A stretch of 64,000 nt of DNA from Torymus aiolomorphi (Eukaryota > Arthropoda > Insecta > Hymenoptera > Torymidae), in assembly GCA_036365515.1 (NCBI GenBank), contig CM070874.1:94533442-94597441 (forward strand), written 5' to 3'. The notes beneath the pieces are model-generated. The model had not been told where the DNA came from. It saw only the letters and a list, made by a program, of their open reading frames with translations, and searched no databases. The first letter of the stretch is position 1, and every line of letters begins with the position of its first letter. The translations under genes were made by a program, and so were the position numbers. Positions 1 to 64,000 of this stretch are shown piece after piece.

Positions 1-222
1 CTCCCGCCCTTCTCCGGCTATAAAAGGCGAGGCGGCGCAGGCTCGCGCTCTCTTGCCTTCGAGTCTCCGCCGGGGACACATCTCCTCAACCGACGGTGCC
101 ACGTGAAGGACATCTCGCCTATTATTGATTACGCACATTATTATTTGGTTTGTATATAGTAACCTCATGTTCTCTCTAATTGTATTTGTTTCAATAAATT
201 CCTTTTAGCGAATTCTAGCGTT
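1..222 (+). promoter_or_regulatory. LTR-like promoter and poly(A) segment of a gypsy-type element
   Basis: A TATAAAAG box lies at 19-26 and an AATAAA signal at 193-198. The first gag-like frames begin just after it. A TATA box, a short transcribed stretch and a poly(A) signal are what the promoter/R part of an LTR contains. The upstream edge lies outside the window. I see no clear tRNA primer-binding site next to it. It does not resemble the LTR at 5724-6893, so the two are not an obvious pair. Confidence 0.45.
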
Positions 223-693
223 GTGTTTCGCCTTCACTTTCCCGCCCGATCCAGCGTCGCGTTATGCCTCGCGCGCATGAGAAAACAGGACGAATATTTC
301 CTGTTCATAAAGAGAGAAAACCTCCGGACCACGTTCATCCAAGAACACAGCACAGAAGACCTTCCACCAGCATGGGAGAACATAACAGGCGAATCCATGG
401 ACGAACCACACCCGTTAACCATGCTGGCAGAAGACGACGCGACAAAAGCCAATCTCGAAGCAACAAGGTTGGTAATAAAAGAAACCGCGCCGCTACAGCC
501 GACAGAAAAAGAAACAACAGGCAGCAAATCTACAGAAAAACCAAGTCAACAGGACTCTGGCAATTTACTAAAACCAGAGTTGTGTGGTAGACGATACGAC
601 GCTGGCACAGTTTTCCGAGCCGATGGCAGCGATGACATCCGCATCCGGCATGAAGCTCCTGGTGCCAGAAGCATTTTTAAAGTTCTGCGTTAA
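223..693 (+). pseudogene. Leader/gag N-terminal region of the gypsy element
   Basis: An open frame of 156 codons lies between the LTR-like segment and the recognisable gag. It is rich in E, T, K and P and has no motif I recognise. Around 625-750 a different frame reads a short M-rich segment and then meets a stop, which suggests the N-terminal part of gag broken by frameshifts. It could also be untranslated leader that is open by chance. Position is the main support. Confidence 0.3.
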
Positions 694-929
694 CATGATG
701 CAGGAAAATAAAACCTTGCGTGCAACCGGCGCAACGAACAGCATCTAGCACCAGGATGGACGACAACCGAATCAAACAACGGAAGGACCACGTGCGCCTA
801 CAAGACACGTATACGTGTCAGTACCCCGTCGATCCGCATCGGGACGGAGCATCGACCCCCCAGGCACATTTAGGTGACAGGACCCAGCCACTGTTGGGCA
901 ACCGTGGCAGAACCTGGGGGGAAGGGGGG

Positions 930-1972
930 GATTCTCGAGGAACGAAACCTCTGAGAACCTCGGCGCCAGTGGAGTCGAAGATTCGTCGTTAAGAAGGCGA
1001 ACCTTCCCCATTGTTGACGTTGGACTCACTGTCCGAAAATGGAACGTGTCTTTCTCCGGGGAAAGAGGCCAGAGTATAGAAGTCTTCCTCGAAAAAGTAG
1101 AAGCGTGTCGTGGATCTACCAGTCTGACGGAAGCTGAAGTGTTTCAAGCCCTGCCTGAACTATTGAAAGGAGTAGCAGCCATGTGGTTCCAAGTAGAGAA
1201 ACACAGATGGAACACATGGTCAGACTTTCGTTCAGCAGCTCGTCGTTGGTATCGAACCGGAAAGGGTTACCAATAGCGGTTACTAGCCGAAGCGACAGCC
1301 AGGACGCAAGGAGAAGATGAATTGTCGAGAGATTTCATAACTTGCCTCCTGGTAATAATCAGGAAGATGGAGCCAATTCCGAGCCAAGAAATGCAGCTCG
1401 ACATGCTGCACAGGAATTTAAGGCCGGAAATCCAGAAGCTGGTGAGGAGAGCTGACTTCCGTGACATCGACGAATTCCAAGAGATGACTTTCGAAACGGA
1501 AAGGCTTTTCCGACCTCCACCGCCTCCGGATTTAACCATGCTACCGGAGGCAGCGTACAAAGCCAAAGCAACAAAGCCTGTGAAGCCAAAGCTCTCCGGT
1601 ACGGAAGCCGGAGTGCATGGTGGCTCCGCAGGCCAAGAAACGCCCCCAGACCAATCGATTCTGGCGGCAATTTCGAGGCTAGAAGCCGGATTGAACGAGA
1701 TGAGAAATAAACAGAACTCTTGTCAATCCGGCAATAGCCCTAGGAGAAAAGGCGATTATCGCCAAAATAAGACACCGGCAAAGGCTAAAGAGAGGAAAGA
1801 CGAACAGAAACGACCCTCAACTGGTGGCGGCAAGAGAAGTGAAAGTGGCGGAGAGACGAGCCACAAACCCAGCGGACCTGCCGAGCCGATTAAGTGTTGG
1901 GGCTGCGGCAGGATAGGATATCGCCGCTCGTTTTGCCCCGAGTGTTCGAGAAACGAGAATCGGCGCGATTAA
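930..1972 (+). pseudogene. Gag polyprotein, gypsy type, with in-frame stop
   Basis: Gag forms the virus-like particle and binds the element's RNA. One frame runs from about 930 to 1972 with a single TAG at 1274-1276. The first part has the helical capsid pattern of retrotransposon gag (VRKWNVSFSG, then FLEKVEACR, MWFQVEKHRWNTWSDF). The second part continues with LHRNLRPEIQKLVRRADF. Near the C-terminus is a knuckle CWGCGRIGYRRSFC, spaced CX2CX4YX4C. The expected zinc-ligand histidine is a tyrosine, so zinc binding is probably impaired. The frame overlaps pol by about 80 bases, with pol in the -1 frame, the usual arrangement for programmed frameshifting in this family. Confidence 0.8.
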
Positions 1973-3795
1973 ACGGGTCCGAATCCGCCGAGACCATGAA
2001 AGAGGCCCCAAAAGTGTTAAGCAAGGAGGTAGAGCGACCAACTGACCAGGTAGCGACCGCTAGCCAGGTCAAGGCCGAGCAATGCTCAGACGAAGTGAAA
2101 GTCGAGCATAGGAACACTTCCGTAAAGGAGCTCGAACCCAGCTCTAATCAGATCCCAGTACAACCCGACGAGTTGCGTTGGTGGGTACAAGTAGGAATCG
2201 GAGGGTTCCGCATTCGTGCGCTGTCTGATATCGGAGCATCGAGAACAGTGATGGAATCGCTCGGGTTACAGTTAGCAACAGAATGCGGACGCACGTTCCG
2301 ACCAGCCTGTGGCGCAGAAGCCAGAGGTGCTGGTAATAATTTGCTCCGCTTAACGGGACACGTAGAATTCCCGTTCGAGTTGGGCGGGATCAAAAAGGAC
2401 GTTCTGGTATCCATAATACCAGATTTGGAGGTTGACTGCTATGTCGGCTCCAATTTCGTTCGTGCGTTCGAGACAGTGCATGATCCCGTGGAGAACAGGT
2501 TGATAGTGGGAAAATCCGGAAAGAGTGTCGGACTAGAACTAACCTGTCTCTCCACGTCAGATCCAAAAGATCCGACAAAAATCAGGATCGCCTCCATCGA
2601 CACGATGAAAGCTTCTTCGGCGGGTCTCGCTGATATCACGCTGGAAGAGCACCAGCGCTTACAAGCCCTTTTAACAAGATCTCTACCAGCAGGAGACGCT
2701 CCACTCGGCTGCACTAATTATGCCGAGCACGAGATAGACGTTGGCAACACTCGACCAATCCGGCAGAAACAGTATCCGATTTCTAGAAAACTGGAAGAAG
2801 AAATGCATCGACAAGTTCGGAAAATGCTTGCAGCCGGATTGATCGAGCCTTCGTCGAGCCCTTGGGCCAGCCCTGCTGTCATGGTACCGAAAGCTGGCAA
2901 TAAACACCGTATGGTGATAGATATGAGAAAAGTAAACGCGGCCGCGAAGGGAGATGCATACCCGCTGCCTAATATGGATCAGATCTTGCGGAAGCTTCAA
3001 GCCGCCCACTATATATCGACTTTAGATCTGAGCAGCGCGTATCATCAAATACCTTTGAAAGAAGCGTCGCGCGAAATAACTGCGTTCACAGTGCCTGGTC
3101 TTGGACTCTTTCAATTTACAAGAATGCCTTACGGATTGTCGAACGCAGGAGCCACCTTTCAGCGCATGATAGACAGAATAATAGGACCTGAATTGGAGCC
3201 ATACGCGTTCTCTTACTTGGATAACATCATCATTGTAACTGAAACATTCGAAGAACACCTGACGATGCTAGAACGCGTATTGGCAAGGATTAAAGAAGCA
3301 GGCCTCACGATCAACCGGGAGAAGAGCGTTTTTGGTAGATCTGAGGTGAAGTATCTCGGTGTGATCGTCAACCGAGATGGGTTCAGACCGGACCCCGATA
3401 AGATAGCTCCGGTTATGCAGTATCCCGAGCCTAAGAACCTTAAGCAACTAAGGCGCTTCCTCGGTATGGCATCGTGGTATCGGAAATTTCTCCCCGAATT
3501 CGCCACGATCGCCGACTCTCTTACACGCCTAACGAAAAAAAACTTCAGGTACGTGTGGGAAGAAGAACAACAACGAGCCTTTGAACACATCAAGGCACTC
3601 ATAGCCTCAGCTCCGGTTCTACACCGTCCAGATTTTAACTCGCGATTTGTAATACAAACTGACACCAGTGATTCTGGTCTGGGAGCTGTATTGTTCCAGG
3701 TGATAGACGGCCAGGAGCGAGTCTTGGAGTTTGCGAGTCGCTCGCTATCTAATGCTGAGCGAAACTACTCTGTAACTGAGAGTGTCTTGCTGTGA
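1894..3795 (+). pseudogene. Pol polyprotein: protease, reverse transcriptase, RNase H start
   Basis: Pol cuts the polyprotein and copies the RNA into DNA. The protease region reads VQVGIGGFRIRALSDIGAS; the catalytic D-T/S-G has become D-I-G. The RT spans roughly residues 250-480 with YPLPNMDQILRKL, STLDLSSAYHQIPL, FQFTRMPYGLSNAGATFQ and LRRFLGMASWYRKFLPEF. The catalytic YxDD box is YLDN, so one of the two catalytic aspartates is lost. RNase H begins with QTDTSDSGLGAVLFQ and then runs into a TGA. The next frame resumes with the expected AVIWAIEKFRAY, so there is a frameshift near 3790. Strong family match, clearly non-functional. Confidence 0.9.
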
Positions 3796-4225
3796 TATGG
3801 GCTATCGAGAAGTTTCGGGCATACGTCACGCCGAGATCTACAACGCCAGGTGGAGGGAGCCCAGGCTCGAGGTCGGACACCGAGTCTGGAAGAAGAATCG
3901 AGTGTTATCATCGGCTGCTCAAGGAGTGATGGCGAAGTTGGCTCCAAAGTACGTTGGCCTTTATGAGATTTTGGGAAAGAAAGGGCCTAACACGTACTCG
4001 TTAGTGGATCAGGACGGAGATGTTGAAGATTTGGTCCATGCGGAACACCTGAAGCCATACTTCGCCGAGAAAGAGCCCGAGGACGACTACGCCACTCCAG
4101 ATGACGAAGAAGATGATGTCGACGCCCGACCACCGAGGGAAGAACAAGAAACGGCGATGAGCGACACGCCATTTGCGAGAACCCAGCCGCCAGCGGGAGA
4201 GGTAGGCCTGGAAAGACTGCAATAG
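3795..4225 (+). pseudogene. Integrase C-terminal tail after internal deletion
   Basis: From about 3835 the frame reads the C-terminal part of a gypsy integrase: LEVGHRVWKKNR, LSSAAQGVMAKLAPKYVGLYEIL and LVHAEHLKPYF, then an acidic, proline-rich tail. Nothing of the integrase HHCC zinc finger or DDE catalytic core lies between RNase H and this tail, so roughly 1.5-2 kb of pol expected in the family is deleted. The frame differs from the preceding pol frame. What remains cannot integrate DNA. Confidence 0.8.
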
Positions 4226-4443
4226 TCATAAGAAGACCAGCCGAGACTCCTCCCGCTCCAACCAGCCCCGTTCCTGTTGCGAGCGAGTCCCCGAAACGAC
4301 CTCGTGGTCGACCGAAAGGTTCGCAAAATCGCGTATTAACCTGCGACCCCGTTTCGACATCCCCTCGGAGAACACGCGCGAATCCGAACCACGGTTTCCG
4401 AGGATAAACGCTATCTTCTCCTTTTTTGTTCAACAGAAGCAGC

Positions 4444-5548
4444 ATGGACCTTGGACAGCTGAGCGAACAGCAACTACTGGAGTTGGTAGGACAGCTGCTG
4501 GGGCAGGTCCAACTGGAAACCCTGACGCCTGGCCGAATCCAACCAGGCGCCGGTCTGCTAGCCATACAGGACGGACGGATGGAAGAGTCCTCCGTCTCCA
4601 TCGAGGAGCTGCCGGTAGAGGAGCCGGTAGTTCCTACCGCCCGACGACCGATCCTGAGGCGACCCAGGACTAAGGTTGACGTCGCTACCCTGGTAGTCAA
4701 CCAGAGTAGCGAAAGCGAAGCGACGCAGCTGGCTCCACAGGTAAGTGAGCCTGTGGAGTCAGGTAAACAGATGAGTTGGGCCAGTGAGGAGAGCCTCGCC
4801 CAAGACGCTCCGCAGGCAGAGGAGCCTGCTGAGCACAGCGAGTCGAGGAAAGAGTCGGTCCGCTTCCCCCTGTCGGCAGCTTGGATCAAACTCGAAGCCA
4901 ACTTGGTAGCATCTCGAGAGCTAACTAAGTTGGCTAGAGAGAAGGAAGAGGCTGTCATGAGGGACAATTTCCACGACTATGCGAGGGCGATGGAGCATTC
5001 CAACACCTGGTACAACTTGGTCCAGGACCAGAAAGAGGACCTCGCGGCAGCGATCGAATTTCGACGTCAGAAAGCCGAGAGGAGGGCTCGCGAAGCACGC
5101 GAAAATCGCGAGGCCATAGATAAGGCTCGCCGCCTTCGCGAGGCCAAGGAAAAGGAGGTGGCCCTAGTTCAAGCCCCAGAGAGCCAGGGCAGCGGAGGTT
5201 GCGGCGATGCATCGAAGAACGCCAACCCCTGCTCTGGCATCGCAACCCGTAAAGGAGGGCAACCGGAGTCGTCAGAGAAGCCTCTCGAGGCGAAAACCCA
5301 CGAGCGGACAACAGCCAGAGAGAGTGGCTGTTTCGGAAGCGCCGGTAGGACCCTCAAGGGCCCTCTCAACGGGGCGACGACTACCAGGGGAACAACGGCC
5401 CTCCCGGCAACCCCGGCAACCCCGGCAACCCCGGTTGTGTTTCTTTTGCGGGCATCCCAATGTCCGCAACCCAGCAACTTGCCCGCGGGCAACGAACCAC
5501 GATCCACGGGACCCCTTCTACTACCGGCAATACAGAGGAGAACACTAG
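4444..5548 (+). pseudogene. Third ORF of the gypsy element, charged helical protein with Cys-rich C-terminus
   Basis: A frame opens at MDLGQLSEQQLLELVGQLL (4444) in the position where insect errantiviruses carry env. It shows no signal peptide, furin site or membrane anchor, so it is not an envelope. It is acidic in the first half. Around residues 200-235 it becomes a long R/E/K/A-rich helix (KAERRAREARENREAIDKAR), likely coiled coil. The original frame continues to 5568, but a second frame over 5207-5548 ends with LCFFCGHPNVRNPATCP, a CX2C...C knuckle-like ending typical of nucleic-acid-binding proteins. A frameshift near 5200 probably separates the two. A 9-bp CCCCGGCAA-type tandem repeat sits at 5405-5435. 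Function unknown. Confidence 0.55.
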
Positions 5549-5723
5549 CGGAAGGGGGCTCTTGTTAATGTAGGCTGGCGAAATAAAGTTTTTTTATTTT
5601 TTTTTTTTATAAAAACAGCGTACTTGTGTATCTCTCCGTGCTTCCACCCCTTTTTAGGTACTGACGACGTCGGAATAATTGCAGAGTCGCCCATCTGGAG
5701 ATAAGCGACGTCTGGGTGGGGGG

Positions 5724-6448
5724 TGTTACGGTCTGGCGTATCGATGTCGGCAACAGCGAGCGGTTATGTTAGCTCGCACTCACGAAGGCGAGATGGCGCG
5801 TCGATGCAGAATTAGAGCTGCATCGACGTGATGACTAGCAGACCTCGACGTGTAGGCAGCGGCTATCTTATAGTTCGCTGGGATAGAAGGAAGCACGCGC
5901 TCGAGTACGCTCCGCTTTGATTTCGTTATAAAAAAAAGAAAGAATTAGTTTTTCCGCCAGCAAAACTCACTGAGTGTTAGTGTCGTATACGCTGAAGCTT
6001 TCACGCAAGCTTTCGTCTTTCGCCGAGAAGTACTTGCGCCGCTGGACGAGGAGACTTCAATTAATCGTGCGACAGGCGAGATCAACCTGCCGCACAATCT
6101 TCATCGTCGCGAAACCCCGGCTACAAGACAGCTGAACCGGCCAAACCGCTGCTACACAGGGGAGAGACTGCTGCGAGCCCGAAAAGACTGCGCTATAGTT
6201 TTTGATAGAAAAGGTAAGCGTGCACGCATCTACAGCGCCGCGAATTAGCTCCGCGTAACCGCTTGTTCAGGCTCGTCGTACCTGGACATCGGCTTCGAGT
6301 AGGCGTTCTCGTGCGGTGAGAGCTAGTGTGAGGAGAGAGTGTGGGCATCGGGTTCGCACTTCATCAAGGTTAAACGCGAGGTCAAACCACCGGCTATTTC
6401 AAAGCCGGTGAGTGCGCACAACAGGTGCGCGCACGTGTAAACCCGCCA

Positions 6449-6499
<51 letters not shown>

Positions 6500-6893
6500 T
6501 TATACGTGTGTGCGTCGTGCAGCGATCGCGACTGCTCTCACACATCGTCGTTTTACTCGGTGAGCACGCGCGTAGAGTACCGCACACGTGAGGCGTATTA
6601 TACCTCACGTGCGCGGCGTAAATTACCGCGAGCGTGACGTCAGCCTCCGAGACACCTGACGTCTGAGATAAAGTGCTGGCGCACCGTTAGGTAGGAAAAT
6701 TAACCTATTTCAACGCGACACTTCCACTGTCTAAATTATTAATTATTCATTCAACTCATTTAACCTTTTATTTAATAAACTATAGTCTTTTGTTATTAAC
6801 TTTAGCCACTCGAGTTATTACTTCGAGACCTTAGTCATTCCCCGCTCTCCGACGCCACCGCGGTCGTTACGTAAGAGAATACGTTTCGTTACA
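5724..6893 (+). mobile_element. LTR of about 1170 bp (TGTTACG...CGTTACA)
   Basis: The block starts TGTTACG at 5724, right after a purine-rich GGGTGGGGGG tract that fits a polypurine tract, and ends CGTTACA at 6887-6893, giving a short near-perfect inverted terminus. Inside are TTATAAAAA at about 5924 and ATTTAATAAACTATAG at about 6769, fitting promoter and poly(A) signal. It may be the 3' LTR of the upstream element or a solo LTR. The window start does not match it, so the pair cannot be confirmed. Confidence 0.6.
6453..6495. repeat. (CT)n microsatellite inside the LTR
   Basis: About 43 bases of pure CT lie in the middle of the LTR. The open frame across it is low complexity and not a gene. 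Confidence 0.95.
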
Positions 6894-7409
6894 TCTGAGC
6901 AGCCGGCACACGAACCAGTGACCAGGAGAGGAGTTCGAGTCACTGGTGAGAAATAAAGCGCGAGTCTTCGACTTGCGTGTTGCACGGTAAGTAACCAGAT
7001 TAGGTTAACATTGCATGACGTTGTAGCGCCTGTTGCCTAATCTGGCTATTGGGTCTCCGAGAGTTGAACCGGAGGACCCAGAGGTTCACAACTAAGACGC
7101 GCGGGAGAAACGCGTCTTAGCCCAAATAACCACCCCGTGACAAAGTCTTAAATAATGTTTTTTGATATTTTAAAACACATACAAGTAAACGTGTTCCTAT
7201 ATATATATCAGAAACCTATAGAAAAGGCAATAAAAAGAAAAATCAATTTTTTCGTCATTTTGCAGATAGTAAGCTCTTTTAACCATATAATTTTTAATTT
7301 TTTTAATTTTTGATCCAAACTAGTTTTTTTAGGTTCAGAATAACATATATAATTAAAAAATACAATAAAAAAAGAGTTGATTTTTTCAAAATTTTTAGGT
7401 GTAAGACCA
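6894..7409. other. Unassigned stretch between the LTR and Penelope copy 1
   Basis: The first 250 bases are mixed in composition and contain the palindromic pair ACTAAGACGCG/CGCGTCTTAG near 7090-7120. The rest is AT-rich. I see no coding frame with a recognisable product. The first part could be the untranslated leader that follows a 5' LTR. Confidence 0.4.
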
Positions 7410-7444
7410 CCGTAAATAAAAAACACCATATTCTTCAGTTCAAC

Positions 7445-7480
7445 GTTTCGGAGATTTTTTTATTATATCTCCCTCTTCAG
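7445..7480 (-). ncRNA. Hammerhead-ribozyme-like motif in Penelope copy 1
   Basis: On the minus strand CTGAAGAG is followed by GGAGAT, an AT-rich loop, ATCTCC and then GAAAC. This fits CUGANGA, stem II and GAAA of a hammerhead core. Penelope-like elements are known to carry hammerhead motifs in their terminal repeats. A clear stem I is not evident here, so activity is not established. Confidence 0.45.
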
Positions 7481-7916
7481 AAATCTGTATAGTACAAAAT
7501 TTTTTTTAATTTAACACACTTTTTTTTTATATAAACACACTTAATGTATAATAAATTAAATACACTAAACGGAAACTTACAATAAACTTAGTTACATTCT
7601 TGTCGTCAAGCAGTCTATGCGAGCAACAATCCGCTCGTCAGTGATTTTATAATACAATTTTTGGCTTTATATAATCGAGTAATGTTGACATGTGTATATA
7701 CGTATATACTACACCACTACAGCGTAATAATGGAATAGTGGGGGAGGGCAGACCGTAAGGGTCGAAGAGGACGAAGAGGGGTAGCAGGGCGACACGTATC
7801 AGTGTAAGCGGCGCCAATAGTATTAGTCACTATACTACAAGTCTATGAGAGGCGTGGAGACTTCCACTATACATGCGCTCCTGGCTACCTTTTTAACTCA
7901 GTACATGGCTATTATA

Positions 7917-8444
7917 TTAACTAGAGACCAAGAATTCGCAATTATTTATAAGGGTATTATATATATACGGTAGTCTACTAATTTCAAACTGTTTATTAAT
8001 AAAATTTGTTTGTGTATGTATAAATAGAGCTTCGGAGAACAATTTTTTTTCCCTATTGCTTTCAATATCTAATATCTTGACTTTGTGAAAATTCATTGTG
8101 TGGCTATTATCTTTTGTATGCATAAATAATAACGAATTTTGGTCTCTATCACAGTACTTTTTTTTATGTTCTTTTATTCTTATATTCAAACGTCTACTTG
8201 TCTGCCCTATGTATGACGCGTTACAGTTATTGCAATTTATTCTATAAACTACGTTAGCATTATTATATTTTACATTTTTGTCCTTACCTAATATAATAAT
8301 ATTATTTAGCTTGTTTATTGTACTAAAAATTACATTTGTGTTCCATTTCTTGAAAAAATTTTTTATAGAACATTCCATTTCTTTGACAAACGATAGAACT
8401 ATAAATCTTTTCTTATTCACATTATTGTTTATTTGACATTTCAT
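7917..8444 (-). CDS. Penelope-like GIY-YIG endonuclease domain (truncated)
   Basis: Penelope-like elements encode RT followed by a GIY-YIG nuclease that nicks target DNA. This 175-codon frame has the linker CX2C pair and the GIY-YIG core in VVYRINCNNCNASYIGQTSRR, then LNIRIKEHKK and a C-terminal ALFIHTQTNFINKQ region usual for the clade. No RT motifs precede it. The frame is open to its end but lacks the RT half, so it is a relic. An inverted, interrupted partner copy lies at 8520-11690. Confidence 0.8.
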   Translation of the reverse strand: MKCQINNNVNKKRFIVLSFVKEMECSIKNFFKKWNTNVIFSTINKLNNIIILGKDKNVKYNNANVVYRINCNNCNASYIGQTSRRLNIRIKEHKKKYCDRDQNSLLFMHTKDNSHTMNFHKVKILDIESNREKKLFSEALFIHTQTNFINKQFEISRLPYIYNTLINNCEFLVSS

Positions 8445-8824
8445 TTCTTGAAAAAATTTCGGGCCGGTATTTAAATTACAATTCTCACCATCCCCTCAGT
8501 AACAAAATCGCTATTATCTATTGTCTAGTTGTTCGAGCAATAAAATTAGCACATAATAGTTTCCAAGAAAAAAACATCTCTTTTATAAAACTGTTATTAA
8601 AAAACAATGATTATCCACACGACACAATAGATTATCATATTAAGAAAAGGTTAAAAATGATAAAATTTAATAAAAATGTTGCACAAAATACCACGCAAAT
8701 AAACAATAATGTAAATAAGAAAAGATTTATAGTTCTATCGTTTGTCAAAGAAATGGAATGTTTGTTTAGGCCGATATAAGCTACAGTTAAACCGCGCGTC
8801 TGTCTACGCGTTCTCGCGAGTTCT

Positions 8825-10135
<1,311 letters not shown>

Positions 10136-10880
10136 GAAACAGCTAGTAGCGTCGCGGGTCTCTCCCGCCCCCCTAGTCGCGCCATTTTGGCTCTCGCTTC
10201 TCGGTGCGAGCTCGCGCTCGTCCTTCGTTGACGAGCCTTTGCCGAAGCCGGACGTTCGACTATTATCTTGTACGTGGCGATTTTCGAGGCCACGCGTCCG
10301 CAGCTTTCTTTTAATATAGCCCTAGCAAAGCAGCACTGTATATTTTAAATAGGCGTGATTCTAGTCGCTCGGAATAAACGTCTTTAAGGGCGATCTTTAA
10401 AACCAGTGAGTGAGTTTATTTCTCTGCCCCTCTTTTCCGAAGTTCCCGAGATCCACCTCACCAATGTTCTATAAAAAATTTTTTCAAGAAATGGAACACA
10501 AATGTAATTTTTAGTACAATAAACAAGCTAAATAATATTATTATATTAGGTAAGGACAAAAATGTAAAATATAATAATGCTAACGTAGTTTATAGAATAA
10601 ATTGCAATAACTGTAACGCGTCAGATTAGTAGACGTTTGAATAAAGAATAAAAGAACATCAAAAAAAGTACTGTGATAGAGACCAACATTCGTCATTATT
10701 TATGCATACAAAAGATAATAGCCACACAATTAATTTTCACAACGTCAAGATATTAGATATTGAAAGCAATAGGGAAAAAAGATTGTTCTCCGAAGCTCTA
10801 TTTATACATACACAAAAAAAATTTATTAATAAACAGTTTTAAATTAGTAGACTACCGTGTATATATATATATATATACAC

Positions 10881-11151
<271 letters not shown>

Positions 11152-11607
11152 CCTTATAAATAATTGCGAATTCTTGGTCTCTAGTTAATATAATAGCCAT
11201 GTACTGAGTTAAAAAGGTAACCAGGAGCACATGTATAGTGGAAGTCTCCACGCCTCTCATAGACTTGTAGTATAGTGACTAATGCTATTGGCGCCGCTTA
11301 CACTAATACGTGTCGCCCTGCTACCCCTCTCCATCCTCTTCGACTCTTACGGTCTGCCCCCCCCCCACTCTTCCATTGTTACGCTGTAGTGGTGGAGTAT
11401 ATACGTATATACACATGTTAACATTATTCGATTATATAAAGCGAAAAATTGTATTATAAAATCATTGACGAGCGGATTGTTGCCCGCATAGACTGCTTCC
11501 GATGCATAGAAGTTTCCGTTTAGTATATTTAATTTATTATACATTAATTGTGTTTATATAAAAAAAAAGTGTGTTAAATTTAAAAAAATGTTGTACTATA
11601 TAGATTC

Positions 11608-11643
11608 CTGAAGAGGGAGATATAATAAAAAAATCTCCGAAAC
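11608..11643 (+). ncRNA. Hammerhead-ribozyme-like motif in Penelope copy 2
   Basis: CTGAAGAG at 11608, stem GGAGAT...ATCTCC, then GAAAC at 11639. The spacing and stem are as in copy 1. Known association of hammerhead motifs with Penelope-like elements supports the call; the flanking helices are not clear. Confidence 0.45.
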
Positions 11644-11837
11644 GTTGAACTGAAGAATATGGTGTTTTTTATTTAACAAAAAATCATCTATCCACTGGTA
11701 GATAAGGCCATTAGCTTTACACAGCTTAAATATTTAAAAAAACTCTACCATTAGCTGCTATCAACAACTAAAAATCATCGTAAATAAAGCGTAAAAGTAC
11801 ATAACAACTCCATCAGATATGGCGCGCTTTTATATAT

Positions 11838-11842
11838 ACACA

Positions 11843-11930
<88 letters not shown>

Positions 11931-11954
11931 CGCACACACACACACACACACACA
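11838..11954. repeat. (ACGC)n/(CA)n microsatellite
   Basis: Tandem ACGC for about 80 bases followed by CA repeats. Low complexity, no gene. Confidence 0.97.
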
Positions 11955-12985
11955 CTATTCATAGATCGCGACTTTTATATGCCAGTTCTAAAACTGGCGA
12001 ATATTGAAAACATAAATTATCCGGAATGCGTGCGTTAGAAATACGTAATAAGCACTAAATTAATAGAATGGCCCGAAAACTAATAATTCAGGGGTGAAAA
12101 AGGCGCGCACATTAAACTTCTACAAGTATCCGCATCGAGGGACGTGGCGTCGCGCGCGCCTCGTCTCTCGTAAAGCAGCAGCTCGTAATCGCGTAAATTT
12201 TTACGGTGCGACCCATTCACAAAGTTAAACAATATTTCGCGGGAAGCAAAACCGAGGCTATGAAAAGTGCAAGCGTTGAAATAATTTCGCTCCACTGACA
12301 CGAAGTGCGCTCGCGTGCTTTTACTTTGTACACACAAAAGTAAGAGCGGGCCGGCAAGAGAAAAGTTGGGGCTGAAAAAGCTCTCGCGACGACGGCGACG
12401 GACAAAGATGGCGAGAAGTTCCAGCGCGGCCGGCTCTGAGTGTGGCGAAGAGAACGAAGATGCAGGAGACGAGAGACGGCTAACTTTTTGTTAGAATTAA
12501 CAGTTGAAAGTCAGTTAAAAGTAACGACGCGCACCTTCTCGACTATATGGCGGCGTGCGGCGAGCGCCGATTGTCAATTTCTGTCCTCGACCATTTTTCT
12601 TACTTTCTCCAGTCGTCGATTGATTTTTTATCTAATTGCTTTATTTCTTCTTCTGTCATTTTTTTTTTAATAAAACTTCTAAAACACAACTTTTTGCTAA
12701 TTGATTGTTTAAAATTGGTTCTTCTCATTTCTAATGATAGTCGAGGAAAGGAATATTTCATTAGTAATCTATTTTTAGCAATCAACTAGCAGAAAAAAAA
12801 CCGCCTAGGGTACCAGGTAAAATAGCCATTACCGCTCCAAATGTTGCATAAAATTCTGCAACTACATAGAATTTTGTTAAATTTTATAAGATTTTTTTTC
12901 TTTAGTTACAGGAAGAAGACTTTCATCAATTTTTAGCTTACATCGAAAACTCAACTTTAAGCAGAGATTTTTTTAGCCAAGTCAA
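11955..12985. other. Unassigned DNA, GC-richer centre
   Basis: The centre (about 12110-12560) is richer in CpG than its surroundings and could be a promoter or first-exon region. Frames on both strands are short and overlap without a recognisable product. No splice-joined exons could be supported. Confidence 0.35.
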
Positions 12986-12989
12986 CAAT

Positions 12990-14165
12990 ATTTAGAATTT
13001 GTTTAGTTACATACATTTAAATTTCAAAGGTTTCCAGCATTTTTATAGCTAGATCATCTATTTTTAGCAACTGCTCTGTTTAACGTATTATTTTTCAACA
13101 GGAAATTTTTTAGCTAGATACATTCAATTTCAAAGGTTTCCAGCATTTTATAGCTAGATCATCTATTTTTTAGCAACAGCTCTTTTTAACGTATTATTTT
13201 TTCAACAGGAATTTTTTAGCTAGATACATTCAATTTCAAAGGTTTCCATCATTTTTAGAGCTAGATCATCTATTTTTTAGCAACAGCTCCTTTAAACACG
13301 TATTATTTTTCAACAGGAAATTTTTTAACAGATACATTCAATTTCAAAGGTTTCCAACATTTTTACAGCTAGATCATCTATTTTTTAGCAACAGCTCCTT
13401 TAAACACGTATTATTTTTCAACAGGAAATTTTTTAGCAGATACATTCAAATTTCAAAGGTTTAAAGCATTTACAGCTAGATCATCTATTTTTAGCAACAG
13501 CTCTTTTTAACGTATTATTTTTCAACAGGAAATTTTTTAGCTAGATACATTCAATTTCAAAGGTTTCCAGCATTTTACAGCTAGATCATCTATTTTTTAG
13601 CAACAGCTCTTTTTAACTTATTATTTTTCAACAGGAATTTTTTAGCTAGATACATTCAATTTCAAAGGTTTCCATCATTTTTACAGCTAGATCATCTATT
13701 TTTTAGCAACAGCTCCTTTAAACACGTATTATTTTTCAACAGGAAATTTTTTAGCAGATACATTCAATTTCAAAGGTTTCCAACATTTTTACAGCTAGAT
13801 CATCTATTTTTTAGCAACAGCTTCTTTAAACACGTATTATTTTTCAACAGGAAATTTTTTAGCATATACATTCAAATTTCAAAGGTTTAAAGCATTTACA
13901 GCTAGATCATCTATTTTTAGCAACAGCTCCTTTAAACATGTATTATTTTTCAACAGGAAATTTTTTAGCTAGATACATTCAAATTTCAAAGGTTTCAAAC
14001 ATTTTTACAGCTAGATCATCTATTTTTAGCAACAGCTCATTTCAACGTATTATTTTTCAACAGGAAATTCTTTGGCTAGATACATTCAAATTTCAAAGGT
14101 TTACAGCATTTTTACAGCTAAATCATCTATTTTTAGCAACAGCTCCTTTCAACATATTATTTTTC
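12990..14165. repeat. Minisatellite, about 11 copies of a 106-bp unit
   Basis: The landmark TTTCAAAGGTTT recurs near 13023, 13128, 13234, 13341, 13452, 13556, 13661, 13766, 13877, 13987 and 14094, giving a period of about 105-111 bases. Each unit also holds GCTAGATCATCTATTTTT, AGCAACAGCTC and TTTTTCAACAGGAAATTT. Sub-variants such as TTTCCATCA, TTTCCAACA and TTTAAAGCA alternate, which suggests block duplication of several units at once. It lies upstream of the microexon gene. Confidence 0.95.
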
Positions 14166-14493
14166 AATAGAAAATTAGTTTTTAATCATAATTTTTATAT
14201 TTTTGTTAACAATTATTTATAAAATTTGTTTCTATAGATATAAAACTAGTTTGTCTTAAATAAAAGTTAGTAATGAATTTAGTGACCTCTTCCAAACCTA
14301 TAGTACTAATGCTATAGGAAATCTTTGGAAGGTAATAGGACACCTAAAGTATTTCATTATATTTACAAACTAGTACTTTGATAATAAGGGACTCTTGAAT
14401 TCGGTGACGAATGTAGTTCAATCTAGTTCAGTTTCTGATCGCGAACACTAGTTAGTGAGTGAATAGATTAATAAAAATGATTTCAATTTACAG

Positions 14494-15335
14494 GATAAAA
14501 AAAATCATCGGTGGCACCGCAACACGGAACGCGTGAAGTCACAGTCACACACTTCCGGAGAGATCCTCGTAAAATATGTGATCTTGCGTTACCACCATTT
14601 GCAGAAGTAAGTTTTACTATATAACTATTAATTTATTTCATTTTGATTTTTAATTTTTGTTTTAACATTTATTCTTATAAATTTAAAAAAGAAGTTGACA
14701 TAACGTATAGATAGTAATATGTTTAAATTATTTGTAGGAACTGAAACAACAAGAATTTTATACTAAAGATATTATATTACAAAAAGACCAAGCAGTGCAA
14801 TATGACGCACCAGAAATTCAAGAGGTATTTATTTTATATTAAATTATTAAAATATTAATTAATTATGAAATTAGATAATAATAAATCTAATAAATTTTCA
14901 TTTATAGATAGATGATCAACAGAATGATCTGTCACACTCAGATCAGAAAGCTACTCAATCGATTATGCAGGAAATAATAGAGGTATTTATTTTTACTGAA
15001 TTTTAAAAATTATCTAATCATAAAGTAAAATAAAATAACATTTCAATTATTTCAGAAAGAGAAAGCAGTAAAATCAATCATTCAAGAAATAGCAGAGGTA
15101 TTTATTGTTTATAGAATTTTCGAAATATTTTAATTTTAAAATAAAATAACATTCATTAACATTTGTTTTATTTTAGATAGAATATCAACAGAATCAACTG
15201 TCAGAACAACTACAACAGCAAGATGAACCAAACCCAACATCTTTTTGTTTACATTCTACAACCTCTCCTCCCCACTCATCAAATTTTGACTTTAATGTAG
15301 ATCATTTTTGCTTCCTCCTAGAGGAAGCTTTGTGA
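14494..15335 (+). CDS. Small multi-exon gene of phase-0 microexons, unknown function
   Basis: Five exons can be read: 14494-14606, 14738-14824, 14908-14982, 15056-15097 and 15177-15335 (stop TGA). Every intron is GT-AG and 73-131 bases long, and each joins exons between codons. Exons 2-5 are 87, 75, 42 and 159 bases, all multiples of three. The frame is consistent: THFRRDPRKICDLALPPFAE, then glutamine/glutamate-rich segments, with exons 3 and 4 ending in the related SIMQEIIE and SIIQEIAE. Donors of exons 2-4 share GAG|GTATTTAT, which suggests exon duplication. In this frame a TAA stands just after the first acceptor and no ATG is present, so the true first exon is missing, uses another junction, or the copy is broken. 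I do not recognise the product. Confidence 0.5.
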
Positions 15336-15339
15336 TAGT

Positions 15340-16500
15340 AAAAAAAAAAGTTTGTGAGATAATGTCTTAGGAATGTTGTATAGAAAATTTGGAATCGAAA
15401 TACACCATTTTTAGAAAATGTCCGTATGGATGTGTGTGTGTGTGTGTGTATGTATGTCCGTATACTCTGATATCTCATGATCTACTCAACCGATTTTAAC
15501 GAGAGAGTAATCATTTTTTTCAGATTTTGCTTCAACAATTGGGGTCAATATTTTATTTTTGTCAAAATCGATTTTTTTGTTTTTTATCGCCATTTTTAAA
15601 TTTTCAAAATTTTTATTTTCAATTTTTTTTATATTTAGAACAAATATTATTTATATACGATAAATTCTCTGTATGCAGAATAAAATTTTCTACAATTTAA
15701 AAAAAAAAGCCGTTAGCTATATTTCGTCATAAGTTATTCATGAAAACGTCATTTTTAATAAATAGGTTATATTTCAAAATTAAAAAAAGATATTAATATG
15801 AATATTTTTTTGGTTATAAAGAATACTGAGTACTATAACTTACTAAATTTTTAGGTTTTTTTATTCATTATTTTTGGAGAAAAAAATAATTTATAAAAAA
15901 AGTGTTTTTTTTGTCGTTCAATAACTAGAGTAAAATTGGCTTAATCAGTTTGAAATTTTTTTAGTGGTACATTTTGTATCACAATCGATTGAGTTCTTTG
16001 GGCAAAAGGATTGATCCATAAATTTCGGAGATATTTGAGGTTAAAATTTTTTTCACTTTTTTTTAAATCGTAATTTCTCGAGAACGGCTTTATGTATTTG
16101 AATCGGGTGGGCGGCATTCGAAACAGAATTTCAAGACGTATATTTTCTAAAAAAATTATTTGTCTAGCTATTACGGTTCTTTTGTTATTAATAAAAACGT
16201 AAACATTGAAAAATGAAAAAAATGAGTTTGGTATGTCCAACTATTGCGGGAGTAAAAATTGACTTAAGCGCTTCAAAATTCCTCGTAGAGGTGGATTTTG
16301 GATAGTTTTCGGTCGAGTTATTCGGGCAAAATGATTGGTCCTTAAATTTCAAAGATATTTAAAAAAATTTCAAGTTAATATATACCATAAAATTTTCCCA
16401 ATTTTTTTAAATGTATTGAGGATGGCTCTATGTATCTGAATGTGATGGGTAGCATTTGAAAGAGAATTAAAATATTAATATTTTCTAATACTTATAGCAT
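15340..16500. repeat. Non-coding interspersed repeat with a diverged internal duplication
   Basis: AT-rich DNA with no coding frame. About 15920-16150 is similar to 16250-16490, including the paired landmarks CTTTATGTATTTGAAT / CTCTATGTATCTGAAT and GGGCAAAAGGATTG / GGGCAAAATGATTG. A short TGTG tract is at 15433-15449. Confidence 0.6.
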
Positions 16501-16564
16501 TGACTCAGAGACTCAATTGCGGCGACACTTTTGGCCTTGCGGCCTTGTCCGTCAGCTCGTGTCC

Positions 16565-16725
16565 GGGGCCTTTCTACATAAGTATGTGTGTTCTGTGTGT
16601 TCCGTGTGTTCCCGACAAAGACAGATAGGATCTGTTCCGTTTATGTAATACAGAGACAGACATAGAGAGAAGTTGTCTAGAACACTAGAACAGACAGAAC
16701 ACACATATGTAGAAAGGGCCCCGTG
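16565..16725. repeat. Imperfect inverted repeat
   Basis: CCTTTCTACATAAGTATGTG near 16569 is mirrored by CACACATATGTAGAAAGG near 16703, with TGTTC-type repeats between. It lies just upstream of the SART3 relic. Confidence 0.6.
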
Positions 16726-16957
16726 TGTGTTGTGTAGGTACGCGTATGCCCAAGCGCATGCGCTGCCGCTCGTTTGTCGTCGTAAAGGAATCGAGCCAAT
16801 GAGGATCTCTATTGCACGACTGCAAAGTAGAAAACCCATCTCCAAAGCAGCATTACCTAGTGCAGAGAATATAGTTAGTTGTTTTTAAAGGGCGGCTTTG
16901 TACCAAAGTCTCAGTAAATCGTTCTCACTAATTTTAATTGTCGTAACGGACGAAGAA

Positions 16958-17671
16958 ATGGAGTGAGTATTTCCGCCGACGAAGAAGAGAATGAAAGTTG
17001 CTTGCCGACCGTCGGATGACGAGCTCTAGAAATTTGACGACGAGAAAATCGACAAGGTGATTATTGAGGATGAGGACAGCGATGAGGATAACGATGATGA
17101 CGACGAGGTTCAGGACAGCATGAAGAACGAGGCTGAGGTTCAAGCTATTGAGTCTACCCTAGCCCAAAATAACTATAACTACGAGGCTCACAAAATGCTT
17201 ATAGAGAAACTGCATTCGATGGCAGAGTTGGAAAGGATTGCCAGGGAGAATATGAGTTCCAAGTATCCACTGACACCAGAATTATGGTTGTCTTGGTTGC
17301 GATATGAAATGAAGATTGTTGTAACACCAGAGCAGAAGATTGCTCTTATGGAACTTTGTCAGTAAGCTGTTCAAGATTACCTCTGTAAGTTAATTAATAT
17401 TTCTTGTCATGAATCCTGCTAATGGTTATAATTTGCAATTATAATTCTTAGTTATCAATTTTATTTGTTGATTATAATGACCACGTTGTTTTTTAATACT
17501 TGTAGCTATCGAGTTATGGTTGGAATATTTACAGTTCATTACAGGACTGAAACAACAGAGAAAATTTGGAATTTATTCGAACGAGCATTAACAGCAGCTG
17601 GACTACATGTTAAAAAAGGATCTTTGATTTGGGATACATACAGGGAATTTGAAAATTTTATTGCTTTATAA
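16958..17671 (+). pseudogene. SART3: SART3 (HAT-repeat splicing factor) 5' fragment, broken
   Basis: SART3 is a nuclear U4/U6 snRNP recycling factor with N-terminal HAT repeats. The fragment has an acidic N-terminus (IIEDEDSDEDNDDDDEVQD), then NYNYEAHKMLIEKLHSM, YPLTPELWLSWLRYEM, IELWLEYLQFITG and FERALTAAGLHVKKGSLIW, all typical of the first HAT repeats. It is disabled: TGA right after the start ATGGAG, TAG near 17028, TAA near 17364, a frameshift in the second exon near 17545-17560, and loss of everything past YREFEN. An intron (about 17384-17506, GTAAGT...TTGTAG) is retained at a coding junction, so this came from genomic DNA, not from a spliced mRNA. Confidence 0.8.
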
Positions 17672-17674
17672 CAG

Positions 17675-18365
17675 TATCCCAGTGGTGGTGCGGAAAGCTG
17701 TTTAAAATGTGGTAACCCTTGGAAAACAATGTACCCTCTAAATACCCATTTTCATGCTTAAAAATGCATAACATTCAAACCTACATATACAAAAAAAATG
17801 AGTATAGAGATCTGGCATCAAGCAATTGGCATCCTTTTTTTTAAAATGTATTGAGGATGGCTCTATGTATGAAAGAGTAAAAATAAAGTAGAACCTTCTT
17901 ATTTTTTTTATATAACTTGATAGGATTTAACTTAACAGAAATATGTTAAATGGGAAAAAGTTTTATGTCAATATTATCGACAACTTTTATATTTAAAATA
18001 TTTGAGGAGTTATAAATAAAATGGGCGATTTTTGGCTATAACTTGATTGGATTTGATTTTACACGAAAATGTTAAATACAAAAGTTGTGGATAATATTAA
18101 AACAAAAAATTTTACTATTTAATATTCTCGTGTAAAATCAACTCCTGACGAGTTGTTAGACTTATAAAAACGATTTTAAGCCGTTTACATCGTATTTTGA
18201 TACGTTGACAGATGAATTTGAAAAGGAAAGTCAAAAGTATAAATAAATAATTAATTATTCTTAAAAAATATTGGTATTATTAATATTTGTAACTAGAATA
18301 TTATTTTTAAATAAAAATATTACGATTTATATTAAAAAAATTTTTTTCAATTTATTTTTCATATA
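17675..18365. other. AT-rich stretch with nested inverted repeats
   Basis: The text at about 17838-17865 (ATGTATTGAGGATGGCTC) repeats that at 16413-16440, so the SART3 fragment sits between direct copies of a dispersed repeat. Inverted pairs occur at 17969-18000 with 18070-18105, and at 18050-18075 with 18117-18143 (GATTTTACACGA / TCGTGTAAAATC). No coding frame. Confidence 0.55.
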
Positions 18366-18370
18366 TATAT

Positions 18371-18630
18371 TTAACTCTTGTTTGTACTAACATAGAAGAA
18401 CTGCATTAATTTTGAACTATATATTTAACTCTTGTTTGTACTGACATAGAAGAATTGCATTAATTTTTAACTATATATTTAACTCTTGTTTGTACTAACA
18501 TAGAAGAACTACATTAACTTTTAACTATATATTTAACTCTTGTTTGTACTAACATAGAAGAACTACATTAACTTTTAACTATATATTTAACTCTTGTTTG
18601 TACTAACATAGAAGAACTGCATTAATTTTT
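18371..18630. repeat. Five 54-bp tandem repeats, antisense to the polymerase ORF
   Basis: Units start TTAACTCTTGTTTGTACT at 18371, 18425, 18479, 18533 and 18587, an exact 54-bp period. The reverse complement of about 45 bases of each unit matches 19386-19430 inside the polymerase N-terminal frame with only two or three differences. The array ends about 235 bases before the TATA box of that gene. See the separate finding. Confidence 0.95.
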
Positions 18631-18866
18631 ATATATACACACAGCGACAGAGCGACAACTTTTCTACCATGAAATCGCACCTTAAAGGTTACTCCTGCGG
18701 TCTATTCGACTATATGTACTTGTACATATATATACGTCTTAGCTATCGATACAATCACTTAGTGAGTGATGGTAAAGTAGTATTCACCCTGACCGCGTAA
18801 ATTTAAATTTCATATAATGAGTAAGAAGGCTGATAAAGTTATCCCCTCCAGTTTATTACAATTCTT

Positions 18867-18902
18867 TATAAAAGCGTGAGTAGTCTACAGTGAATCATCA
18901 GT
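18867..18902 (+). promoter_or_regulatory. Core promoter of the polymerase gene (TATA and initiator)
   Basis: TATAAAAG at 18867-18874 is followed about 30 bases later by ATCATCAGT at 18894-18902, matching the arthropod initiator TCAGT. The ATG is at 18938, leaving a leader of about 40 bases. Confidence 0.65.
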
Positions 18903-18937
18903 ATTCATTTTAACTTTACCAATTCAAGATAGAAACT

Positions 18938-21900
18938 ATGACTGAAGAAATTATAAGTGAGTGTCTTGAACAAGTGCACCTGTTAAATAAAGGTGTAGAC
19001 TTAGTTTGTGCACAAAACGTGGATATAAATACAATCAACCGATGGAAAAAACATTGTCTTTCATCTAAAAAAAATTTGAAACGTATTCTTAAATATAATA
19101 ATTTAGTAGTTTCACAGAAGCAAAGTATTTTACATGCAATGGGACGACTTATATGCCTTATTATTAAACTAGATACTATATTAAAACGAGGTGCAGGAGT
19201 TGCACTGCAAACAATTAAAAATAGAGTACGTTGGATAGACATTGATAGTGCTTTTGGAAAACATATGCGGACAAGTATCGTTGCAAATATTGCGCACATT
19301 GATGTCCATTCTTTTTTAGATGATGTCAAAATTTTATTTACTCGTTATGTAAAAAAATTATTTAAAGAAAATTATATTGATGCTTTAAAAATTAACGCAG
19401 TTCTTCTATGTAAGTACAAACAAGAGTTAAACAGCAACGGTGAAAAAGAAGAAAAAATTGAAGAAAAGCATTTTAATACAAAAAATGTTGAAATTTTTCT
19501 TTCAACAAATCTTGAGCAATGGTTCAATGAGAATATTAAAACTCCTCTGACATCTGACATTGAAGAATTTCAAGATAGAGATTCAGGTTGGTCTCCGCAC
19601 TCCATACTAAATATTCAGATTAATATAAATAAATATAATCCTATGCGTAGTGGTAGTTCATACATTCCTTTGCCAAAATTTATTCAAAACAAGAAGGCTT
19701 GTGTCAACGTACAAAATAGTGATAATCAGTGTTTTAAGTGGTCTATTTTAGCAGCTTTACATCCAATACCTACAAAAAATAATCCTCACAGATTAATAAA
19801 TTATTTACCACACGCCGAAGAACTAAATATGAAAAATATAGACTTTCCTGTTCCCTTAGGACAAATACAGAAATTTGAGAAACAGAATTCTGAAATATCA
19901 GTTAATGTTTTTGGACTTAATGGTAAAAATATTGTACCATTATACTTAACATCTAGTAAAAAAACTAAACCATGTAAATCTTCTTTTAATTGAAGAAATG
20001 GGTAATGAAAATGAAATGTTTCAAGATACAATATTTCATTACGTCTACATAAAAAACTTGTCCAGACTTGTAGGGAGAAGCCTTTCACATCATAAAGAAA
20101 AATGTTATATTTGTGATAGATGTTTACAATTTTTTAATGATTCAAATAGTCTAGCTAAACATGAAATATACTGTAGTCAACTTAATAACTGTAGAAGTAA
20201 TCTACCTAAAGACGGTAAAAATATCATAGAATTTAAAAATTACAAACATAAAGAAAAAATACCTTTTATAATTTATGCTGATTGTGAATGTTTATTGAAG
20301 TCTGTTATTGAGTGTAAAAATGAAGAAAGTAATACAACTGTTTTTCAAAGACATGAAATATTTAGTATTGGTTATTACTTAAAATGCAGTTATAATGATT
20401 GTCTTTCATATTATAGAAGCTATAGAGGTAAAAATGCAGCTCTTTGGTTCGCTACAGAATTAAAATGTATAGCAAAATTGATTGAAAATATATATTGTAA
20501 TGCAGAACCTATGGAAACGCTAACATTAGAGCAAAATGTTGCATTTTTTCAAGCTGAAACATGTCATATATGTTGTAAGCCATTCAATAATACTAGCATT
20601 AAAGTTCATGATCATTCACACCTTGATAAAACATATAGAGGACCAGCTCATGCATCTTGTAATCTTAATTATAAAGATTCACGAATTATATCTGTAGTAT
20701 TTCATAATCTTAGTGGGTATGATGCTCATTTTATTATACAAGATGTTTCTAATTTTTTTTAATTTTTTCATTTTCCCGGAAAAGTTGATTTGCTGCCTTT
20801 AAACAAGGAAAGATATATTGCTTTTACAAAACATATAGAAAATAGTAATATAAAATTTCGATTTATTGATTCTTTTAAATTTATAGCTTCTTCGTTAGAT
20901 AAATTAGCATCTTATCTCGATGAATACAATATTATATACTCTCAATTTCCAGGCTTGGATGAAAAAAAGTTAAATTGCTTACAAGAAAAGGTATTTTACC
21001 ATATGAATATATTGATTCTTGGGAAAAATTAAATGCAACAAAATTACCAGCAAAGGATAAATTTTATAGTACACTTAATGATTCAAACATATCAGATAAA
21101 GATTATAATCATGCACAAAAAATCTGGAATGTTTTTAATATAAAGAGTCTTGGTGAATATTCTGATCTGTACATGAAAACAGATATTTTACTGTTGGCTG
21201 ATGTGTTTGAAAATTTTAGACATCAATGTATGAAATCATATGGACTTGATCCAGCTCATTATTATACTACACCTGGTTTTTCTTGGGATGCAATGCTTAA
21301 ATGCACAGGAGTCAAATTAAGTCTTCTAACAGACATAGACATGCTTTTATTTATCGAATGTGGTATTAGAGGCAGTTTAAGCCAATGTTCAAATCGTTAC
21401 GCTGTTGCTAATAATAAATACATGAAAGATTATAAAGAAAATGAAGAGGATGTGTATTTAATGTATTTTGATGCTAATAATTTATATGGCTGGGCAATGA
21501 CACAAGCTCTTCCTTATGACTCATTTGAGTGGGTTGAGGATTACGAAAATTTTAATTACAATGTTGATGATAATGCTTCGATTGGTTATATTTTAGAAGT
21601 TGATTTAGACTATCCTTCAGAAATTCATGATGATCACAATGATTTGCCATTTTGTCCAGAGCATATAAAACCGCCTGGATCAAAACAAACAAAGCTTTGC
21701 GCTACATTGATGAACAAACGTAACTACGTTATTCATTATCGTTATCTAAAACAAGCAATTGCACATGGACTTCAACTTGTTAAGATTCATAAAGTTTTAA
21801 AATTCAAACAATCTCCATGGCTCAAATCTTATATTGATTTGAATAGTTCTATGAGAGCAAATGCTAAAAATGAATTTGAAAAAAATCTCTTCAAATTGAT

Positions 21901-22671
21901 GAATAATGCTGTTTATGGAAAAACTATGGAAAATGTACGTAAACGCGTTGATGGGAAACTTTTAACACAATGGGAAGGAAGATATGGCTTAGAAGCTTAT
22001 ATTTCAAAACCAAATTTTCATAACAGTGCTATATTTAATGAAAATTTAGTAGCTGTTGAACTAAGAAAGGTAGAAATTTTAATGGATAAACCAATATATG
22101 TGGGACTCACCGTTCTGGATGTATCCAAGATACTCATGTACAGTTTTCATTATGATTACATGCATAAAATGTATAATAATAATTGTAAGCTTCTTTATAC
22201 TGATACTGATAGTTTAATTTATTCTATAAAATGTCATGATATTTATAATGATATTAAATTGAATATTCATTATTTTGATACTTCAGAATATTTAATGAAC
22301 AATGAATTTGGTATTCCACAAGTAAATAAAAAAATTGTTGGACTAATGAAAGACGAGTGTAATGGAAAAATACTCACAGAATTCGTAGGATTAAGAAGTA
22401 AAATGTACAGTACACGTGTAAATGGAGAAGATGCTACAAAAAAAATCAAAGGGATTAAAACTGCTGTTATGAAAACTATAACTTTTGATGATTACGTTAA
22501 TTGTTTGAAAGATTTATTGATTCAAAAGCGAAAACAGTGTATGATACGATCAAAGTTACATAAAGTTGAAACAATAAGACAAGAAAAGATTGCACTAAGT
22601 CCTTATGATGATAAAAGATGCTTACAAGAAGGTAGCACAGAGACACTTGCTTGGGGACATTATAATATGTA
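18938..22671 (+). pseudogene. Protein-primed DNA polymerase B of the Polinton
   Basis: This enzyme replicates the linear element from a protein primer. The frame is broken into pieces (18938-19993, 19998-20762, 20775-21032, 20975-22672) by frameshifts near 19980 and 20990 and a stop/shift in a T-run near 20755. The first piece has SGSSYIPLPKFIQNKKAC and a CX2C...H zinc pattern follows near 20107-20170. Exonuclease boxes are IIYADCECLL (about 20270) and FHNLSGYDAHF (about 20700). An HNH-like insertion CHICCKPF...VHDHSH...HASCN lies at 20562-20663. Polymerase motif A is DANNLYGWAM (about 21470), B is KLMNNAVYGKTMEN (about 21893) and C is YTDTDS (22196-22213). All catalytic residues are present; only the frame is damaged. 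The frame ends LAWGHYNM at a TAA that overlaps a possible splice donor (22669). Confidence 0.93.
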
Positions 22672-22738
22672 AATTATTTTTTAAATTTAAATCAAACATA
22701 AATAAATTATAAATTAAAATAGTAAACATTTATTTCAG

Positions 22739-22945
22739 ATGTAAGCAGGTAAAGCGCGTTCGTTTTCAAGAAAAGATATCTATTCATGTAATGCATACTT
22801 GGCTATATGCATATCAAAACGCTCGACGAGGTGAATGGGAAATGTTTGCACGTGATCATGAACGGTTTCGATTAAGAATTAAAAAACTTAGTAAAGTACT
22901 TGATCCAATAATTTTAACAAAATGTGAGGAATTTAAAAAAATAAA
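22739..22945 (+). CDS. GADD34/PPP1R15-like PP1-binding domain in the Polinton
   Basis: The conserved stretch contains KRVRF, a fit to the RVxF motif that docks on protein phosphatase 1, then QEKISIHVMHTW, ARRGEWEMFARDHERF and RIKKL. This layout (KVRF, EK-V-VH, a tryptophan, AARRG-WE-FARD--RF--RI) is that of the C-terminal domain of cellular GADD34/PPP1R15 and related viral proteins, which bring PP1 to eIF2-alpha and restore translation under stress. There is no obvious long N-terminal region. The first ATG in frame is at 22791, after the RVRF motif, so translation from it would omit the docking site. A TTTCAG at 22733-22738 suggests an acceptor. A 70-bp GTAAAT...TTCAG intron from 22669 would join this frame in phase to the polymerase end. 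The frame runs on to 23180 through AT-rich codons that overlap the convergent integrase and are probably not meaningful. The family match is strong; the expression route is inference. Confidence 0.7.
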
Positions 22946-23052
22946 TAAATACATTTTTATATTGATATCATTTATTGTTATCTTAAAATATATATTACAT
23001 GTAATTTTTTATAATTTTAATAAAAATATATTACAAATTTCAGATTTTTCTA

Positions 23053-23983
23053 TTAATCTTTTATATAATTTTTATATATCCAACTATTATGAGAATTATC
23101 AAAACCTAACCATTTTACATAGATGTTATTACCACGTTTTTTCAATATTTTTTCTACTAGATAAATATCAGGATATTTAGTCTTCAGAAGTTCTTCAGCA
23201 TAAAATCCTCCAGCAATTGTTTTGTTCTGGTAATCCTTTAAGTGGTAAGTCACAGGAACTGTATTAATAACTTTGCAAACAGTAAAAATTTCAGTTGACC
23301 AATTTGGTGTGTAACCTTTCTCAAAAATTTGTTTCCTTTTACTTACTCTGACTTTGTCATCGATTTTAAATTTTACTTTATTAATTATTCTTTTTTGAGA
23401 TTTAGTAACACGACTAAGAATTTGTTGCACCTTTGATGGAGTTACATCTTTTGGTTTCATTCCAATGGTTCGATGATATGTGCTATATCACAATATATTG
23501 TGATACTAAATCAGGTAAAATATCTATCCATGTATAATTACCACGCAAACTAAATTTTTTCCACATTTTATTTTTTAAAGTACGATTAAATCGTTCACAT
23601 ATTGATGCTTTTAGATTACTATATGTTGAATACAAATTCACATTGTAACGTTGCATGAGATCTTGAAAGTTTTTGTTATAAAATTCTTTACCACGATCAG
23701 TCTGTAGATTTTTTGGTATGCGACCTTCTTGAAATATTGATTCCATACTTTTACTAACATCTTTACCACTTTTTTGTTTTATTGGAATAGCCCAAGCAAA
23801 CTTTGAAAGGGTATCTAATCCCGTAAGCAAATATTTATAACCTTTATTTTTATACGCATATGGAATCATTTCTACTAAATCAGCTTGCCATGTTTCATCT
23901 ATATCACGCAAATCAAACTTTCGACGCTGATAATTACGTCGAGCTGGTTTATGAAGTTCTTCTACTAGCTGTTTATGTTCCAT
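23053..23983 (-). pseudogene. Polinton integrase with C-terminal chromodomain
   Basis: The retroviral-type integrase inserts the element into the chromosome. The N-terminal frame (23983-23483) has the catalytic triad in TWQADLVEM, LQTDRGKEFYN and KASICERFNRTLK. The second frame (23460-23053) carries the SH3-like region (KFKIDDKVRVSKRK, FTVCKVINTVPVTYHLKD) and a chromodomain, YLVEKILKKRGNNIYVKWLG. The frames are separated by a short frameshift region at 23461-23482. All three acidic residues are present. The N-terminal zinc-finger part is short or lost upstream of 23983. Its 3' end overlaps the tail of the convergent plus-strand frame. Confidence 0.92.
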
Positions 23984-23995
23984 TCTTCTTCTTCT

Positions 23996-24170
23996 TTAAA
24001 ATTTTTTATATCCTTTCTTTTCAGGTTGAGAATAAGTATTAGTAGAATATTTTTTCCAATCAAAGCTAGATTTTTCAGTATATTTTGTACATTCAAAATT
24101 ATGTGTCTCCTTTTTTTCGTTCAGCCTCCTTAAAAGGAGTATATTTTATATCTTTGTATTTCTACTCCAT
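23996..24170 (-). pseudogene. Small broken ORF between integrase and fibre-like gene
   Basis: On the minus strand ATG at 24170 is followed at once by TAG, then YKDIKYTPFKEAERKK. After a frame change, FECTKYTEKSSFDWKKY continues to a stop at 23996. The two halves read as ordinary protein text, which suggests a small gene of about 55 codons with one stop and one frameshift. No family recognised. It could be the remains of the integrase N-terminal region. Confidence 0.35.
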
Positions 24171-24227
24171 TATACTTAATGCACATTTAAAGAGTGTGTG
24201 AAAGTATTTATAGTTTTGCAGCGTTGC

Positions 24228-24587
24228 TTATGGAGAGAATGAATAATTTTCATTTATCAACTTTTTAATCTCTTGAATATTTATGTCATGTTTGTTTAGT
24301 TTTTCATCAATTTCATCTCGGTGATTTTCAACGATTACATCTAAATCTTGAATATCAGATTTTATTCTTTTTATAATATCCAATACGCTATCAATTTCAG
24401 CTCTGACTATTCGACGTAAAGTTATTAAATTTACAGCATCAGTCAATTCATTAGGAGCTGCAACATTACACAGTCTTTTATTATCAATGTCATACTGACC
24501 ATTATCTGTGAATTTATATCCAATACCAGCAGGACCTGGAATACCTTGAATTTCATTTAAATGACGTCCAAACACATCTACACTCAT
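24228..24587 (-). CDS. Fibre-like structural protein of the Polinton
   Basis: I chose ATG 24587 (MSVDVFGRHLNEIQG); an in-frame GTG lies 30 bases upstream. A short collagen-like IPGPAGIG is followed by YKFTDNGQYDIDNKRLCNVA and NELTDAVNL, a pattern of a small trimerising beta unit joined to a helical stalk. The second half (RIVRAEIDSVLDIIKRIKSD and on) is a long amphipathic helix, probably coiled coil. The Gly-Pro start, the repeat-like ...G-YD--NKRL-NV-.P... segment and the coiled coil suggest a fibre or attachment protein on the particle surface; this is inference. The reading frame is intact at 119 codons and starts just after the upstream gene ends. Confidence 0.55.
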   Translation of the reverse strand: MSVDVFGRHLNEIQGIPGPAGIGYKFTDNGQYDIDNKRLCNVAAPNELTDAVNLITLRRIVRAEIDSVLDIIKRIKSDIQDLDVIVENHRDEIDEKLNKHDINIQEIKKLINENYSFSP

Positions 24588-24594
24588 CTTAAAT

Positions 24595-25608
24595 TTAATG
24601 TATAATATTAGCTTCACGTAGCTCCTCTATGATCGAGTGAATTTCGTTTATATGATTCTGATTACCAGCTGATTTTTCAGCTAATAATAATTTTAATCGT
24701 TCTACTAATTCATTAGGATCATCCCAGTATATATAGTCGATATTGGTCATTCTTCGTGCTATCTTAAATGGTGGGGGTAAAGTTAATCCTTTACCACTTG
24801 TAGAGGAACGTTTAGACGGTTTTATTAATTTAGAAATAAAATTCTTATATTTCAATGTATTTTTCTCACGAACAGATTCTTCTGATTTATAATATTTTCT
24901 GTAAGCATTAGTCATATTTAAGATTTCTCCATAGTTACTCATATCTTTATTTGAAATAAGGCTTTCATTTGGTTCTTTTTTAAATATTAGTTCTACAAGA
25001 CCCTGACTTTTCACATACTTTCTATCATCTATAATTATATAATTATCATTAAAATATATAGAAGCATTACCAATCATATAACCTCCACGCAACTTAAGTA
25101 CATCATTTGTAGTATCTAGTGATTCAGTTTTATTGTTATCCAACATTTGCAAATATTCAGTAATATCATTCCTTGTTGATAATTCAGTTTTACCTTTATT
25201 TGAAATTTGTAAATATTCATTAATATTATCACTTTTTAATGTAGTGTTATTATCATTATCATCTTCAATACTTTCACTTTCACTTCTTACTGATTCAAAT
25301 GAAGTATCATACTCATTTTCTATCTCTTGTTTTTCATCTTTCTCTTCTTTTTTAACTTTCTCTTCCTTTTTTATACTATTTCGCTTATTTTTTATTGCTA
25401 ATTCATTTTGATTTTTTATTTCTTGATTAGTTGTTTCAGAAACGTTCACTAATTTTTCTAATGGTTGAACGATTGGCTTAAATGTTTCATTCATAACTTT
25501 TTCAATGTCTAATTTACTTGATTTCAACAGTTTATATTTTTGTTTGATAGCATCACGTGCTTTTTCCATTTGTTGTAAAATATTGATCTCGTCGGTAAAG
25601 TTAGCCAT
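24595..25608 (-). CDS. Polinton protein of unknown function, 337 residues
   Basis: Starts at ATG 25608 (MANFTDEINILQQMEKARD). The first 60 residues are helical. The middle is acidic and low complexity (KKEEKVKKEEKDEKQE and serine/aspartate runs), with two related segments, NDNNTTLKSDNINEYLQISNK and the later ITEYLQMLDNNKTE. The C-terminal 70 residues look like a folded helical domain: YIYWDDPNELVERLKLLLA, then EIHSIIEELREANII. I believe this C-terminal domain recurs in insect Polinton proteins, but the function is not known. The frame is intact and its stop overlaps the neighbourhood of the fibre-like start, as in a compact viral gene block. Confidence 0.65.
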   Translation of the reverse strand: MANFTDEINILQQMEKARDAIKQKYKLLKSSKLDIEKVMNETFKPIVQPLEKLVNVSETTNQEIKNQNELAIKNKRNSIKKEEKVKKEEKDEKQEIENEYDTSFESVRSESESIEDDNDNNTTLKSDNINEYLQISNKGKTELSTRNDITEYLQMLDNNKTESLDTTNDVLKLRGGYMIGNASIYFNDNYIIIDDRKYVKSQGLVELIFKKEPNESLISNKDMSNYGEILNMTNAYRKYYKSEESVREKNTLKYKNFISKLIKPSKRSSTSGKGLTLPPPFKIARRMTNIDYIYWDDPNELVERLKLLLAEKSAGNQNHINEIHSIIEELREANIIH

Positions 25609-25639
25609 CTTATTAGTTCAATGTCTAATGACATACTAT

Positions 25640-26354
25640 TTAATTAGTTTCCAAACGACTTATATTTATAAAAAAACAATCAAATCCTTTTCTATATCTA
25701 CCATTATTAATTTCACGCTCTTTGTCGATTACGAGAAAAGTATGTTTATCATTCCAACAAGATGAACATAAATTTTTAAAAGACTGATATGTCATATCAG
25801 TGGTAACATGATCATTGTAAATGTGCTTTAAGTTTATATCATCTTGACGAAACACAATTAAAAAATTAATATTGTCACGTACTAAATGCTTAGGAACTTG
25901 TGCATAAGATTGACAGAGATAGAAACAGTCAACATTTTTATGTCTACCCATACAATAAAACGCTTTAACATTATCTTGTTTTTCACATGCTATATCATCG
26001 AATATCATAATAGAATTCGGAAGAGCTTCGTCAGGTGAAATAACTGTATCATGCTCATGAAAAGATAAATATTCAATTCCTTCGATTGGCTCGATGAGTT
26101 GTGCCAGAAATTTATATTTTGGTTGATTAAGAGATTTTGAATACAAATAAATATTTTCCAACTTTAAACCATGTGGATGAGTTAAAAGTGCTAGTAAAGT
26201 ATTTGTTTTACCACAATTTGAAGGGCCTGTGATGCATGCTCTAATGTTATTTGGAAGTAGTTCTCCGTGTCGTTTATATTTTTCTCTATGTGGCTCAGTA
26301 AAAGTATCAAATTTATCACCGGTAATTCAATAGTTTGTTTTTTTTTAAATCCAT
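25640..26354 (-). pseudogene. Genome-packaging ATPase (FtsK/HerA type)
   Basis: This ATPase pumps the genome into the capsid. The main frame has the Walker A loop TGPSNCGKTNTLLALL near 26200 (upstream of the first ATG in frame at 26161), Walker B IMIFDDIACE near 26005 and a sensor-like FYLCQSYAQVPKHLVRD. The plausible start MDLKKNK at 26354 lies in another frame, and a run of nine A on this strand lies between them, so a homopolymer indel has cut the N-terminus. The length of about 235 codons is usual for Polinton ATPases. It starts about 95 bases from the divergent PLA2 gene. Confidence 0.88.
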
Positions 26355-26391
26355 TGTGCTTGAAGTTATAAACGAAACTGTGACAGTAAGC

Positions 26392-26428
26392 TATAAAAGT
26401 GTGTATTTATAACCATTAAGTCAGTCAG
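26392..26428 (+). promoter_or_regulatory. Core promoter of the PLA2 gene
   Basis: TATAAAAG at 26392-26399, then TCAGTCAG at 26421-26428, about 29 bases downstream, as in the polymerase promoter. The ATG is at 26449. It lies in the 94-bp gap between the divergent ATPase and PLA2 genes. Confidence 0.65.
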
Positions 26429-26448
26429 CATAAAACTTTTAAAGAGTT

Positions 26449-27225
26449 ATGATCATTCATAAAGGTCGAGGATTAGTGAACAAATTCATAAATAATTTAC
26501 CATTCGAACTTCATTTACCTGGTTACTAGTATTGCGGACCAGGAACGAAATTACAACAAAGACTAAGACGTGGCGGCCCCGGTATAAATCCGTTAGACGC
26601 TGCTTGCAAAGAACACGATATTGCTTATTCGAAAAACCGTGAAAACGTTGAAGCGAGAAACGTTGCAGATAAAATTTTAGCTGAAAGAGCTTGGCAACGT
26701 GTCTTAGCGAAAGACGCAAATCTAAGTGAAAAAGCAGCCGCTTACACTGTTGCGAACATCATGAAAGCTAAGTCTAAGCTTGGAATGGGGATTGGTAATA
26801 GGAACAAAAATAAGAAGAAAGCAATGCTTACATTGAAAAAACTAATAAAATCAATGTCAAAGACTATCAAACCAAGTAATGATTCACGAATTGCTATTCA
26901 ATCAGCACTCAGAACTGCACGTAATAGTATAAAGAAGATTGGTGGTAAAAAGTATATTAATATTCCGCGAATATTGCTTGTTCCAAAAGTAGGTGGCTTT
27001 CTTCCTGCACTTATTCCAATATTTGCAGGTTTAAGTGCAGTAGGTTCGTTAGCAGGTGGCGCTGCTGGTATAGCTCAAGCTATTAATAAAACAAAAAATG
27101 CTAAACAAAAATTGGAGGAAATGAAACGACATAATGAAAAAATAGAAGCTTTGGCTCTTGGTAAAGGATTATACTTGAAACCTTATCAAAAAGGATATGG
27201 GATTTGCTTGAAGAAAAAAAAGTAA
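26449..27225 (+). pseudogene. PLA2-domain minor virion protein of the Polinton
   Basis: Starts MIIHKGRGLVNKF at 26449. After LPFELHLPGY there is an in-frame TAG at 26527-26529, then YCGPGTKLQQRLRRG and PLDAACKEHDIAYSK. The calcium-loop YCGPG and the catalytic HD in an AACKEHDIAY context define the phospholipase A2 fold seen in parvovirus capsid proteins and in adintovirus-like elements, where it breaches endosomal membranes. The rest is basic (MLTLKKLIKSMSKTIK), with a hydrophobic Gly/Ala-rich segment FAGLSAVGSLAGGAAGIAQA that may be membrane-active, and a lysine-rich end. The single stop would remove all of the PLA2 domain. Confidence 0.85.
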
Positions 27226-27269
27226 TAAAAAAAAAAAAGTTCGTCACGAGAGAAAAAAAAACATTATTA

Positions 27270-27675
27270 AAGTAATACTTCCGAAACGTGCTTTAACAAA
27301 TTTAGATTTAAGAAAATATGCTCATCACTTGAAAATATTTAATTTTAGAGGAGTATTTATGAGGAATGCATTACCATCAAATGGACCACTGTATAATGAG
27401 TCAGCTATCATTAATCTTGATGATAGTACAGGTCCCGGTACACATTGGGTAGCTTATAAAAAAATGGTAAAAATGTTATCTATTTTGATAGTTTTGGTGA
27501 TTTACAGCCTCCAATGGATCTTATGCAATATTGGAATGTTGAAAACATTAAATATAATTATCAGCGGTATCAAACATTTAATTCATTTATATGTGGTCAT
27601 CTTTGTTTAAAATTTTTATGTAATTTACTTGATCATTCTGACAATTATAATCTATATAAGAAGATTCCCCGCTAA
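27270..27675 (+). pseudogene. Adenain-like cysteine protease of the Polinton
   Basis: The protease matures capsid proteins. The first frame has FRGVFMRNALP and GPGTHWVAYKK, holding the catalytic His. After a frameshift in the A-rich stretch near 27462-27470 a second frame has VIYFDSFGDLQPP and FNSFICGHLCLKFL, holding the Asp region and the catalytic Cys, and ends at TAA 27673-27675. The order His, Asp, Cys is that of adenovirus-type and ULP1-like proteases. The start is unclear: no ATG in the first frame precedes 27359. All catalytic residues survive. Confidence 0.82.
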
Positions 27676-27683
27676 ATCAGATT
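27653..27683 (+). promoter_or_regulatory. Core promoter of the minor capsid gene
   Basis: TATATAAG at 27653-27660 and AATCAGATTC at 27676-27685, about 25 bases apart; the ATG is at 27706. The TATA box lies inside the 3' end of the protease gene. Confidence 0.5.
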
Positions 27684-27705
27684 CACTTTAACTAAATTAT
27701 TCAAG

Positions 27706-28395
27706 ATGATAGAATCATTGACACTTACTTTATCTGGCTCTTCGTCAGTGCTAGAAACACATTATTTTCCACCGATAGAGCTTGATCCTGAGAAAATGTA
27801 TGTTCTTGGATTAATTGAATTATTAACATTTAATTCTATTCCTAATGTAGACTATGGGCAAAACAAATTTTATGTTGGAGAAGAAGTTATTGAAATACCT
27901 ACAGGTAGCTATGAAATTCGTGATATAGAAAGTTTTCTACAGAAGACTCTGGAGTCCAAAGAAATTAAAATAAGTATTGCACCTAATAATAACACTCTAC
28001 GCAGTGAAATTTCTTGCAGTTCACAAATCGATTTTCAACCATACGATTCTATTGGTAGACTGTTAGGTTTCACTTAACGTTTGTTGGAACCCTATATAAA
28101 TCACATCTCTGACATGCCCGTCTCCATTTTACAGATAAGCGCTCTACGAGTAGAATGTAATATTTCGTCTGGAGCTTATATCAATCAGAATAAAGTTCAT
28201 ACGATTCACGAATTTTTCCCAGCCGTGCCACCAGGATTTAAAATTATTGAAATTCCTAAGCAAATCATATATCTCCCAGTTAATGTTAAAATTATTGATC
28301 ATTTACAATTACGTATTGTAGATCAGAACGGAAATTTGGTTAACCTACGAGGTGAAATTATTACAATTCGTTTACATTTGAAGAAAGCTGTATAA
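27706..28395 (+). pseudogene. Minor (penton-type) capsid protein of the Polinton
   Basis: The frame starts MIESLTLTLSGSSSVLETH and continues with YVLGLIELLTFNSIPN and EIPTGSYEIRDIESFL. It meets one in-frame TAA at 28075-28077, then goes on in the same frame with LLEPYINHISDMPVSILQI and HTIHEFFPAVPPGFKIIEIP to the stop at 28393-28395. The beta-rich composition and the place between protease and major capsid fit the single jelly-roll penton protein of Polintons. One stop codon alone disables it. Confidence 0.8.
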
Positions 28396-28583
28396 TGGGT
28401 ATTGTTTTTAAGGCAACAGCAGCAGAAAACTATATTAAGACATCAACATGCCATCCAAAAATCAGTCAACGACAAGCAGTCAAGCAACTAACACTACAAA
28501 ACATAAAGTTTCTAAAAAGTCTTGGACTAAAACTAAAAATAAACGAAGAGAATCGCAAGAGGAAACGTTCTTACGCCAATTAA
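28395..28583 (+). CDS. Small basic protein preceding the major capsid gene
   Basis: The ATG overlaps the stop of the minor capsid gene. The 62 residues (MGIVFKATAAENYIKTS, LTLQNIKFLKSLGLKLK, NRKRKRSYAN) are basic at the end. Its place, one base overlap, and the NIKFLKSLGLK segment suggest a genuine small Polinton gene. Function unknown; perhaps a DNA-binding or assembly peptide. Confidence 0.5.
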   Translation: MGIVFKATAAENYIKTSTCHPKISQRQAVKQLTLQNIKFLKSLGLKLKINEENRKRKRSYAN

Positions 28584-28625
28584 CTTGTATATTTATATGC
28601 TGTTATCGTTGCATCTTTGAAAATA

Positions 28626-29873
28626 ATGGAGGAAATTCTTAATGTACAGACACCTATTATTTTCGATGAATCTATATCACACTATGAGATTCACGCTCAT
28701 CAACCATACACTTCACTAGCATTTAATAATAGTGATGAAATTCGTATATCTATCCAACATCAAGACTTATGTTTATTACCATCACGAAGTTCTCTACATA
28801 TATGTGGAAGTCTTACACTTGCAAATGGACAACCAGTAAAAAAGACTCAATTTGTAAGCAATGCAATATGTCATTTATTTGAAGAAATTCGCTATGAGAT
28901 AAATGCTATAGAAATCGATAAGTGTAAAAATGTAGGTTTAACTACTCTTATGAAAGGTTATGCTTCATTCAATTCAAATCAAAGTAAAATTCTTGAAAAT
29001 TCTGGATGGATCGATGTTGAAGAAACTAACAAAATTGTTGATGATAATGGAAACTTTGATATATCTATACCACTTTCAATGATTTTAGGATTTGCTGAAG
29101 ATTATCGTAAAATTGTTGTAAACGTAAAGCATGAACTTGTACTGACAAGATCTAGAAATGACATAAACGCTGTATATCAAGAAGGAGTCGAACGGGATGA
29201 TAGAACCGAATATGAGGATTTTAAAATTAATTTAAGTAGAATAGAATGGTTAATGCCTTATGGAATACTGTCAGATAAACATAAGATACATCTTTATAAC
29301 TACATTAAAAAAGATATAGCAATATCAATGAGTTTTCGTTCGTGGGAATTATATGAATACCCTATGCTTCCCGCAACATCACGACATGTATGGACAGTCA
29401 AAACATCAAATCAATTGGAAAAACCACGTTTTGTTATTCTTGCATTCCAAACAAATAGAAAAGGACAACGAACTAAAAATACAAGTCAGTTTGATCATTG
29501 TAATGTATCAAATGTAAAACTTTTTCTAAATTCTCAATACTACCCATATGGAAATCTAAACCTAGACATAAATCAAAATCAGTATGCAATATTATATGAC
29601 ATGTATGTAAATTTTCAAAAACAATATTATCACGGTGTAAGTGTTTCAACAGATCCATTTCTCAGTAAAAAGGATTTCAAGAAATATACTCCATTAATAA
29701 TTATTGATTGTTCAAAACAAAATGAATCATTGAAGCAAGCTGCTGTAGATGTTCGTCTAGAGTTTGAGACCAAGGAGAATATACCTGAAGGAACAACAGC
29801 TTATTGTCTAATTTTACATGATCGCATCATTAAATATAATCCGATTAGTGATATTAAAAAAATTGTTTCATAA
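28626..29873 (+). CDS. Major capsid protein (double jelly-roll type) of the Polinton
   Basis: The capsid hexon-like protein builds the particle. I choose ATG 28626 (MEEILNVQTPIIFDESISH); 415 residues without a break. Features are ISHYEIHAHQPYTSLAF, LCLLPSRSSLHICGSLTL, MKGYASFNSNQ, a central WLMPYGILSDKHKIHLYNYI and the late SQYYPYGNLNLDINQN, FQKQYYHG, PLIIIDCSKQ and YCLILHDRIIKYNP. This matches the layout of insect Polinton major capsids. AATAAA near 29914 follows. It is the only large structural gene here without any stop or shift. Confidence 0.88.
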   Translation: MEEILNVQTPIIFDESISHYEIHAHQPYTSLAFNNSDEIRISIQHQDLCLLPSRSSLHICGSLTLANGQPVKKTQFVSNAICHLFEEIRYEINAIEIDKCKNVGLTTLMKGYASFNSNQSKILENSGWIDVEETNKIVDDNGNFDISIPLSMILGFAEDYRKIVVNVKHELVLTRSRNDINAVYQEGVERDDRTEYEDFKINLSRIEWLMPYGILSDKHKIHLYNYIKKDIAISMSFRSWELYEYPMLPATSRHVWTVKTSNQLEKPRFVILAFQTNRKGQRTKNTSQFDHCNVSNVKLFLNSQYYPYGNLNLDINQNQYAILYDMYVNFQKQYYHGVSVSTDPFLSKKDFKKYTPLIIIDCSKQNESLKQAAVDVRLEFETKENIPEGTTAYCLILHDRIIKYNPISDIKKIVS

Positions 29874-29879
29874 CTTTCT

Positions 29880-30260
29880 TTTATTTGTAATTATTTTATT
29901 ATTATATTTTTTAATAAATATTTATCATAAGGTTTATTATATGTGTGTTTTTATTTATAGTTATCTCACCCTCAAACATAATATTTAAATCTTATTTTCA
30001 TTATTTCATTCTATTTGTTGATTACAATGCATTTGCGCCTTTGCTTTAAAAAATCTTAAGAAAGTTTCTTAAATCTCTTGTAATCTCTTATATCAAAGTA
30101 ATTTATTAACAACATAATTAAAATTTTTAATTCATTCTTCATTTTCCAAATATAGCTATAAGTAAAATAAATATGTGTCATCTAACATTGCACTGCAAAA
30201 AAAGATAATCAGGACACATGTAACATCCCGATGCTCGCTGGTAAATCAATCTAATCGATT
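29880..30260. other. AT-rich right flank of the Polinton
   Basis: A poly(A) signal is at about 29914. I looked for an inverted copy of the left flank and did not find one. No coding frame. Confidence 0.4.
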
Positions 30261-30265
30261 ACCAT

Positions 30266-30425
30266 CAGGGGGAAATCGGCCGCGATCGGTATGGTAGATG
30301 AAAACCGGTTGGTACTGCAGGCGCATGCACTACCGGCCGGGGAAATCTCGGTCGCGATCGGCATGGTAAATGAAAACCGGTTGGTATTGCAGGCGCATGC
30401 ACTACCGGCCGGGGAAATCGGTCGG
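30266..30425. repeat. Two tandem copies of an 82-bp GC-rich unit
   Basis: ATGGTAGATGAAAACCGG at 30291 and ATGGTAAATGAAAACCGG at 30363 head near-identical units that also hold GGCGCATGCACTACCGGCCG. The unit is far more GC-rich than its flanks. Confidence 0.85.
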
Positions 30426-30479
30426 TATCGACTGTTGGTAAGTTAGCGAGGAGTAGAACCCGTGGTCGGCAAGGTAGGG

Positions 30480-31860
30480 AGGATAAAGTGCCAGAAGCCC
30501 CATAGCCCATACTACTGTAATGGACCGATTTTTTTGGGCAACGAACTCGATCTGAAGATATATAAAAGCTACATCTGTGCCAAATTTCAGAACGATTGGA
30601 TAATTTTTGCTCTAGTTATCGTGCGAAAACGAAAACGCAAATTTTTTCTAAAATAATGTTTTTCTAAAAAACAAATGAAGATAATCTCTTGAAATTTTAA
30701 CCACATATAGTCTTCAATTAGTGTAATAACTGGTTATTTATTTCAAGTCGATAAATAAATTATTTTTTGAGAAATTAATTTATGAAATATAAAAAAGTTT
30801 TCCTTAATAACAATTGACAGAGTGAAGATATTTTAAATTTTAAAAAAGGAAAATATAGATAATTTAAATACCTTTCAAGAAAAGTTTATTATATTATGTA
30901 ATAATGACTGTAAGATATGAAAAAATAAAAAAAACTAAAAATTCAAAATCGTTTTTTGGTTATAAAACAAAAGAAAATCAATAAAAACTCAAATCCATCA
31001 GGGTACCTTTCTTTTCCCGCGAGACAAAGAGAATAAGCTTCGCTCGTCCGAAAAACGTCACATAAACTAAATCATCACCTTCCGCGCCAATGTCAAAATG
31101 TACTATTAGTAAATGCTCCTACTTCAACCCGATTTTCAAACATCACAACGAAAAAAATTATTTTCGATTTTTTAAAAAATTTTCTTTATTGTTTTAACCA
31201 ACTTAATATTATCCAATCGGGCCGAAAAAATATATGTGAGTAGAAATTTAAAATACTTTTAGTAAATGCTCCTACTTCAAACTGATTTCCAAACACCGCG
31301 ACGAAAAAAAAATTATTTTCGATTTTTCGATACCTTTCTTTATTTTTTGTTAACCAGTTTGATATTATCCGAGTAATTCTAAAGTTGTACTTGCACAACT
31401 TTTGCATATACTTTATATACCTACAAAATTTTAGCACGATATCTTTTTTCGTTCGCGAATTATGGGACGAACAAATTTATTACAGACACACATACACACA
31501 CATACATGCATACATACACGCCTACATACATACATACATTTTTGGTCAATAATAAACAAAATAACATTTTTGTATACTTTCAGTACATTTATAAATGAAA
31601 TAAATAATCAATATAACGACTTTAATGATTATATATTTAAAAATTAGGTGTCCCTCTTTAAGACAAGTTATTTGTGTAGTTGCCTATACAGGGACTCTAT
31701 TTCCATGGTATCTTTTGCCTTAATTTTGCCATAAATATTTGTAGTGCCGTATCAAAAACCTTATTTTTTTCTTAATGTGTGTGGCCAAGTATTCATAGAA
31801 TGTTGATAACATACTATAATCGTATATTACATATTCAGTAATATAACCTTAAATTGCCCC
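30480..31860. other. Non-coding repeat DNA with a tandem duplication
   Basis: AGTAAATGCTCCTACTTCAA occurs near 31107 and again near 31259, followed by similar text for about 110 bases. ACACACATACATGC-type simple repeats lie at 31485-31540. The frames are short and AT-rich, without a product I recognise. Confidence 0.5.
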
Positions 31861-31864
31861 ACTA

Positions 31865-32668
31865 CCCTGGTAGAAATTTGTCTATTACGAACTGGTCAAA
31901 ATGGCTAGTTAATGGCCATATTGAAACGCTTTTTCCCCTATTAATAGATTGGAAATAGAATGGCATAACCTCAAAATATTCAATTTAAATTTACTCATAG
32001 ACTTGCCGTTATATTTAAGAGCATTCGATCGTAATAGATAGTTTACAAACATGTAAACAATAAACACAGACTCAAATAGTACATTACGCAACTAGTGTGT
32101 AAAGCGAGTCATTTTTTCACGGGTATTGTTTGTCGCCTGAGCTTCGCTCGGGCGACAAGATATCCGTGCAAAGATTACTGGCAGTACTTTACGCACTACT
32201 TCACGCACTGAGTGCATAAAGTAAACACTTTACGCACTAGTAAAAGAAGGGGGTACTTTACGCACTCTAAACAGGCATCTAAAGTCGAGTTTTACGCACT
32301 CAGTTATAAAAAAACATTTACAACACTTCCTTCTTAGATATTAACTGACACCCATAATTTTCTATTAGATTCTATCTCTGTCACTACTCGTCATAAGAAC
32401 AAGCCTTCCACTACCCATTTCCTAACTAAAAACTGACTAACGGTTTCTTTTTGCCTTCAATTTTAATACCTTTGAAATAGTTAAGAACAAGCCTTATATA
32501 AATCTTTAAAAAAAGTCTTTCTATTTTCAATCTATTAAATGGTCGAATAATGTTGGAAAAATCGTTTCATCGATAGATAGAAATGTCCACAAAAGTGGCT
32601 AGTTTTTAGCTATACCCACTGAAACCAGCTATTTATTAGGCAAATAATGAAGTCAGTTTCCACCAGGG
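31865..32668. mobile_element. Non-autonomous TIR element, CCCTGGTAGAAA termini
   Basis: CCCTGGTAGAAA at 31865 and the inverse TTTCCACCAGGG ending at 32668 form short terminal inverted repeats. Both sides are flanked by TA (31863-31864 and 32669-32670). The 804-bp body is non-coding. The same terminus bounds the hairpin at 41273-41370. Confidence 0.6.
32125..32290. repeat. Hairpin and clustered TTTACGCACT motifs
   Basis: TTGTCGCCTGAGC / GCTCGGGCGACAA around a TTC loop (32129-32158) forms a strong stem with one G-T pair. The following 130 bases contain about six forms of TTTACGCACT in both orientations, a dense cluster of one short word. Confidence 0.65.
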
Positions 32669-32942
32669 TATCAGTAGTTTGTCCCACTTTAGGATGAAGT
32701 TCGATTAACCTATAAGGTTAATATTGTCCCAGTATTGGTTTTATTTGTACCGCTCTAGGATTTATCTTAAAAATCGTGTCCTACTAAAGGGTGAATAGGC
32801 TACCAATAAACAGTATTTTTTTAAACTTTTATAACATTTTAAAAACATTATTTTATTCATGAAATCAATTAAATGAAGTCAAACTATCTGTTTCAATTTT
32901 GATTTCACAAAAAAAAAAAAATTTACTATTCTTAAATCATAT
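32669..32942. other. AT-rich stretch without recognised features
   Basis: No coding frame or repeat unit seen. An A-run at 32908-32920 precedes the LTR-like block. Confidence 0.4.
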
Positions 32943-32944
32943 GT

Positions 32945-34553
32945 TGTAACGGTGTGACTCCGCCCCCCCCCCCGGATGCTTCTCGAGTTTACCAAGGTTC
33001 AGTTGTGGGGGATAAGGATGTTCAGGTGGCTTGAATGAACTTACAAGACACTATTTTAGCAAAAAGAAATAACAACAATATAAGTTTATTTACGAACTAA
33101 AGAAATATAAAGTGTATAAACAATAATGGGAAATAATAATAACAACAGTGGTTAGGCCGTCTGCCACGCCGTAGATTAAGCCATCTGAAACACACAAGAC
33201 CAGAAAACGCACTTACTTCGGAGTACAATTTGAGTCGCACGCTAACGCCCTCTCGCGGCGGGCGGTTTTTCCGACGATTGGTATCGAGCGCAGGGTGGTT
33301 ACAAGATGCGATCTGGATATAGTCGGGGAGAACGGTGTTTGTAGCGTCAGTACGTCAGTAGCAAGGGTGTTCCGTGTTCCGCCGTCTAGGAACGGGTCAG
33401 TTACTCGCCTAGACACGTGTGTGCACGAGGCCAAGGCGAGAGTTCATCCAGGAGCCAGTTCGTTCCTGCCCCGTGTGTGCACGATGGCAGAGACGCGGCT
33501 GGTTCCGGTGTTCCGCCGTCTACGAACGGTGTCACTCTCCTAGGGACGTGTGTGCACGAACCCTGGGTAAGTTCAACCTCGAGGAACTCGTATGTTCCTA
33601 CCCCGTATGTGCACGGCGGTAGGAACACCTCGTGTTCCGGTGTTCCTTGAAATTACGGGTCTGGATAGGTTCGCGTTCCTCTAGAGCTGTATGTGCACGA
33701 TCACCAGCGAAGCTGCACCGTTCCGGAGCTATCCTGACCTACCCCCCGTGTGTGCACGATCGTAGGGAAGGAATGAGTCCTAGTCCTTCAACGTTCCTGT
33801 TCCGGATAGTCTAGGAACCCTCAGGTACACGTGTGTGCACGTTGTATCTGGTGTTCGTATTCCAGGAGTCACTCTGACTCTAGCGACGTGTGTGCACGAT
33901 GTTAGAATCAGCGGCAATGCCGAAGAGAGACGGTCAGTCTAGGTTCGTCGTATAGTTCGTGGTCCACTGGCGTAAACTCGTCTAGGTACCGCGTAGTTCG
34001 TCGCGGAGAGGATAGACGTGTGCTCCGGACGTTCTAAGGCGAAGATCGACGTCGGAGACGGATCGATCGTCGCACTTGGAAACGCTGCCGCAAGGAAATA
34101 CTGGAAACGGAATGTTTGGACGAATTAGCCTGTGTGTGCACAGTGCCAAGCGGTTAATCAGGAAAGATGATGACTGGAGAACGGTCGGTAAAGGTCTGTC
34201 TCACACTCGGGTGAGCAGGGGTTATATAGGCGGAATTTCCCGCGCAAGCTGCGCGCGTTGCGATTGCGCGCGCCGCGGCGCGCGTCGATAGCGTAGCGCG
34301 AGGAGCGGGGATGCGCGAGCGTGCCGGCGCGTGAGTGAAGCGGCGTGAGCGCCCGCGCGCAAATGAAATACTAACCTATCCGACCGGCGGTGCGCCCGCC
34401 CGCGCGAAAGCAATATTAACCTAACTGACGGGCGGTGCGCCTGCGCTCACGCAGAAGACTAACCTCAACTGGCCGCGATGACTTAGCAACGAGGAACGGT
34501 AGCCTCATTGCAATGTATAAGAGTTAGGTGGTCGTAAGTGTCCCTGTAATGGC
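32945..34553 (-). mobile_element. LTR-like block, probably solo LTR on the minus strand
   Basis: Read on the minus strand the block starts near TGTAGCCATTACAGG, has a TATATAACC box near 34216 and an AATAAACTTATATTG poly(A)-like signal near 33090, and ends CACACCGTTACA. TG...CA ends, TATA and poly(A) signals in this order fit an LTR of about 1.6 kb. No target duplication is evident and a MITE abuts the right end, so the boundary is tentative. Confidence 0.4.
33410..33910. repeat. Diverged tandem units around CGTGTGTGCACGA
   Basis: The word (C)GTGTGTGCACGA or a one-base variant recurs near 33415, 33472, 33548, 33605, 33690, 33750, 33830 and 33888, at spacings of 57-85 bases, with GGTTCCGGTGTTCC-type text between. 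It looks like an old tandem array within the LTR-like block; possibly a repeated binding site. Confidence 0.6.
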
Positions 34554-34555
34554 TA

Positions 34556-34826
34556 CACTGAAAAAAATTTGGCACTCCAGCTGACCCGATAAGTACATAC
34601 GCTATGCCGAAAGTAGGGTCGAATGTTGTACCGCGGTTCGGCACATCTCCTGCTCCGTACTGGCACAGCTCCTGTCCCGTAAAAGCATCGCGCGCCCCGT
34701 ACTGGCACAGCTCCTCTCCCGTTAGGGACAAACGCTGTACCAAAAGTGGGTGGTCTGACACACGCAGCGAAGGGGGCGCTGACGAACTGTGATGGAAACA
34801 GACGCCGTACCAAATTTTTTTTAGTG
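34556..34826. mobile_element. MITE of 271 bp with TA target duplication
   Basis: CACTGAAAAAAATTTGG at 34556 and CCAAATTTTTTTTAGTG ending at 34826 are inverted repeats with one mismatch. Both ends are flanked by TA, the duplication of Tc1/mariner-type insertion. The interior has a repeated GTACTGGCACAGCTCCTG-type segment and no ORF of note. Confidence 0.75.
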
Positions 34827-34828
34827 TA

Positions 34829-35489
34829 TTTTACATTATTAGTCATTGAAAATCGTACTTAACAACTTCCGAGGAGCAATTCGGTTCGCATTGTCTCTCT
34901 GCTCGACCTCTGCTTTTTTACAAGGGAAATCCGCTTTGCAATTAGCGATCGCTACAGCGCAGCGAAACTTTTTTTCTCGGTCTCTCCCGAGAGCAAGAGC
35001 GAGAGCGAGACAGAGAGAGACAGAGAATTGGCATGTCGAATGTCATCGATTGAAGGGTGCCCCGGTACCTTCACCTGTGAGTGTGCAAAAGTCAGGACAA
35101 TACGAGAACAGAGCGGGTTTCTATATATGACTGGCGTATTAGTTTGTTATGAAAAATTGTTAGTTCGAGTTTGGCCTTTTTGTTTTGATGTTCATAATTA
35201 GTAATTATTGCAATGTTCTTTGTAAATAAATAATAAAACTTTGATTTCTTAATTACACTTGAGTCGAATTTGCCTCAGTATGAAATTATTGAAATTAGAC
35301 TCGTGCAAACATATTAGATGTATTGGAAGAGCAAAATAATGCCGTTAGAAATAAATCAAATAATGTATAGCACGTATCCAAATACATTCTCTTAATAAAT
35401 TTTCACTCAACATCCTAACAACATTTCGGTTTCGATTTCGCATAAAACAATTTAGCTTCGTTCAGTTCCCCAACAGAATCGTTTTACCT
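34829..35489. other. Unassigned flank
   Basis: A GAGAGC-rich patch lies near 34985-35025. The remainder is mixed DNA with AATAAATAATAAAAC near 35225. No supported gene. Confidence 0.35.
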
Positions 35490-37555
35490 ATGTCTATTAA
35501 ACTAGCACCGCCACTAATAACCGCAACTATGAAAACTCTACCATAATTTATTGCTAATTTGTTGCTAATTTGTTACGCAAACCCCGAATTTGTTGCTCCA
35601 GTCGTTTCCGAGATATCCTGGTAGTGCTACCTTAAGACTTAACTCAGCACAGCCACAGCTGTATTTTTTGATCGAATAAAGATATTTCAATCATTAAAGC
35701 GGGATAATTTGTTGCTAATTTGTTGCTTTGAGATTGGGTTAGATCCAAAATCGATAGTCCAACGGGAATGTAGGAAATCGACTTTCGAGCGCTCTAAATA
35801 GTGTTTTATTTAGTAAAACGGTAAGTAGCAAATTCAAAACTGTGGCAACCGTTGAGGCTAATTTTGCTAAATTATAATTCCCGCAAAATTATAATTTGTT
35901 GCTTCAAGATAAGCCAGGTTTGGGGTCCAAAAATTGATCGAAAACGCAAGAAAACGTGTTTTGGACGCTGTAAATGGTGTTTTACTTCGTAAAACGCTAA
36001 GCAACAAATTCATAACTGTGCAGAATGTTGTCTTTAACATGTTGCTAAGTTTTTACAGTATTCCTGAATTTGTTGCTTCACAATAGGCTAGATCCCGGAG
36101 TCGAAAGTCGATCGAAAACGCAAAAAGAAAACTGTTTTGGACGCTGTAATGGGGTTTTATTCAGTAAATCGGTGAGTAACAAATTTATAACTGTGCGAAA
36201 TGTTGTTATTGTGAGCAATGATTTTGTTAATATGTTGATAAGTTCTTAGGCTTTTTTAAATCTCGAATAATTAAACAAACAACTATTGGATATTTTGTTA
36301 CTAATTTGTTGTCAATTTGTTAGGCATACGGTTACCAAATCGTGGTCGCTCGCATTATTTCCGAAAAAAAGAGATAGCTACACCGGGTTTCGCCTAGACT
36401 TCGTCGGTAAGTTTCCGCTAATTTTTTACGCTATACCATCGTTTTGGTCACTCAAGCCGATTTCTAGACACAATCGCGAATGCATCTGAAAATTCGAGCC
36501 GGAAATTTCACTACCATATTTACCCAGCCATTAACGTTAGAAATAGCAGGTTTCACCTGCCAGGGCGAAACCCGATGTAGCTATCTCTATTCGCTGAGGA
36601 GATACAAACGTCGATAATCTGGCTTAACCCATTAAGTCCTGAATGGACAAATTTTCACTAAAGTTTTCAACGCTTATATTTTATGTGAAAATGAATTGTA
36701 AAAAGTATATGAATAAGCGTATTCGATGTAAAATTTGATGATCTTTCAGAATCTTTGGTTAGATTTTTCAAAAAATTTAACTGTCGAACACTACATGATT
36801 TTTTAAAAAAAAACATGATTTAAAAAAAAAAAAAAAATTTCATTTCGATTTTTCAAATGGAATGCATTTAAGATTTAATTATCAAAATGCAAAAAACGTG
36901 GCCTCGAGACCTAAACTTGAAAATCTAACGATTTAGGTTTTGAAAAAAAATTTTAAACCACACAACATGGCGGCTGAAACGCAGAAAAATCATAAAAATC
37001 TTCTGGAATTATTTACTCGAAAAAGATGGACTTTAGAGAAAAATTTCACTGAAGAAAAAGTTCTTAGAATTGATTAAAGAACACGCTGGAATTTTTTCAG
37101 AAACATTAGAAGCGTTTTTGAAATTTGAAAATTTTGAAAAATTCTGAAATTTGCCAAAAACTTTTGGAAAAATTCCGGCATGTTCTTTGATCAATTCTAA
37201 GAATATTTTCTTCAGTAACATTTTTTTCTAAAGTCGATCATTTTTGAGTAAATAATTCCGAAAATTTTCAACAATTAATATGTGATTTTTCTATTTGGTT
37301 GCAGATAATTTGTTGGTAAGAAAGTTAAATCTAGAATAAATTGATATACGAACATTCTTTAGCCGTCAAAAATTTTTTGCCGTTGCCCAGTTCTTACCAC
37401 GTGGAGGTAAATGTATGTGAAGAACCTTTTTTATTTTTTTTTTATTTTTTTATTTTTTTTTATTTTTTTTTTATTTTTTTGTTTATTTTAATTTTTTGTT
37501 TTATTTTCTTATTGATATGACATAAGTTCTACGTTTTTTAATGAACTGAGCTAAA

Positions 37556-39194
37556 ACAAGTATTACAAAAATAAGCATCGCAATTCTTAGACATTTTGTT
37601 GATTCTTTTTGAGCATTTTTGGAAATTCTTGCAATTTTTTTTTTCTCGCATCTTATTAATTCATGAGACTCTTTCTTTCCTTTTCTACTCTTGGCGAGAT
37701 AAAATTCAGCAATGGCTAAAACCATCTCTTTTGATCCAATTTTTTTGCCACTATTCGATAAATTACAAATTACAAGTGCATTGGTTATTGATGATTGGAT
37801 GAGACGAAGAAACATTGGCCAAGTCCATCTTTTGGCTCTTATACATGGCATCAAATTACTACAATGTCCATCATGTAGATCGACACCGCCCATGTACTTA
37901 TTGTAAAGTGTAAATGCTCTGGGAAAAGGTAAATCATTTTTACTTTTCGATTCTTTTGAATACCTTTTTGCAGTTGATAATGGTTCAACGCCTGCTGCGG
38001 TTGAAAGTAGAGAAACAGGCTTTGAATCCATCACAGTGATGAAATTCAAACCGCTTTTTTCTTCATGTTTGACAGAAATTGTACCTCTGACTGCTTTTTT
38101 ATCCAATTCATTGTCAATATTTACTCTGTTTCTTCTTACGGTGCCCGTAGCTTTCAAGCCAATCGATCGCAAATGAATCAGTAAGTCAGGGTTACAAAAA
38201 AAATTATCAAAATATAAATGATATTGAGCAATTTTCTTTGGGGAAAGAGTAGTAAGCAGTTTTTGAACCATCATCAAAACTACACGACTTCCTAAGGCAC
38301 ATTTAGATAATTTTACTTTTTTATCAGCTGAATAAATGTTCGAACCTTTGCCGCAATAAATATCACTGCAGAACAGATACCCTTCGCAATTACAAAGTCC
38401 CCACATTTTTATTCCAAATCGCACAGGCTTGTCTTTCAGAAACTGGAGCAAGATGGTTCGTCCATGAAATTTCACCATCATTTCATCGACAGATAAAGCA
38501 GTAGAGAAGAACCCAAATTGCAAGGCATTTTTATTAAAAATTTCCAGAAATTTCCATACTCTCCAAGCTCTGTCATCGACATTTTTATCTTCAGGTTTGG
38601 AAAGTTTTATTTTAGCTTTTATCTTGAGAAATTTGTCGCGACTCATTGCCTTAGCTATTGCAGGGCATTCTAGCAATAAGTTGGAAGACCAATAGTCTTT
38701 CTGGGATTTCCTTTGATTAATAATTGATGTAATAATCACCCCCAAAAAACATCAAAATCATTCATCGTCAAGTTATAACCATTCATTTGAGTACTTTCAA
38801 TAATATAATTCTTCAACTCAGTAGAAAAAAAAAGTTCAAATAACTCTACGCATGAAGAATCACAAATAAACTTTTTTGTTTTTTCAGACAACAAATTATT
38901 ATTTTCGAAGTAATTATTGTATAATTTTTCTCCATTCACCCATTTATAAACATAGTCTGGCTCTAATTTTGATTGATTCTCTTCATAATTGTTTAAAACC
39001 TGTGAATAACTAACTGATGGAATATCATTTTGTGAGTTCTGACAATCTTCTGATTCAGAATCAGAATCGGAATAGTCAGAATCATCATCCTGAGGAATAA
39101 CTAATGCACCAGAATTTCCATTTTCTTGCTCTTCAATTTCTATATTTTGTATGTAATTAGATTTTTTACGACGCTTTGTTAACGAACCCAACAT
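37556..39194 (-). pseudogene. piggyBac transposase
   Basis: The DDE/D transposase cuts and pastes the element at TTAA. The N-terminal frame (39194-38736) starts MLGSLTKRRKKSN, has an acidic serine-rich stretch and ends with NDFDVFWG. The main frame (to 37501) continues with GVIITSIINQRKSQKDYW. In its numbering the three catalytic aspartates are D87 (SVDEMMVKFHGR), D180 (YHLYFDNFF) and D289 (NKYMGGVDLHD). The frames shift at about 38740. A second shift near 37590 hides the C-terminal cysteine-rich domain, which reads CDAYFCNTCF in another frame ending about 37556. Catalytic residues are intact. Confidence 0.92.
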
Positions 39195-39199
39195 TTTTT

Positions 39200-39644
39200 A
39201 TGTAATGTGACAATGTATTTTCGTAAGAAATTTCGCTGTACATACAATAGTACCGAAAATATACTCAATGGCAGCTTATAACTTCGATTTTTTCAGCGAA
39301 TAAAAGTGAAAAAAAATAGATAAAGAAATATTATAATTTTAAAGAAAAATTTATAATTGATAAAAGAATGATTTTATTATGTCATCGTCAAGTGAATTGT
39401 GTCATGTAATATATCGAACTATTTTCGTGCGAAATTTCGCTGTACATGCAATAGTACCGAAAAATGCTCGATAGCAGCTTATAATTTCGATTTTTTAGCC
39501 AATACAAGTGAACAAAAATACATAAAGAAATATTATAATATGAAAAGAAAATTCATATGTTGATAAAAAAATAATTTTATTATTTCATAATCAAGTGAAT
39601 TATATAGTGAACCTATTACTCGAAAGTGAACTAAAATATAGATT
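39200..39644. repeat. Tandem duplication upstream of the piggyBac transposase
   Basis: ATTTCGCTGTACATACAATAG near 39230 recurs as ATTTCGCTGTACATGCAATAG near 39435, with about 200 bases of similar text each time. This is the promoter side of the transposase gene. Confidence 0.8.
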
Positions 39645-41272
39645 CAGATTAATTGTTGAAAATTTTCGGAATTATTTACTCAAAAATGATCGACTTTAGA
39701 AAAAAATGTTACTGAAGAAAATATTCTTAGAATTGATCAAAGAACATGCAGGAATTTTTCCAAAACTTTTTGGCAAATTTCAAAATTTTTCAAAATTTTC
39801 AAATTTTGAAAAATTTAAAAACGCTTCTAATGTTTCTGAAAAAATTCCAGCGTGTTCTTTAATCAATTCTAAGAACTTTTTCTTCAGTGAAATTTTTCTC
39901 TAAAGTCCATCTTTTTCGAGTAAATAATTCCAGAAGATTTTTATGATTTTTCAGCGTTTCAGCCGCCATGTTGTGTGTTTTAAAATTTTTTTTCAAAACC
40001 TAAATCGTTAGATTTTCAAGTTTAGGTCTCGAGGCCACGTTTTTTGCATTTTGATAATTAAATCTTAAATGCATTCCATTTGGAAAATCGAAATGAAAAT
40101 TTTTTTTTTTTTTTTAAACCATGTTTTTTTTGAAAAAATCATGTAGTGTTCGACAGTTAAATTTTTTGAAAAATCTAACCAAAGATTCTGAAAGATTATC
40201 AAATTTTACATCGAATACGCTTATTCATATACTTTTTACAATTCATTTTCACATAAAATATAAGCGTTGAAAACTTTAGTGAAAATTTGTCCATTCAGGA
40301 CTTAATGGGTTAAGAATTAACCTACAGCTGCGTTTTTTTTCGGAAATAATGCGAGCGACAAAATCGCCGTATGCGAAACAAATTGGCAACAAATTAGTAA
40401 TAAAATATTCAATAGTTGTTTATTTAATTATTCGCGATTTAAAAAAGCCTAAAAACTTATCAACATATTAACAAAATTATTGCTCCCAATAACAACATTC
40501 CGCACAGTTTTGAATTTGTTACTAACCGATTTACTAAATAAAACCCATTTACGGCGTCCAAAACAGTTTTCTTTTTGCGTTTACGATCGACCTTCGACTC
40601 CGGGATCGTGCCTGTTTTGTAGCAACAAATTCGGGAATAGCCTTAAAAATTAGAAACATATTAATAACAACATTCCGCACAGTTATAAATTTGTTGCTTA
40701 CCGTTTTACGAAATAAAACACCATTTACATCGTCCAAAACACGTTTTCTTGCGTTTTCGGTCGATTTTTGGACTCGAAACCTGGCCTATCTTGAACCAAC
40801 AAATTATAATTTAGCGGGAATCATAATTTAGCAACATATTAGCCTCAACGGTTGCGGCAGTTTTGAATTTGCTACTTACCGTTTTACTAAATAAAATACA
40901 ATTTAGAGCGCCCGAAAGTCGATTTCTTACGTTCCCGTTGGACTATCGATTATGGGTCCAACCCAATCTCAAAGCAACAAATTAGCAATAAATTATCCCG
41001 CTTTAATGATTGAAATATCGTTATACGATCAAAAGATACAGCTGTGGCTGTGCTGAGTTAAGTCTTAAGTTAGTACCGCCTGGATTTCTCGACGCAACGG
41101 CTGGAGCAACAAATTCGAGAATAGCGTAACAAATTAGCAACAAATTAGCAATAAATTAAGGTATGGTTCATATTCGGCCCTCTACAGTGCCCGTACCTGA
41201 TTAATAAACATGGATTACATTTTCATCGACTAAAGAAAGAATCTCTGGAGAATGTTTTTTAAAAAGGTATAT

Positions 41273-41370
41273 CCCTGGTAGAAAATTAACCATAAGTTGG
41301 CCAGAATATGCTTAACCAGCATATGGCTTAGCCATATTCTGGCCAACTTGTGATTAATTTTCTACCAGGG
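41273..41370. mobile_element. 98-bp hairpin MITE, CCCTGGTAGAAA termini
   Basis: CCCTGGTAGAAAATTAA...AGTTGGCCAGAATATG is answered by CATATTCTGGCCAACT...TTAATTTTCTACCAGGG, arms of about 42 bases around a short loop. The terminus equals that of 31865-32668, so it is probably a deletion derivative of that family. Confidence 0.8.
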
Positions 41371-41832
41371 ATGTTACTAAGGGAGATATTTGAACACTGC
41401 TTTCGAATTATTGTAATTCAAAGTAGCATTCTTTTAGTTGGTAGGCGACCGCACGCTGCGAGTGCAAGAGAGAGGACACGCGTAAGCGAGAGAAACAGCG
41501 GGAATGCGGGGTTAGGTTATACTGACCGCTAAAATGTTCTCGTCTCGCCCAGCGTACAAAAAAACACGCGTGGCAGGCAAGAGATTCGACTCTCTCTTGC
41601 GACTAGATTCGACTTTCGCTTCCGACCACGAGTACCTAACTACCTTAAGGCGGTCTTACACCTAGTGGCTTCTGAGGCCAAAATCAGCTATAAAAAAGAG
41701 AAAAAGAAAAATGTTGTTTAAACAATATAAAGTATATATCCAATAAATATACTCTATTTCTGACAAAATGGCCCAAGACTTAATCTGTAGACCAATTTTA
41801 CTCAGAGATATAGCATTTCTAATTTTTTTCAT

Positions 41833-42157
41833 TTGGCGTCATTTTTTAAAAAAGCTAGTTCATGGATTTGCATGGGGGAGGGCCTGAATTACTTGAAATT
41901 TATCAAACTATAGCAAGAAGAGTTGGAAATATTGAAAAAAAAGTTTTCAATCATCTTAAAATGCTAAAAATCATAAAAAATCACAAAAATTCTTAAAATT
42001 AAGTAATTAAAAGTGGTTTTTAACATTTTAAGATTATTAAAATTTTTTTTTTAATATTTCCAACTCTTCTTGCCATAGTTCAATGCATTTCAAATAATGC
42101 AGGCCTTCTCCCATGCAAACCCATGAATTAGCTTTTTTAAAAAATAACGCCAAACTT
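41833..42157. repeat. 325-bp inverted repeat
   Basis: TTGGCGTCATTTTTTAAAAA near 41833 is mirrored by TTTTTAAAAAATAACGCCAA near 42137. The arms of about 125 bases also pair GAAGAGTTGGAAATATT with AATATTTCCAACTCTTC. Likely a MITE-like hairpin. Confidence 0.7.
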
Positions 42158-42734
42158 TAGAAAATGACATTTTGAGAAATAAGCTTGCAAAGAAAAATAC
42201 CATAAAACTCCAAAAATAATCAGCCATTTGATCCCCATTTTTTTCCTTCTTGAAACTCACTTTCCTGTATATCTGTTATCTGTTCTCCCATATAAAATGG
42301 TTACAACAGAAGCTCTGGCACCTTGCATGGATACTGCTAAGTCAGCAGCATTCATTCCATTAAAAACTACTGCTCAATCTGCCCTTCTTTTGTACTTTTG
42401 ATTCATCCACTGTTGAATCACTTTTTAACACATTGTACTGAGTTAGATTATTATTTATAATATTAAGATAACTGTAGAATATGCACCAGGTCTTATGAAA
42501 TATGAAATCTCACTCATCCAACTCGAAACTTAAGAAGCCATCACTGTTATAGACATAAGTAGAGTAGTACATAAAAGCCGCTAGGCCCATTTTTTAAATT
42601 TTCCCTTGATTACACATCTTGAACATAAAATATATCTTGAATTTAAGCCTGTATACTTGTGTGAGGGGGCTTTGTTGCTTTTAAGTATATCGATACATCT
42701 GGACACTTATTACAATTCACAAATCTTTTGAATT

Positions 42735-44545
42735 GAATTATAAATCCTATAGTTTGCGTAACAAATTAGCGACAAAATAAGGAATTATTTTCAGCCAACC
42801 CTTATGAAGTGGCTTTTCCAGTTTAATAGACATATTTGGCGTTCAGAATTTATATCTGTGGTCGTACCAACTTAATTCTTGAGGTAGCATGGCCTTAATA
42901 TCTCGGAAACAGCTGGAGTAACAACATCAGATTAGTGTAACCAATTAGCAACAAATTAGCAACAAAATATCCCATAGAAGTTTGTTAAATTATTCAAGAT
43001 TTTAAAAAATTACGTAAAGCGAGTGATGGCTGTGTACCGCTACTAGACGCCATTTTGATTTTGAAGATTTGGGACCTAGCCTATAATGAAGCAACAAATT
43101 AGCAACAAAATATGCCACCTGTCCCGTAAAAAAATGTTTTGTCGTTCAAAAGTTATAACTGTGGCTGTGCCAACTTAAGTCTTAAGGTAGCACGGCCTGA
43201 ATACCTCGGAAACAGCTGGAGCAACGAAATCGGGATTAGCGTAAAAAATTAGCAACAAATTAGCAACAAAATATCACACAGTAGTTTGTTGAATTTTTCA
43301 AGATTTAAAAAAATTACGTAAGTCGGGTGATGGCTGGGTACCGCCACAAGGTGCCATTTTGATTTTGACAATTTGTGACCTGGCCTATATTGGAGCAACA
43401 AATTAGCAACAAATTATGCTATCTCTCCCGTCAAAAAATGTTTCTTCGTTCAAAAGTTACAGCTGTGGCTGTGCTAGCTCCAGTTTTAAAGTAGCACCGC
43501 CACGATATCCGGAAAATGGCTTGAGCAACAAATTTAGGCTTAGCGTAAAAAATTAACCGCAAATTAGCAACCAAATATCCGATAGTTGTTTGCTGAATTA
43601 TTCGTCATTTAAGAAAAATACGTTAACCGAAGGATGCCCTGGTAGCGCGCATAGGCGTCATTTTGTTTTTGGAGAGTCGGGACCTAGCCTATCTTTAAGC
43701 AACAAATTAGCAACAAATTATGCCACCTGTCCCGTCTAAAAATGTTTTGTCGTTAAAAAGTTACAGCTGTGGCTGTGCTAGCTTAAGTCTTAAGCACTAC
43801 CAGGATATCTTGGAAACGGCTCCAGCAACAAATTTGAGCTGAGCGTAAAAAATTAGCAACAAATTAGCAACAAAATATCCGATAGTTGTTTGTTGAATTA
43901 TTCGTGATTTAAGAAAATTACGTAATGCTGAGTATAACCATGTTACGGCAATAGGCGCCATTTTGTGTTTCGAGAATCGGGACCTAGCCTATCTTGAAGC
44001 AACAAATTATGCCACCTGTCCCATCTAAAAATGTTTCGTCGTTAAAAAGTTGCAGCTGTGACGGTGCTAGCTTAAGTCTTAAAGTAGCATCGCCAGGATA
44101 TCTCGGAAACGGCTCGAGCAAAAAATTTGGGCTTAGCATAAAAAATTAGCAACAAATTAGCAACAAAATATCCGATAGTTGTTTATTGAATTATTCGTGA
44201 TTTAATAAAATTACGTAATCCGGAGTATGACCATGTTCCGGCAATAGACGCCATTTTGTTTTTCGAGATTCGAGACCTAGCCTATCTTGAAGCAACAAAT
44301 TAGCAACAAATTATGCCACCTGTCCCGTCAAAAAATGCTTTGTCGTTCAAAAGTTACAGCTGTGGCGGTGCTAGCTTAAGTCTTAAGTTCGCACCGCCAG
44401 GATATCTCGAAAGGACTGGAGCAACAAATTCGGGGTTTGCGTAACAAATTAGCAACAAATTAGCAACAAATTATGGTATAGTTTTCATAGTTGCGGTCGT
44501 TACTGGCGGTGCTAGCTTAATAGACATTTTACCTTTCAGTCCATG
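42735..44545. repeat. Foldback family copy 2: about six 300-bp tandem units
   Basis: Units carry GCAACAAATTAGCAACAAA, TTACAGCTGTGGCTGTGCTAG, CTTAAGTCTTAA, ATATCTCGGAAACGGCT, TGCCACCTGTCCCGTC and GGCGCCATTTTG in fixed order, recurring near 42760, 42950, 43255, 43560, 43857, 44155 and 44455. The right end (to GCTTAATAGACA) matches the inverted left end of copy 1. Non-coding. Confidence 0.85.
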
Positions 44546-44865
44546 GTAACCGATTCGGGGCTCACCTCACTGTAGCTCAACGCACGGTAAATACATTAAT
44601 GTCGATTCCTAATTAATGCCACGGGCGAGTCGAGGACTCGGCGTCCGCCGTTGCAGCCGCAACGAAAATATCACTTTGCGCTTTTCAGCCCATGCGGATG
44701 TGCACTGGCGCGATAATTATGCATTCGAAAAATACGCGCTATCAGCGCAAGAGTGACATTTACTGATTGGAAATTTCCTCGCGACGATTATTTTTCCCCA
44801 TCCACGCCACACCACCGCGCCCGTTCAGCGCGTGTAATTTCGCGAAAAATGAATATTTATGAGGT

Positions 44866-44867
<2 letters not shown>

Positions 44868-44953
<86 letters not shown>
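44868..44953. repeat. (CT)n microsatellite
   Basis: About 86 bases of pure CT. Confidence 0.98.
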
Positions 44954-44956
<3 letters not shown>

Positions 44957-45835
44957 GCTTTAATAATTGAAAACATTGTAATAGAAATGGGACGCTGTTT
45001 CGGGGAATATTGATTCCTGCTTTTGCATTCGTAATTATACAACGGGCTGAGCGCGCGTGGTAACGAAACCGCCATTGATGCGCCCCGGCGGTCTTGAACA
45101 AATCAACGAAAATATCCATGATTGATTGCCGAAAAACAAATTTAATAAAAACAAGATTATGAGAATAAGATTACGCGCTATAATTGTGTGATTTGTTCGT
45201 TTGCGCCTTTTGTTTGAAAATTGTTTAAAGTAAAATAATGAAGTATCCGTGATTATTGATGATTTGGCCAGGAAACCATTAACCTTCTTACACTATACCG
45301 CACACAATACTTACGCACTTGACCACGGATAAGTAGAAAATTTTCCCTCAAAAGGCCGTTAATTTACCTGTAACAGAAAAAAGAGACGTGAGGATTAATA
45401 TTTCAGCGTTCGACATCATTTCCGAAGTCGCGATCGATGAATTATCGTCGTCGCCGCGTAGGTCATAATGAACGGGAAAAAGGGCAAGAAGGAGAGTGAA
45501 TGTTGAGGAAAAGCCGGAAGAATCGAACGGCTTTTTTCGCGGTGCGTCACGTCACGCAATTAATTACCGCATGATTTTCCCGCGTATACCATCAATAACG
45601 TGCTCGGACCTCCTCACAAAAATACATCGTCGCCGAGCGCGCGCGTATTTTTTTAATTTCTCGAGCATATACATTCAATCGTCTTTATCGGGACTACGCA
45701 CACGATGCACACGACGCAATGACTGATGAGGCCGGTGATTGATATGCGCGCGGCGAAAATCCGCTATCGGCGCAGGCAGTTGTCTCCCTCTCTTCTATGA
45801 GGATAACGACTACGTCAGGCCCTCTTGGGTAAGGC

Positions 45836-45910
45836 TGACTCTCTCTCTCTCTGTCTCTCTCTGTCTCTCTCTTTCTCTCTCTCTCGCTCGCTCTCTCTCC
45901 TCTCTCTTTT
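45836..45910. repeat. Imperfect (CT)n tract
   Basis: CT repeats broken by G and T at several places, about 75 bases. Confidence 0.95.
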
Positions 45911-46125
45911 CGGAGAGGGTCCTCCGGATAGCTCGAAGCTACCACTGCCTGATCGCGTGGCCATTTGTCTGGATCTCCAGCCATCGCTGCTCCTCGGCTT
46001 TCCGCTCGAATTCCCTCACCTCTCACTCCCGCGCACGCGCTCACACGTACACGAGATCTCTTCCTTCGGGGCTGCGCTGTCACTCCTTGAGTTTGGCTGG
46101 CTCATTCCCGTTCCACCCGTTTTCC

Positions 46126-46127
<2 letters not shown>

Positions 46128-46210
<83 letters not shown>
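46128..46210. repeat. (CT)n microsatellite
   Basis: About 83 bases of pure CT. Confidence 0.98.
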
Positions 46211-46212
<2 letters not shown>

Positions 46213-48867
46213 CCTCATATAAATGTCGCTGCGCGTGACTTTGGACGTGCAGGCGCCGAGGGACTTGGTGCTCTTTGTTAGTCGATCGTGTCCGGTAGCC
46301 GGACGATTAGCCGTGTGTATAGATGTGAAGGTCGAAGTCGGGCATGCAATAGGAGGGGAGTGGCGTGGTCAGCTCGATTCTTTTGAGGGTGTCAACGAGA
46401 CCGATCAAGAAACTATAGACGTTTATAAACTTGTTGGATTTTCGTGGTGAATATCGTTGGAGATGACGGTCGAAAAAGTCCTCTCCTACACTGATATTTT
46501 CATATGGTTGTTCCTTCTCGTCTTTGTTTTTAGAGTTTTGTATGGATAGATAAGCAGTGCATTGGCTGGCAAAATTTGCTAATGAATTTGGAAAGAAGCA
46601 CTATGCAGTGTTCAAGTAGGCTGTTTTCGGTATATAGAATGGAGTCATACCAAAATTGATATAACAATGTAACCATTTATAATAACTCGCGTGAAACGAA
46701 CTTGGAATTACATTACTTCCTAAAAAGAAAGAAATCCCATATTCGAAATTTCCTGCAATAAAACCTGTATTTCTCCCAAAAAGCACTTCCCAATCTAAAC
46801 TTTGAAGAGGAACAATCCGTATAATTTGATCCCGTGGATAATGTCGCTTAGATCTTCCAACCATACTCTAGCGTGAGAGCGGGAGGGGGGCAGAGTCCGC
46901 ATCCAGCGCGCCCGGCCGACTGTAAATTACCAAAGTGTGCTTAATCAGTGCTCGACACTTAATTGCTAATTCATCTTCTTGCGCCAGCGCGCCCAGGTAT
47001 TTGCCATTGCACTTGTCATCGAAAAGGCCTCGCTATTCCCCCGACGCTTGCATGCTGGCTATCGGATTCACCTAGTTGAAGGGATGCAATTTCCTCCGCG
47101 GACTCGAAATGCGTCGCGAACTTTGAGTTCGGTAGAGGAGACGCAGATCGCTCGCAATCCGCGATAGTTGGTGGATGTGGATGATTTTCTGATTTGGCTT
47201 GAGTGTCGAGAAGTTTGACGTGCCTTTTAATTCGTTTTTCGACCTTTTATTTTGGAAAAATTCGGAAAAGTCGTTTGAGCAGGTCTTGCAGGTTACATTG
47301 GGATATGCTGCTCTTACGAGATTCTCCATCCGCATAATTGCCGACTAAATGTATTTAACCACACAGTCGTATGTGGCAACTATTTATAATGTCGATAAAA
47401 GCTCAGCTACGTGAGCCCGATCGCGAGAAATGACGGGCGGTTCGGAAATGCCGCCCCGTCGAGTGCGTCGGCAAACTCGTTCCTTCTACGTTCCCGGGCT
47501 CCACGCAGACACCATCGACGCGCGGCGCCACCGGAGGACTGAAAGTCGATTTACGTCGGGCGAGATCCTGCGCGCAAGAGCTCGAACGGGAACACGATTT
47601 CGGGAAGCCGGGCGATGCCTCGGCTCGCTCGCCCGAGCATTTAAATAAACCTGGAGCGCGGGAGCAAGCCGTTCCACTTTCTGCAGCGGAACACTCCCGG
47701 CGCGCCGTAAATTCCATCTGCGCTTTCGCTAAGACGAGAGCGGTGTGCAGACCAAGTAGCAGGGTTATAGAGGCGGAGAATTTTGCCATTCGTGTTTTTC
47801 TTTTGCCGCGACGGCGTTGCTCTTCCTATGTCTGCGCGGGCAAATGAAGTTGTCCCTCTTCGTCCTGTAGAATGCGCACATAAACAGGAGGTTACGCTAC
47901 ACGGAACATCAAACGATCGTGTCGAACGGGCGTGTACGCGCGCTGACGCAGCACGAACTTTTAATGAATTTCGTGCTCGCGTTTTGTGTCTTGTCATTGT
48001 GCCAATCATAAATTACGCGCTCTAACGATGTGTCTTTTTTCGAACGCGCACGTGCGCCCGACCTTTTATTCGAGTGTATGCTTGAAATTTCGCGAGGGCG
48101 AGAACTTCATCCCCTCGGAAGTCGCATGGAAATTTTATGTATGATGCGTCGCGGTGCCGCGGCTTTCTTTTTGGATGCGTAGTTTCCGCTAGCGAACGTG
48201 CACGCGCCCCACGTCGGGGATCATTAGTTTCAGACGCGAGTTTTGCGATTTAGTTTGAGTTAGATGGTGGCCGAGTGCGCGTGCATTAGCGATTGAATCA
48301 GTTGCTGATGCGTGCAGACGTTATAAATAAAAAGTACCGTTTAAAAAGAACCTATAATGTTTATGTACCAGACAAGAAACATCAACATTTTTTCTTATTG
48401 ATTACAAATGTTTTAATATTCATCTTTAACAAATCATCCTTAAGGAAGAATCGGGCAAAACGGACAAAGAAAAAAATAAATAAAAATATATTAAATAAGA
48501 AAAGATTAAATAACTTTAAACATAGGTTGTTGATTTTTGCAGTTATTTTAGTTAGTTTTATGAAGGCAGCGGGTAAAATGAAATGGTCACAAATAAGTAG
48601 AGGTATCTTAACTTCTACGTTTATTGAAAATGGATGATCCCAGGCACCTTCATTATTATTATCATCATCATTATCAATCCAAGACATAGAAGAACGAAAA
48701 ATTACTGACACGAAAGCGGCGCAAACTCCGGCCACCATGCAGGTATTCTCCTCTCGGTCGGGCCTGGAAACCGCTGCAGCGGGCACGGGAGCTTATGTTT
48801 CTGAGTCCTGTGAGGTTATTATAAATGGTATTTTAAAGAAAGATTATATAATGCGTCAGCATACGAA

Positions 48868-49395
48868 ATGAACAGCATTACTTTCGCGGTACTCAGAACT
48901 ATATCTTCTTCCTTTTCTAAGGATAACATTCTTGAGGCACGCGTCTTGCGGGCTCGAGACCCGACTGGAATGAGTGGTAGCGAGACAGAGGGAAGCTTGA
49001 ACTTGCGATCTGGTGCACCGCCATCTTGTTTGGTTACGCTTAGCAGCTCTGACCTAGTCAGGGATGTCATTCGGACTAGGCGCGCGCTCACCAGTAGCTA
49101 TTTAACAACTAATGATATCGATTCCGAACTGCTTGGTCCGGTGCCGGCTGCCTGCATGTCAAATCATAAAATTTTCATTAATGAAAAATTAACTCATGAG
49201 AAGTTTCGGGCTTTTAAAAGTCTGAGGTCCATCGCCCAGAAAATGGGCTGTAAGTATATTTGGCTTTCCGGCGGTAGATTGCTGGCTAGGTACAAGGGAG
49301 ATGAGCGTGCGCGCACGTTCGTCACAGCCGCTGACTTGCAGACCATTCACACGGCGTGCCAAGCTGCTTTCAGCCAACTTGAAACGAAAGCATGA
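48868..49395 (+). CDS. LINE ORF1 protein, C-terminal part
   Basis: ORF1 of this type binds element RNA. The 175-codon frame ends with NHKIFINEKLTHEKFRAFKSLRSIAQKMGCKYIWLSGGRLLARYKGDERARTF in order. The pattern INE-LT----LF..AR--A---GYK-VW---GR is the conserved C-terminal domain of ORF1 in many arthropod LINEs. The N-terminal coiled-coil part is short or lost. ORF2 begins about 180 bases later. Confidence 0.65.
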   Translation: MNSITFAVLRTISSSFSKDNILEARVLRARDPTGMSGSETEGSLNLRSGAPPSCLVTLSSSDLVRDVIRTRRALTSSYLTTNDIDSELLGPVPAACMSNHKIFINEKLTHEKFRAFKSLRSIAQKMGCKYIWLSGGRLLARYKGDERARTFVTAADLQTIHTACQAAFSQLETKA

Positions 49396-49575
49396 AATGG
49401 TGCAACTATTAGCAGTAACAAGGTAAACAGGAAGCAGGGAGCAGCACAGGCTACTGGGTTGGCGCAGGCTCCGTGACTAAGGCGGTTACCTGCTAAAGGG
49501 ACGAGGGATGGCAGTTTTCTTAAGGCGGGGTTCTTAAACATAAATTCCATAAGATCACGTCTAAACAACCTCCAC

Positions 49576-50793
49576 ATGTATCTGGCTGAGGATCCCCCCT
49601 ACCACTTCTTTGGAATCGCAGAGACTTGGCTGGTTTCGGTTGTCGACGACAGTGTCATTCAAATTGCTGGCTACTCTGTGGTCAGACAAAATCGCAATAC
49701 AAATGGTGGCGGAGTTGCCCTGTATGTGCGCAATGACTACAAAATTAAAATACTAACTTTCTCTAACACTCAAGTACTGGGAAAACCCTCTACTCCTGAG
49801 TATTTATTTTGTCATGCACAGAGAGGCGATTCTGCACCCATTTTAATTGGTGTCATTTATAGATCTCCCCACATAACTATACAAAAAGACACCGACTTTT
49901 TTAGCGTTTTGCGTGATCTTGCCTGTGAGTATAGCCACAAATTTATCATGGGGGATTTGAATGCTGATATTGTCGTCGATGGTTGACGCTGATGCGTATA
50001 CTGTTAGGAATCTTGCCAAGGAGTTGGCTTTACAAATTGTTCAACATGGTCCAACCCATTACAAAACGCCAACATCTTTCGTGTTTGAAATTCCGAATGT
50101 ATGGGTCTGAAGTTTGCAACGTTGTAGCGCAACGAAATAAAAAAATATTTGATTTTACTTCAAGTTTATAATAATTAATATTAATTTTGCGTATAGATTT
50201 ATTATTTTATAGTCTCAAAAAAGTTTATAACAAAGATTTAGATAGAATTTCCGTTGTTTAACAACTTTAATCAATTGTAAAATATTATTTCGTTGCACTC
50301 CAACGATGCAAACTTCAGACCCATCCGAACGTTCATAATGAACGAAATATTATAATTTAAAGTTTCTAATTTTGGTTGGAATTCGTGTGTGGTTTAAGTA
50401 GTGACTGCAAGAGTGAGAAGTGAAGGGATACAGTTACTATCATTTTTTAAATGAATTAAGTAGCCAAATTCGGCTAACTCTGAAAATGGCAAAAATCTTT
50501 CGTTTAGTATGAACATTTGAAATTTCAAGTACACAACATTTCACACATGGATCGACTTGATCCTCACGGACGAAAATGACGAAGTGCTAGCGTATGAGAA
50601 TGAATGCTTGCCCAGCTTCGGTAAACACGCTATTATCGACGTTACTATTAATAATTTCGTTCCAGCACCTGTAAGGGAATCTTTTTCTTGCAGGAATTTT
50701 AAAAATATTTGTTTTGATACATTAAATGAGCTGCTGGTTAGCTGTGATTGTTTTCAACTTCACGTAGCTTTGCACAGAATCGACCGATTTTAA
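49576..50793 (+). pseudogene. LINE ORF2 endonuclease domain, interrupted
   Basis: The APE-type endonuclease nicks the target. Visible boxes: FFGIAETWL (catalytic Glu), NTNGGGVALYVRNDYKI, LIGVIYRSPH, FIMGDLNADI and, after the MITE, HTWIDLILTDEN and FGKHAIIDVTIN (the SDH-like box reads GKHA). A TGA follows VVDG at 49984-49986 with the next frame continuing, so one frameshift lies there. The domain ends at about 50750, where another insertion begins. Confidence 0.8.
50081..50534. mobile_element. hAT-like MITE, 454 bp
   Basis: Begins GTGTTTGAAATTCCGAATGT and ends with the related inverse (AACATTTGAAATTTCAAGTACAC). It is flanked by AACATCTTTC at 50071-50080 and AACATTTC at 50535-50542. Keeping only the right copy restores the endonuclease frame across TPTFHTWIDL, so AACATTTC is the original 8-bp target. 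An inner palindrome pairs TGGGTCTGAAGTTTGCA with TGCAAACTTCAGACCCA. No coding frame. Confidence 0.8.
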
Positions 50794-52562
50794 CGATTCT
50801 CATCTCAAATTAAAGCTCTATTCTTCAACTTTAATCGCTTTTTTGTGGAATTTGGTTTGGCCTCTTCAATAGTTTGCTATTGGTTAATCATCAATGACTA
50901 CTTTTCGTCCATTTTTCCCATGTTAAATTTCCATAAGAAAAATTGATTTCGTCGGCAAAAAAGTTTGGCAACGGATAATGAGTGTACACGAGTATTTTCA
51001 TGTTGGGGGACCCCCAAAGAACCGAAAAAACCTTATGTGGTAAGTGTGCCCTCAAAAAAAATTTTTTCCGTTTTTGTACCCCAGTTGTTGTCTGTAGTCC
51101 GCAGATTTGCACATATAACTATATATAGATAACTTCCAGTCAATCTCATATGTTATTTATTATATATAATAATATATAGTTATATATAATAATATTTCCA
51201 ACTTGTAACGGTTTTAATCAGGAATCGAAAAATAATAAATATTTCCGTTGTTTGTACATAATAGTACACTATCACTACAATCCCACTCTGATTCCTGCTG
51301 TTGTTCGATGAGGCCAGTTCACTTTCACGATACCTATTTACAGAACCGTTGCCGCGTGACGAGGATTTGGGCGTACAGTGCGTTCATTATCCAGTGCTGC
51401 ATCATAGTGCGATCTCATGGATCCCTACTGCAGAACACCTGGATCTTTGTCACCGTGGAGTCCTAGTGACCCCACTACCGATGCTGTCTGATCATCCCCA
51501 CGCAACACCTCCTAATCATTTACCAATACCGTTCTATGCCGTCACGCATGAGCTCACAACTACGATCACGTATATTTTCCACGTGATCGTTGTTGAATCG
51601 ACCGGAACTCGAGCGCGACTGCCTGTTGTCTAAGTGAGCGCATGCAGCCCGCGAGTCGCATGCTCTCGTCACCCCCCCCCCCCGCTACACCGGTGCGCCA
51701 CGTCGCTCGGGCGCTTTCGGACTACTACGTGACTCGAGCGCTTCCTCCGCTCTCTACAGCGCAACTACTGCGATTTTTAGGAATTTCTGACCACTGCTTA
51801 CGTTTTCGTTCTGTTCGCAACATCAACACTCGCTCAGCTTACAAGCGAATACGGTTTTATTTATTTAAATTTATTCATTTTTATTCAATAACGAGTGTGA
51901 AGGTAAATATAAGCGAAAAATATCAGCATGCAAGTTAACACGTGTAACGGTCTTAATCAGGAATTCACAAATTAAATAGCACTTTAGTTCCTTGTACATA
52001 GTTGCGATTAGAAGTTGTAATAGTTTCATAACGCACGAAAATAAAAGAAGGCTTGTACTCCACGCAAAGCGATATGAACCTCTCAATATTCAAGTCGCAA
52101 CGCGAGCTTTATTCGATCCCACTAATATTTTATTATTTCGAATAGCTAGCGTTTCGTCCCAAGTCTGTCGGCTGGACTTGTCAATAAGGCATAGTGCGAA
52201 CCGATCCTGCCTTAGACACTGGAATTCCGAGTCAATTCCTCCTGAATCCCTCATGCACCATGCTTTGTTACAATTACAATTCCTATTGTTGTTCGATGAA
52301 GTCAGTCCCGTCTCACGATATCTATGTACGGGACCGTTGTCGCGTGGCGATGATACGAACGTACAATGCGTTTTGAAGTCGGCGACTATTATCCGGTGGT
52401 ACATCATCGCTGTGATCTCATGGATGGATCCCTACTGCGGGCAGCTCCTATTCTGTAACCCATACCGCCCTACTGTACTGGGTCACTCACGAGCTCACAA
52501 CTACGATCACGTGTACCTTCCACGTGATCGTTGTTGACTCGACCGAAGCTCGACCGCGACTG

Positions 52563-53963
52563 CACAGAAATAAGTTCGCAGCTACGGTGGCGCTGCGCGT
52601 CAGTGGCGGGGTCGGTGTAATTTACACGACAAAAGACGGTGCCTGCGCTGCGCGGTGGCGTGCGTGTCACTATGTTTACTGTTGTCTCGCACCGCGGCGG
52701 ATGCTGCGATGCACGGGTTTTTCAATGCAGCCACGCTCGGAATCCGCTCAAGAGTTTGGCATAGGATGCGAATTAGGAAATCGCACGGAATGGTTGAGGA
52801 ATCTTAGAAACGAAATAATCAAGACAATATCTAATGAAAATTTAAATTTTATTTCATAATAAATGATATTGTTACAATAAACAAGACAATTTCTTGTTCA
52901 AATAACAAACACGGTAGTTCATTTGCTAGTAAGTCGTAAAGCAAAATAATGAGTGTAAAAACCTATAGTACTTCATGTTATGAATTGAAATATGATTTCA
53001 TTATCGACAAAAAAATTTTACATAGTTTTTCAAACATTGGTATGTTATTTGAAGAATTGATTACAATAATAGTATCTTTAGCGTAAATGAAATTATTGAT
53101 AATTACAGTTTGAATTGCGTACTTTACTTTTGGTGATAAGAATATAATATTTACTGAATCATCTAATATTTTACATCTAATCATGGAGTAAGAAATGAAA
53201 TTTTGTTCCAAAGATCACTTATTTATTTATCTATTTATAAAAATTATACGGGACTTTCTTAAGCATACTAAATTAATATACAGCCTATATATAGTACTGT
53301 ATAGTACTGAGCTATATAAAATATAATATAAGAAATAAACATAAAAATTAATCACAATGTTTTTGAGATAGAGCGAGTACATATCATTAAATTCGGTTAT
53401 TGAAGTTTCCACTTGTAAAATATCTGAGTATTTTAAAATTGGTGCAGTCATAATATGAAAAATTTTTGTTGTCGATAATCAAGTCATATTTCAATACATC
53501 AAAATTAAGTAATTACTATAGGTTTTTATACTCATTATTTTGCTTACAGTGTGAATTTTATCGAGGATCAGGACTATAGTGTTGCGTACGACTTACTAGC
53601 AAATGAGCAACCGTGTTTGTTATTTGCACAAAAAGATGTCTTGTTTATTGTAACAAGGCATTTATTATGAAATAGAATTTAAATTTTCATTAGGTATTGT
53701 CTTGATTATTTCATTTGTAAGATTCCCAAACCATTCCGTGCGTTTTCCTAACTCGCATCATATGCCAAACTCTTGACCAGATTCCGAGCGCGGCTGCATT
53801 GAAAAACCCGTGCGTTGCAGCATTCGTCGCGGTGCGAGACAGCAGTAAACACAGTGACACGCATGCCACCGCGTGGCGCAGGCACCGTCTTTTGTTGTGT
53901 AAATTACACCGACCCCGCCACTGACGCGCAGCGCCACCGTAGCTGCGAACTTCTTTCCGTGTG
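52563..53963. mobile_element. Foldback element, CACGGAAAGAAGTT-type terminus
   Basis: The left arm from GCACAGAAATAAGTTCGCAG and the right arm ending GCTGCGAACTTCTTTCCGTGTGC are inverted copies over roughly 470-500 bases, including CTACGGTGGCGCTGCGCGTCA. The centre, about 53035-53470, is unique and AT-rich. Frames in the two arms are mirror copies, not genes. Confidence 0.75.
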
Positions 53964-54041
53964 CGAAACGAGCGCGGCACATCAGCATTCGCGCGCCGCG
54001 TGCGCTCCCTATACTACTCGCGCGACCCCCACCACGCCAAC

Positions 54042-56872
54042 TAGTCTAGGAGCTGGGTACCGTCCAGTATGCAATAATATGTCCCCGGGTAAAAACAGGT
54101 GTTTCTTATAGATTTTGACCCGTAGAATCCGAATATCGAGGTTAAAATTCGAAAAAAGTGGTAGAAATTGTTTAAAACGCATTTGTTTAAACAAATAACA
54201 AACTGTTATTTTTTGTCGGGATAATTTTTTTATGAAAATTTAGGCTATTTTAAGACGAAATGCCCCTTAGCATTTTTTTTTCATAAAATCGATATTTCAA
54301 AAGTTATGAATTTTTGAAGTTTGATTTTTACATTTTTTTTGCAACGTTGATTAACAATAACTTTGGAAAAAATCAACTTTTTTTTAAAATGAAAGTTTCC
54401 TCTTATTCTTTGAGATGAAAACTATCATATTCATTTGTATTATTTCAAGTCTTACGTTGTTAACTATTTATTTCGTTATTTAACAAATACTGCTTTTTCG
54501 ATATTTCCAAGCACTATTTCAATACACGGTTGGAGTAACGCGTGCATCCAGGGCTTTTCAAGATCATTTTATTTGAAAGTTAAACCAATACCTAACTATT
54601 GGTGCGATTGCAAACCAATTTTAATGTCTAATAAATAAACAACTTATTGTTTAAACAAAGAAAAAACAATTATCAACATTTGACTTTTTCATACATAATA
54701 TACGAGGAAATAAAAATAATAGCACCATTGGAAAAAGCAGGAAAAAATCTATCGATATGTCCTTAGTTCTTTTTTCAGAGACTTGGTACACGATTATTAG
54801 CGAATTGAATAGAGCGTGCACTTAAGGGGGTTCATCCAATTTTCAGTTTATTTAGGAAGTCTTTGAAACTTTTTTCACATGTACCTGACATCATTATCTA
54901 TATGATATCCTCACAAAAAAGAGCCTAGCTTCACCGTTATCGAGATATTAATTGTCAAATTTGAGCATTTTAACATGGCGTCTTATGGGACGCACATGCG
55001 CGAAAGATCGATTCAGTCTATAACTTCAAAGATACATTTAGCGTTTGTCTGAAAAACTAATATGTTATTAAGATCAATAATTAGAATATCATATTACAAG
55101 TTCAGAGATCCTAGCTTCACCGTTTTTAAGATATTGTAGTTGAATGTATGGAATTTTAGGTGCACGGCCGCGCGTGCAGACGACGCTGGAGCGGTGGGGG
55201 AACACACAGACGAGCGCCGCTCTGTGTGTACGCTCACAGACGGCACGAAGCTATGTGTATGTGTCAGTCCCGTATAAACACGCGCTCTGTCTACAAGAGT
55301 GGGGGCCCCATGCGAGCAAGCCTGTGCGCGCGGTGCGGGGTGACATTGATTCTTGATACGTTCCTGGTTGGATGAACTTAAACGTGCCGTATGCACGGGT
55401 GCGAGGGGCTCGCGCGGACCCTCGGCGCTGTCTTTTTCATGTTGTTACTTTTAAACCCTTTATTTCTCCAACTTCTCCAAGATAGGGTTTTGAAGCTTAA
55501 AAGTTGTACTTTCCAATGGTGTAGTTTATTTTGAAAAAAAGCATGATATACTTTGAGAAAAATGGCTTTCAATATTCAACTCGAGTTTTCGTCCGGAAGA
55601 AAGCGTTTCGCAATAAAAACAATGGCACCATTGGAAAGTGCAGGAAAAAATCTATCGATATAGGTCCTTGGTTTTTTTTTCAAAGACGCAGCATACGATT
55701 ATGAACGAGTTAAACAGAGCGCCTTTTACGCGAAAAAAGGCACCGCGCGCGCTCGGTGGCCCGTTTCTGCTGGACGCTCCCATGTATAAAAATGAATAAC
55801 TAAGTAAAATATAATATTATTTGTATTTATTTTTACACGTTTCATTTTTTTGACAGAAACAGAAGTAACACAACAACATGAGGTTTTAATGCATGCTTTA
55901 TAATGACAGTTCTGAAAAAAGTTTTAATTTTATTACCCCCTATGGATGATTTTGTGCCGAACTGCCAATGTAAAGCATGCATCAAAAACTCATGTTGTTG
56001 TGTTCGAGCAGCGATTGCATGTTGTTCATTCTGTTTCTGTCAGAAAAATGAAACGTGTAAAAATAAATATAAATAATATTATATTTTACTTAGTTATTCA
56101 TTTTTATACATGTATTTATATTTAAATTAAATATTTGTTCTTGTATAATTTGTTTTCATTATTTCTTGACATTACCTTAATTTCATATTTTTGAGTAAAC
56201 GAAATGTAATATATTATGTATGAAAAAGTCAAATGTTGATAATTGTTTTTTTCTTTATTTAAACAATAAGTTGTTTATTTATTAGATATTAAAATTGGTT
56301 TGCAATCGCACCAATAGTTAGATATTGGTTTAACTTTCAAATATAATGATTTTGAAAAGCCCTGGATGCGCGCGTTACTCCAACCGTGTATTGAAATAGT
56401 GCTTGGAAATATCGAAAAAGCAGTATTTGTTAAATAACGAAATAAATAGTTAACAACGTAAGACTTGAAATAATACAAATGAATATGATAGTTTTCATCT
56501 CAAAGAATAAAAGGAAACTTTCATTTTTAAAAAAAGTTGATTTTTTCCAAAGTTATTGTTAATCAAAGTTGCAAAAAAAACGTAAAAATCAAACTTCAAA
56601 AATTCATAACTTTTGAAATATCGATTTTATGAAAAAAATGCTAAGGGGCATTTCGTCTTAAAATAGCCTAAATTTTCATAAAAAAATTATCCCGACAAAA
56701 AATAATAACAGTTTCTTATTTGTTTAAACAAATGCGTTTTAAACCATTTCTACCACTTTTTTCGAATTTTAACCTCGATATTCGGATTCTACGGGTCAAA
56801 ATCTATAAGAAACACCTGTTTTTACCCAGGGACATATTATTGCATATGGGACGGTACCCAGCTCCTAGACTA
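54042..56872. mobile_element. TIR element, 2.8 kb, 3-bp target duplication
   Basis: TAGTCTAGGAGCTGGGTACC at 54042 and its inverse ending at 56872 bound arms of about 670 bases that are nearly identical (54042-54710 and 56200-56872). AAC flanks both ends (54039-54041 and 56873-56875). The identical 67-codon frames in the two arms are a by-product of this symmetry. The centre holds duplicated segments beginning CACCATTGGAAAAAGCAGG and CACCATTGGAAAGTGCAGG and a nested hairpin. No transposase is present. Superfamily uncertain. Confidence 0.75.
55789..56104. mobile_element. Nested 316-bp hairpin element
   Basis: AATGAATAACTAAGTAAAAT near 55789 is mirrored by ATTTTACTTAGTTATTCATT ending about 56104. 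Arms of about 110-120 bases pair, including AAACAGAA and AACACAACAACATGAG-type segments. Inserted in the centre of the larger TIR element. Confidence 0.75.
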
Positions 56873-57060
56873 AACGCTCCATGCCGTTCGGGCGCTTTCG
56901 TGGCTCGCGCGCTCTCCCCGCTCCCAGCAGCGTAACTGCCGCGACTTCTGGGAATTTCTGATCCTGCTTATGTTTTCATCCTTTTCTCAACATCAATATT
57001 CGCCTAGCTTACACATGCATACAGTTTTAAATAATGTTATATTCCTTTTTATTCTACTCT

Positions 57061-57520
57061 CGAATTAATTATTTAATTTTTATACTCGACATTAATTTCT
57101 ATATTTACAATAATCTTTGATTTTATTGGTTTCCTAATTGAATTCTGTATTTATATAGCTTAATGTATCAAAGGGCGCGGCAGCACCCTGCTTGGCGAGT
57201 ATAAGGAACGAAGTGACGGACGAGTGGGCGATGACGCACCCTTTATTCATTGGATTGGGTGTCTACCCTTACTTTTTTTCATCATATTTCCCTTATCAAC
57301 ATTTTATATGTTGTACATAGATACCACACATAAGCTAGTTAATTAGAAAGCATTTTTAATTACTACTTCTATCCGCAACAACACGTTTTTATTTCTAAAC
57401 ATCAATATGGCAATATTATATTATATGCTTATATAAGGTCAAAATCAATATATGTCTATATATGATAATATATATTTATATATAAATTATATATAATCAT
57501 ATATAAAACTTTTTTACTCG
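57061..57520. other. Unassigned right part of the inserted block
   Basis: AT-rich, with a GC-richer stretch at 57175-57245 and ATATAT-type simple sequence at 57440-57510. The LINE resumes after it. No gene. Confidence 0.4.
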
Positions 57521-57524
57521 GGCG

Positions 57525-59410
57525 TGCGGCGTTGCTTAGCGAGTTCTTCGACTTAGTAATGAGGTCGAGGTGCATATCTCTCAAGAGCAAAACTCATTCC
57601 TCCACAGACAACTATCAGATGCTCTTGATGCTAACAAGAATATTTAGAAGGAAATGCGCAATCTCAGCCTCTTACCGAAGCGAAAGGACAAGAATCTTCA
57701 TGGTTTTACGCCAGCACAATTACACACGCACTTTGCCGGCACTTCTTTGTCCCCCTCCGAAAACATCAAGGATGCAATGGAATTTATTCTATCTGCTGGT
57801 GAGGAGGGTTTTTCATTCCACCCTGTCAACCTAAGCGAAGTTGTTTTATCAATCTCGCATTTCTCTTCACAAGCGAGGGGGGCAGACGGAGTGCCACAGG
57901 GTATGATTGTGAAGGCGTTGCCAGTTATTAGTAATTTTCTTGTGAGGATTTTCATTACCTCTTTCGCTCATGGTATCTTCCCGAGTGCCTGGAAGAGGGC
58001 AAAGATAATTGCGCTTAAAAAGAATGATGCTCCGTCGACAGTCTCAGACTTTCGTCCTACAGCGCTGCTCTGTTTCTTCTCAAAGGTTCTTGAGAAGTTA
58101 GCGCATGACCAAATCACGGAGTACCTAAATAAGAATAGCTTATTTGATCTCCTCCAGACTGGATTCCGCAAAAACAACAGCACCCAGACAGCATTACTCA
58201 AGTTGACTGACGATATACGTATTGTCATAGACAAAAAGAAAGTGACGATACTGTTACTTTTCGATTTTAGCAAGGCATTTTACAATATCTCTATCAAAGC
58301 TTTTAAAAAATCTTTACCAGCTGGGATTCTCCAGGTCGGCTCTCCTGTGGGTCAAATCATATCTACAAGGTCGTACCCAGATGGTTTATACGAACAACAA
58401 TGAAAACTCAGAATGATTAGAAACAAATATAGGAGTTCCACAGGATTCCGTTCTGGGTCCCTTGCTAGTTTGCCTATATGTCAATGACTTGCATAAAATA
58501 CTCGACAGACGTACGATTAAACATACTTTTTACGCGGACGACCTTCAGATTTATCTTCATACGACCAAAGATAGAATCTTGGAGGGCATTTCTCGGCTAT
58601 CTGATGCGGCACAAATGGCATCAATCTGGGCGGAGGGCTCCGGTCTGCGTCTCAATGCAGGTAAGACCAGAGCAATTCTTTTTTGGCTCTAAATCGAAAG
58701 TTAACTCCATCAACTCGATGGGCTTGCCGGGCATTGAGATGGGGACTGGAGTACTTATCCCATTCAGTAGCGAAGTTGTGAGTCTCGGTGTGACACTTGA
58801 TAGCAAATTAACATGGAAACCACACATTGATCAAGACACTAATTGTAAGAAAGTTAACAAAGCCCTGTATAGCTTGCGGTTTATCAGGGCATGTACCACT
58901 GATTGTGAGACACTCCGCAAAAGACTAGTCGAGACCTTAGATCACCCACATCTTGACTACTGTTCGGTGGTATACTTGGACGCAACGGACGAACAACAAC
59001 TTAGACTGGATCGGCTGAGTAATTCATGTGCGAGATATATATTTGGTGTTAGGAGGGATGCCCACATTACCCCTTACAGGAGACGCTTGGGCTCGCTTCA
59101 CCCGGACTCTCGCAGGCTTTATTTTGCAACCCTTATTTTATATAAAATTACACGAATGCAAGAGCCCAGTTATCTGGCCGCCTTTTTTGTCAAGCACAGG
59201 CTCAAGCCAACGAGCAGGGTATACAGCCGAAACTTGTGCCTCCTTTCGTCACTTATGAGGTGGGGGTCAAGGCCTTCCAGGTACGAGGAGCTCGTTTCTG
59301 GAACTCACTCCCCTCCTCCCTACGCCACTTACCATCCTATTGCTCCTTCAAGAGGGCGGTGTGCCAGTACTTATTCGATCTCGATGCTTAGCCTCTCATC
59401 TTGGGCATAA
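57525..59410 (+). pseudogene. LINE ORF2 reverse transcriptase
   Basis: The frame begins with a stop at about 57641 (KNI-stop-KEM), then reads LPKRKDKNLHGFTPAQL, ARGADGVPQGMIVKAL, FRPTALLCFFSKVLEKL, LLQTGFRKNNSTQTALLKL and ILLLFDFSKAFYNI (RT motif A). Around 58320-58450 frames change. HTFYADDLQIY at about 58525 is the catalytic YADD box. The third frame to 59410 has VSLGVTLDSKLTWKPHI, LDYCSVVYLDATDEQQLRLDR and GSLHPDSRRLYF, the usual C-terminal region. The box is intact but at least three breaks prevent translation. Confidence 0.87.
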
Positions 59411-59795
59411 GGAGCTGCCAATACGCGGACCTTACTTGCTAGCTGATAGTTGACACGCCGGAATAAATTTTATCCCGGATTTTTTTTTTTTTTTTTTCTA
59501 AGCGACTGCGATATGATTATGTTTCCTGTAATATCAATTGTGATATTATTCTTTTTATGTTATTTATTTTTTCTAGTCGTAACTCAAGCTGTGATATTTA
59601 CTGTAAATGTATTAAGGTCCTCGTCGACAGCGCTTAATTGGTTTTATTATAAAATCTATTGTATTTTATTGTATTCTATTGAATTGTTACATTGTAAGTT
59701 TTCTACTATATACGAAGTATTATTACTATATTATTACTGTTTCGCTGTATTTGAGTTTTGATTTGAGTTTTGCCGCCTCTAGGGCGAATAAATAT

Positions 59796-59965
59796 TCTCT
59801 CTCTCTCTCTCTCTCTCTCCCCCCCCCCCCCCCTCTCTATCTCGCAAGAACATTTTCACAAAACGGAAAGCACGAAAGCACGACTTAGCTGAATTTCCAA
59901 CATAGGTATTTTACTTTTGTTTATAATAATAAAGATAGTAATTATATATAAATGTATACATTTTA

Positions 59966-60049
<84 letters not shown>

Positions 60050-60057
60050 GCGTGCGC

Positions 60058-60093
<36 letters not shown>

Positions 60094-60129
60094 GTGTGTG
60101 TGTGTGCGTGTGTGTGTGCGTGCGTGCGC

Positions 60130-60193
<64 letters not shown>
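59796..60193. repeat. Cluster of microsatellites: CT, C-run, CA, CGTG, TG
   Basis: CT at 59796-59819, a C-run at 59819-59833, CA at 59969-60040, TATATATATG, then (CGTG)n and TG at 60049-60193. The CA tract followed by its complement TG can form a hairpin. Frames over it are low complexity. Confidence 0.95.
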
Positions 60194-60194
<1 letters not shown>

Positions 60195-62341
60195 ACAAAT
60201 AATATTAAACCACAAATATGACACGTTGTATCGACGAGTCTGAAAAGTAGCCGAGCAAAACGGACATATTATAAAAAAGGAATTTAATCGCTAGAATGAT
60301 CGCAGTAATAGCTATAATATGTTAACGTTTTTATTTTGTTAATATGTGGGTCAAACATTGTGCAAAGTATATTATAATATTTTAAAGCTAAAATTCGTCG
60401 ATTTTTTTATCATTTATACTGACAGATGATACTTTTCTTAAAAATTCTTCTAACCACCCATGTAAAAAAAAGTCTGGCGGCAGTCTGACGCAAATCTGGC
60501 AAAAGTCCAGTTACGGCACGTCTATTAAGCTAGCACGGCCACTCTCCAACGCCTTCTCGAAAACTAGTTGTTAATTTGTTGCTAATTTGTTGCTAATTTG
60601 TTACGCTAATCCCGCTTTCGTTGCTCCAGCCGTTACCGAGTTACTCGGGCCCTGCTACCTTCAGACTTAAGCTAGCACGGCCACAGTTCTAACTTTTGAA
60701 GGACAAAACATTTTTTGACGGGACAGGTGGCATAATTTGTTGCTAATTTATTGCTTCAATATAGGCTAGGTCCCAAATCTTAAAAATCAAAATAGCACCT
60801 AGTGGCAGTACCTCCCCATCACCCGACTTACGTAATTTTTTTAAATCTTGAAAAATTCAACATATTACTGTGGGCTATTTTGTTGCTAATTTGTTGCTAA
60901 TTTTTTACGCTAATCCCGCTTTCGCTGCTCCAGCCGTTACCGAGTTATTCAGGTCCTGCCACCTTAAGACTTAAGCTAGCACGGCCACAGTTATAACTTT
61001 TGAACGACAAAACATTTTTTGACGGGACAGGTGGCATAATTTGTTGCTTCAATAAAGGCTAGGTCCCAAATCTTAAAAATCAAAATGGCGCCTAGTGGCA
61101 GTACCCAGCCATCACCCGACTTACGTAATCTTTTTAAATCATGAAAAATTCAACAAACTACTGTGGGATATTTTGTTGCTAATTTTTTACGCTAATCCCG
61201 CTTTCGTTGCTCCAGCCGTTACCGAGTTATTCGGGCCGTGCTACCTTAAGATTTAGCTGGCACGGCCACAGTTATAACTTTTGAACGACAAAACATTTTT
61301 TGACGGGACAGGCGGCATAATTTGTTGCTAATTTGTTGCTTCAAGATAGGCTAGGTCCCAAATCTACACAATCAAAATGGCGCCTAGTGGCGGTACCCAG
61401 CCATTACCCGACTTACGTAATTTTTTAAAATCTTGAATAATTCAAAAAACTATTATAGGATAATTTATTGCTAATTTGTTGCTTTGAGATGGAGTTGGAC
61501 CCAAAATAGATAGTCCAACGGGAAAGTAAGAAATCGACTTTGGGGCGCTATAAATTGTGTTTTATTTAGTAAAACGGTAAGTAGAAAATTCAAAACTGTG
61601 GCAACCGTTGAGGCTAATATGTTACTAAAGTATAATTCCCGCAAAATTGTAATTTTTTGCTTCAAGATAGGCCAGGTTTGGGGACCAAAAATCGATCGAA
61701 AACGCAAGAAAACGTGTTTTTTGGACGCTGTAAATGGTGTTTTATTTCGTAAAACGGTAAGCAACAAATTCATAGCCGTGCAGAATGTTGTCTTTAACAT
61801 GTTGCTAAGTTGTGCACAATAAGCTAGATCCCGGAGTCGAAAGTCGATCGAAAACGCAAAAAAACGTGATTTGGTCGCTGTAATGGGGTTTTATTTAGTA
61901 AATCGGTCAGCAACAAATTTGTAACTGTGTTATAACTGTGCGGAATGTTGTTATTAATATGTTCCTAATTTTTAAGGCTATTCCCGAATTTATTGCTACA
62001 AAACAGGCTAGATCCTGGAGTCGAAGGTCGATCGAAAACGCAAAAAAAAAAAACTGTTTTGGACGCCGTAAATGGGTTTGATTTAGTAAATCGGTAGCAA
62101 CAAATTCAAAACTGCAAAATTTTGTTATTGGTATGTTGCTAAGATGTTACACTTTTTCTGAATTTGGTGCTTCAAGATAGGCTAGATCCTGGAGTCGGAA
62201 GTCAATCAGAAACGCAAAAAAACGTGTTTTGGATGTCGTAAATGGTGTTTTATTTCATAAAACGGTGAACAACAAATCAAAACTATGCACAATTTTTTTG
62301 TTAGTATGTTTCTATGTTGTTACTATATTTCTGAATTTGTT

Positions 62342-63190
62342 CACTCAGAAAAAGGATCCTCCGGTACCAAAATAAAATTCCTGCTGAAAAAATCTTCCTG
62401 CAATAAAAAGGACTTCCTCCCGTTCCGTAGAATCGTAGTTCGATTACAGGAACCGTGGTCTCCTGTTATATGAGGCCAATCCTCCTGCAGGAGGAGAATT
62501 TTATGTTTTATTACAAGAATATTCTGTGTCAGTAATAAAGGAATGATATTTTGGGTCTTAGGTCCCCAAAACTCTATTTTATAAATATCCTTAAATTGCA
62601 GTGTAAGACAAGTTTTATTGATAACAGAAGACACTAGGACTAGTATATAAATACTTAAAATAACGAAAGTCTTTTTATTCCATTTATGTACAACAATTTT
62701 ATTTTTACATTCATTATTTATTTATTTTTTTGTTAATAATTATTATATATTCTTGTTAATTGTAGCTAGTGGCCAAAATTACTACCAAAGTTTATCGTGA
62801 GAAGGTGGCAAATAACAACAATAGTTTTTTTACGACGTTTGACGAACGGATAGTTCTCCGTAATACTCAGGAAAAACTACAGACTTTCTGCCTGAAGAGG
62901 GACATAATCAATAAAGGATGTCCGAAACGTCGTAAAAAACTATTGTTGTTATTTGCCACCTTCTCACGACAAACTTTGGTAGTAATTTTGGCCACTAGCT
63001 ACAATTAACAAGATTATTAGACCACTACCATTAGCTGCTTTCACAAATAATTATTATATATACAGGAGGAATTCCTCTTATTGCGATGCAACATTATACT
63101 AAGCGGATATTCCTACTTCCATACGAAGTAAATATTATTCACCTCCGACAGGCAGATTCTAGTTGGTACAGGAAGATCGTTTTCTGAGTG
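62342..63190. mobile_element. 849-bp TIR element with an internal palindromic Penelope-like tail
   Basis: CACTCAGAAAAAGGATCCTCC at 62342 and its inverse TCGTTTTCTGAGTG ending at 63190 are terminal repeats. TT flanks both sides, and removal restores the foldback text TTTGTTGCTTTAAGATAGG. Inside, 62760-62836 and 62932-63006 are inverted copies (TAGTGGCCAAAATTACTACC / GGTAGTAATTTTGGCCACTA) around a hammerhead-like core. CACTACCATTAGCTGCT after it resembles text after the Penelope copy 2 tail (11747). Confidence 0.65.
62892..62928 (+). ncRNA. Hammerhead-ribozyme-like motif within a palindrome
   Basis: CTGAAGA at 62892, stem GGACAT...ATGTCC, GAAAC at 62924. The bases after GAAA (CGTCGTAAAAAA) pair with TTTTTTACGACG at 62826-62838, giving a long helix III next to an expected U-U cleavage position. 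Stem I between them pairs poorly. Third instance of the same core in the window. Confidence 0.45.
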
Positions 63191-63984
63191 TTGCTTTAAG
63201 ATAGGCTAAATCTCTAAGCCGAAAATCGATCAAAAACTCGATAAAAACGTATTTTGGACGGTGTAAATGATTTTTTATTTAGTAAATCGGTGAACAACAA
63301 AATTATAACTGTGTGAAATGTTGTTATTGTGAGCAATGATTTTGTTAATATGTTGATAAGTTTATAGGCTTTTTTAAATCTCGAATAATTAAACAAACAA
63401 CTATTGGATATTTTGTTACTAATTTGTTGCCAATTTGTTACGCATACGGCGATTTTGTCCCTCGCATTATTTCCGAAAAAAAAAAAACAGCTGTAGGTCA
63501 ATTCATAAGCCAGACTATCGACGTTTGTATCTCCTTAGCGATTAGAGATAGCTACACTGGGGGTTTCGCTCAGACTTCGTCGGTAAGTTTCCGCTAATTT
63601 TTTACACTATATTCCCGTTTTTGTCACTCAAGCCGATTTCTAGACACAATCGCGAATGCATCTGAAGATCCGCTCCAGAAATGTCACTACCATATTTACT
63701 CAGCCATTAACGTTAGAAATAGCAGGTTTCGCCTGCCAGGGCGAAACCCGGTATAGCTATCTCTGATCGCTAAGGAAATACAAATGTCCATAATGTGATT
63801 TAAGAATTGACCTACAGCTGCGTTTTTTTTGGAAATAATGCGAGCGACAAAATCACCGTATGCGTAACAAATTGGCAACAAATTAGTAACACAATATCCA
63901 ATAGTTGTTTGTTTAATTATTCGAGATTTAAAAAAGCCTAAAAACTTATCAACATATTAACAAAATCATTGCTCCCAATAACAC

Positions 63985-64000
63985 GTGTTTGAAATTCCGA
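63985..64000. mobile_element. Start of a second hAT-like MITE
   Basis: GTGTTTGAAATTCCGA equals the first 16 bases of the MITE at 50081. It interrupts the foldback text at CCCAATAACAC, where other copies continue with AACATTCCGC. Confidence 0.65.

Follow-up and report, generated by a model that had tools for sequence, protein, structure and literature searches.

A PPP1R15 core domain within a Polinton/adintovirus-type element of Torymus aiolomorphi

A segment of 68 codons at 22740-22943 on the + strand corresponds to the core of PPP1R15, the GADD34/CReP family, and lies between the polymerase and the integrase of an apparently decayed Polinton/adintovirus-type element in the window, i.e. the whole stretch of 64,000 nucleotides of T. 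aiolomorphi DNA that was analyzed. We consider it probable that this core was captured from a host by a hymenopteran Polinton/adintovirus lineage and was kept as an accessory gene, the product of which would serve as an eIF2-alpha phosphatase adaptor. Virus-borne PPP1R15 proteins are already known, and no Polinton case was found reported in the literature searched. Such a captured core is the kind of gene that large DNA viruses deploy against host translation shut-off.

Results and Discussion

Identification of the PPP1R15 core

The translation of the 68 codons (P0001) was searched with phmmer against PDB chains, which led to matches with human PPP1R15A (E=3.4e-9 and 1.2e-7), PPP1R15B (E=0.0084 and 0.012) and, as a weak direct match, African swine fever virus (ASFV) DP71L (E=0.011). 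The best alignment, to PPP1R15A, covers 54 residues without a gap, and identity with the PPP1R15A core fragment is 41%. An HMM of our own, built from 12 outside PPP1R15-like ORFs with the copies of the element left out, gave 38.0 bits for the domain ORF; the runner-up among the 1099 ORFs of the window obtained 5.1 bits, and the highest score in 30 Markov-simulated windows was 11.0 bits. Of the Pfam families, PF10488 (PP1c_bdg) was the sole one with a match to P0001 at E<=1 (E=0.0011). Its score of 19.1 bits is below the gathering score of 26.1, which is a curator's cut-off and not a biological feature, and the same is true of the whole ORF; the domain therefore falls outside Pfam membership by Pfam's own rule. 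The two relatives of the element described below, P0123 and P0124, scored 19.4 and 19.5 bits, so the gathering score is reached by 0/3 copies of the element and by 4/4 outside controls (31.0 to 121.8 bits). Judged by pairwise and profile similarity, the window domain is a PPP1R15 homologue.

A previous reading of this DNA from its letters (hereafter the sequence-only reading) had noticed KRVRF, ISIHVMHTW and ARRGEWEMFARDHERF between polymerase and integrase, and all three were found in one frame within 22740-22943 of the + strand. The GADD34/PPP1R15 core identity that it proposed is borne out by the PDB match and by our own HMM; of the profile comparisons with the GADD34 family, the one with our own HMM was positive, and the one with PF10488 gave a match below the gathering score. 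Its boundaries required correction, since the frame starting at 22739 contains 10 stops and the domain frame really starts at 22740, and no in-frame stop is present at the proposed end, 22945, the frame being open to 23180.

The Pfam score under the gathering value would agree with a chance resemblance, or with convergence on a PP1-binding motif. This explanation is extremely improbable in view of an E value of 3.4e-9 over 54 gap-free residues, and it was rejected on the 38.0 bits of the domain as compared with at most 11.0 bits in the 30 simulated windows. No PHROGs family matched the PPP1R15 domain, and no relative was recovered from the viral contigs scanned with the domain or from the prokaryotic genome contigs scanned with the domain alignment. 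A protein search using the 155-residue ORF as query, restricted to the domain, gave one candidate and none at E<=1.

Retention of PP1 and actin contact residues

The PP1-docking motif R-V-R-F is encoded at 22755-22766 (+), with V at 22758 and F at 22764, and aligns to KVRF of PPP1R15A. It is followed at 22824-22880 (+) by a stretch containing R29 (22824), W33 (22836), F43 (22866) and I47 (22878), the counterparts of R658, W662, F672 and I676 of PPP1R15B. Passages of a study of the PPP1R15 complex assign PP1- or actin-related roles in PPP1R15B to V641 and F643 (RVxF), R658 (Arg pocket), W662, F672 and I676 (PMC4394352). All six of the contact residues named in these passages are retained in the window domain, as V7, F9, R29, W33, F43 and I47. 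When the columns invariant in the 12 outside rows (at least 11 of them with a letter) were considered, 11/16 were matched by the window domain, and the five mismatches correspond to V to I, P to E, G to D and two R to K changes. The spacing from RVxF to the Arg site equals that of PPP1R15A and exceeds that of PPP1R15B by five residues. With cellular PPP1R15A/GADD34 and PPP1R15B/CReP the domain thus shares R-V-x-F, the Arg of the Arg pocket, G-x-W-E, A-R-D, R-F and R-I; it differs from them in that only the core is visible, by E in place of the P of GPWE, which is invariant in the outside rows, by the lack of an ATG before the motif and by its Polinton setting.

The element carrying the domain

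The gene set used to recognize Polintons and adintoviruses, namely PolB, a retrovirus-type integrase, a packaging ATPase and a double jelly-roll capsid protein, is entirely present around the domain. The family B DNA polymerase (18914-22672, +) consists of four ORF pieces (18914-19993, 19950-20762, 20763-21032 and 20963-22672) and was identified from sequence motifs and a single weak Pfam match: it contains DANNLYGWAM, KLMNNAVYGK and YTDTDS, which we take to be family B polymerase motifs, and one piece matched PF03175 below the cut-off (E=0.0081). The largest piece had no Pfam, PHROG or PDB match, and PHROGs returned none for the two polymerase pieces compared with it. An exact match to a DNA pattern for the DTDS motif occurs at 22193-22209, and the 3 matches with at most 2 mismatches are close to the chance mean of 2.08, so the pattern adds little to the polymerase identity. 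Part of the 19950-20762 piece resembles recombination endonuclease VII (PF02945, E=0.0023, below cut-off). The integrase core and a chromodomain-like tail are encoded on the opposite strand at 23053-23995 (-) in two pieces, 23483-23995 and 23053-23487 (PF00665, E=9.5e-14; PF00385, E=0.0089, below cut-off). Further along are a packaging ATPase of Pox_A32 type (25640-26326, -; PF04665, E=8.1e-9), a phospholipase A2-like protein (26530-27225, +; PF08398, E=4.8e-8) and the double jelly-roll major capsid protein (28584-29873, +; PF21738, E=2.5e-113). This gene set bears out the view of the sequence-only reading that the domain sits between the polB and integrase of a Polinton.

The window copy of the element looks decayed, because stops or changes of frame interrupt both the polymerase and the integrase. 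No pair of terminal inverted repeats spanning the element was found at a length of at least 40 bases. The best inverted match between its two sides (15864-15958 and 30582-30679) extends over 98 columns at 71% (E=1.2e-6) and is probably more like a dispersed repeat, the ends of the element having probably decayed.

At E<=1e-5, 2375 relatives of the capsid protein were recorded. Among the best 120 of these 2375, the organism-named ones are 59-76% identical to the capsid protein, the best named being the Megastigmus wasp adintovirus hexon (76%); the organisms named are Megastigmus, Nasonia, Venturia, Neodiprion, Diprion, Trichogramma, Athalia, Diachasma, Microplitis, Leptopilina and Aphidius, all of which we take to be Hymenoptera. 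Since the named capsid relatives among those listed are hymenopteran, the element is placed by capsid similarity with the hymenopteran Polintons/adintoviruses. These, including Megastigmus wasp adintovirus and the elements of Nasonia, Venturia and others, share the usual gene set with the window element but differ from it in that no PPP1R15 domain was found reported for them in the literature searched. Viral contigs scanned with the capsid protein and with one polymerase piece yielded no relative.

Other copies of the domain

To look for other copies, P0001 and two 22-residue PPP1R15 pieces were used as query, and the protein search with these three short rows gave 15 candidates, 14 of them proteins with E<=1. 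Two of these 14 are close relatives of the window domain: P0123 (71 residues, on a contig of 21,020 bp) is 96% identical to P0001 over 75% of the query, and P0124 (57 residues, on a contig of 19,315 bp) is 96% identical over 74%. The remaining 12/14, of which one is named, are ORFs of PPP1R15A/B-like type. P0002, the nearest capsid relative (98%), occurs on two contigs, the longest measuring 21,020 bp, and this common length suggests that P0123 and P0002 share a contig. Comparison over 50 core residues shows 2 differences in each case, whether P0123 or P0124 is set against the window or the two against each other; P0123 and P0124 are therefore two distinct sequences, which may come from other loci of the window's genome, from a related species or from alleles. 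The predicted proteins of both start at the ATG downstream of RVRF, so that the motif was not seen in them.

As an alternative to capture, the sequence-only reading had considered a chance host fragment. This is not favoured, since two further contigs encode the domain at 96% identity, and these relatives support a domain that belongs to the element and is not an isolated host fragment. It is also very improbable that the element disrupted the host's own PPP1R15 gene and that the segment belongs to that gene. A host-type domain preceded by an acceptor-like site would fit such an origin, but the domain is flanked within the element by polymerase and integrase, it occurs on two other contigs, one apparently together with a capsid gene, and its GC3, given below, is unlike that of the one host exon checked. 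The host gene proper was rejected on account of this recurrence.

Base composition and the open frame after the core

The GC contents at codon positions 1, 2 and 3 are 0.49/0.31/0.18 for the domain, 0.43/0.29/0.17 for the capsid gene and 0.22/0.10/0.14 for the stretch after the domain. The GC3 of the domain (12/68) is close to that of the capsid ORF (73/429, p=0.86), with 109/569 for the largest polymerase piece, and differs from that of the one host exon checked, at 17030-17362 (58/111, p=3.7e-6). The simplest reading of the composition, as GC3 is element-like and the six contact residues are retained, is a long residence of the domain in the element with these residues kept.

The whole stop-to-stop ORF around the domain extends from 22713 to 23180 (+), its part after 22943 being AT-rich and not coding-like by codon position. 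This part comprises 78 open codons, a run seen in 0.165% of Markov sequences, and overlaps in part the integrase on the opposite strand; in the same simulations, chance openness was 3.95% for its first 36 codons, before the integrase overlap, and 0.475% for the 68 codons of the domain itself. The tails beyond the core differ among the window copy, P0123 and P0124. A membrane anchor following the domain was rejected on this difference and on the finding of an equally hydrophobic stretch in 8.7% of composition-matched simulations, although the improbable length of the open run counts against this rejection.

A host PPP1R15 exon could also have been picked up by one Polinton and multiplied along with it as a passenger, never being expressed or selected there, which we hold to be rather unlikely. 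It would agree with the lack of an own start codon before RVRF, with the decay of the window copy and with the close relatedness of the three copies, owing to which their persistence proves little. The core varies among the copies no less than the capsid protein does: its 2/50 differences per copy are, on tiny numbers, in proportion no fewer than the 7/414 of the capsid against P0002, which argues against strong constraint on the core. On the other side, the core is open in 3/3 copies seen, though the tail right after it differs, and the element-like GC3 and the six contact residues suggest the long residence mentioned above.

Expression and splicing

The first in-frame ATG (22791) comes after RVRF, as stated by the sequence-only reading, and no in-frame ATG precedes the motif; a functional product would therefore need an upstream exon or a non-ATG start. 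Candidate splice sites on the + strand of 18914-29900 were ranked using simple hand-set weight matrices. The candidate 3' splice site TTTATTTCAG (22729-22738, +) ranks 37/538 among AG sites and lies 5 codons upstream of RVRF. The 5' splice site proposed by the sequence-only reading, GTAAAT (22669-22674, +), overlaps the polB stop codon and is weak, ranking 144/519 among GT sites, so that the acceptor is the better half of the proposed intron.

Splicing from 22669 to 22739 would place the PP1 adaptor, always or alternatively, on the C-terminus of the polymerase. The 70-base interval GTAAAT...TTTCAG (22669-22738) that had been put forward is indeed present and ends in a fair acceptor, and by arithmetic its removal joins the domain in frame to the polymerase and takes out the polymerase stop codon. 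Its splicing is poorly supported, however, as the donor TAT/GTAAAT is without G at -1 and +5 and has the low rank given above; besides, the known mechanism needs no polymerase tether. We thus regard such a fusion as improbable, whether constitutive or, as a doubtful variant in which the domain would be a ready-made host exon with its acceptor, produced by alternative splicing at the polymerase stop to give a polymerase with a C-terminal PP1/eIF2-alpha adaptor. If it were true, replication and relief of translation arrest would be coupled in one protein.

For the captured accessory gene that we prefer, a genomic host exon with its own acceptor is an attractive origin, because the mammalian PPP1R15 core is described as encoded by a separate exon in passages of PMC4394352, and because in 8/12 outside ORFs a Q directly precedes the V of the motif in the open frame. 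We read this Q-V junction as what is expected of an ORF crossing an intron via CAG into the exon. By analogy, the candidate acceptor before RVRF may be the acceptor of the captured host exon.

At the start of the domain, CAG/GTAAAG (22746-22754) is the third-best donor-like site of 519 on the + strand of the element.

Proposed function and relation to known systems

We propose that a hymenopteran Polinton/adintovirus captured the core of a host PPP1R15, quite possibly as a single genomic exon with its splice acceptor, and that the core would have been retained between the polymerase and integrase genes, which converge on this gap. The product of a working copy would use R-V-R-F and the Arg pocket to dock on PP1, and W33 and residues beyond to engage G-actin; PP1 would then be directed to phosphorylated eIF2-alpha, and translation could be kept running during replication of the element. 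Insects have PERK and GCN2 and are not known to have PKR. Countering of eIF2-alpha phosphorylation by the element would be consistent with our findings. According to PMC4394352, fragments of the C-terminal core are enough to dampen the stress response of cells, and the complex acts with PP1 and G-actin.

ASFV DP71L, of which the PDB chain has 71 residues, is a short virus-borne protein with a weak match to the window domain, but it belongs to a different virus and its spacer from RVxF to the Arg site is shorter than that of the window domain. It recruits PP1 to eIF2-alpha, V16 and F18 being needed for PP1 binding, according to PMC5346070.

A PPP1R15 core in a DNA virus, as in the window element, is also known from coGV-gp036 and from HSV-1 P36313, the latter presumably ICP34.5; these were likened to it by description only, and they are not Polintons. 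The Figure 1 legend of PMC4394352 lists both among the PPP1R15 proteins of DNA viruses, coGV-gp036 (Q1A4R0) being that of an insect virus.

No paper with both polinton and PPP1R15 was found in the open-access literature searched, and none of the literature matches listed joins a Polinton or adintovirus with GADD34, ICP34.5, PPP1R15, eIF2-alpha or PP1. The adintovirus paper PMC11071296 holds no phosphatase, PP1 or eIF2 term, and the adintovirus paper PMC8363768 no phosphatase term.

Animal Polintons are suspected to be viruses, largely from their capsid genes. Should the domain be expressed and selected, it would be evidence that these elements encounter an antiviral stress response in insects and act against it, and would make this testable in wasps.

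Neighbouring features of the window

Just upstream of polB, at 18364-18631, we noticed five 54-bp tandem repeats, and in 5/5 units 46-47 bases match the reverse complement of polB codons at 19385-19431 with 91-96% identity. Such an antisense array beside polB could give rise to double-stranded RNA. Taken by itself, the array shows no better folding than shuffled sequences, 187/200 of which fold at least as well. Near the left side of the element, the host exon at 17030-17362 gave a weak Suf match (E=0.0017, below cut-off) and looks to us like SART3. At 36623-40314, a DDE_Tnp_1_7 transposase (37504-38751, -; E=5.3e-57), presumably of piggyBac type, lies between inverted repeats of about 670 bases that are 97% alike.
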